In this document: piece by piece, positions 1-34,241 of the stretch | How the letters are laid out: every line of letters begins with the position of its first letter | Numbering within the stretch: the stretch's first letter is position 1 | Assembly: GCA_022750295.1 (NCBI GenBank) | Contig: JAKIVZ010000020.1 | Coordinates: forward strand, 1 to 34,241 | DNA length: 34,241 nt | Reading direction: 5' to 3' | Origin: Candidatus Lutacidiplasma silvani | GTDB taxonomy: Archaea > Thermoplasmatota > Thermoplasmata > Lutacidiplasmatales > UBA184 | Program-made: the position numbers and the translations under genes | Notes under the pieces: generated by a model | What the model saw: the letters and a program-made list of their open reading frames with translations, nothing else | Told to the model about the DNA's origin: nothing | The model's database searches: none

Positions 1-133
1 AGAGGCATAGACAACCCCGGATATAAGGGCACCTAATTCAGCAACGCCCCACTAGCAAGGGCCACCGTCGCCCTGTCCGTTCGAAATTGCCCGCCCCGCT
101 GGCTCAGCAGGAGAAAGGCCCGGTGGGTCGGGG

Positions 134-3100
134 CTATGGCGGACTCACGGGGGGAGGGTGGGCTCTTCGCCGCCTCCAAGCCCGAATGGGCCAGCTGGCG
201 ACAATCCCTCCCACAAACCCGGACGCCAAGGCGACAACGAGGGTGACCTCCCAAGGCGCCGCGCTCCCCGCGGGTCCCGGGGGCCCTGGAGGGCCAACTG
301 ACGGGGTCCCGTTCTTCGCCACAACCAGTTGGGCCGACGCTGAATCGGCCCCGGCTGAGTCGTTGGCGATTACCGTAACCCGGTACGTCCCTGCAATTGT
401 CGGGGTGCAGGCCAAGGCGGGGACGGAAACTGTCGAGCACCCCGGCGGCAGACCGTTGAACGAGTAGTTAATTGGGGTTAGGGTCGTGGTGCTGGTGTCC
501 ACGACGAAGATGGTCGAGGCTCCTAGGATGAGGCTCGACGGCACCGCCATGAACAACGTGATGGATGGTGCGATGATGAGAGGTCGCGGGTTTACTTGAA
601 TCGAGAGGGAGGCGTTTGCGCTGACCCCTAGGCTATCCGTGACTTCGGCAACAATCGTGAAATTCCCTGGCATCCCAGGTACGCAGCCCAGGGCGCTCAC
701 GTTTGCGGTAGCGCATCCCACGGGAAGACCCTTGTAGGCGTAGCTGAGCGGCCCGACGCCACCGGTCGCGAAGAGCGCGAGGACAACGTGCGATCCCTCG
801 AGGGTGGCCGCGGGTAGCGCGAGGAAGGAACCGATGACGGGAGCCTGCTCCACCGCGAGCACCGCCGACGCCGAAACCTCGGCGCCCGCCCGATCTGTGA
901 GAACGGCATCGACCAGGTAGTCTCCAGCGGCGCGAGGGTCGCAGCGAATGGCCGAGAGATTCGCGCTCGAACAGCCCGAGGGCAGTCCCGAGTAGGAGAG
1001 TGACCAGGGTAGGGTCCCACCAATAGGCTCAACACTGATGGAGACTGGCACGCCCACATCGGTGGGGTTCGGGCTCATCGACAGGTTTCCGGCCGTGAGC
1101 GCAGGAGCGACTGTCAAGTTCACGTGAGCGAACGCCGAGTGGTTGTCGGAATCGGAGACTTCGACCTCCACGTGGAACTCGCCAGGCTGAGTCGGCTCGC
1201 ATAACTCGACTGGGCTATTCTCCGTCTCACAACCTCGGGGAAGTGCTGAGTATCGGAAGAAGTACGGTGGCTGCCCGCCAGAGGCGTTCGTCGAAAGTGC
1301 CAACGGTACGTCGGCCTCCGGGATTGCGGTGGTCACTGTAAGGCGAATGGGTCCGGGCAAGTTCGCGATCACGAAGACCGCGTTACCAAAGAGAGTGGGG
1401 ACGTAGACCTCTGAGGTGCCAGGGTCGATCGACAGTCCCACCGGGCCGACGTTCGCGGGTGCGGTTGCCGGCAACACGCCAATCGGCGGACCCGCCGGAG
1501 AAAGAGTTACTGGGTCCACGACTGACACTGTGTCGGACCCGGTGTTCGCCACGTAAACGAGCCCGTTCGCAGTATCGAAGACGACCGAGCTTGGGAGGAG
1601 ACCTACCCCGATCGAATTGATGGAGCTACCGGTCGTGGTATTAATTACCGTCAAATTGGCCGAGTTTTCATTGGCGACGAAGAGATCGCCATTGGTGGGG
1701 TCGAGAGCCAGCGACGTCGGGCAACCGCCCACCGGAATTCCCGAGCCGATCGGTCGCAAGGTGCTCGGATCCACGACACTGACATTATCAGAGCCGCAGT
1801 TCGCAGTGAACAGCTCGTCGAGTACCGGATCGAACAGGATCGAAGCAGTCCCGTTCCCAACTGGGACCGTTGCGGAGAGGACGGTTCCTGTCGACCCATT
1901 TATGATGGACAAATTGGAGGCACCGGTTCCGCCGACGAACACATCGTCCGATCTTGAGTCCACGCCGAGGGCGTCGGGGCTGAATCCGGTCGCGAGCGGA
2001 ACTATGGTCTGCGTTTGTGCGACGAGCGAGTCGATCGAGATCGTGCTCAAGGTCTGATCGGCCGCGTAGAGCTTCGTGTTTGCGTCGGCCAGCGCAAGAG
2101 CCACGGCGTCATTCCCAGCCGGTAGGGCGGACCCAGTGAACCGATGGGTCGTCGCGTTGATGCCCAAGATCGAGCTCTGTCCGAAGACCGTCCAATTCGC
2201 GCCGGTGGGTGCCCCGGTGCCATTCGCGCCCGTCGGATTGACCACGTACTCCTCCCCGTTCGATGGATCGAAGAGGGACGCGGTGAACGTGAACTGGAGC
2301 TGGAGTTCGCGTCCTGAAAGATTCGTACGTGGGTCGAATTCGAGAAGGTAATCGCTGGCCCATATCCCCAGCGCCTCACCGGCGGAACAGTAGATTTCGC
2401 CTGACTCCGAGTCGTAGGCAAGCCCATAGGCCCCCGGCTCCGCCCTCGAACCGTTGACCACCGAGTTCGACGTCACATTGATCTCGTAGAGTCCGCCCCC
2501 AGTCGAGACGAGCACCAATCCGGTCGGTGGGTAGTATAGAATATCCCAAGGACTTGCGCCGACCGTAATCCCAGTTCCGATCTGTGTTCCCGAGGTCGCA
2601 TTCACGACGGTCACGTTGGCGGAACCGGAGTTTCCGATGTAGACCAGATTTGGCACTGGGTCGAGGGCCATCGAAGACGGACCGCCACCGACCGACCAAT
2701 TCACACCAGGGACCCAAGCCTCGGAAGACCCATTGAGCGCTAGAACTCGCTTCGCCGATAGCGAAACGAGGACCATGTCCCCCTTAGGTTCGTACAACAA
2801 ATCCAGCGGTGTCGAATAGACCTGGATGGGGACGCCGATCGCAGACCCGTTTTGAGGGTCAAGAACCCAAATGTCGCTGTCGTACTGGCACGCAACGTAC
2901 AAGCGGTCGTCCCTCCCGTCGAACACGATTGAATCCGGGCCATGACCGACGCTAATATTGCGGTGGACAATCGAATCGTTAGAGCCTCGAAAGCCAACCA
3001 CTGTCCAAGGGGCTCCGGCGGCGAAGACTTCGTCGAGGAGAGGATCGAACGCCATGGTGGGGCTAGAGACGGGAAGGTCGAAGGTCGAGTCAGGTGCTCC

Positions 3101-3445
3101 AGTGGTCCCGTTGAATACGGGAGTCGCGCCGTTTTCGCCCGGGGTTCCGAACACCTTGTTGTCGATCGGGTCATAAAGTAGGCTTCCCGCGCCCGGAATA
3201 CCCGGCTGAACCAGCCCCGGAAGGACGGAGCGATTGTAAGGGAACAGGGTGAACGCGACTCCACCGCTAGCGGGCGAAGCGTTTTCGCTCGGCCCCAAGA
3301 AGGTAGCCAGGACACCGCGTTGGAGGGCGGCAAAGGCACGAGCGTTGTAGTCGCTTCCTTCCATCGGACTGGCGTGACCGGTCGGGGGGACTTGGCAGAC
3401 CAGGAGCGCGAGAATGGCTACGCCGACCAAGCTCGTTGGAAGCAC
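134..3445 (-). CDS. Secreted YVTN beta-propeller protein with four Ig-like repeats and C-terminal membrane anchor
   Basis: The 1103-residue protein opens with a hydrophobic signal sequence (about residues 1-25). A long array of YVTN-type blades follows, recognisable by repeated phrases such as LVYVANTGSDTVSVVDP and DLFVANENSANLTVIN; there are enough for about two seven-bladed propellers. From roughly residue 700 to 1045 lie four tandem Ig-like repeats. Each has a GLPxGC motif and a second Cys about ten residues later, suggesting one disulfide per repeat. A short collagen-like Gly-Pro-Pro stretch leads to one C-terminal transmembrane helix and a basic RAWRRRRA tail, so the bulk should face outside. 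N-X-S/T sequons are abundant. The start is GTG with a GGAG about 9 nt upstream; a stop lies just upstream in frame. No enzymatic motif is visible. An adhesion, S-layer-associated or ligand-binding role is inferred from architecture only. Confidence 0.88.
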   Translation of the reverse strand: MLPTSLVGVAILALLVCQVPPTGHASPMEGSDYNARAFAALQRGVLATFLGPSENASPASGGVAFTLFPYNRSVLPGLVQPGIPGAGSLLYDPIDNKVFGTPGENGATPVFNGTTGAPDSTFDLPVSSPTMAFDPLLDEVFAAGAPWTVVGFRGSNDSIVHRNISVGHGPDSIVFDGRDDRLYVACQYDSDIWVLDPQNGSAIGVPIQVYSTPLDLLYEPKGDMVLVSLSAKRVLALNGSSEAWVPGVNWSVGGGPSSMALDPVPNLVYIGNSGSANVTVVNATSGTQIGTGITVGASPWDILYYPPTGLVLVSTGGGLYEINVTSNSVVNGSRAEPGAYGLAYDSESGEIYCSAGEALGIWASDYLLEFDPRTNLSGRELQLQFTFTASLFDPSNGEEYVVNPTGANGTGAPTGANWTVFGQSSILGINATTHRFTGSALPAGNDAVALALADANTKLYAADQTLSTISIDSLVAQTQTIVPLATGFSPDALGVDSRSDDVFVGGTGASNLSIINGSTGTVLSATVPVGNGTASILFDPVLDELFTANCGSDNVSVVDPSTLRPIGSGIPVGGCPTSLALDPTNGDLFVANENSANLTVINTTTGSSINSIGVGLLPSSVVFDTANGLVYVANTGSDTVSVVDPVTLSPAGPPIGVLPATAPANVGPVGLSIDPGTSEVYVPTLFGNAVFVIANLPGPIRLTVTTAIPEADVPLALSTNASGGQPPYFFRYSALPRGCETENSPVELCEPTQPGEFHVEVEVSDSDNHSAFAHVNLTVAPALTAGNLSMSPNPTDVGVPVSISVEPIGGTLPWSLSYSGLPSGCSSANLSAIRCDPRAAGDYLVDAVLTDRAGAEVSASAVLAVEQAPVIGSFLALPAATLEGSHVVLALFATGGVGPLSYAYKGLPVGCATANVSALGCVPGMPGNFTIVAEVTDSLGVSANASLSIQVNPRPLIIAPSITLFMAVPSSLILGASTIFVVDTSTTTLTPINYSFNGLPPGCSTVSVPALACTPTIAGTYRVTVIANDSAGADSASAQLVVAKNGTPSVGPPGPPGPAGSAAPWEVTLVVALASGFVGGIVASWPIRAWRRRRAHPPPVSPP

Positions 3446-3588
3446 GATTTCTCCGTCACCTAAGACTCAGCGGCGGGACGGTCCTTCAAGCCGCCGAGGT
3501 ACCTAAGCTGTTCTGTGCGGTTCTCTGACCACCTGGCGCGCCTCCGGCCCCTTCAAACCGCGTGTTGAACGCCGAGGGCGATCAACCG

Positions 3589-5823
3589 TCAGACGGTGAC
3601 GCTGAAGCTCGTCTTAGTCTGATGGTGCTCGGAGTCCGTCACTTGGACGGTCACCGTGTAGGTTCCATGTTCCGCGTAGGTATGGACTGGGTACGGGGCC
3701 TCGGACGGACTGGAACCATCGCCGAAGTTCCATGACCAAGTCAGAGTTCCGGAATATCCCGTCACATCGGCCGCCAAGGAAACTGGGCCGACGGGACCGA
3801 CCAAGCACCCGACGATGCTAGCACACTCGATAACTCCGGTAGTCCAGCAGAAGCTGATTGCCGGCCCACACGAGTGGAGGTAATCGTAAATATACCACTC
3901 GGTTCCCGAGAACTCCCGGGCGGCGTCCGTTACGCCGACCTCGGCGGTCCAGTGCCCGGTGGCCCAATAGCAGTGTGTCGGGGGATCGCGTCCGTAACTC
4001 TTCGCCGATCCGTCCCCCCAGGTCCAAGTGTAGTTGTAACCCGGCATGCCCCCGGTGACGTTACCGAATCCTTCCACGGGCGTGCAGGACGTGACGGTTG
4101 TGTACGCGCGCATCGTAGAGGACCCAGTCGCAACAGAGAGGCCAAACGCTAGGACATGTCCTTGATGATTTGGAATCATTGTCCAGCCAATCGTGTCGTT
4201 GATGCCGGCGCCGACGAAGATACGGCCGTCCGCGATCGCAGGCGCCCCGGCAAACTCGTACGATGTATGGTAGCTATATAGTTGATGCCCAGTTGAGGCG
4301 TTGAGTACCTGCAACCACGAGTTCGGGCTACTAAGATAACTGTAGCACTTAGTCGCGGAGCCATTGACCGCCATGAACAGCCGGGAGACATCGACGACCA
4401 AGCCGTTGGCCCCCGTGACAGCAGCTTGGACAGTTCCGTCCGTCGCCGTCTCCCACTTGGACGTTCCGTTCGAAGGGTAAACGGCTCGAATCGAACCGTT
4501 TACAGATATTGTGCCATTCTTGGTGTACGAACTTCCCAAGTAGACGGTGCTCCCAATCGAGAGTGCTGGGGCAATTGATTGCCCTGGAGGCTGGCAGGAC
4601 GCCGGACCGGGAAACGTCGTGGTCTGATCCTTCCAAACGGGCCCGGCAGTCAGGTCAAGACGATTTAGCGCGTACGCGTACCCGTCCTTATTCGTCGCAA
4701 CGACGTATCGATTTCCCGAGCTATCGACGAACAACGACCCCCCCGCGCCGAAGTCGATATCAGGCGGGCCCGACGGAACGGCCCACTCCCCCTGCAGCTT
4801 GAGTGTGGTGGCATTGAGCGCGACAATCGCTTGGCCATAGTTCCCAGATCCAGCTGGTCCATTTCCTGTGGTAACCCAGAGAGTGTTGTTTGCGATATCG
4901 AGAGTCGGGCTCGACCAGACCGAAGACCCGTTCCGGCTCGCGACAACGGTGTTGAAGTAATTCTTGGCCGTTCCGTTTGACGCCCAGATCTCCATGACGC
5001 GGGCACGAACGAGCGGGTTGTCGCACTGGCTGGCGACGCCGACGTAGATGACCTTGCCCAACCAAGCCGGGCTGGACCATGCGTAGTAGCCGTCTGAAAC
5101 GCTGGCGGTAGCGTTCCTTGGATCAATTGAGACGTTCCAATTGATTCGGCCTGTCGAGGCATTGAGCGAGTAGTAGTCGTAGAATCCCCCTACATAGACC
5201 GATCCGCCATATACGGCTGCCGTGGAAGTCACGCCCAGCGGACTCGCCCACGGGCATCCATAGGGCGTGTTGGTGAAATTCTCCACACCGAGGAAAGATT
5301 TCCAAAGCACCGAGCCGTTGGCGGCGCTCAATGCATACTCATACCCATCCCAAGATCCGACATACGCGGTGCCGTTCACGACACTAACACCGCCAAAAAC
5401 CGGCCCTGACAATGTGGTGTTCCAGACGACCCCGAGGCTGCTCGCGTTCGCGGGTGCGATGGTGTTCTCGCCCTGGTTGTACCCGGATCGATTCGAGCCG
5501 TACTCATACGTTGGCCAGTTTGCGTACGTCGCCGGAGCGGGGTTTTGGGCCGAAGGAGTGAGGGCGATGAATGCACTTTCGTTCCCAGAGCTCGAAAAAT
5601 TCGTATTACCGCTTGCGGACGCATTCGTAAGAGATACGCCGACTGAGGCACGGCCCAACGGGGTTTGTTCCCACGCCGAGAGCCACGGTTCCCCCGACGC
5701 GAAGACGCCGGAAAGAACAGTTATGAATACGACTCCGGAAATAAGGCAGAGAGATCTAAGTCTCGCTTGCGATCGGCCCTCGAGAACGGGTGCGTGGCTT
5801 CCGCTCAGGGAGGAACTCGACAC
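3589..5823 (-). CDS. Secreted PQQ-type beta-propeller protein with two C-terminal PKD domains
   Basis: The 744-residue protein has one N-terminal hydrophobic segment (about residues 26-43) after a basic stretch, which could be a signal peptide or a signal anchor. Residues of about 100-560 form a PQQ/BamB-like propeller with repeats of the type GTAYVGSWDGYEYALSAANG. The C-terminus carries two PKD domains, marked by WTWGDGSA and WNFGDGSS; each ends in the usual T-x-V-T-D strand. The catalytic residues of PQQ alcohol dehydrogenases are not evident, so a structural or binding role is more likely than an enzyme. The start is GTG. A good TATA box about 25 nt upstream places the transcription start at the codon itself, implying a leaderless mRNA. 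The gene lies 143 nt upstream of, and codirectional with, the YVTN protein gene, and both may build the cell surface. Confidence 0.87.
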   Translation of the reverse strand: MSSSSLSGSHAPVLEGRSQARLRSLCLISGVVFITVLSGVFASGEPWLSAWEQTPLGRASVGVSLTNASASGNTNFSSSGNESAFIALTPSAQNPAPATYANWPTYEYGSNRSGYNQGENTIAPANASSLGVVWNTTLSGPVFGGVSVVNGTAYVGSWDGYEYALSAANGSVLWKSFLGVENFTNTPYGCPWASPLGVTSTAAVYGGSVYVGGFYDYYSLNASTGRINWNVSIDPRNATASVSDGYYAWSSPAWLGKVIYVGVASQCDNPLVRARVMEIWASNGTAKNYFNTVVASRNGSSVWSSPTLDIANNTLWVTTGNGPAGSGNYGQAIVALNATTLKLQGEWAVPSGPPDIDFGAGGSLFVDSSGNRYVVATNKDGYAYALNRLDLTAGPVWKDQTTTFPGPASCQPPGQSIAPALSIGSTVYLGSSYTKNGTISVNGSIRAVYPSNGTSKWETATDGTVQAAVTGANGLVVDVSRLFMAVNGSATKCYSYLSSPNSWLQVLNASTGHQLYSYHTSYEFAGAPAIADGRIFVGAGINDTIGWTMIPNHQGHVLAFGLSVATGSSTMRAYTTVTSCTPVEGFGNVTGGMPGYNYTWTWGDGSAKSYGRDPPTHCYWATGHWTAEVGVTDAAREFSGTEWYIYDYLHSCGPAISFCWTTGVIECASIVGCLVGPVGPVSLAADVTGYSGTLTWSWNFGDGSSPSEAPYPVHTYAEHGTYTVTVQVTDSEHHQTKTSFSVTV

Positions 5824-5843
5824 GGACCGGAGGATGTATTCCC

Positions 5844-5853
5844 ACTATAAATT
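5844..5853 (-). promoter_or_regulatory. TATA box for the PQQ/PKD surface protein gene
   Basis: Read on the minus strand the site is AATTTATAGT, close to the archaeal box A consensus. Its centre is about 25 nt upstream of the GTG at 5823. Archaeal transcription usually starts 25-27 nt from the centre of box A, so the mRNA would begin at or within a base or two of the start codon. Confidence 0.65.
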
Positions 5854-5946
5854 GGGCTATGAGACACCGGGGGTCCAATGCGGTCTGCTCAATTCCGCGG
5901 GCCGCCCACCAACATCGTTCATCCTCCCCCCAGACGTTGAGACTGA

Positions 5947-6242
5947 ACGCCAGGTCCTCCGCCTCCGGTTTTTGGGGTCGACCGAACCGAGCTCCTCGAA
6001 CTTCTGCTGCTCGACCCGGCCCCACGAGACGAGTCGCCGAACGCACCACATCAGGACCTCAGCCTCGCCGCAGCCCATCCTTGTTGGATTGCGCTCCGCA
6101 AGTTCGCCGACGACCGGACACCGCTCACTCTCGGCGCGAGTTCCGCCCCCGACCTGAGTCTGTCCCTCAACCCGCGCCGCGAGGCAATCCCCGAAAATCA
6201 ACTCGGACGATCCCGGGCCCGTGCGCTGGACCCACGTCCCTG
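5947..6242 (+). pseudogene. Left piece of an unidentified coding sequence interrupted by the IS21-family element
   Basis: Between the promoter of the PQQ gene and the IS21 left end there is no intact gene. One plus-strand frame is open from 5947 (after a TGA at 5944) to the IS junction, with mainly G/C third positions and protein-like text such as DRTELLELLLLDPAPRDE and WIALRKFADDRTPLTLG. There is no convincing start codon, so the upstream part is probably lost or frameshifted. Removing the IS element together with one copy of a putative 4-bp target duplication (cctg on the left, cctc on the right) joins this frame to the open frame right of the element. I do not recognise the family. It may be the N-terminal part of the mobile-element ATPase whose Walker A remnant lies near 10600; that is inference. 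Confidence 0.35.
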
Positions 6243-6280
6243 TGTCAGTGGCGCCGCAGAATTGGCCAGAAACGGCGCCG
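6243..6280 (+). repeat. IS21-family left terminal inverted repeat
   Basis: This 38-bp sequence matches the reverse complement of 8433-8470 at 28 of 38 positions by direct alignment. The best-conserved blocks are AATTGGCCAG and CGGCGCCG. The first plausible istA start codon lies 6 bp inside it. Confidence 0.8.
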
Positions 6281-6285
6281 GGGAA

Positions 6286-7581
6286 ATGGAGAGCCCTATC
6301 CGCGCTTCGGAGGAGGCGGCCAGCGGGAGGAACCCTTTGCTTCGACTCGAACAGCAGGCCGTCATCCGCGAGCTCGCCGCCCAGAAGTTGTCGATCAGCC
6401 GGATCGCCCGCGAGTTTGAGGTCCACTGTCACACCGTCCAGGCGTTCCTCCTCCAAGGATCCCCGGGCGCAGGAGCGCCCCGCGCCCGGCGCGCCAGCCC
6501 CATCGATCCCTTCGCCGACTACCTCCGGGCTCGCCTCGCCCAGTATGACCTGAGCGCCGTCCGGCTCCTCGAGGAGATCCGCGAGCGCGCCTACCGCGGC
6601 AGCTACACCGTCGTCAAGGAGTTCGTCCGACCTCTGAAGCGCGACCGGGCGCTCGCCGCCGTGGTCCGCTTCGAGACGCCTCCCGGGGTCCATTCCCAGG
6701 TCGACTTCGGTCACTTCGAATTCCTCGAGGAGGACGGCGTGCGCCACCACCTCTACGGCTTCTCGATGGTCCTCGGCTACTCGCGCTGCCGCTTCGTCGA
6801 GTTCGTGACGAGGATCGACACCCCGAGGCTCGTCCGGTGCCACCTGGACGCCTTCGACTACTTCGGCGGCTACACCGACGAGATCCTCTACGACAACATG
6901 TGCCAGGTCGTCCTCGAGCGGGCGCTCCGGACCGAGGAGAACAAGTGGAACCCTCTCTTCGAGGACTTCGCGAAGTACTACGGCTTCCGGACCCGGCTCT
7001 GTTGGCCGTACCGCCCCGAGACGAAGGGCAAGATCAAGCGCACGATCGGGTTCGTCAAGAGCAACTTCTTCCTCGGCCGACCCTTCACCGGGCGGATGGA
7101 CCTCAACCTCCACGCGCAGCGCTGGTGCAACACCGTCAACGCCGAGCGGATCCACGCCACGACGGGCGTCGTCCCGATCTCCCAGCTCGAGGAGGAACAA
7201 CTCCACCCCGTCGCCGACCGAGCGCCGTACCAGATCGTGGTCACGGAGACCCGACGCGTCAGTCGGGAGTGCTTCGTGTCGTACCTCGGGAACCGCTACT
7301 CCGTGCCGTGGCGTTTCGCCGGACGGGAGGCCCAACTCGAGATCCGTGACGGGGTGCTGATGGTCCGGGTCGACGGTGAGGAACGCTGCCGGCATGAGCT
7401 CCGCTCGGGCAGCGGCTCCGTGGTCCGGGTGAAGGAACACTTCGCGGGCCTCTACGGCGCCACGCGCCAGCAGAACCTTTAGGAGTTCCTTCGAACCCAC
7501 CGGGAACAGCCCGTTCCGACCGTCGAGGAGAGGCCGCTCGCTGTCTACGATGAGTTCCTCTGCACAGGAGCTCCCCCATGA
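6286..7581 (+). pseudogene. istA: IS21-family transposase IstA, broken by a premature TAG and lacking the catalytic Glu
   Basis: The start is set at the ATG at 6286, just inside the terminal repeat; an upstream TTG at 6262 would lie within the repeat. The product has an N-terminal helix-turn-helix (residues about 20-50, SISRIAREFEVHCHTVQAFL) and an rve-type DDE domain. The two aspartates are present at D140 (QVDFG) and D203 (LYDNM). The position of the third acid, in the motif KGKVE of the family, reads KGKIK, so residue 251 is Lys; a single G-to-A change from GAG would explain this. A TAG at 7480-7482 ends the frame early. Beyond it the same frame continues with family-like C-terminal text (VEERPLAVYDEFL) to a TGA at 7579-7581 that overlaps the istB ATG, as in intact IS21 elements. 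The transposase should therefore be inactive on two counts. Confidence 0.85.
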
Positions 7582-8399
7582 CCGGAAACCTCGCCTACGA
7601 GCGGCTGCACGCCAATCTGCAGGCGATGGGCTGGCTCACGCTGGAACGGAACCTCGATGGAGCGCTGGAGCTCGGTACGAAGGAGGAACGCTCCTTCGCC
7701 GAGATCCTCGACGGACTCGTCGAGCAGGAGCGGAAGGCCCGTCAGACAAACCTCATCGAGCTCCGCCTACGGCTCGCCGGGTTCCCGGTGCGGAAGACCC
7801 TCGAGGAGTTCGATTACAAGGCGCAACCGTCGGTGGATCGGAAGACGATCGAGGAGCTCGCCACGATGCGGTTCGTGCACAGCGCGGAGAACGTGCTGTT
7901 CCTCGGGCCCGCTGGGGTCGGGAATACCCACCTCGCGATCGGCCTCGGGAGGGGGGCGGCGCGGGCCGGGCTCTCGGTGACCTACACCTCGGCGGGGAAG
8001 GCGCTGCGGAAGCTCAAGGAGGCGCACGAGCGCGGAGTCGGGGAGCGGGCGCTCCGGACGCTGTGCAGCCCGAAGCTGCTGATCCTCGACGAGATCGGGT
8101 ATCTGCCATGGGACAAGGAGTCGGCGCACCTGTTCTTCCGGATCGTGGAGAACCGATACGAACGGGTGTCGACGATCTTCACCTCGAACAAGGTCTACTC
8201 GGAGTGGGGCGAGGTCCTCGGGGACCCCGTGCTGGCCTCGGCGGTGCTCAATCGGATCCTCCACCACTCGACGACGGTGAACATCAAGGGCGAGAGCTAC
8301 CGGCTGCGCACGGAGCGGCGCGCCGGGACCCCCACCCCCGTTATTCCGATGGAGACACCAATGAAAGAGAAACCGCGCGGCCGAACGACGGAGGAGTGA
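7578..8399 (+). CDS. istB: IS21-family helper ATPase IstB with a mutated Walker A motif
   Basis: The 273-residue protein has the normal length and order of IstB/DnaC-like AAA+ ATPases: an N-terminal helical region, Walker A near residue 110, Walker B LLILDEIGYLPWDKES, and a sensor region STIFTSNKVYSEWGE. IstB normally binds ATP and presents target DNA to IstA. Here Walker A reads GPAGVGNTH. The invariant Lys is Asn at residue 116 (codon AAT; one change from AAG), so ATP hydrolysis should be lost or severely reduced. The ATG overlaps the stop of the repaired istA frame by ATGA. The reading frame is otherwise intact, so it is kept as a CDS although function is doubtful. Confidence 0.88.
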   Translation: MTGNLAYERLHANLQAMGWLTLERNLDGALELGTKEERSFAEILDGLVEQERKARQTNLIELRLRLAGFPVRKTLEEFDYKAQPSVDRKTIEELATMRFVHSAENVLFLGPAGVGNTHLAIGLGRGAARAGLSVTYTSAGKALRKLKEAHERGVGERALRTLCSPKLLILDEIGYLPWDKESAHLFFRIVENRYERVSTIFTSNKVYSEWGEVLGDPVLASAVLNRILHHSTTVNIKGESYRLRTERRAGTPTPVIPMETPMKEKPRGRTTEE

Positions 8400-8432
8400 C
8401 CCTCATGCTTTATGACGAAGTGGCCAAATCTT

Positions 8433-8470
8433 CGGCGCCGAAACTGGCCAATTTACCAGCGCCGTTGACC
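8433..8470 (-). repeat. IS21-family right terminal inverted repeat
   Basis: Inverted copy of 6243-6280 (28/38 identities). A further partial copy of the inner motif, aagtggccaaat, lies just inside at 8418-8429, in line with the multiple end repeats common in IS21 elements. Confidence 0.8.
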
Positions 8471-8646
8471 CCTCTGACCTTGCCTACCTGGTCCGAGCCG
8501 TGGAGCGCCAGCCGACGCATTTTCGGTCGTTCGCGAGGGACCGCGAGGCGGATGCTGCGGACCTCCTACTGCGGAACCTCGGTCTTCCGGCGCGGCGCGG
8601 CTCGGAGGCCTTCGTGCAGGTCCTGTTCCAGAGAACAGCCTACTAG
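8471..8646 (+). pseudogene. Middle piece of the interrupted coding sequence, between the two insertion sequences
   Basis: The stretch between the IS21 and IS701 elements is one open frame with convincing coding character (for example AVERQPTHFRSFARDREADA and GLPARRGSEAFVQVLFQRTA) but no start codon. It ends at a TAG formed in the CTAG target copy of the IS701 element. If that element and one 4-bp target copy are removed using the right-hand version ccag, the TAG becomes TAC CAG and the frame runs on to a TAA at 10171-10173. It is a fragment of a longer gene and I do not recognise its family with confidence. A conjugation-type ATPase is one possibility, given the Walker A remnant further right. 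Confidence 0.5.
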
Positions 8647-8659
8647 TTCTACTGTGTCA
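8647..8659 (+). repeat. IS701-family left end inverted repeat
   Basis: TTCTACTGTGTCA, identical to the reverse complement of 10094-10106. Similarity continues weakly inward (CTAA versus TAAA). Confidence 0.8.
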
Positions 8660-8761
8660 CTAAGTCAAGAGCCCCGCCCGCACCATGAGCAAGGGTGTTC
8701 CGCGAGCCAATGGCGAGAGTAGCAGATTCGGAACGTGGCAATCGAGCTCGCCACGTGACGT

Positions 8762-10057
8762 TCAGGACGATCCGGGAGTGCCCCTCGGGCGGTAGCTTGC
8801 GGGTAAGCGAGGGATTTGTAAGAATGCCAGAGGCCGAGGGGGGGAATGGCGGGCCCTTTCTGCCGCCAGGAAGCCATACGCCGCGATGCAGAGCGTGGCG
8901 TGGTGGTGGAAGCCTCGCCACCCCCGGCCTTCGAACTGATCGAGGCCGAACTCCTGCTTCAACTCCTCGTAGTCTCGCTCGATCCGCCAGCGAGCCTTCG
9001 CCCATCGCACGAGCATCTCTGTCGGCGTGTCGGCGGGAAGCGTCGAGAGCCAGTACTTGGTGGGGGCCTCTTCGCCCTCCGGCCACTCGATGAGGAGCCA
9101 CTCCACCGGTCGGGGCGACCGTCGATTGTAGTCCCTGTGAGCAACTCGAACAGGAACACGGGCAAACCTCGAGGAGAGGAGCCCCTTCGTTCCCTCTCGC
9201 CACGCCACCTCCTCCCACTCCTGTTTCGGAAGGCTTCGGGCCAGCGCGAGAGCATCCAGCGGTCGGTGCTCAGCATTCCGCCGAAGGCGAACCGACGGTC
9301 GACCGTTCCCCCGGTACGGCGCAGGGGCGAGCGGCGTCTTCCCAGGTGGCCAGAGAGTTGCGGTGCTCTGGATACCGACGACGTAGGCGAGGCCGCGAGC
9401 GGTCAACCCCTCGCGGAACTCGTGCGAAGTTCCGTAGCCGGCGTCCGCCACCACTGGCGCCTCAGGAAGACCCTCGGCCCGGAGGGCATCGATCTGCTCG
9501 AGAGCGATCTGCCCCTTCGTCCGGAAGCGGATCTCGGCCGGCACCCCGACCGTCTTGCGGCGTGCGCGGTCCCGAGCCCACTCCTCGGGGAGGTAGGGGC
9601 AATAGGCCGACGGTACGCTCACCGCCTCATTGACGAGGCTGATCGAAACGGCCACCTGGCAGTTGTCCTGCTTGCCGAGGTTCCCGGAGTACTGTCGGGT
9701 CACTCCGACGGAGTGGGTCCCCTTCTTCGGGATTCCTGTATCGTCGACGGACCAGGCCATCACCCCGCCGTGGCGATCCATCTGGTCGAGGACCGCCCGG
9801 TCGGCGATGCGCAAGAGCGCCCGGTCGTCCCAGGGAGCAAGGGCCACGAAGTGGTGAAGCGACTGGTGACGAGCCGACACGTGGCGAGGGTCCACCCGGG
9901 CGGCGATGGGCTCGATGCTCTTGCGCTCGCCGGGAAGGCAGAGACCCACGAGGTAAGTGCGCAGGGGATCACGCCGGTCTTCGTGACCGACAGCGAGGCT
10001 CAGCTGTTCCAGGTATCCGTCGAAACGGCGCTCCTCTGGCTCGGAGAGGCCGGGCAT
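8762..10057 (-). CDS. IS701-family DDE transposase
   Basis: The 431-residue protein starts at an ATG 37 bp inside the right-hand element end. The DDE catalytic residues typical of IS701 transposases are visible: the first Asp in WSVDDTGIPKKG (around residue 105), the second in VVADAGYG, and the Glu in the C-terminal region ERDYEELKQEFGLDQFEGR. The N-terminal text YLVGLCLPGERKSIEPIAAR is also typical. No frameshift or internal stop is seen, and the length agrees with the family (about 400-450 residues), so it may still be functional. It catalyses cut-and-paste movement of its own element. Confidence 0.92.
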   Translation of the reverse strand: MPGLSEPEERRFDGYLEQLSLAVGHEDRRDPLRTYLVGLCLPGERKSIEPIAARVDPRHVSARHQSLHHFVALAPWDDRALLRIADRAVLDQMDRHGGVMAWSVDDTGIPKKGTHSVGVTRQYSGNLGKQDNCQVAVSISLVNEAVSVPSAYCPYLPEEWARDRARRKTVGVPAEIRFRTKGQIALEQIDALRAEGLPEAPVVADAGYGTSHEFREGLTARGLAYVVGIQSTATLWPPGKTPLAPAPYRGNGRPSVRLRRNAEHRPLDALALARSLPKQEWEEVAWREGTKGLLSSRFARVPVRVAHRDYNRRSPRPVEWLLIEWPEGEEAPTKYWLSTLPADTPTEMLVRWAKARWRIERDYEELKQEFGLDQFEGRGWRGFHHHATLCIAAYGFLAAERARHSPPRPLAFLQIPRLPASYRPRGTPGSS

Positions 10058-10093
10058 GGCCCGAACACAGGAACAACCGAGATAAGCAGTTTA

Positions 10094-10106
10094 TGACACA
10101 GTAGAA
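10094..10106 (-). repeat. IS701-family right end inverted repeat
   Basis: Inverted copy of 8647-8659. It is followed directly by CCAG, the likely altered copy of the 4-bp target duplication. Confidence 0.8.
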
Positions 10107-10598
10107 CCAGGAGGCCGGCCCCCTCGGGTCCCCGCACGCGCCTCGCGTCGCCCAAGCCGATCGTGCCCAGTAACCCGTCGTCGCTCGGCACGCGGCGGAA
10201 CCCGCCTTTCACGTAGAGATTCGGGCGGGGCTTCGGGGACCTGCGTCGCGAGAGGTCTACACGTGCCTCGCCTCGTGGTTTCAGTCTTGGGTCTCGACTC
10301 TGGGCACGCCTTGGTGGTCCCTCGACGTCGTGTCACCCCCCACCCCGAGCGCTTCTGGGGCGCTTGCCGCAACCTTGCTTACCAGAGGTACTCCGGCCGA
10401 CGGAGTCGTCGGAACCCCGGGGGGAGCGGGCACCTCCGGGTCGTTCCCCTCCCCCAGTGAGAACGGCACGCAGCCCCCGCCTACGCGGGAGTTCCTCGGG
10501 CGAGCTGCCGTCCGACCTTCGGTGGTCACCTCCCGGGACGGGCCAGATTGTTGCGGGGACGGTCGGGGACGAGACGGCAGTTTTTCCCCCCCCGGTGG
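10107..10598. other. Decayed gene-poor stretch right of the IS701 element
   Basis: The first 67 bases continue the frame of the interrupted coding sequence to a TAA at 10171-10173. From there to the Walker A remnant at 10599 no frame has a recognisable domain or start. Short open runs (for example ERFWGACRNLAYQRYS near 10350 and PTREFLGRAAV near 10480) lie in different frames, as expected for a gene broken by frameshifts. No RNA gene or strong promoter is seen. A run of C residues near 10585 marks a likely slippage site. Confidence 0.45.
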
Positions 10599-10727
10599 CA
10601 CCACGAGGCGTTGGTCGGTCGGACTCGATCGGGCGAGTCGACCCTAGTCGAGAACCTCGTTTTCCAGCTCCTCGGGACGAATCTTGCGGCTGGGATGGTC
10701 GTCTTGGAGCCGACGGGAGAGCTGGCG
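10599..10727 (+). pseudogene. Remnant of a conjugation/HerA-type DNA-pumping ATPase (Walker A region)
   Basis: The translation HHEALVGRTRSGESTLVEN followed by GMVVLEPTGELA resembles the start of VirD4/TraG/HerA-like ATPase domains, which read roughly H-h-L-V-x-G-R-T-G-S-G-K-S-T-L and then V-V-L-D-P-x-G-D-L. The Walker Lys is Glu (GAG at 10635-10637), and the downstream Asp is Glu. The fragment is cut off after about 43 residues and runs in frame straight into an integrase remnant. Such ATPases move DNA during conjugation or plasmid transfer. Here it can only be a relic of a mobile element. The family call rests on short motifs and is tentative. Confidence 0.45.
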
Positions 10728-10733
10728 TGCTTG

Positions 10734-10925
10734 GGGCGGGAGGCGGGCGCGTCGGTGCGCGTTACCGTCCGTGTCCCGCGGCGGTCGTACGGGCGACTGG
10801 CCCACCAAGCGGAGGTCCCCGTGCCGACCATCGAGGGAATGTTCGGCCACGTCTCGATCGACCAGACCCTGCACCACATCGGGGCCGGGGAGCAGGAGAC
10901 GACCGAAGAATTCGCGGGCTTCGAC
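10734..10925 (+). pseudogene. C-terminal remnant of an archaeal tyrosine recombinase (integrase)
   Basis: The text RRSYGRLAHQAEVPVPTIEG followed by GHVSIDQTLHHIG is a clear C-terminal tyrosine-recombinase signature (box II Arg, Gly-His box, and the stretch that normally carries the nucleophile). The first catalytic His of the H-x-x-R box is Arg here. The nucleophile position reads HHIG where HYIG is expected (CAC at 10875-10877, one base from TAC). The protein is therefore catalytically dead as well as truncated. It ends about 90 bp from the 3' end of the tRNA-Ile gene, the usual location of an integrase next to its attachment tRNA. This implies that an integrated element once used this tRNA and later decayed. 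Confidence 0.65.
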
Positions 10926-11014
10926 GCCCCTCCTCGGGCGGCCAGCGGGGCCGTGATCTCGGACCCCCAACGGCAAACGGTGGTTTCGAAATGGCGCGAT
11001 TCTCTGACGTGAAA

Positions 11015-11089
11015 TGGGCCCAGTCGGATTTGAACCGACGACCTCCCGGTTATCAGCCGGGTGCTCCAGCCAGCCTAAGCTATGGGCCC
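11015..11089 (-). tRNA. tRNA-Ile (anticodon GAU)
   Basis: On the minus strand the 75-nt sequence folds as a full cloverleaf. The acceptor stem GGGCCCA pairs with TGGGCCC and has discriminator A. The anticodon stem CCCGG/CCGGG encloses the loop CTGATAA (anticodon GAT). The T arm is GTCGG-TTCAAAT-CCGAC. The CCA end is not encoded (the next bases are TTTC), and there is no intron. No clear TATA box sits at the expected distance upstream, so expression may come from a longer precursor. The integrase remnant beside its 3' end suggests that it served as an attachment site. Confidence 0.95.
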
Positions 11090-11424
11090 ACGCGAGTGGG
11101 CATCGCGCCGGAACTCGCTCGCACGGGTAACACCGGACGGTAGGTCCGGAACCCGCCTAACCGAGACACCGGTTGCGTGCGAAAGCCCTCCTCGGCGGCG
11201 TTGACATTCGGCCTTGGATTAAAGGCCACCGCCGCTCGGAACCGACCCTGCACGGTCGAGTACGCGAACCCGAGTCAGGTCGTTGCAACGGAGCTCCATG
11301 ACCCGTAAGGCCGATGGCCAAGGCAACCGAGCCCGGCAAACGCCCGGGCACGAACCGGAACCCGGGGGCGGGCGGCAGCGATCCCCGGGGTCAGATCGGG
11401 CCGTGTACTCGCCGCGACACCCGG
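11090..11424. other. Structured spacer between tRNA-Ile and the TBP gene
   Basis: No protein gene is supported here. Three hairpin-forming palindromes are visible: GCGAGT/ACTCGC (11092-11097 with 11113-11118), CCGGAC/GTCCGG (11133-11138 with 11144-11149), and a nested pair at 11193-11234 (CGGCGG/CCGCCG enclosing GGCCTT/AAGGCC). The inner palindrome includes a minus-strand CCTTTAATCC that weakly resembles a TATA element and could drive a precursor running through the tRNA. A short plus-strand ATG frame at 11298 has no support. The spacer could hold a leader RNA, a terminator for the TBP gene or a small RNA; nothing decides between these. Confidence 0.35.
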
Positions 11425-12117
11425 TTACGACGAGGGGTTCGAGGTGAACCGAAGGGGCTCGACGGTCGCCCGTGCCCGGGGAATGGGCCGGTTGGTCTCG
11501 GCCGCCGGAGCGCGAGGCTTCCGGGCCGCCTCGACGTCGGCCTCCGTGGGGCCGGCCTGGTCGCGCGGGAGGAGGCCGGCGGCCCGCAGCTCATTCCGGA
11601 TCTTCCGTACCGCGACCTCAAGGTCGCCGGGGCGGCGAGCGCCGGTGCACACGAGCTTCCCGCTGCCGAACAGGAGGACCACGACGCGCGGCTCCTCAAG
11701 CCGATAGACCAGCCCCGGGAATTGCTCCGGTTCATACTCGACCCGGTCGAGCCCGAGGGTGAGGGCGATCGTGTTCAGATCGATCTCGCTGCCGAGGTTC
11801 GAGGTCGCCACGATATTCTGAATCTCAATCTTCGGGCTCTTCTCGACCTTCTGGCCGGTCTTTCGGATTTGGACCGAGACGGCCCGAATCGAGTCGTCGA
11901 CCTGCTTCCAGCTCTTGCCGCCGGTGCACACGACCTTACCCGATTGGAAGAGCAGGATCGCCGTCTTGGGGGACTTCATCCGGTAGATGAGCCCGGGGAA
12001 CTGCGTCGGCTCGTATTCTGCGCCGTCAAGGGCGAGCGCAATCGACACAAGGTCGAGCTTCGTTCCGAGCGACGTCGAGGCAACCACGTTCTCGATTCGG
12101 ATCCGCGTCATGGCCAT
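11425..12117 (-). CDS. tbp: TATA-binding protein (TBP) with a C-terminal extension
   Basis: The protein shows the two direct TBP repeats, residues about 4-92 and 95-182. Matching phrases are EYEPTQFPGLIYRMKSPK and EYEPEQFPGLVYRLEEPR, and GKVVCTGG and GKLVCTGA. TBP binds box A and, with TFB, recruits archaeal RNA polymerase. The 182-residue core equals the usual archaeal length. A further 48 residues rich in Pro, Ala and Arg follow, unlike the short acidic tails common in archaeal TBPs. The start is the first of two in-frame ATGs (12117; the other is 12111), because a TATA element centred near 12142 predicts a leaderless transcript from there. The gene is divergent from the dehydrogenase gene and monocistronic. 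It is the firmest evidence in the window for an archaeal host. Confidence 0.96.
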   Translation of the reverse strand: MAMTRIRIENVVASTSLGTKLDLVSIALALDGAEYEPTQFPGLIYRMKSPKTAILLFQSGKVVCTGGKSWKQVDDSIRAVSVQIRKTGQKVEKSPKIEIQNIVATSNLGSEIDLNTIALTLGLDRVEYEPEQFPGLVYRLEEPRVVVLLFGSGKLVCTGARRPGDLEVAVRKIRNELRAAGLLPRDQAGPTEADVEAARKPRAPAAETNRPIPRARATVEPLRFTSNPSS

Positions 12118-12137
12118 ATTTATAGTATATAAGACGG

Positions 12138-12146
12138 TATTTAAGG
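12138..12146 (-). promoter_or_regulatory. TATA element of the TBP gene, in a divergent promoter region
   Basis: On the minus strand it reads CCTTAAATA. The centre is 25 nt from the first ATG of TBP. A second A/T-rich box, CTTATATACT (minus strand, 12125-12134), lies between it and the start. On the plus strand the same A/T-rich block (ATTTATAGTATATAAG, 12118-12133) could serve the divergent dehydrogenase gene at 12208. One 30-bp region may therefore bind TBP in both orientations, including for TBP's own gene. Confidence 0.6.
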
Positions 12147-12207
12147 CCTCGGGGGGGTCTGTTTGGAGCGAATCCGCCTCCCCCGGAGACGGCCCGGTGG
12201 GGTCCGC

Positions 12208-13422
12208 ATGAACTCGGGGACCGGAACCGCGTGGAACGAGGGTCAGGCGCCGACGTCGATGCGGGCGGTCGTCTGGACGCGGTATGGACCCCCGGAGGGG
12301 CTTGTGCTCCGGTCCGTCCGACGGCCCGTTCCGAGTTCCCATGAGGTTCTCATCGGGGTCCACGCCACCGGAGTGGCGGCCGGCGACTGCGAGCTGCGGG
12401 CGCTCCGATTCTCGCTCGGGCTCCGCATCTTCGTCCGGCTTCTGATGGGGCTCGCCCGCCCGCGGGACAAGATCCTCGGCCAGGAGTTCGCGGGGGTGGT
12501 CCGGGACGTCGGGACCGGGGTCACCCGATTCCAGCCGGGCGACCGAGTCTACGGGACCACGGGATTTCGATTCGGTGCCTATGCGGAGTACCTCTGCCTT
12601 TCCGAACATGCGGGAGGCGGAGCGCTCGCGAAAACGCCGGTCCACCTCCGCGACGACGAGGCCGCGACGGTCCCCACGGGAGCCTTGGAGGCGCTCCACT
12701 TCTTTCGGAGGGCCGGCGACCTGCGCGGGGCCAAGGTCCTGATCAACGGGGCGGGCGGGGGGATCGGGATCTTCGCCGTGCAGTTGGCGAAGCTGTACGG
12801 GGCGGACGTTACGGCCGTCGATGGCCCGACCAAACGGGATCTCCTTCGTTCCCTCGGCGCGGATCAGATCCTCGACTACACGCGGGAGGAGTTCGCGAGG
12901 AGCGCGGAATCGTACGACGTCATCTTCGACGTGATCGGGAAGACGAGCTATACCTCCACTCTGGGCCGCCTGACCCCGGACGGATACTACCTCCTCGGCA
13001 ATCCAAGGGTCTCGACGATGCTCCGCGGCATTTGGACTTCGTGCACTAGCCGGAGAACGGTCGTGTTCGGGGCGGCCCGCCAGAGCTCGGAAGACCTCGC
13101 CCAACTACGGGAACTCCTCGACTCCGGACAACTCCGGACCGTCGTCGATCGAACGTTCCCGTTGGAGGACGCCGCCGAGGCACACCGGTACTTCGAGACG
13201 GGGGCCGCCCGGGGTCGGGTCGTTCTCCTCGTGCGGTCGGAGCAGCGGCCGGGTGAGCCGGGACGCGAGGCTGGGAAACTGGGGGAAGTTCGGCGGGGGA
13301 CCGCGCCGGTTCCCACCGTACCGGAGCCGGGCGATTCGCCGGGGGGGAACTCCGCTCGGGAGGCGCGGTCCGGCGTGGCCGGTGAGCTAGCGAACGTGGT
13401 GGAGCTCGACCTAGCTCCCTGA
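12208..13422 (+). CDS. Zinc-free MDR-family NAD(P)-dependent oxidoreductase (quinone-oxidoreductase-like)
   Basis: The product of 404 residues is a medium-chain dehydrogenase/reductase. It has an N-terminal GroES-like domain (with GQEFAGVVRDVGTGVTRFQPGDRVYG) and a Rossmann domain with INGAGGGIGIFAVQLAKLYG for cofactor binding. The catalytic and structural zinc Cys sets of alcohol dehydrogenases are absent, which places it with quinone oxidoreductase-like enzymes. These reduce quinones or enones with NAD(P)H; the substrate here is unknown. The fold ends near residue 330. A tail of about 70 residues rich in Gly, Pro, Arg and Glu follows and has no recognised domain. The ATG at 12208 is chosen because a GGTGG lies just upstream; an in-frame TTG at 12163 and an ATG at 12259 are alternatives. 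It is divergent from TBP and probably monocistronic. Confidence 0.85.
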   Translation: MNSGTGTAWNEGQAPTSMRAVVWTRYGPPEGLVLRSVRRPVPSSHEVLIGVHATGVAAGDCELRALRFSLGLRIFVRLLMGLARPRDKILGQEFAGVVRDVGTGVTRFQPGDRVYGTTGFRFGAYAEYLCLSEHAGGGALAKTPVHLRDDEAATVPTGALEALHFFRRAGDLRGAKVLINGAGGGIGIFAVQLAKLYGADVTAVDGPTKRDLLRSLGADQILDYTREEFARSAESYDVIFDVIGKTSYTSTLGRLTPDGYYLLGNPRVSTMLRGIWTSCTSRRTVVFGAARQSSEDLAQLRELLDSGQLRTVVDRTFPLEDAAEAHRYFETGAARGRVVLLVRSEQRPGEPGREAGKLGEVRRGTAPVPTVPEPGDSPGGNSAREARSGVAGELANVVELDLAP

Positions 13423-13461
13423 GCTTCCAAGCCTACCACGCAAGCACGTGTTAGCGAAACG

Positions 13462-13470
13462 ACTTACCTA
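13462..13470 (+). promoter_or_regulatory. Weak TATA-like element before the pentose phosphate operon
   Basis: ACTTACCTA is centred about 34 nt upstream of the transketolase ATG. It is a poor match to box A but is the only A/T-rich patch at a suitable distance. It would give a leader of only a few bases. Confidence 0.3.
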
Positions 13471-13499
13471 CCTTCTTGGTTGGCGGTCGACCCGAACCG

Positions 13500-15515
13500 A
13501 TGACCGACCTCGATCAGACGTGCGTCAACACCCTTCGATTCCTCTCCGTCGACATGGTCGAGCAGGCCAAGTCCGGCCACCCCGGCCTCCCGCTCGGAGC
13601 CGCCCCTATGGCGTTCGTGCTCTGGGACCGATTCCTTCGTCATGCGCCCGCCGATCCCACCTGGACGAACCGGGACCGGTTCGTCCTTTCGGCGGGGCAC
13701 GGCTCGGCACTCCTCTATTCGTTGCTCCACACGACGGGGTACGAGCTGCCAGTGGCCGAGCTCCAGCGATTCCGACAGTGGGGGAGCCGCACGCCGGGGC
13801 ACCCGGAACACGGTCTCACGCCGGGGGTCGAGGCCACCACGGGCCCCCTTGGACAAGGCTTCGCGATGGGGGTCGGGATGGCGATCGCCGAGCGGCACCT
13901 CCGTTCGACGCTCAACCGACCGGGGTTCGCCGTCGTCGACCACTTCACCTATGGACTCGTTTCCGACGGCGACCTGATGGAGGGGATCTCGTCGGAGGCC
14001 GCCTCGCTCGCCGGCACCCTCGGGCTCGGGCGACTCATCTATCTGTACGACGACAACCACATTTCGCTCGAGGGACCCACGGAGTGGGCGTTCACCGAGG
14101 ACGTCGGCCGCCGGTTCGAGGCGTACGGTTGGCAGGTCCTCCGCGTCGCCGATGGAAACGACCTCGAAGCGATCGACGCGGCGATCCGGGAGGCGCGGGC
14201 CGACGCGGCCCGACCGTCGCTCATCTGCGTCCGGACGCACATCGGATACGGGAGCCCCGTGCAGGACACGCGCGAGGCCCACGGAGAGGCGCTCGGGCCG
14301 GAGAAGACCCGGGCCACGAAGGAGAAGCTCGGCTGGCCGCTCGAGCCTCCCTTCCTGGTTCCCGACGAGGCCCGAGTCCATCTCGGTCGCGCCGTCGAAC
14401 GCGGCAACCGGTGGGTCGCCGAGTGGACGGCGCTTCGGGACCAGTTCCGGGCCAGCGACCCGAACGGGGCTCGCATCGCCGAACGGCAGCTCGCGGGCGA
14501 GCTTCCGGCGGGGTGGGATTCGGTCGCCCTCACGTTCCGGCCCTCCGATGGGCCGATCGCCACCCGCGACGCATCGCAAAAGTTCCTCGCGACGGTCGGC
14601 CCCAAGGTCCCGGCGCTCGTCGGCGGGGCTGCCGACCTCTCGCCGTCAACGAAGACCGAGATGCCGAAGATCCCGGAATTCTCAGCCGCCGAGGGTGCTG
14701 GCCGCAACTTCCATTTCGGAGTTCGGGAGCACGCGATGGTCGGGATCCTCAACGGGATGGCGTTGCACGGAGGGATGATTCCCTACGGGGGCACATTTCT
14801 CACCTTCTCCGATTACGCCCGAGGCTCGATCCGTCTCGCGGCGCTCCAGCGGACCCACATCGTCCTCGTGTTCACGCACGATAGCATCGCCATGGGGGAG
14901 GACGGCCCGACCCACCAGCCGGTCGAGCACGTGGCGAGCCTCCGGGCGATCCCGGGGCTGACTCTCCTGCGACCGGCCGACGCCAACGAGACGGTGGCGG
15001 CGTGGTTCCTCGCGCTCACGAGGCCGGGGCCGACCGCCCTCATCTTGACCCGGCAGAAGATTCCGGTCCTCGACGCCGGCGCCCACCCGATCGCCGAGGG
15101 GGTCCGTCACGGCGGGTACGTTCTCGCGAGGGAGACGTCCGGGGCGCCGCGTGTCGTCCTGATCGCGACCGGCTCGGAGGTCTCCCTCGCCCTCGAAGCG
15201 CATGCCCAGCTCGCGGCCCACGGCGTCCCCGCGCGGGTCGTCTCCCTCCCGTCATGGGAGGTCTTCGAGGAGCAGAGCGAGGAGTATCGATCCTCGGTCC
15301 TCCCGACCGGCGTGCCGAGGGTCTCGATTGAGGCGGCGACCACGTTCGGCTGGGCGCGATATGTCGGCCCGGACGGGGCGTCCGTCGGGGTGGACCGGTT
15401 CGGGGCCTCGGCCCCTGGCCCGGTCGTCCTCAAGGAACTTGGATTCACCGTCGAGCACGTACTCGAAGCAGTGGCGCAGGTCCAGGCACGAACGACCGGG
15501 GGGCCGCGGGCATGA
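13500..15515 (+). CDS. tkt: Transketolase, full-length single-chain type
   Basis: Transketolase moves two-carbon units between ketose and aldose phosphates with thiamine diphosphate. The 671-residue protein has the complete three-domain layout: [12 protein letters not shown] and the ThDP/metal motif [12 protein letters not shown] (D156-) with [10 protein letters not shown], the pyrimidine-domain text [20 protein letters not shown] and [20 protein letters not shown], and a C-terminal domain. Many archaea encode transketolase as two half-length subunits; this gene is of the bacterial full-length form. The ATG at 13500 is chosen because the conserved N-terminus ([20 protein letters not shown]) starts soon after. 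It is the first gene of the operon, and its stop overlaps the next ATG by four bases (ATGA). Confidence 0.95.
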
Positions 15516-18271
15516 CGTCGCTCCGGGCCCTTCTCGAGGCGGGCCAATCCCCGTGGCTCGACTACATCCGGCGTAGCCTGCTCACGCACGGCGACTTGAA
15601 GCGGATGGTGGAGAAGGACGGCATCACCGGTGTCACGATCAACCCCACGATCTTCGAGAAGGCGATCGCGGGAAGCCACGACTACGACGAGGCCCTCAAG
15701 GGCCTCCTGGTGCGGGAACCGCACCTCTCGCCGGCGGAGCTGTACGAGCAGCTGGCGGTCGAGGACGTCACGCTCGCCGCCGACGTTCTTCGACCGGTCT
15801 ACGACCGGACCGAGGGGAAGGACGGGTTCGTCAGCCTCGAGGTGGCGCCCGGGCTCGCCCACGACACGGCAGGGACCGTCGCGGAGGCCCGTCGGCTCTG
15901 GAAGGCGGTCGGACGACCGAACCTTTTGATCAAGGTCCCCGGAACTTCGGAGGGGGTCCCCGCCGTCGAGCAGCTGCTCGCCGAGGGGATCAACGTGAAC
16001 ATCACGCTCCTGTTCTCCGTCGAGCATTACGAGGCGGTCGCCCAGGCGCACCTTCGGGCGCTCGCCAAGTGCCCCAACCCCGCCCGACTCGCCTCGGTCG
16101 CGTCCGTCTTCGTCAGCCGGATCGACACCGCTGTGGATCGCCTGCTCGATGCTTCGAGCGCCCCGGGGGCCCGCGCGCTGAAGGGAAAGGTCGCGATTGC
16201 GAACAGCCGTGTTGCCTACGCCCGGTTCCAGCAGCTCGAGCAGGGCGCCGCGTTCGCGTCGTGGGCCGCCAAAGGGGCCCGTCCCCAACGCCTGCTCTGG
16301 GCCAGCACGAGCACGAAGGACCCCTCGTACCGCGATACGATGTACGTCGAGGAACTGGTCGGCCCCGAAACCGTCGACACCATCCCTCCCGCGACGGTCA
16401 CGGCGTTCGAGGACCACGGGGTCGTGCGGGCGAACGCCCTGACGGAGGACGTGGCCGGAGCTCGGGCCGTCCTGGAATCGGCCCGGGGACTCGGCATCGA
16501 CCTCGCGAAGGTCACCCACGATTTGCAAGTCGAGGGCGTCGCCCTCTTCTCGGCCTCCTACGCGACCCTGCTGGCCGCCCTCGAATCGAAGAAGGCTGTC
16601 GTGATCTCCGGGGCGCTCGACCCGCAGGCCTGGACCCTCGCCCCATCGGACGCGGCGCGAGTGACCGCGAGGATGGATGCGTGGCAGGCGGCGCGAGTTC
16701 CGGCCCGAGTCTGGCGGTTGGACCCGACGCTCTGGCCCGCGGCTCCCGCCAAGGACGTCGCCGACCGGATGGGCTGGCTCCAGCTGCCGGAGCGAATGCA
16801 CGAGCAGATCGGAGGCCTCGCGGAGTTCGCCGAACGGGCCCGGTCGGACGGGACGCGCCACGTCGTCGTCCTTGGGATGGGGGGCTCGAGCCTCGCGCCG
16901 GACGTCTTCCGACGGATCTTCGGGAGCCGGTCGGGCTATCCGGAACTGCACGTCCTCGACAGCACGCACCCGCAGGCGGTCAGCGACCTGCGCCGACGGC
17001 TCGACCCCGCCCACACGATCTTCGTGGTCTCGAGCAAGTCGGGGACCACCACCGAGCCCCTCGCATTCCACCGTTACTTTGCCGACCAGCTCACGGCGGC
17101 GGGCGTCGACCCCGCGCCGCACTTCGTCGCGATCACCGACCCGGGGACGCCGCTCGAAACCCTCGCGCACGAGCAGAACTTTCGGGCGGTGTTCCAGGCG
17201 CTCCCGACCGTCGGGGGCCGATATTCCGCCCTGACGCTGTTCGGGCTCGTCCCCGCCGCGATGATCGGCGTCGACCTTCGGGGCGTCGGGGACGAGGCGT
17301 GGACGATGGCGGAAGCGTGTGCGCCGTCCCTTCCGGCGGGGGAGAGCCCGGGACTCCGATTGGGGGCCCTCCTCGGGGAAGCGACCCTCCAGGGCCGCGA
17401 CAAGCTCACGTTCTACGCCTCGAGCGGGTTCGCTCCGTTCTCGGATTGGGTCGAGCAGCTCGTCGCGGAGAGCACCGGAAAGATCGGCAAGGGGATCGTC
17501 CCTGTGGTCGGCGAGCCGCTGGCCCCGCCCGGGTCGTACGGTTCCGACCGGCTGTTCGTCGAGATCCAGGAGTCGACGAACGCCGATGCCGCGCTCGACG
17601 CCCACACCCGTCGTCTCGAAGAAGCCGGCCACCCGGTCGTCCGGCTCCGCGTCGACGACGCCCGTGACCTCGGGCAGGAGTTCTTCCGCTGGGAGTTCGC
17701 GGTCGCCGCCTCCGGAATGATCCTCGGGATCAATCCGTACGACCAGCCGGACGTGGAATTCGCGAAGGAGCTCGCCCGGCAAGAGATGGCCCGGCCGCCC
17801 GCGACCGCCGGCTCGGACGGCCCTCCGACGGTCCCCGGCGCGGACGGTGCCGCCGTCACGGCCGCCGTCCGGGAGTGGTTGGGGCTCTGCCGTCCAGGGG
17901 ACTACGTCGCGATCCAGGCCTACCTCGCCCCGTCGACGGGGACGTCGACGTTGCTGGACGAGTTGCGACGCAAACTACTCCTCCGACTTCGCGTCGCCAC
18001 GACCCTCGGCTACGGCCCGCGGTTCCTCCACTCGACCGGTCAGCTGCACAAGGGCGGCCCGAACACGGGTCTCTTCCTCCAGATCGTCGACGCTCCCGCG
18101 ACCGACGTCCCGGTCCCCGGCGCGGGGTTCACCTTCGGTCAGCTGATCCGGGCCCAGGCGGTCGGCGACTACAAGGCGCTCCGGCAGAAGGACCGGCGCG
18201 TCCTCCGGGTCGACCTCGGGACCGACGTCCCAGGCGGGCTCCGACGCCTGGCCGGGGCCGTCGATGGCTGA
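15512..18271 (+). CDS. tal-pgi: Bifunctional transaldolase / glucose-6-phosphate isomerase
   Basis: One 919-residue chain joins two enzymes. Residues of about 1-365 are a transaldolase with [14 protein letters not shown], the Schiff-base Lys141 in [13 protein letters not shown], and [20 protein letters not shown]. Residues of about 385-919 are a phosphoglucose isomerase made of SIS domains, with [47 protein letters not shown] and [20 protein letters not shown]. Fusions of this order are known from several bacterial phyla. The transaldolase half interconverts sedoheptulose-7-phosphate plus glyceraldehyde-3-phosphate with erythrose-4-phosphate plus fructose-6-phosphate; the isomerase half returns fructose-6-phosphate to glucose-6-phosphate. 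The fusion thus closes the cycle back to the glucose-6-phosphate dehydrogenase encoded downstream. Both active sites look intact. It overlaps its neighbours by 4 and 8 nt. Confidence 0.95.
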
Positions 18272-18878
18272 GATCTCCCTCCTGCTCTGGGACGTGGGCG
18301 GCGTGTTGCTCTCGAACGGGTGGGACCACTCGGCGCGGACCGCCGCGGTCGAGCGGTTCGGTCTCGACCCGGTCGAGTTCGAGCGGCGCCACCAACTCCT
18401 CGACGCCGACTTCGAGGCCGGCCGGATCGACTGGCACCAGTACCTGGCGGCCACCGTGTTCGACGTTCCGCGGGACTTCACGCCCGACGAATTCCGAACG
18501 TTCGTGGAGGGCCGGTCGACCCCGAACGCGGCCAACCTCGCCCTCGCGCGGTCGTTGCGAGCGCGCGGGGCGTGGACGATGGCCGCGCTGAACAACGAGT
18601 CGCGGGAGCTCAACGAGTTCCGCATCGCGAAGTTCGGCCTTGCCGATGTGTTCGGCTCGTTCTTCAGCTCCTGCTACACCGGCCATCGCAAGCCCGAACC
18701 GGCGGCGTTCCGGACCGCGCTCGGGATCCTGCATCGCACGCCGACCGAGGCCGTCTTCGTGGACGACCGACCCGAGAACGTCGCCGCCGCGCGACAGCTC
18801 GGCCTCCACGCGATCCTCGCGCGCGATCCCACTCAACTTCGCAACGACCTCGCCGACGCCGGGGTCGCTGTCGAGTAG
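18264..18878 (+). CDS. HAD-superfamily hydrolase (IA-type phosphatase) in the pentose phosphate operon
   Basis: The 204-residue protein has the HAD motifs in order: motif I WDVGGVLL, motif II ALNNES, motif III Lys in GHRKPEP and motif IV VFVDDRPENVAAA. A helical cap lies between motifs I and II. Motif I is D-x-G instead of D-x-D, as in the YihX-like branch, whose known member dephosphorylates glucose-1-phosphate, so activity is still expected. The start overlaps the tal-pgi gene by 8 nt. The gene sits between tal-pgi and gnd, so co-expression is near certain. Removal of a sugar-phosphate side product, or release of glucose from glucose-1-phosphate, would suit this place, but the substrate cannot be read from the sequence. 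Confidence 0.88.
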   Translation: MAEISLLLWDVGGVLLSNGWDHSARTAAVERFGLDPVEFERRHQLLDADFEAGRIDWHQYLAATVFDVPRDFTPDEFRTFVEGRSTPNAANLALARSLRARGAWTMAALNNESRELNEFRIAKFGLADVFGSFFSSCYTGHRKPEPAAFRTALGILHRTPTEAVFVDDRPENVAAARQLGLHAILARDPTQLRNDLADAGVAVE

Positions 18879-18884
18879 GGAGGT
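18878..18884 (+). promoter_or_regulatory. Strong Shine-Dalgarno site before gnd
   Basis: GGGAGGT lies 5 nt upstream of the ATG at 18890 and fixes that start over longer upstream in-frame extensions. It shows that internal operon genes use Shine-Dalgarno initiation although the first genes look leaderless. Confidence 0.7.
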
Positions 18885-18889
18885 CAACG

Positions 18890-19798
18890 ATGGAACTTGG
18901 AATGGCGGGTCTCGGGAAGATGGGTGCGAACATGACGGAGCGGCTCGTCCGGGGCGGTCACCGGGTCGTCGGGTTCGCCCGGACGCCGGCGACGGTCGAC
19001 GCGGTCGTCCAGAAGGGCGCCGTCGGGGCCCACTCGCTCGCCGAGATGGTCCAGAAGCTCACCGCCCCGCGGGTCGTCTGGCTGATGCTGCCGTCCGGCG
19101 ACACGGTCGACCAGACGCTCGCGCAGCTGCGTCCGCTCCTCGCCCCGGGGGACTTGATCGTCGACGGGGGGAATTCGTACTATCGCGACACCCTCCGACG
19201 GTCGGCGCTCGTCACGAGCTGGGGGTTCCACTACGTCGACGTCGGGACGAGCGGCGGGATCTGGGGGCTCCAGGAAGGGTATTCGATGATGGTCGGCGGC
19301 GCCGACGCGGACGTCGAGCGGATCCGGCCGATCCTCGAGACCCTCGCCCCTGCCGCGGACCGGGGCTGGGGCCACATGGGGCCGGTCGGCTCGGGCCACT
19401 TCGTGAAGATGGTCCACAACGGGATCGAGTACGGCATGATGCAGGCGTACGCCGAGGGGTTCGCGATCCTGCAGGCGAAGAGCGAGTTCGCGCTCGACCT
19501 CCACCAGGTCGCCCTCGTCTGGCGGTACGGCAGCGTCGTGCGCTCCTGGCTCCTCGAGCTCACCGAGTCGGCGCTTGCCGACAACCCGACGCTCGCCGGG
19601 ATTGCGCCGTGGGTCGTCGACTCCGGCGAGGGCCGGTGGACTGTGACCGAGGCGATGGACCTGAACATCCCCGCGCCGATCATCACGCTCTCGCTCCAGC
19701 AGCGGCTCCGCTCCCGGGAGCAGGACCCGTTCACCGAGCGGCTCCTCGCGATGATGCGCAACAAGTTCGGCGGCCACGACATCAAGAAGGAGCCGTAG
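18890..19798 (+). CDS. gnd: 6-phosphogluconate dehydrogenase (decarboxylating), short type
   Basis: The enzyme oxidatively decarboxylates 6-phosphogluconate to ribulose-5-phosphate. The 302-residue length is that of the short GndA/YqeC-like group, not the 470-residue dimeric enzyme. Visible motifs are the Rossmann loop GLGKMGANM, VDGGNSYYRD, the substrate loop GTSGGIWGLQEGYSMMVGG, and the catalytic region GHFVKMVHNGIEYGMMQAYAEG with its Lys and Asn. After the second beta strand the sequence is FARTP. The Arg here resembles NADP-type enzymes more than the Asp of NAD-type ones, so NADP use is possible but unproven. The strong Shine-Dalgarno fixes the start; a longer reading upstream would overlap the HAD gene out of frame. 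The next gene begins 2 nt after its stop. Confidence 0.95.
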   Translation: MELGMAGLGKMGANMTERLVRGGHRVVGFARTPATVDAVVQKGAVGAHSLAEMVQKLTAPRVVWLMLPSGDTVDQTLAQLRPLLAPGDLIVDGGNSYYRDTLRRSALVTSWGFHYVDVGTSGGIWGLQEGYSMMVGGADADVERIRPILETLAPAADRGWGHMGPVGSGHFVKMVHNGIEYGMMQAYAEGFAILQAKSEFALDLHQVALVWRYGSVVRSWLLELTESALADNPTLAGIAPWVVDSGEGRWTVTEAMDLNIPAPIITLSLQQRLRSREQDPFTERLLAMMRNKFGGHDIKKEP

Positions 19799-19800
19799 GC

Positions 19801-21258
19801 ATGGCCTCCGCCGAGGCGAAGGCCCACCTGTTCGTGGTCTTCGGCGCCACCGGTGACCTGTTCCAGCGGAAGCTCCTTCCGTCGCTCTACCGGCTCGCGA
19901 CGCAGAAGAAGCTCCCCGTGGGCAGCCGGATCCTCGGGGTCGCCCGCCATCCGCTCGACGATGCGACGTTCCGAGCGAACGCGGTGAAGTCGCTCCTCGC
20001 GGAATCGGCGGGCACGGAGGGCGACCTCCGGGCGTTCTGCGACTCGACGCTCTTCTACCACGCCCTCACCGACGAGACCGCGACGGGGTTCGGGGCGCTC
20101 CGGGGCCGGCTCGAGACGCTCGAAAAGGAGCAGGGGCTCGCCGGCGACCGGCTGTTCTACCTGGCGCTCCCCCTCGACGGCTTCGCCCCGACGATCCAGG
20201 GGCTCGGCGAGGCGGGGCTCCACGCTAGTCCCGGGTGGACCCGCGTCGTCGTCGAGAAGCCGTTCGGCCGGGACCTCGCCTCGGCCCAGCAGTTGAACGG
20301 GCTCCTCCGGAAGTACTTCGAGGAGTCGCAGATCTTCCGGATCGACCACTACCTCGGGAAGGAGACGGTGCAAAACCTGCTCGTCTTCCGGTTCGCGAAC
20401 ATGTTCGTCGAATCGCTGTGGAACCGGGACCGGATCGCGCAGGTGGAGATCACCGTCGCCGAACGGCTCGGCGTCGAGGGTCGGGTCCACTACTACGACG
20501 AGTCCGGTGCGCTCCGGGACATGGTCCAGAACCATGTGACCCAGATCCTGACCCTCGTCGCGATGGAGCCTCCCGCGACGCGCGACGCCGACTCGATCCG
20601 CAACGAGAAGGTCAAGGTCCTCCAGTCGATCGCCGCGATCCGTCCGGACGACGTCGTCCGGGGCCAGTACACCCGCGGGGAGCGGGACGGGCAGCCGGTC
20701 CGGGGGTACCGCGAGGAACCGGACGTTGCGAACGACTCGACGACCGAGACGTTCGTCGCGATCCGCCTGAAGGTCGACAACTGGCGGTGGCACGGGATCC
20801 CGTTCTTCCTCCGGACCGGGAAGGCGCTCCCGGCGAAGTCGAGCCGGGTGATCCTGACGTTCAAGGCACCCGCGGTGTCGTTCTTCCAGGAGGAAGGGGA
20901 GTACGATGCGAATCCGGACCGGATGACGATCCTCATCCAGCCCGACGAGGGGTTCGAGCTCGCGTTCGAGGTCAAAGTCCCCGGGCGGGAGATCCGGGTG
21001 CAGACCGAGCGGATGCGGTTCCACTACGCCGACGTCTTCGGCGACCTCCCCGACGGCTACGAGACGCTCCTCGTCGACGTCATGCTCGGCGACCCGACCC
21101 TCTTCGTCCGCGCCGACGAGGTCGAGGGGTCGTGGAAGCTCTACGGGTCGATCCTCGCGAACCCGCCGCCGGTGGCGTTCTACGCGGCGAACACGTGGGG
21201 TCCGGTCGAGGCGAAGAAGCTCGCGGAAGAGTGGGGCCACCGGTGGGACCGGTCGTGA
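19801..21258 (+). CDS. zwf: Glucose-6-phosphate dehydrogenase, bacterial Zwf type
   Basis: It catalyses the first committed step, glucose-6-phosphate to 6-phosphogluconolactone. The 485 residues match the classic bacterial/eukaryotic family in full length. The cofactor loop is FGATGDLFQRKLLPSLYRL (from residue 14), the substrate signature is RIDHYLGKETVQN (R180-) with catalytic His in DMVQNHVTQ, and FFLRTGKALP contributes further substrate-binding residues. Nothing is truncated. It is unlike the unrelated SDR-type enzyme used by haloarchaea. The ATG follows the gnd stop after 2 nt, and the stop overlaps the GTG of the lactonase gene. Presence beside TBP in an archaeal segment suggests acquisition from bacteria; codon use looks like that of the neighbours, so any transfer is not recent. 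Confidence 0.96.
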   Translation: MASAEAKAHLFVVFGATGDLFQRKLLPSLYRLATQKKLPVGSRILGVARHPLDDATFRANAVKSLLAESAGTEGDLRAFCDSTLFYHALTDETATGFGALRGRLETLEKEQGLAGDRLFYLALPLDGFAPTIQGLGEAGLHASPGWTRVVVEKPFGRDLASAQQLNGLLRKYFEESQIFRIDHYLGKETVQNLLVFRFANMFVESLWNRDRIAQVEITVAERLGVEGRVHYYDESGALRDMVQNHVTQILTLVAMEPPATRDADSIRNEKVKVLQSIAAIRPDDVVRGQYTRGERDGQPVRGYREEPDVANDSTTETFVAIRLKVDNWRWHGIPFFLRTGKALPAKSSRVILTFKAPAVSFFQEEGEYDANPDRMTILIQPDEGFELAFEVKVPGREIRVQTERMRFHYADVFGDLPDGYETLLVDVMLGDPTLFVRADEVEGSWKLYGSILANPPPVAFYAANTWGPVEAKKLAEEWGHRWDRS

Positions 21259-22022
21259 GCCGGGCGGTCCGGGTCTTCCCCGACCTTCCCGCGGCGAGCG
21301 CGGGGCTCGCCTCCCACCTCGTCGAGGCGGCCTCCGCGGCGGTCCGGGACCACGGCTCGTTCGCGGTCGTCCTCTCCGGTGGGTCGACCCCGCAGGGGCT
21401 CTATCGACTCCTCGCCACCGACCATCGGGGGGCAGTGCCGTGGGCGCGCACCGACGTCTTCTTCGGGGACGAACGGTGCGTGGGCCCCCGCGACCCCCGA
21501 AGCAACTACGGCTCGGCCCGCGACGCCCTGCTCTCGAAGGTTCCGCTCCCGAAGAACCGGGTCCGCCGACTCCGCGGCGAACTTCACCCGCCCTCGGAAG
21601 CGGCGCGACGCTACGAACGCGAGATCGGTCCGCTCGGCGCCCCGGACGGTTCGCCGTTCCGGTTCGACCTGGTCCTCCTCGGGATCGGACCGGACGGGCA
21701 TACCGCATCCCTATTTCCCGGTGACCCGGCGCTCACGGAGGTCCGCCGGAGCGTCGTAAGCGTACCTCGTCCGGGCCGGGAGCCGAAGGTGCCGCGACTC
21801 ACGATGACCCTCCCGGCGCTCGCCGCGTCGCGGGAGGTCGTCTTCCTCGTGGGCGGGGCCGACAAGGCGCCGGCGCTCGCGAAGATCTTCGGCTCCGGAC
21901 CGCGGGGGACCCGCTCGGTCCCGGCGAGCCTCGTGCGAAGCGCGGGCACGACGACGTGGTACCTTGACGGCCCGGCCGCGGCCGGCGTCCCGTCGCCGGA
22001 CCGGACGACGTCGAACGGGTAG
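21255..22022 (+). CDS. pgl: 6-phosphogluconolactonase (DevB/NagB-like fold)
   Basis: It hydrolyses 6-phosphogluconolactone to 6-phosphogluconate, linking the zwf and gnd products. The 255-residue protein has the family motifs VLSGGSTPQGLY, FFGDERCVGPRDPRSNYGSA and LLGIGPDGHTASLFPG, the last carrying the catalytic His region. The GTG at 21255 is chosen because it overlaps the zwf stop by GTGA and leaves the normal N-terminus. A longer upstream reading would lie inside zwf. It is the last gene of the operon and converges on the glucokinase-like gene, leaving 23 nt between the two stops. Confidence 0.93.
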   Translation: MSRAVRVFPDLPAASAGLASHLVEAASAAVRDHGSFAVVLSGGSTPQGLYRLLATDHRGAVPWARTDVFFGDERCVGPRDPRSNYGSARDALLSKVPLPKNRVRRLRGELHPPSEAARRYEREIGPLGAPDGSPFRFDLVLLGIGPDGHTASLFPGDPALTEVRRSVVSVPRPGREPKVPRLTMTLPALAASREVVFLVGGADKAPALAKIFGSGPRGTRSVPASLVRSAGTTTWYLDGPAAAGVPSPDRTTSNG

Positions 22023-22045
22023 CCGACTCGCTCCGGAACCGCGGG

Positions 22046-22735
22046 TTACGTTCGCCGGTCCTTCCAGAGCCGGAGGCCGCCCGTGATCGCGTACGTGTTG
22101 TCGCCGCGGACCGCGCCCGCGGGCAGGACCTTCAACTTCCGGACGTTCCCGCCGCCGAGGACGACGTAGTCGGGCTCGAGGGCGGCCGAGAGGGTCGCGA
22201 CCATCTCGAAGATCTCCTTCTGCCACTTCCGCTTGCCGAGCCGGATCCGCCCCCGTTCCCCGACGAGGTCCTCGTAGGTCTTCCCCTTCTTCCAGGGGAG
22301 GTGGCCGAGCTCCATCGGCTCGAGCTCCCCGTCGACGACCATCGCCGAGCCGAGCCCCGTGCCGAGCCCGAGGAAGAGCATCCGGCCGCCCCGGAAGCTG
22401 CCGAGCGCCTGCATCGCCGCGTCGTTCACGATCCGGGTCGGCGCGCCGAGCGCCTTCTCGAAGTCGTACCCGACCCAGCCGGCGCCGAGGTTGTGGGGCT
22501 CCCGGAGGATCCGCCCGTGGACGACGACCCCGGGATAGCCGATCGAGACGGCGTCGTACGCCGTCTTCCCGAGCGCCTTCTTCAGTTTTCGCACCATCCG
22601 GGCCGGGTCCATCGCCGGGCCGGAAGGGATCCGCCAGCCGGCCTGCCGCCGCGAGAACGAGGCGCGGACGTGGGTCCCTCCCACGTCGAGGACGAGGATT
22701 CGGCGGGGCCGCTCGGCGGAGGTCGACTTCGGCAT
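22046..22735 (-). CDS. ppgK: ROK-family glucokinase, polyphosphate-glucokinase-like
   Basis: The 229-residue protein has the ROK phosphate loop LVLDVGGTHVRASF (residues 14-27), the catalytic Asp in RIVNDAAMQALGSF, and LFLGLGTGLGSAMVVDG. The text PMELGHLPWKKGKTYEDLVG, followed by a late VVLGGGNVRKLKVLP, is the pattern of bacterial polyphosphate glucokinases. The CxCGxxGC zinc site of ATP-dependent ROK kinases and repressors is absent, as in PPGK. It should phosphorylate glucose to glucose-6-phosphate with polyphosphate (ATP use cannot be excluded), feeding the zwf enzyme of the convergent operon. No clear promoter or ribosome site is visible. Confidence 0.88.
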   Translation of the reverse strand: MPKSTSAERPRRILVLDVGGTHVRASFSRRQAGWRIPSGPAMDPARMVRKLKKALGKTAYDAVSIGYPGVVVHGRILREPHNLGAGWVGYDFEKALGAPTRIVNDAAMQALGSFRGGRMLFLGLGTGLGSAMVVDGELEPMELGHLPWKKGKTYEDLVGERGRIRLGKRKWQKEIFEMVATLSAALEPDYVVLGGGNVRKLKVLPAGAVRGDNTYAITGGLRLWKDRRT

Positions 22736-22808
22736 CTTAGGAGGGGGGGACCCGCGGAGGCCGATGAAGCCTCGGACCGGCGCCGGAGTTCCGTGGTCTA
22801 CGGTGTTC

Positions 22809-23618
22809 TCAGAACCGGGCGATGCTTCCCGTCGAGAGCGCCCGCCGCTCGAACGTGTTCCAGAGCGCCATCGAAAGTCCGATGCTGACGATCCCGCAGA
22901 GCGCCACGTACCCCCAGAGGGTGAGCATCGTCCCGAGGGGGGCGCCCGCGAGCGCCGCGCGGACCGCCGAGATCCCCCAGGTGAGGGGGAGGAGGTCGCC
23001 GACGTACTGGAGCGGGAGCGGAAGGACCGAGAGCGGGAAGTTCGCTCCGGAGAGGAGGAGGCCGAGGAAGAGGAAGATGTTCCCGAGGATGATCGAGGTC
23101 CGCAGGTAGAGTGCGACCCCGCCGAGCAGGAGCCCGAACCCGACCATCGCGAACGCGGTCAGCGTGATCGAGACCGCAAGGTCGCCGACGCTCCCGCCGG
23201 CGAACGGAACGTGGAAGATCGTCACTGCGTAGACGATGGCGACGGCGACCGTGGCGAGCGAGGCCAGGACCGGGATCAGGCCCCGACCGAAGTACAGCGC
23301 GAAGCGGTTCGCCGGGGAGACGAGGAGGTGCTCCATGGTGCCGGCTTCCTTCTCGTTGTCCGTCGTCTGGCAGACCGAGAACACCGAGGAGTACGTCACC
23401 GTCGCCACCGCGTTGCCGACGACCACGAACGCGACGCCGCCCGGGGTCCCCGAGAGGCTCGCGACGAACGCGAAGAACGTCATCTGGGTCAGCGGGATGA
23501 TGAAGATCGTCCCGAGCACGAAGTCGAGCCGCATGAAGCCGAGGCTCGTCCGGGGCGCGAAGATGGCGTTCACCCAGAACGTCCGGGTGAACGAGGAGCG
23601 GAGCGCCGGTTCGGTCAT
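22809..23618 (-). CDS. ABC-2 type transporter permease (second of pair)
   Basis: The 269-residue membrane protein has about six hydrophobic helices and the ABC-2 layout. A cytosolic N-terminus is followed by a helix near residue 35, a cytosolic loop with EKEAGTMEHLLVSPANRFALYFGR (the coupling region typical of this family), and a late PLPLQYVGDLLPLTWGISAVRAAL. It lies 12 nt after the stop of the first permease gene and belongs to the same operon. With that permease and the ATPase it would form a DrrAB-like exporter. The substrate (drug, lipid, glycan or peptide) is not indicated by the sequence. Confidence 0.9.
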   Translation of the reverse strand: MTEPALRSSFTRTFWVNAIFAPRTSLGFMRLDFVLGTIFIIPLTQMTFFAFVASLSGTPGGVAFVVVGNAVATVTYSSVFSVCQTTDNEKEAGTMEHLLVSPANRFALYFGRGLIPVLASLATVAVAIVYAVTIFHVPFAGGSVGDLAVSITLTAFAMVGFGLLLGGVALYLRTSIILGNIFLFLGLLLSGANFPLSVLPLPLQYVGDLLPLTWGISAVRAALAGAPLGTMLTLWGYVALCGIVSIGLSMALWNTFERRALSTGSIARF

Positions 23619-23630
23619 CGATCCGTCGTC

Positions 23631-24431
23631 CTACCAGTCGTTGAGGTCGCCGGCCTCGAGGACGTGCCGCTCGACGCGCCGGAAGACCGACGCCGCGATC
23701 CCGAGGTAGAGGAGGGTGGTTCCGACCGCCCCGACCATATCCCACCAGAACCCCCAGCCGAACCCCTGGTACCCGGGGATCGCGAGGTACCGGAGGGCGT
23801 CCAGCGCCCAGGTCGGGGGGAGGACGAGGGAGATCGGGTTCGACCAGAACGGGAGGAGGACGACCGGGAACATGCATCCGGTCCCGATGTAGAACGCGAA
23901 CTCGCCGACGTTCTGAACGAATCCGGCGTACCGGGTGTACACGTAGGCGGCGGCGAAGACGACGCCGACGGCCGCCAGCGTGACGATCACGAAGACGAAC
24001 ATCAGCAGGAACTCGAGGGGGTTCGCGAGCGGGATCGGGTGGCCGTAGGTGATCGCGACGACGACGAACACAATCAACCCGCCGAAGAGGCCGGCGACCG
24101 TGTTCCAGATCACGCGGCCGAGCACCACGTACACGTACGGCGTCGGCGCCGTCAGCGTCGGCTCGAGCGTGCCGAGGTGCCGGTCCTGGCCGGTCGCCCA
24201 GCCGCTGCCATAGAGGGTCTGGCCCCACATGCTCATCATCCCGGCGCCGAGGATCGCGTAGAGGACGAACCAGGGACCGGCGCCGGTGAACAGCTCGTAC
24301 GAAACGAGTCCGAAGATGACGGGGGCGATCAGGCTCGGAACGAGCCACTGCGGGTCGGCGAGGAAGGTGAGGACCGAGAGGCGAAGGACCGCGACGAGCG
24401 AGACCCGACGCGAGTAGGTGGAGGCTCCCAT
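23631..24431 (-). CDS. ABC-2 type transporter permease (first of pair)
   Basis: The 266-residue protein has about six membrane helices. Coupling-loop text WATGQDRHLGTLEPTLTAPT precedes the next helix, and PISLVLPPTWALDALRYLAIPGY near the C-terminus is typical of ABC-2 permeases. It begins 3 nt after the stop of the ATPase gene. The two permeases differ clearly in sequence and probably form a heterodimer. Confidence 0.9.
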   Translation of the reverse strand: MGASTYSRRVSLVAVLRLSVLTFLADPQWLVPSLIAPVIFGLVSYELFTGAGPWFVLYAILGAGMMSMWGQTLYGSGWATGQDRHLGTLEPTLTAPTPYVYVVLGRVIWNTVAGLFGGLIVFVVVAITYGHPIPLANPLEFLLMFVFVIVTLAAVGVVFAAAYVYTRYAGFVQNVGEFAFYIGTGCMFPVVLLPFWSNPISLVLPPTWALDALRYLAIPGYQGFGWGFWWDMVGAVGTTLLYLGIAASVFRRVERHVLEAGDLNDW

Positions 24432-24434
24432 CCC

Positions 24435-25418
24435 CTAGCTCGCCTCCTCTTCGACGAGGTCGAGGTAGACGTCCTCGAGGGACGTGCGACGTTCCCGCAC
24501 CGCGAGCTCAGGGTGGTTGACGAGCTGGGCGCGGACCTGCTCCAGCGACAGCTCGTCGGTTCGCACCCGCATCGTGAGCCGCAGCCGGGGACCGAACTCT
24601 TCGCTCATGACGCGCGAGACCCCGGGGAGCCGGTTCAGGCGCTGGATCTCCCCGTCGTCGAATCCGTACGCTTCGACCTCGATCGTCCGGTCCCCGCCCA
24701 CGAGCTTCCGGAGCCCCGCGACCGTGTCCCGCGCGACGATCCGGCCGCGGCTCAGCACCGCGATCCGTTGGCAGAGCTCCTCGGCCTCGAACATGTAGTG
24801 GGTCGTGAGGAAGATCGTCACCCCATCGGCGACGAGGCTGCGAATTAACTTCCGGGTTTCCCGGGCGCTCTTCGGGTCGAGCCCGATCGTCGGCTCGTCG
24901 AGGAAGAGGATCTCGGGGCCATGGAGGATCCCGCGCGCGAGGTGGAGTTTCTGCTTCATCCCGCGGGAGAACTCCTCGACGCGACGGTCGGCGGCCTCAG
25001 TGAGGTCGACGCGGTCGAGGACCTCCTGGATCCGCCGGTCGCGATGGACCACCGGCACGCCGTAGATGTCGGCGAAGTACCGGAGGTTCTCCCGCGCGCT
25101 GATCCGGTTGTAGAGGCCCCGCTCCCCGCCGAGGACGAGGCCGATCCGGGGGCGGAGCTCGGCCGCCTGTCGAACCACGTCGAGTCCCAGGACCTCGACG
25201 CTCCCGCTCGTAGGGATGAGGAGGGTCGAAAGGATCTTCGTGAACGTGGTCTTCCCGGCCCCGTTAGGTCCGAGGAGGCCGAAGATCTCCCCGTGATCGA
25301 CGTCGAGGTCGACCCCCCGGAGCGCCTCGGTCCGGATGAGCTCGTTGAAGAAGAACCCCTTCCGACTCTCGAACACCCGGCGGACGTCGCGGGCGTGGAT
25401 CGCGGATCGTTCGGTCAT
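24435..25418 (-). CDS. ABC transporter ATP-binding protein, DrrA-like
   Basis: The 327-residue ATPase has Walker A GPNGAGKTT (residues 50-58), the signature FSRGMKQKLHLARG, Walker B ILFLDEPTIGLDP and the switch His in FLTTHYMFEAEEL. A C-terminal domain of about 90 residues follows, as in DrrA-type export ATPases. An insertion near residues 17-28 (ESRKGFFFNELIRT) precedes the A-loop region. It heads a three-gene minus-strand operon with the two permeases. The intergenic region to the divergent zinc-ribbon gene is 123 nt and has no strong TATA box on this strand. Confidence 0.95.
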   Translation of the reverse strand: MTERSAIHARDVRRVFESRKGFFFNELIRTEALRGVDLDVDHGEIFGLLGPNGAGKTTFTKILSTLLIPTSGSVEVLGLDVVRQAAELRPRIGLVLGGERGLYNRISARENLRYFADIYGVPVVHRDRRIQEVLDRVDLTEAADRRVEEFSRGMKQKLHLARGILHGPEILFLDEPTIGLDPKSARETRKLIRSLVADGVTIFLTTHYMFEAEELCQRIAVLSRGRIVARDTVAGLRKLVGGDRTIEVEAYGFDDGEIQRLNRLPGVSRVMSEEFGPRLRLTMRVRTDELSLEQVRAQLVNHPELAVRERRTSLEDVYLDLVEEEAS

Positions 25419-25512
25419 CGGAGTCTCGCCGGCGGGGAGCGCGCGAGGATTCGCACCGCTACATCACTCTTACCCGTAAGACACCGGAGGTGAGGCGCTG
25501 AAACGCGAAACC

Positions 25513-25520
25513 CTCTAAGG
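25513..25520 (+). promoter_or_regulatory. Possible weak TATA element for the zinc-ribbon membrane protein
   Basis: CTCTAAGG is centred 26 nt before the GTG at 25542. The match to box A is partial, but the spacing is that of the stronger leaderless promoters in this window. Confidence 0.3.
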
Positions 25521-25541
25521 GGCCGATCCGTCCGGTCGTTC

Positions 25542-26084
25542 GTGGCGGGAGCCTCGGCCGGGAAGTTCTGCCCGTACTGCGGGGCGACGAACGACTCGGA
25601 GTACCGATTCTGCCTCCAATGCCGCCGCCCCCTCCCGGCGGATTCTCCCGAGACCGTCGCCGCACCCGTCGCGCCGGCCCCCACAAGGGGATCGACGGGG
25701 TCCCGATCCGGTCGTCGATCCCGCCGCCGATGGATGGTCGTGGCGGCGGTCCTGGTTCTCGGGGTCGCGTTGGCGGTGGCGTTCCTGGTCCCGGTTCCGA
25801 TGACGTTCTCGCTGACGATTGCGTCGCACGGCCTCAATGCCTCGACGACCGACCGGTCGTTTCCGGCCCATGCGGTCGTCTCGTTCCACTGGAACACCTC
25901 GAACGGTGCGTCCGTCACGTTCAGTCTCGTGAACTCGCAGGGGACGACCCTGGCCGAATCGTCGGGACAGGGTGGGAATTACACGTTCACCGCCGATGGG
26001 AACTCGTACGGATTCGTCAGTTCCTCCGTCCTGTATGAGCGGGTGAGCGTCACCGGAAACTTCGCCGCACTGCTGCTTCCCTGA
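25542..26084 (+). CDS. Zinc-ribbon protein with one membrane helix and an extracytoplasmic domain
   Basis: The 180-residue protein starts with a zinc ribbon (Cys10, Cys13, Cys24 and Cys27, in CPYCG and CLQC). A basic linker GRRSRRR follows, then one transmembrane helix (about residues 64-84), then a beta-rich domain of about 95 residues with several N-glycosylation sequons. The positive-inside pattern puts the zinc ribbon in the cytoplasm and the C-terminal domain outside. Proteins of this layout are common in archaea and mostly uncharacterised. No function can be assigned. The start is a GTG at the predicted leaderless position. It is a stand-alone gene, divergent from the ABC exporter, and ends 61 nt before the dehydrogenase operon. 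Confidence 0.8.
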   Translation: MAGASAGKFCPYCGATNDSEYRFCLQCRRPLPADSPETVAAPVAPAPTRGSTGSRSGRRSRRRWMVVAAVLVLGVALAVAFLVPVPMTFSLTIASHGLNASTTDRSFPAHAVVSFHWNTSNGASVTFSLVNSQGTTLAESSGQGGNYTFTADGNSYGFVSSSVLYERVSVTGNFAALLLP

Positions 26085-26110
26085 CGAGACGGGCGTCCGT
26101 TTCCTCAAGG

Positions 26111-26118
26111 GTTATATC
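26111..26118 (+). promoter_or_regulatory. TATA box of the 2-oxoacid dehydrogenase operon
   Basis: GTTATATC is centred about 31 nt before the ATG at 26146, predicting a transcript with a leader of roughly 5 nt. It lies just after the end of the zinc-ribbon gene and is the only clear promoter ahead of the seven-gene run to 33600. Confidence 0.6.
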
Positions 26119-26145
26119 GAACGGCCCGGTCGCGCGCCGAGGACG

Positions 26146-27228
26146 ATGGGGAAGGCAGCGGACAAGTCGCCGGAGCCGCCCGCTCCGGAGGCTTCTCCCG
26201 ACCTCCCCGCCGACGACCTGCCCAAGGTGTACCGGGCGATGGTCCTCGCCCGCGTGATGGACGAGCGGTGCCTCACTCTGCAGCGACAGGGGCGGATCGG
26301 GTTCTACGTCCCCCTGCAGGGGCAGGAGGCGGCCCAGGTCGGATGTGCGTGGGCCCTCGACTCCGAGGATTGGATCTTTCCGGCGTACCGCGAGCTGGGC
26401 GTCGCGCTGGTCCGCGGCGTCCCGGTCAAGTTGCTCCTCGACCAGTTCATCGGCAACTCCGGCGACGTCCTCAAGGGTCGCCAGATGCCGAATCACTACG
26501 GGTACCGTGAGTTCCGGTTCGTCACGGCCTCGAGCCCGGTCGGAACCCAGATCTCCCAGGCGGTCGGCGCCGCGATGGCCGCCCGCTGGAAGGGCGAGGA
26601 GATCGTGACGGTGACGTTCTTCGGGGACGGCACGACGAGCTCGAACGATTTCCACGCGGGGCTCAACTTCGCGGGCGTCTTCAAGGCCCCGACGATCTTC
26701 TTCTGCCAGAACAACCAGTGGGCGATCTCGCTCCCCCGCGAGCGCCAGACCCGCAGCGAGACCCTGGCGGCCAAGGCGGTCGCGTACGGGTTCCCGGGGG
26801 TCGTGGTCGACGGGACCGACGTTCACGCCGTCTATCGGGCGGTCCGAGACGCCCGCGACCGGGCCCTCGCCGGCGACGGGCCGACCCTGATCGAGGCCCA
26901 GGTCTACCGGCTCGGCCCCCACTCCACATCGGACGACCCGCGGCGGTACCGGACCGACGCGGAGCTCCAGAAGTGGAAAGACAAAGACCCGCTCGCCCGC
27001 CTGAAGCACGAGCTCCTGACCTCGGGCGCTCTCACCGAGGCCGACGACGCGGCCCTCTGGGAGACGACCCGGAAGGACGTCGTCGCCGCCTTCGCCTCCG
27101 CGGAGGAGACCTCCCCGGTCGATCCGCTCACCCTCTTCGACGACGTCTTCGCGCAGCGGACCCCCCAACTCGAGGCCCAGAGGGAGGAGTTCGCCGCCCT
27201 GCTGAAGGAAGGACTCATCAAACCATGA
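26146..27228 (+). CDS. 2-oxoacid dehydrogenase E1 component, alpha subunit (first copy)
   Basis: E1 decarboxylates a 2-oxoacid (pyruvate or a branched-chain oxoacid) on thiamine diphosphate and passes the acyl group to the E2 lipoyl arm. The 360-residue alpha subunit carries the ThDP/Mg motif GDGTTSSNDFHAGLNFA (from G160) ending in CQNNQWAIS, and the active-site loop RLGPHSTSDDPRRYR. The opening YRAMVLARVMDERCLTLQRQGR and the short GRIGFYVPLQGQEAAQVG stretch resemble branched-chain E1 alpha, and the complex of Thermoplasma acidophilum acts on branched-chain oxoacids and pyruvate. Substrate choice here is not provable from sequence. It is the first gene of the operon and its stop overlaps the E1 beta ATG (ATGA). 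Confidence 0.93.
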   Translation: MGKAADKSPEPPAPEASPDLPADDLPKVYRAMVLARVMDERCLTLQRQGRIGFYVPLQGQEAAQVGCAWALDSEDWIFPAYRELGVALVRGVPVKLLLDQFIGNSGDVLKGRQMPNHYGYREFRFVTASSPVGTQISQAVGAAMAARWKGEEIVTVTFFGDGTTSSNDFHAGLNFAGVFKAPTIFFCQNNQWAISLPRERQTRSETLAAKAVAYGFPGVVVDGTDVHAVYRAVRDARDRALAGDGPTLIEAQVYRLGPHSTSDDPRRYRTDAELQKWKDKDPLARLKHELLTSGALTEADDAALWETTRKDVVAAFASAEETSPVDPLTLFDDVFAQRTPQLEAQREEFAALLKEGLIKP

Positions 27229-28202
27229 CCGAGCTCACGATCGTCCAAGCGATCAACCGCGGTCTCGCGGACGCGATGCGGGCCGACCCGGACGTCCTCG
27301 TCCTCGGCGAGGACGTCGGAGTGAACGGGGGAGTCTTCCGCGCGACGGAGGGGCTCTTCAAGGAGTTCGGCGGGGACCGCGTCATCGACACCCCCCTCAG
27401 CGAGACCGGGATCGTGGGGGCCGCGATCGGGATGGCGCTCTACGGGTTGAAGCCCGTCGCCGAGATCCAGTTCCTCGATTTCATCTACCCGGCGTTCGAC
27501 CAGATCGTCAGCGAACTCGCGAAGTTTCGGTACCGCTCGGGGGGCCAATACCCGTGCCACGTCGTCATCCGGTCGCCGTACGGCGGCGGCATCAAAGGCG
27601 GGCTTTACCACTCGCAATCGAGCGAGGCGTACTTCGCGCACACCGCCGGCCTCAAAGTCGTCATCCCCTCGACGCCGGCCGACGCCAAGGGACTCCTCGC
27701 GACCGCCATCGCCGACCCGGACCCGGTCCTCTTCCTCGAACCGAAGCGAATCTACCGGGCGGTGTCGGGCGAGGTCCCCGACGGAGACCAGCGGGTTCCG
27801 TTCGGCGAGGCCCGAATCGCCCGCGAAGGCGCGGACCTCACGATCTTCGCCTACGGCGCGATGATCCCGCCGTCGGTACAGGCCGCGGAGACGCTCGCCG
27901 CCAGTGGCACGAACGCCGAGGTCGTCGACCTCCGGACCCTCGTGCCCCTCGACGAGAAGGCGGTCCTCGCGTCGGTCGAGAAGACCGGCCGCGCCGTGAT
28001 CGTCCACGAGGCCCCGCGGTTCTGCGGGTTTGGGGCCGAGCTCGCCGCCATCCTGGCCGAAAAGGCGTTCTTCTCGCTCAAGGCGCCGATCCAGCGGGTC
28101 ACGGGGTACGACACCCCGTTCCCCTACGCCCTCGAGAACGCGTACCTCCCGAACGCCGAACGGATCGTCCACGCGGCGAAGGCCGTCGTGGCGGCCGGGT
28201 AG
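27225..28202 (+). CDS. 2-oxoacid dehydrogenase E1 component, beta subunit
   Basis: The 325-residue beta subunit completes the E1 heterotetramer with the alpha chain. Diagnostic stretches are LVLGEDVGVNGGVFRATEGL, DTPLSETGIVGAAIGMALYG with the Glu that activates ThDP, FLDFIYPAFDQIVSELAKF, and RSPYGGGIKGGLYHSQSSEA. The ATG at 27225 overlaps the E1 alpha stop and gives the standard N-terminus. It is the only E1 beta gene in an operon with two E1 alpha genes, so both alpha chains may have to share it. A Shine-Dalgarno-like AGGAGGGG follows its stop and serves the E2 gene. Confidence 0.94.
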   Translation: MTELTIVQAINRGLADAMRADPDVLVLGEDVGVNGGVFRATEGLFKEFGGDRVIDTPLSETGIVGAAIGMALYGLKPVAEIQFLDFIYPAFDQIVSELAKFRYRSGGQYPCHVVIRSPYGGGIKGGLYHSQSSEAYFAHTAGLKVVIPSTPADAKGLLATAIADPDPVLFLEPKRIYRAVSGEVPDGDQRVPFGEARIAREGADLTIFAYGAMIPPSVQAAETLAASGTNAEVVDLRTLVPLDEKAVLASVEKTGRAVIVHEAPRFCGFGAELAAILAEKAFFSLKAPIQRVTGYDTPFPYALENAYLPNAERIVHAAKAVVAAG

Positions 28203-28213
28203 GAGGGGCGTCG

Positions 28214-29515
28214 ATGGTGTACGAGTTCCGGCTTCCCGACATCGGCGAGGGGGTCGCGGAGGGCGAGGTCGTCAAGTGGTTCGTCCAGGAGGGCGGGACC
28301 GTCGCGGAAGACGCGCCGCTCGTCTCGGTCCTCACCGACAAGGCGAACGTCGAGATCCCGTCGCCGAAATCCGGCACGATCGTCAAGATCCACGTGAAGG
28401 AGGGGGAGAAGGTGAAGGTCGGCGGACTGCTGGTCACGATCGACGCCGGTGGGTCCGCCCCGAAGGCGGCGGCGTCCACCCCTTCGACTCCGGCCCCGGA
28501 GGCCCCTCCCGCGGCCCCGAGCGCCCCCCCCGCGACCCCCGGTCCCGCACCGGCAGCGGCCCCGAACGGGGCGCGCATCCTCGCCTCCCCGTACTTGCGG
28601 CGGCTCGCGGCGGAGCGCGGGATCGACCTCGCGAACGTCCGCGGGAGCGGGCCGGGGGGGCGAATCCAGGAATCCGACCTCGTGGCCGGTCCGAGCGGCG
28701 GGTCCACGCCCGCGAGCTCCGCGAAGGCCGAATCCGCCGCGCCGTCCCCGCCCGCCGTCTCTGCACCGGTCCCGGCTCCGTCGCCGGACGCTCCGAAGGT
28801 CGAGGCGGGGGAGTTCGAGCGGGTCCCGATCCGCGGGGTCCGCCGCGTGATCGCCGAACACATGACCGAATCGACGCATCGCGCCGCCCACTTCACCTAC
28901 GTCGAAGAGGTCGACGCCACCGAGCTCGTCCGGTGGCGCGAGAAGATGGCGAAGCACGTCGAGAAGAACGGCGTGAGGCTCTCCTATCTCCCCTTCATCC
29001 TCAAGGCGGTCACAGCCGGCCTCCGGGCGCACCCCTGGATGAATGCCCGGATGGACGACGAGCACCAGGAACTCCACGTCTACCCGCAGGCGCACATCGG
29101 GATCGCGACCGCCGCGCCCGAGGGGCTCATCGTCCCCGTGGTCCGCAACGTCGAGCGGAAGAGCGTGGCCCAGCTCGCAAAGGAGATCCAGGAGCTCGCG
29201 GAGCGGGGACGGGCGGGCAAGCTTTCGCGGGCGGAACTCACCGGCGGGACGTTCACCATCACCAGCCTCGGGGCCCTCGGCGGCGTCCTCGCGACGCCGA
29301 TCCTCAATTATCCCGAGGTCGGGATCCTCGGCGTGCACCGGATCGTCAAGCGGCCGATCTACCTCGCCGACGGAACGCTCGCGCCGGCGAGCCTGATGAA
29401 CCTCTCCGTGTCGCTCGACCACCGGGTCCTCGACGGGATCGTGGGCGCGCAATTCCTCCAGGTGGTGAAGTCCCACCTCGAGGACCCGCACCAACTGTTC
29501 GCCGAACTCGCATGA
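28214..29515 (+). CDS. 2-oxoacid dehydrogenase E2 component (lipoyl acyltransferase)
   Basis: The core protein has 433 residues. An N-terminal lipoyl domain (about 1-78) has the lipoylated Lys43 in TDKANVEIP. An Ala/Pro-rich linker follows, then a peripheral-subunit binding domain (ASPYLRRLAAERGIDLANV through GPGGRIQESDL), a second Ala/Pro/Ser linker, and the acyltransferase domain (from about residue 205). The catalytic H403-x-x-x-D407 lies in SLDHRVLDG. Only one lipoyl domain is present. It moves the acyl group from E1 to coenzyme A and forms the scaffold for E1 and E3. The ATG is fixed by an AGGAGGGG 5 nt upstream. Its stop overlaps the start of the second E1 alpha gene. Confidence 0.95.
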   Translation: MVYEFRLPDIGEGVAEGEVVKWFVQEGGTVAEDAPLVSVLTDKANVEIPSPKSGTIVKIHVKEGEKVKVGGLLVTIDAGGSAPKAAASTPSTPAPEAPPAAPSAPPATPGPAPAAAPNGARILASPYLRRLAAERGIDLANVRGSGPGGRIQESDLVAGPSGGSTPASSAKAESAAPSPPAVSAPVPAPSPDAPKVEAGEFERVPIRGVRRVIAEHMTESTHRAAHFTYVEEVDATELVRWREKMAKHVEKNGVRLSYLPFILKAVTAGLRAHPWMNARMDDEHQELHVYPQAHIGIATAAPEGLIVPVVRNVERKSVAQLAKEIQELAERGRAGKLSRAELTGGTFTITSLGALGGVLATPILNYPEVGILGVHRIVKRPIYLADGTLAPASLMNLSVSLDHRVLDGIVGAQFLQVVKSHLEDPHQLFAELA

Positions 29516-30558
29516 CCGACGGCGCCGACGTCGTTCCGCTGGAGTACGCCCCGGACGACCTGGTCGCCCTCCTCGGACCGGACTGGTCGACGACTCTCAC
29601 TAACGCGTTCCGATGGATGACCCTCGCGAGGGTCCTCGATGGTCGGATGCTCGCGCTGCAGCGCCAGGGCCGCATCGGGTTCTATGGGCCGGCGACCGGG
29701 CAGGAGGCGGTCAGCGTCGGGGCGGCCCTCTCCGTCGGACCGACCGACTGGGTGTTCCCGGGACTCCGGGAACAACTCGTCGCCCTCGCCCGGGGGCATT
29801 CGTTGACCACCTACCTGCACCATCTCTTCGCCGACGACCTCGACCCGGCGCGGGGGCGTCAGATGCCGTGCCACCCGAGCGCCCGGGAGGTCCGGTACGT
29901 CTCGATGTCGTCGGTGATCGGAACCCAGATCACCCAGGCCGTCGGTCTCGCGTACGGCCTGAAGGTTCGGCACGACCCGTCGGTCGCCCTCGCCTTCTTC
30001 GGCGACGGCGCGACCAGCGCGAACGACTTCCATGCGGGGGCGAACTTGGCCGCCGTCTGGCAGGCGCCGGTCGTCCTCTGCTGCACGAACAACCAGTGGG
30101 CGATCTCGGTGCCGGTCGACCGTCAGACCGCGTCGGCAACGCTCGCCGGGAAGTCGGTCGCCTACGGTCTCCCGGGCGAGCGGGTCGACGGCACCGACGT
30201 CGTCGCGGTGACCAGCCGGATGCGGGCGGCCGTCGCCCGGGCGAGGGCGGGGGAGGGCCCCACGCTCCTCGAGTTCGTCGTCTTCCGAATGACCCCGCAT
30301 TCGAGTTCCGACGACCCGACCCGGTACCAGGCCCCCGATTTCCTCCAGCGGGCCCGGCAGCGGGACCCGTACCTCCGTCTCGAACTCCTGCTCCGACGAC
30401 TCGACCTCGCCGACGACGCGAAGCTCGCGGCGTGGCGGGAGGAGTCGGACGTTGCGGTCCGGGCGGCGATCGAGGTCGCCGAACACACGCCGCCCCCGTC
30501 GCCGGATTCCCTCGAGACCGACGTCTTCGCGCCCTCCGGCGGCCCCGCACCGTCTTAG
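29512..30558 (+). CDS. 2-oxoacid dehydrogenase E1 component, alpha subunit (second, divergent copy)
   Basis: The 348-residue protein is a paralogue of the first E1 alpha. It keeps the ThDP motif GDGATSANDFHAGANLA (from G164) with CTNNQWAIS and the loop RMTPHSSSDDPTRYQ, so it should be active. The sequences around the substrate channel differ (for example YGPATGQEAVSVGAALSVGP against YVPLQGQEAAQVGCAWALDS). No second beta gene accompanies it. It is joined to the E2 gene by an ATGA overlap, so the two are translated together. It may assemble with the same beta chain to give a second E1 of different substrate range. Alternatively it is a duplicate on the way to loss, although no damage is visible. 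Confidence 0.92.
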   Translation: MTDGADVVPLEYAPDDLVALLGPDWSTTLTNAFRWMTLARVLDGRMLALQRQGRIGFYGPATGQEAVSVGAALSVGPTDWVFPGLREQLVALARGHSLTTYLHHLFADDLDPARGRQMPCHPSAREVRYVSMSSVIGTQITQAVGLAYGLKVRHDPSVALAFFGDGATSANDFHAGANLAAVWQAPVVLCCTNNQWAISVPVDRQTASATLAGKSVAYGLPGERVDGTDVVAVTSRMRAAVARARAGEGPTLLEFVVFRMTPHSSSDDPTRYQAPDFLQRARQRDPYLRLELLLRRLDLADDAKLAAWREESDVAVRAAIEVAEHTPPPSPDSLETDVFAPSGGPAPS

Positions 30559-30585
30559 CCTGAGGCGACTCCTCCGGGTCCATCC

Positions 30586-32031
30586 ATGGCGGGCACCTAC
30601 GCGCGGCAGACCGACCTCCTCGTGATCGGCGGGGGCCCGGGCGGGTACATCGCGGCGATCCGGGCCGGCCAGCTGGGCGTGAGGACCCTGCTCGTCGAGA
30701 AGCGGGAGCTCGGCGGGGAGTGTCTGAACCGCGGGTGCATCCCGTCGAAGGCGCTCATCCACGCGGCAGGGCTGTACCACGCGCTCCGGACCGAGGGCCC
30801 GGCGATCGGCGTGAACGCTGAGGCACTCGGATTCGACCTCGCCAAAGCGAACGAGTGGAAGGACTCGGTCGTCGCCAAGGAGCGGAGCGGGGTCGCGATG
30901 CTCCTGAAGTCGGCAGGAGTCTCCGTCCTGTTCGGCGAGGCCCGGTTCACCGGGCCCCGCTCGGTCGAACTGGCCGCGCCCGACGGAGGGCGCGAGCGGA
31001 TCGATTTCGCGAAGGCGATCGTCGCCACCGGCTCGGTTCCGACGATCCTCCCCGGCTTCGAGCCGGACGGGGAGCGGGTCGCCACGGCGGAGCAACTCCT
31101 CAATTGGAAATCCCTCCCGAAGAGCCTCCTCGTGCTCGGGGGCGGCGTGAGCGGGTGCGAGCTGGGCGAGTTCCTCGCCGAGGTCGGGGTCCAGGTCACG
31201 ATCGTCGAGTGGATGCCCCAGATCCTCCCCGGGCTCGACCCGGACCTTTCCCAGGAGCTCGCGAAAACCCTCACCGGCCTCGGGGTCACGATTCACGTCG
31301 GCGGGAAGGCGACGAAGCTCGAACGGACGGCCGACGGCGTCCAGCTCACCGTGGAGAAGGACGGCGCTACCGTCGTCTTGGCCGCGGAGCGGCTCTTCCT
31401 GACGATTGGCAAGCGTCCGGCGACCGGCGACCTTGGCCTCGAGGACGCGGGCGTCGAGCGGCATCCGAAGTCGGGATTCCTCACCGTCAACGATCAGCAA
31501 CAGACGAACGTCCCCACGATCTTCGCCGTCGGAGACGTCGCCCGACCCCCCATGCTGGCCCACAAGGCGTACCGGGAGGGAGTCGTCGCGGCCGAGGTCG
31601 CCGCGGGACGGGCGACCCGGTACTTGCACCAGGTCATTCCGTCCGTCGTCTTCACGAGCCCCGAGCTCGCGAGTGTTGGCGCGACGACGGCCGAGGCGAA
31701 GGCGGCGGGGTCGAACGCCCGGGACGTCCGGTTCCCGTTCGCAGCGCTCGGGCGGGCGCACGCCGCCCACGCGACGAACGGCTGGCTCAAGCTCGTCGGC
31801 GACGACGCGACCGGTCTTCTGCTGGGCGTGCAGGCCGCCGGGGAGTCGGTGGGAGAGTTCATCGCCGAGGCCGGGCTCGCAATCGAGATGGGGGCCACGG
31901 TCCGGGACGTCGCGATGACGATCCATCCCCACCCGACGTTCTCCGAGACCCTCCAGGAGGCGGCGCTCCTCTGGCTCGGAGAACCGCTCCACGTCGCCCG
32001 GAGGCCATCCGATGCCGCTCGCCACGCGTGA
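30586..32031 (+). CDS. lpdA: Dihydrolipoyl dehydrogenase (E3)
   Basis: E3 reoxidises the dihydrolipoyl arm of E2 with FAD and passes electrons to NAD. The 481-residue protein has the FAD loop VIGGGPGGYIAAIRAGQLG, the redox disulfide C46-LNRG-C51 in GGECLNRGCIPSKAL, the NAD loop LVLGGGVSGCELGEFLAEVG, the FAD-binding IFAVGDVARPPMLAHKA, and the C-terminal catalytic TIHPHPTFSETLQEA. All key residues are present and the length is normal. It begins 27 nt after the second E1 alpha gene and overlaps lipB by 20 nt. Confidence 0.96.
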   Translation: MAGTYARQTDLLVIGGGPGGYIAAIRAGQLGVRTLLVEKRELGGECLNRGCIPSKALIHAAGLYHALRTEGPAIGVNAEALGFDLAKANEWKDSVVAKERSGVAMLLKSAGVSVLFGEARFTGPRSVELAAPDGGRERIDFAKAIVATGSVPTILPGFEPDGERVATAEQLLNWKSLPKSLLVLGGGVSGCELGEFLAEVGVQVTIVEWMPQILPGLDPDLSQELAKTLTGLGVTIHVGGKATKLERTADGVQLTVEKDGATVVLAAERLFLTIGKRPATGDLGLEDAGVERHPKSGFLTVNDQQQTNVPTIFAVGDVARPPMLAHKAYREGVVAAEVAAGRATRYLHQVIPSVVFTSPELASVGATTAEAKAAGSNARDVRFPFAALGRAHAAHATNGWLKLVGDDATGLLLGVQAAGESVGEFIAEAGLAIEMGATVRDVAMTIHPHPTFSETLQEAALLWLGEPLHVARRPSDAARHA

Positions 32032-32668
32032 CTGGGGACGCACCGAGTACGCCGAAGCCCTCACCCGGATGCGCGAGGTCCGGGGGGCCCGCCGACGGGG
32101 GGAGATCGCCGACACCCTGCTCCTCACCGAGCATTCCCCGGTGATCACCGTCGGAGTCGGCGGGGCCGACCCCGCTTCGCTTCCGACGGGGATCCCCGTC
32201 GTGCACGTCGAACGGGGCGGGATGGCGACCTACCATGGCCCGGGCCAACTCGTCGGCTACGCGGTCGTCGACCTCGCCGCCCGGGGGAACGACGTCCGAC
32301 GGTTCGTCCACGACCTCGAGGAGGTCGTCGCGCGGGCGCTCGAGACGGTCGGAGTCCCAGCGGCGCGCGTCCCAGGGAAGCGGGGGGTCTGGGTCGAGGG
32401 GCGACGGAAGATCGCCTCCGTGGGGGTCGCGGTCGAGGAGTGGGTCACGTTTCACGGGTTCGCGCTGAACGTCGACGTCGACCTCGCCGAATTCGCCCGG
32501 TTCGACCCGTGCGGGCTTCCCGGCTCGGTGATGACCTCGGTCGCCCGCGAACTCCGTCGGCCCGCATCGGTGGACGAGCTCCGGGCCCCGGTCGTCGCGG
32601 CCTGGGTCTCGGTCTTCGGGACGCCGTACGCCCGGGCGGCTCCGGTGGCGACCCCGCTCGCGACATGA
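32012..32668 (+). CDS. lipB: Octanoyltransferase LipB
   Basis: LipB transfers an octanoyl group, normally from acyl carrier protein, to the lipoyl domain Lys; lipoyl synthase then adds sulfur. The 218-residue protein has the family signatures RGGMATYHGPGQLVGYAVVD, GVWVEGRRKIASVGVAV with the catalytic Lys133, FHGFALNVDVDL, and the catalytic Cys167 in FDPCGLPG. Its target is very probably the E2 encoded two genes upstream. The ATG lies 20 nt inside lpdA, a tight coupling that supports this job. No lipoyl synthase (LipA) gene is in the window. LipB in an archaeon raises the question of the acyl donor, because archaea generally lack a bacterial-type fatty acid synthase. Confidence 0.93.
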   Translation: MPLATRDWGRTEYAEALTRMREVRGARRRGEIADTLLLTEHSPVITVGVGGADPASLPTGIPVVHVERGGMATYHGPGQLVGYAVVDLAARGNDVRRFVHDLEEVVARALETVGVPAARVPGKRGVWVEGRRKIASVGVAVEEWVTFHGFALNVDVDLAEFARFDPCGLPGSVMTSVARELRRPASVDELRAPVVAAWVSVFGTPYARAAPVATPLAT

Positions 32669-33600
32669 CCGGGTCCGAGCGGTCTCGAACGGTGCTCCTG
32701 GTCGGCGGGGGTGGCGGGCTTCTGGGCCGGGCCCTGCTCGAGGAGTTTTCCCCGACCTGGACGATCCGATCCGTCCACCGATCTCCCGTGGCGCGGGAGT
32801 CGACGCTCGGGGTCCGATGGATCGCCGCCGACCTCGCCGGGATCCGGGATTGGGGGCCGCACCTCGACGGGGTGGACGCGGTCGTGAACGTCGCGTGGTA
32901 CCGGTGGGGATCCGACCCACGGTTTCGCCTCCTGTTCGAGGGGCTGCACCGGCTCCTCGAAGCCTCCCGCGCAGCGAGGGTTCCGTTCGTCCAGGTTAGC
33001 GTCCCGCCGGCGCCAGCCCAGCTCGAAACCGGGATCCCGTATCTGACCTACAAGCGCCGGTTCGACGGCGCGGTTCGGGCGAGCGGACTCCCCTACGCCA
33101 TCGTCCGACCCACGCTGATGTTCGGGCCGGGGGACGTCCTCCTCGGCGTGATGCTCCGAACGATCCAACGGTACCCGTTCTTTCCGATGTTCGGCGACGG
33201 CGAGTACCGGATCAGCCCGGTCGCGGCGTCGGACGTCGCCCGCCTGGTCGTCGACCTGGCCGCCGCGCCCCCGAGCGCGACCCTGGACGTGGGAGGCCTG
33301 GCGTCGTACCGGTACCGCGACGTGACCGACCGGTTGTTCGAGCTGGTGGGAAAGCGACCCCGGTACTGGCACCTCTCTCCGTCGGGCGGGGTCCGCCTCG
33401 CGCGGCTCCTGCAGTCCCTCGGTTCCACGAGGCTCTACGCCTACGAAGTGGAGTGGCTCCTCTCCGATACGCTCGCCCTGCCGCCGTCCGACCGGATGAG
33501 GGGGCCGATGCGGCCGGTGGAGCCGTACCTGCGGGAGGAGGCCGAGCGTCTCCTGGGTCGTCCGGTCCCCGAACTCGGACCCCTCGCCGTTCGAGCCTAG
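32665..33600 (+). CDS. Atypical extended SDR, NAD(P)-binding sugar-epimerase-like protein
   Basis: The 311-residue protein has an N-terminal Rossmann fold with LLVGGGGGLLGRALLEEF, DAVVNVAW, and a possible VRPTLMFGPGD motif as in NDUFA9/epimerase-like SDRs. The canonical Y-x-x-x-K may be the YLTYKRRFDG stretch, where Tyr and Lys are closer together than usual; catalysis is therefore uncertain. The C-terminal half (from about residue 170) resembles the substrate-binding part of atypical extended SDRs that act on isoprenoid or lipid substrates or serve as assembly factors. It overlaps lipB by ATGA and ends the operon. The link to the dehydrogenase complex is by position only. Confidence 0.8.
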   Translation: MTGSERSRTVLLVGGGGGLLGRALLEEFSPTWTIRSVHRSPVARESTLGVRWIAADLAGIRDWGPHLDGVDAVVNVAWYRWGSDPRFRLLFEGLHRLLEASRAARVPFVQVSVPPAPAQLETGIPYLTYKRRFDGAVRASGLPYAIVRPTLMFGPGDVLLGVMLRTIQRYPFFPMFGDGEYRISPVAASDVARLVVDLAAAPPSATLDVGGLASYRYRDVTDRLFELVGKRPRYWHLSPSGGVRLARLLQSLGSTRLYAYEVEWLLSDTLALPPSDRMRGPMRPVEPYLREEAERLLGRPVPELGPLAVRA

Positions 33601-33601
33601 G

Positions 33602-33608
33602 TTTAAGG
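33602..33608 (+). promoter_or_regulatory. TATA element of the endonuclease-like gene at the right edge
   Basis: TTTAAGG begins 2 nt after the stop of the SDR gene and is centred 29 nt from the ATG at 33634. It predicts a nearly leaderless transcript, separate from the dehydrogenase operon. Confidence 0.55.
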
Positions 33609-33633
33609 CTCGGTCCCGACCATCAAACCGGCG

Positions 33634-34241
33634 ATGGAAGCCGTCGACCTCACGCGCCGGATGAACGAGTTCTCCCAAGTCGCGAGCGAAGTCCTTCGAG
33701 ACGTCCAGGACATCACCGACCAGCAGATCAAGCACTGGATCGTCAATCCGTTCCTCATCACCCTCGGGTGGGACCCGCACGACAAGAAGCAGGTCTTCCT
33801 CGATTTCCCCGTCAAGTCCGATGGGGGCCACGCCGACTACGCGCTCCTCGACCCGACCGGCCGGGCCCGCCTGATCCTCGAGGTCAGCGGTGGGAAGGAG
33901 ACCGTCGGCAAGGCGGAGGAAGCCGGCCGGAAAGCGAAGACGCTCGGGGCTCCGCTCGCGCTCATCACGAACGGCCAGGAATTCTCGCTGTGGTACATCG
34001 GGCCGGACGAGCCGGCGACCCCGCTGTTCGTCCTCCCGCTGAAGGAGCTCGCCGAGAACGCGGAGGCACTCCTCGGCCTGACGGTCGAGTACCGCCTGAG
34101 CGAGACCGGGATCAATCAGCTCCGCAAGAGCGCGATTCGCCTCGCCGTCCTCCAGATGCTCGAGGAGAACTCGGAGAAGACGTTCGACGCGATGGTCAAC
34201 TGGGTCCAGTCCCAGGTCGCGCCGGGCGCGCTCGACGAGAC
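33634..34241 (+). CDS. Type I restriction HsdR N-terminal-like protein (partial, runs off the right edge)
   Basis: The frame is open from the ATG to the window end (202 codons, no stop). The N-terminus is helical (MEAVDLTRRMNEFSQVASEV). A region with ITDQQIKHWIVNPFLITLGW and then HADYALLDPTGRARLILEVS follows, the layout of HsdR_N/type I restriction-like PD-(D/E)XK nuclease domains. The expected Lys of E-x-K reads E-V-S here, with GGKE directly after, so the active site may be altered or shifted. The following text LALITNGQEFSLWYI is typical of the family. After that comes a helical part of unknown role. It could be a restriction or defence protein, or one of the many stand-alone archaeal proteins with this domain. 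The rest of the gene is needed to decide. Confidence 0.7.
   Translation, partial: MEAVDLTRRMNEFSQVASEVLRDVQDITDQQIKHWIVNPFLITLGWDPHDKKQVFLDFPVKSDGGHADYALLDPTGRARLILEVSGGKETVGKAEEAGRKAKTLGAPLALITNGQEFSLWYIGPDEPATPLFVLPLKELAENAEALLGLTVEYRLSETGINQLRKSAIRLAVLQMLEENSEKTFDAMVNWVQSQVAPGALDE

Follow-up and report, generated by a model that had tools for sequence, protein, structure and literature searches.

A pentose phosphate operon of putative bacterial origin in one family of Thermoplasmatota archaea, with a predicted cofactor shift and decay of a native split transketolase

The window analysed here, a 34,241-nucleotide stretch of contig JAKIVZ010000020.1 of the Lutacidiplasmatales archaeon Candidatus Lutacidiplasma silvani (GCA_022750295.1), contained a six-gene operon at 13476-22022 that was confirmed as real (Table 1). 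All six open reading frames claimed in a preliminary description were present and tightly packed, neighbours either overlapping by 4-8 bases or lying 2-11 apart, and the operon start was moved from 13500 to 13476. Bit scores were judged against the curated cut-offs of each HMM, and the pgl start was chosen among three candidates.

Table 1. Features of the operon and its surroundings in the window; scores separated by a slash are score and cut-off.
Feature	Position	Strand	Evidence
Archaeal TATA-binding protein (TBP) gene, context marker	11425..12147, start approximate	-	PF00352 E 8.5e-59, two repeats
Full-length bacterial-type transketolase (Tkt)	13476..15515	+	TIGR00232 839 bits, cut-off 682; Tkt tree
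Fused transaldolase/glucose-6-phosphate isomerase (tal-pgi)	15512..18271	+	NF007080 1176 bits, cut-off 712; PF00923 + PF00342; alignment
HAD-IA family phosphatase	18264..18878	+	TIGR01509 51 bits, cut-off 29; PF00702
Short-chain 6-phosphogluconate dehydrogenase (Gnd), 302 residues	18890..19798	+	TIGR00872 376/297 bits; NF007161 449/271
Gnd Ala30-Arg31-Thr32, predicted cofactor-choice site	18977..18985	+	Asp at position 30 in nearest bacterial homologues
Classical glucose-6-phosphate dehydrogenase (Zwf)	19801..21258	+	TIGR00871 567/401 bits; PF00479 + PF02781; Zwf tree
6-phosphogluconolactonase (Pgl)	21255..22022	+	TIGR01198 208/124 bits
ROK sugar kinase, polyphosphate-glucokinase-like, convergent with operon	22046..22735	-	PF00480; NF045942 65 bits, below cut-off 250

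The tal-pgi product possessed both Pfam domains and scored above the NF007080 cut-off, which places it in the bifunctional family. The HAD protein exceeded the cut-off only of the general subfamily model TIGR01509, and its nearest solved chain was an uncharacterised hydrolase (3cnh); its residues D10, K143, D167 and D168 were invariant in 36 homologues (31 archaeal and 5 bacterial, the L089 copy among the latter sitting outside the operon), and the gene was present in 16 of the 22 archaeal operons fetched. The Zwf translation contained RIDHYLGKETVQ at RIDHYLGKE, a Zwf motif, and had, by eye, Thr where E. coli has Lys18. Thr at this place is seen in several dual-cofactor glucose-6-phosphate dehydrogenases (G6PDH), as described in PMC4807051. 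No match to the short-chain dehydrogenase/reductase (SDR) family, the halobacterial type of G6PDH, was found in Zwf, whose only Pfam domains were the two of G6PD. Haloferax volcanii likewise possesses an oxidative pentose phosphate branch, but its G6PDH is, according to PMC8506132, an unrelated SDR rather than the classical Zwf found here.

The epimerase and pentose isomerase, thought at first to be missing, were indeed absent from the operon but not from the genome, which encoded rpe (C16:273434-274024) and rpiA (C13:3717-4232) elsewhere; a whole pathway is thus encoded. Among high-quality genomes of the family, Rpe was present in 36/36 and RpiA in 35/36, and a transaldolase-family match, in the operon or elsewhere, was found in all 36, being only a piece in G142. 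The TAL domain was absent from 9 of the 24 archaeal rows in the PGI tree. A TAL-free operon is unlikely as the ancestral form: the fusion state changed at least seven times on that tree, three of them within archaea (contig-edge rows L130 and L138 left out of the count). The genome also encoded Hps at 220.6 bits (cut-off 200), with an RraA-like stretch in frame after it as judged by eye, and a Phi-like protein at 146.5 bits, under the 160 cut-off. A simple replacement of the ribulose monophosphate route was not supported, as 72 of the 101 family genomes, including this one, have an Hps above cut-off.

The TBP gene beside the operon, one of three in the genome, is archaeal as first described, and lies 1.3 kb from tkt rather than ~1.4 kb. 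Downstream, the order of the ROK kinase, three ABC genes and PDH E1 genes was the same in the relative L048. The ROK gene was on the fetched piece in 16/22 of the relatives' operons; in L051, L052, L053, L056 and L057 it follows pgl directly and shares its strand. Given its nearest solved chains (3lm2, 'Putative kinase', then 1woq, polyphosphate/ATP-glucomannokinase), its identity as a glucokinase is only likely, and it is a possible source of glucose-6-phosphate. The codon use of the operon correlated with that of the PDH genes (r 0.99) and of TBP and the ABC genes (0.988), yet also with that of the IS genes (0.962), which shows a fit to the genome rather than adaptation as such, the earlier suggestion.

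Zwf was encoded by 57 of 400 genomes of the class, 56 of which belonged to this family. The sole match outside the family (G207, family f25) was partial, a long-branched piece of 333 residues from one end of a 4.7 kb contig, and none of four control genomes of archaea outside the class had a match. Strong Gnd matches (E<1e-40) occurred in exactly the same 56 of the 95 family genomes sampled, by hand comparison; G389 possessed a Gnd piece of 41 residues at a contig end. A 2015 survey listed G6PDH (EC 1.1.1.49) in 0 of 83 archaeal genera compared to 66% of 636 bacterial genera (PMC4518329). Oxidative-branch genes have nevertheless already been reported from a few other archaeal groups, with G6PDH and 6-phosphogluconate dehydrogenase in Pacearchaeota, Thaumarchaeota and Asgard archaea (PMC8506132, citing Maturana 2021).

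Overlapping pieces of the archaeal gene order were found in Acidobacteriota: tkt - tal-pgi - gnd - zwf in L086, tal-pgi - HAD - gnd - zwf - pgl in L087 and, from a contig end, pgi - HAD - gnd - zwf - pgl in L130. None of the bacterial loci examined combined the full set of six, HAD and tkt included, in the archaeal order. Gnd of the three loci was 65-68% and Tal-Pgi 57-59% identical to the archaeal proteins, and Zwf of L087 and L130 54-55%, whereas a 97-residue Zwf piece in L086 reached only 32%. The archaeal operons differed from these in having Ala30 for Asp in Gnd and in the loss of the TAL domain in some lineages.

Trees were built with a chosen set of 24 archaeal rows spanning the family (21 for Tkt), after dropping proteins that covered <75% of the query and, for PGI, those short of residue 870. 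The Tkt, Gnd and Zwf trees each contained one archaeal clade next to Acidobacteriota. In the Gnd tree this clade (99/91) was sister to two Acidobacteriota (98/92) within a series of bacterial branches, inside a clade with Acidobacteriota and Bacteroidota (100/98). The archaeal clades of Zwf (90) and Tkt (92) lay inside clades supported at 100 and 99, respectively. PGI of the archaea fell inside a clade supported at 95, in which a single archaeal clade was not rejected, with no conflict with the other trees. L045 and L047, which carry the same genus label, branched deepest in the Zwf and Gnd trees; as the operon trees depart from genus labels, transfers within the family are likely. These trees and the near-absence of Zwf from the class outside one family bear out the earlier suggestion of a bacterial module, and support an old acquisition from bacteria that would have spread through the archaeal family.

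The named archaeal records are metagenome-assembled, and the operon could in principle be bacterial contamination, or be joined to an archaeal contig by a chimeric assembly near 13423-13500. The rest of the class is nearly without Zwf, and no other assembly examined showed the exact upstream junction (TBP - dehydrogenase - tkt). In L066 a TBP gene precedes tkt by 7.6 kb, in the other orientation. Such an artefact is nevertheless very unlikely because Zwf and Gnd share the same sampled family members, and the copies branch together. The downstream gene order repeated in L048 argues against a chimera, and an estimated contamination of 0.36% and the codon use shared with neighbouring genes argue against contamination. 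Rather than relatives lacking the operon and bacteria carrying an identical copy, related archaea were found to carry it, and the bacterial homologues were ~50-68% identical. Transfer in the opposite direction, with these archaea as donors and Acidobacteriota and Bacteroidota as recipients, appears improbable, if less so than contamination. In the AU test, a position of the archaea within the Acidobacteriota/Bacteroidota set was not firmly established (p 0.067), which leaves the order within the clade open, and some bacterial carriers are on short metagenomic contigs (9.0 kb for L086, 6.6 kb for L142). Against it, Zwf is widespread in bacteria (a match in 113/247 Acidobacteriota and 116/151 Chloroflexota genomes) but within this archaeal class is almost restricted to a single family, and the two Acidobacteriota sister to the archaea in the Gnd tree stand among successive bacterial branches. 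A TBP gene was found in none of eight bacterial genomes behind near homologues.

Two points went beyond the preliminary description, the first being the cofactor site of Gnd. The 2'-phosphate of NADP is bound by Asn-Arg-Thr and hindered by Asp, and Asp-Arg-Asp prefers NAD, as reported in PMC8900737, PMC5090862 and PMC10619557. The NAD-favouring Asp expected for the TIGR00872 class at the end of beta-2 was absent from the window Gnd. Position 30 was Ala in 36/36 archaeal sequences examined and in 0/37 bacterial ones (25 Asp, 11 Asn, 1 Arg), the seven nearest of which all had Asp, and Ala30 corresponded to one change on the Gnd tree. Position 32 was acidic in no archaeal sequence, compared to 9 of the 37 bacterial ones (8 Asp, 1 Glu). 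Relative to the NADP-specific Asn-Arg-Thr/Ser, Arg and Thr agreed and Ala replaced Asn. The change from Asp to Ala therefore predicts a switch towards NADP, which the archaeal Gnd seems to favour after capture; as characterised NADP enzymes have Asn rather than Ala here, both cofactors may be used.

The second point was the loss of the native transketolase, which in Zwf-less relatives is split into tktN-tktC beside a short transaldolase and is partly deleted or degraded in most carriers of the operon. The native locus nfo-tktN-tktC-transaldolase was complete in 9/9 Zwf-less relatives read, whereas tktN was absent or eroded in 16/26 carriers read. By hand count, a split N-half of at least 140 bits was present in 31/39 genomes without Zwf and 10/56 with Zwf (Fisher 3e-9, the counts not being independent, as the genomes are related). 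Many leftover C-halves in carriers were without catalytic motifs, most remaining C-halves had no catalytic Glu, and dN/dS of the C-half was 0.32-0.35 in remnant copies compared to 0.10-0.15 in intact ones (two pairs each). Both halves were kept in 10/56 carriers, four of which look intact. Many lineages have been losing the native transketolase; the loss of N-halves and the motif-less C-halves are as expected if the captured Tkt displaced the native enzyme, which would be the cause.

Both interpretations have competitors. Gnd may still use NAD, or both cofactors, the operon then giving NADH to respiration rather than NADPH; this is the less probable reading but a serious one, as the TIGR00872 model carries the name NAD-dependent, Gnd keeps the GxGxxG fingerprint described as typical of the NAD cluster in PMC8900737, and an Arg following the Asp occurs in NAD enzymes too. 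The uniform replacement of the hindering Asp and the consistently non-acidic position 32 of the archaeal proteins count against it. Decay of the native transketolase that preceded the operon or had nothing to do with it is unlikely: the association is weakened by the kinship of the genomes, decay is incomplete in the carriers that keep both halves, and 5/39 Zwf-less genomes (G254, G320, G329, G374, G383) had neither transketolase kind at strength, perhaps through incompleteness, but the Zwf-less loci read were all intact while carriers showed stages from intact to deleted.

Taken as a whole, the scenario of capture, full-pathway use, a switch of Gnd to NADP and displacement of the native transketolase is given a probability of roughly 0.8. 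An ancestor of the archaeal family would have taken up a bacterial pentose phosphate operon from a donor near Acidobacteriota. The ROK kinase may supply glucose-6-phosphate, which Zwf, Pgl and Gnd would oxidise to ribulose-5-phosphate, and chromosomal RpiA and Rpe together with the operon's Tkt and Tal-Pgi would recycle carbon into fructose- and glucose-6-phosphate. Once Gnd had been captured, its change of Asp to Ala, with Arg31 kept and position 32 non-acidic, should have allowed it to make NADPH. The one-piece captured Tkt would have made the split enzyme redundant, its N-half disappearing or eroding in the majority of carriers, and its C-half disappearing too or being stripped of catalytic residues.

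More tentatively, the family may form a natural series in which capture of the operon was followed by a change of Gnd from NAD to NADP and by repeated, stepwise dismantling of the native transketolase, with the remaining C-half retained as an open reading frame under residual selection and perhaps in a new non-enzymatic role. In this soil archaeal group, a core metabolic pathway would have been brought in from one domain of life to serve in another. As many members of one family possess classical Zwf and the rest of the pathway while close relatives are without it, the fit of a captured pathway to its host can be tested directly, including the cofactor it serves, the native genes it made dispensable and the order of their loss.

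The preliminary description had read a six-gene pentose phosphate operon in the window, which was borne out by the tight gene order and the curated HMM cut-offs. ORF reading gave six head-to-tail genes with few-base overlaps or gaps between neighbours, and in the HMM search five of the six proteins passed specific curated cut-offs, the HAD protein passing a general one. The window, itself one entire contig (C4), belongs to a genome (2.10 Mb, 29 contigs, 90.94% complete, 0.36% contaminated) that holds three TBP genes. Among the best 80 of 167 places in the named-genome scan (78 distinct loci), the window's closest named relatives included AcS1-3, AcS1-45, AcS1-67, AcS11-62 and SubAcS13-64, which appear in the genome table of PMC9287336, where Ca. 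Lutacidiplasmatales was proposed; we infer that the window's family belongs there. The ROK kinase recurred in 16 of the 22 operon regions fetched from relatives, and lay directly 3' of pgl on the operon strand in L051, L052, L053, L056 and L057; this position beside the operon suggests that it may supply glucose-6-phosphate.

Features of the window and of fetched loci (L handles)
Feature	Position	Strand	Remark
Two large repeat/propeller-like proteins	134-5823	-	by eye
IstA/IstB-like pair	6262-8399	+	by eye
Second transposase-like ORF	8762-10057	-	by eye
Operon	13476-22022	+	transketolase (tkt), fused transaldolase/phosphoglucose isomerase (tal-pgi), HAD phosphatase, short-chain 6-phosphogluconate dehydrogenase (gnd), Zwf (zwf), 6-phosphogluconolactonase (pgl)
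ROK sugar kinase	22046-22735	-	convergent with operon
DrrABC-like ABC exporter genes	22809-25418	-	kept downstream of operon in L048
Pyruvate dehydrogenase-type cluster	26146-32668	+	E1alpha, E3, LipB from search; E1beta, E2 by eye; order E1alpha, E1beta, E2, second E1alpha, E3, LipB
Hps joined in frame to RraA-like stretch	L059 4234-5934	+	genome C19
PGI-alone operon variants (no TAL domain)	L045, L047, L049, L050, L051, L052, L056, L057, L063		
Transketolase C-halves without full N-half nearby	L186 3341-4285; L189, L191, L193-L195, L198-L200, L203		

The window's exact upstream junction had no second instance among the operon regions compared. In one relative's region (L066), a TBP gene lies 7.6 kb upstream of tkt, facing the other way, and another (L048) repeats the downstream order of the window, with the ROK kinase, three ABC genes and the PDH E1 genes; a chimeric contig is very unlikely. 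The insertion-sequence-like genes sit between the surface-protein genes and TBP, and the two repeat/propeller-like proteins have a GC of 0.59-0.62 and a GC3 of 0.68-0.71, below the other genes measured. The PDH-type cluster of this archaeal genome holds two E1alpha genes.

Of 400 class genomes, 57 had a Zwf match (52 above the family cut-off), comprising 56 in the window's family and one partial match in another. The latter (L062, genome G207) is a 333-residue piece that lies at one end of its 4.7 kb contig; its branch is very long, and it may be a contaminant. Of the 36 high-quality family members, 19 carried Zwf. The family genomes with Gnd at E<1e-40 were these 56 and no others (compared by hand), and G389 had a Gnd piece of 41 residues at a contig end. 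As 95 of the 101 family-sample genomes, matched by handle number, were also in the class sample, the pair occurs in 56/95 family genomes, and is thus common but patchy. Among carriers with fetched operon regions, gnd, zwf and pgl were together in 22/22, with tkt on the same piece in 20 and HAD in 16; PGI lacked the TAL domain in nine.

Bacterial loci among the best 80 of 167 places contained overlapping parts of the operon order (in L087, L130 and L142, HAD is flanked by tal-pgi or pgi on one side and gnd on the other), and none of those compared contained all six genes. The closest full-length Tal-Pgi proteins at these places came from Acidobacteriota (55-58% identity) and Bacteroidota (52%), and the Zwf piece of L086 was just 32% identical. 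No TBP gene was found in the eight bacterial genomes behind such loci. A search with the window Zwf matched 113 of 247 Acidobacteriota (closest matches 51-55% identical) and 116 of 151 Chloroflexota (closest 51%); the alternative of an operon missing from related archaea and carried identically by bacteria does not agree with this divergence or with the pair's frequency in the family. In trees built for Gnd, Zwf, Tkt and PGI, the archaea formed one clade for Gnd (99/91), sister to two Acidobacteriota (98/92) inside a clade with Acidobacteriota and Bacteroidota (100/98), for Zwf (90, inside a clade supported at 100), and for Tkt (92, inside a clade with two Acidobacteriota supported at 99). The PGI quick tree split the archaea; a tree holding them together had a higher likelihood and was not rejected (p = 0.746). 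A Gnd tree that groups the seven bacterial rows closest to the archaea was not rejected either (p = 0.067), so the donor is placed approximately. A single old bacterial acquisition, with later losses and probably within-family transfers, fits best, and the initial interpretation of a bacterial module in an archaeal chromosome holds in a stronger form, given the trees and the distribution in the family.

Searching the 101 family genomes with a bacterial transketolase model revealed two kinds of enzyme. The split archaeal form (tktN and tktC) was the sole kind in all 17 high-quality Zwf-less genomes, and 53 of the 56 carriers had the one-piece Tkt, complete or fragmented; in the remaining three (G213, G305, G398), contig ends seem to cut the operon. 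The split N-half reached at least 140 bits in 31 of 39 Zwf-less genomes versus 10 of 56 carriers (Fisher 3e-9, descriptive since the genomes are related). The other eight Zwf-less genomes had a one-piece Tkt (G245, G299, G380) or neither kind at strength (five). Nine Zwf-less loci, picked from genomes with a strong N-half, all retained nfo, tktN, tktC and the short transaldolase in this order, together with the VGV(M/A)E and GGTHQ motifs. Among 16 informative carriers, tktN was missing in 14 and survived as a piece of 54 residues in G065, and that of G257 was 41% identical; tktC was missing in five and diverged in 11. The Glu aligned with that of transketolase VREH, which we take to be catalytic, was kept in G257 alone among ten diverged carrier tktC frames covering the site. 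At its native locus, the window genome has nfo, a tktC-like frame without this Glu and the short transaldolase; no tktN was found there. A strong N-half occurred in ten carriers, and all ten loci were read: the Glu was kept in seven (lost in G395, G386 and G236) and the His of GGTHQ in five, both being kept in G263, G398, G338 and G266. The native transketolase of carriers thus forms a gradient from intact to deleted. Leftover tktC had a dN/dS of 0.32-0.35 against 0.10-0.15 for intact copies (two pairs each), and is therefore relaxed but still under selection. The lone C-halves mostly lack catalytic motifs and are still open frames.

A 2015 survey tabulated glucose-6-phosphate dehydrogenase in 0% of archaeal versus 66% of bacterial genera (PMC4518329). 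A 2021 paper (PMC8506132) states that earlier work had reported both oxidative enzymes in Halobacteria, Pacearchaeota, Thaumarchaeota and Asgard archaea, and a table of PMC8140973 lists haloarchaea with glucose-6-phosphate dehydrogenase; the oxidative branch in archaea is therefore not new as such. The F420-dependent glucose-6-phosphate dehydrogenases described for topsoil Gagatemarchaeum are a different enzyme (PMC10640624). The main text of PMC9287336 returned no pentose, glucose-6-phosphate or transketolase in a word search, and the portions of the open-licence PMC literature covered held no report of the pathway in Thermoplasmatota, Thermoplasmata or Lutacidiplasmatales, or of split transketolase displacement. 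The family's operon, the Gnd Ala30 change and the native transketolase loss thus appear unreported in that literature.

According to PMC8900737, 6-phosphogluconate dehydrogenase binds the 2'-phosphate of NADP through Asn32-Arg33-Thr34 (sheep numbering), Asp in place of this Asn hinders binding, and an enzyme with Asp-Arg-Asp favours NAD. For the Thermotoga maritima enzyme, the single change N32D shifted kcat/KM, taken as the NAD/NADP ratio, from 0.0015 to 1 (PMC5090862). The equivalent residue was Asp in all seven nearest bacterial Gnd homologues (Asp-Arg-Asp in four) and Ala in all 36 archaeal sequences examined, which kept the following Arg in 35 (Leu in L047) and had no acidic residue at the third place. 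The change to Ala is a single one on the tree, and the simplest prediction is that archaeal Gnd now uses NADP. The window Zwf, matched by eye, keeps the equivalent of E. coli Arg50 and has Thr at the Lys18 place, as in several dual-cofactor enzymes (PMC4807051), and may use both cofactors.

The preliminary description had proposed a genome search for rpe, rpiA and the archaeal hps-phi genes. Both rpe and rpiA were found elsewhere in the window genome, with a second, short transaldolase, which makes the gene set of the pathway complete; Hps exceeded its cut-off and, by eye, is joined in frame to an RraA-like stretch, and the score of a Phi-like protein fell below its own cut-off. In many family genomes, the open frame at the Hps match spans at least about 440 residues. 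As judged from gene content, the presence of rpe and rpiA and the retention of Hps indicate that the window genome gained the oxidative pathway with no clear removal of the RuMP route.
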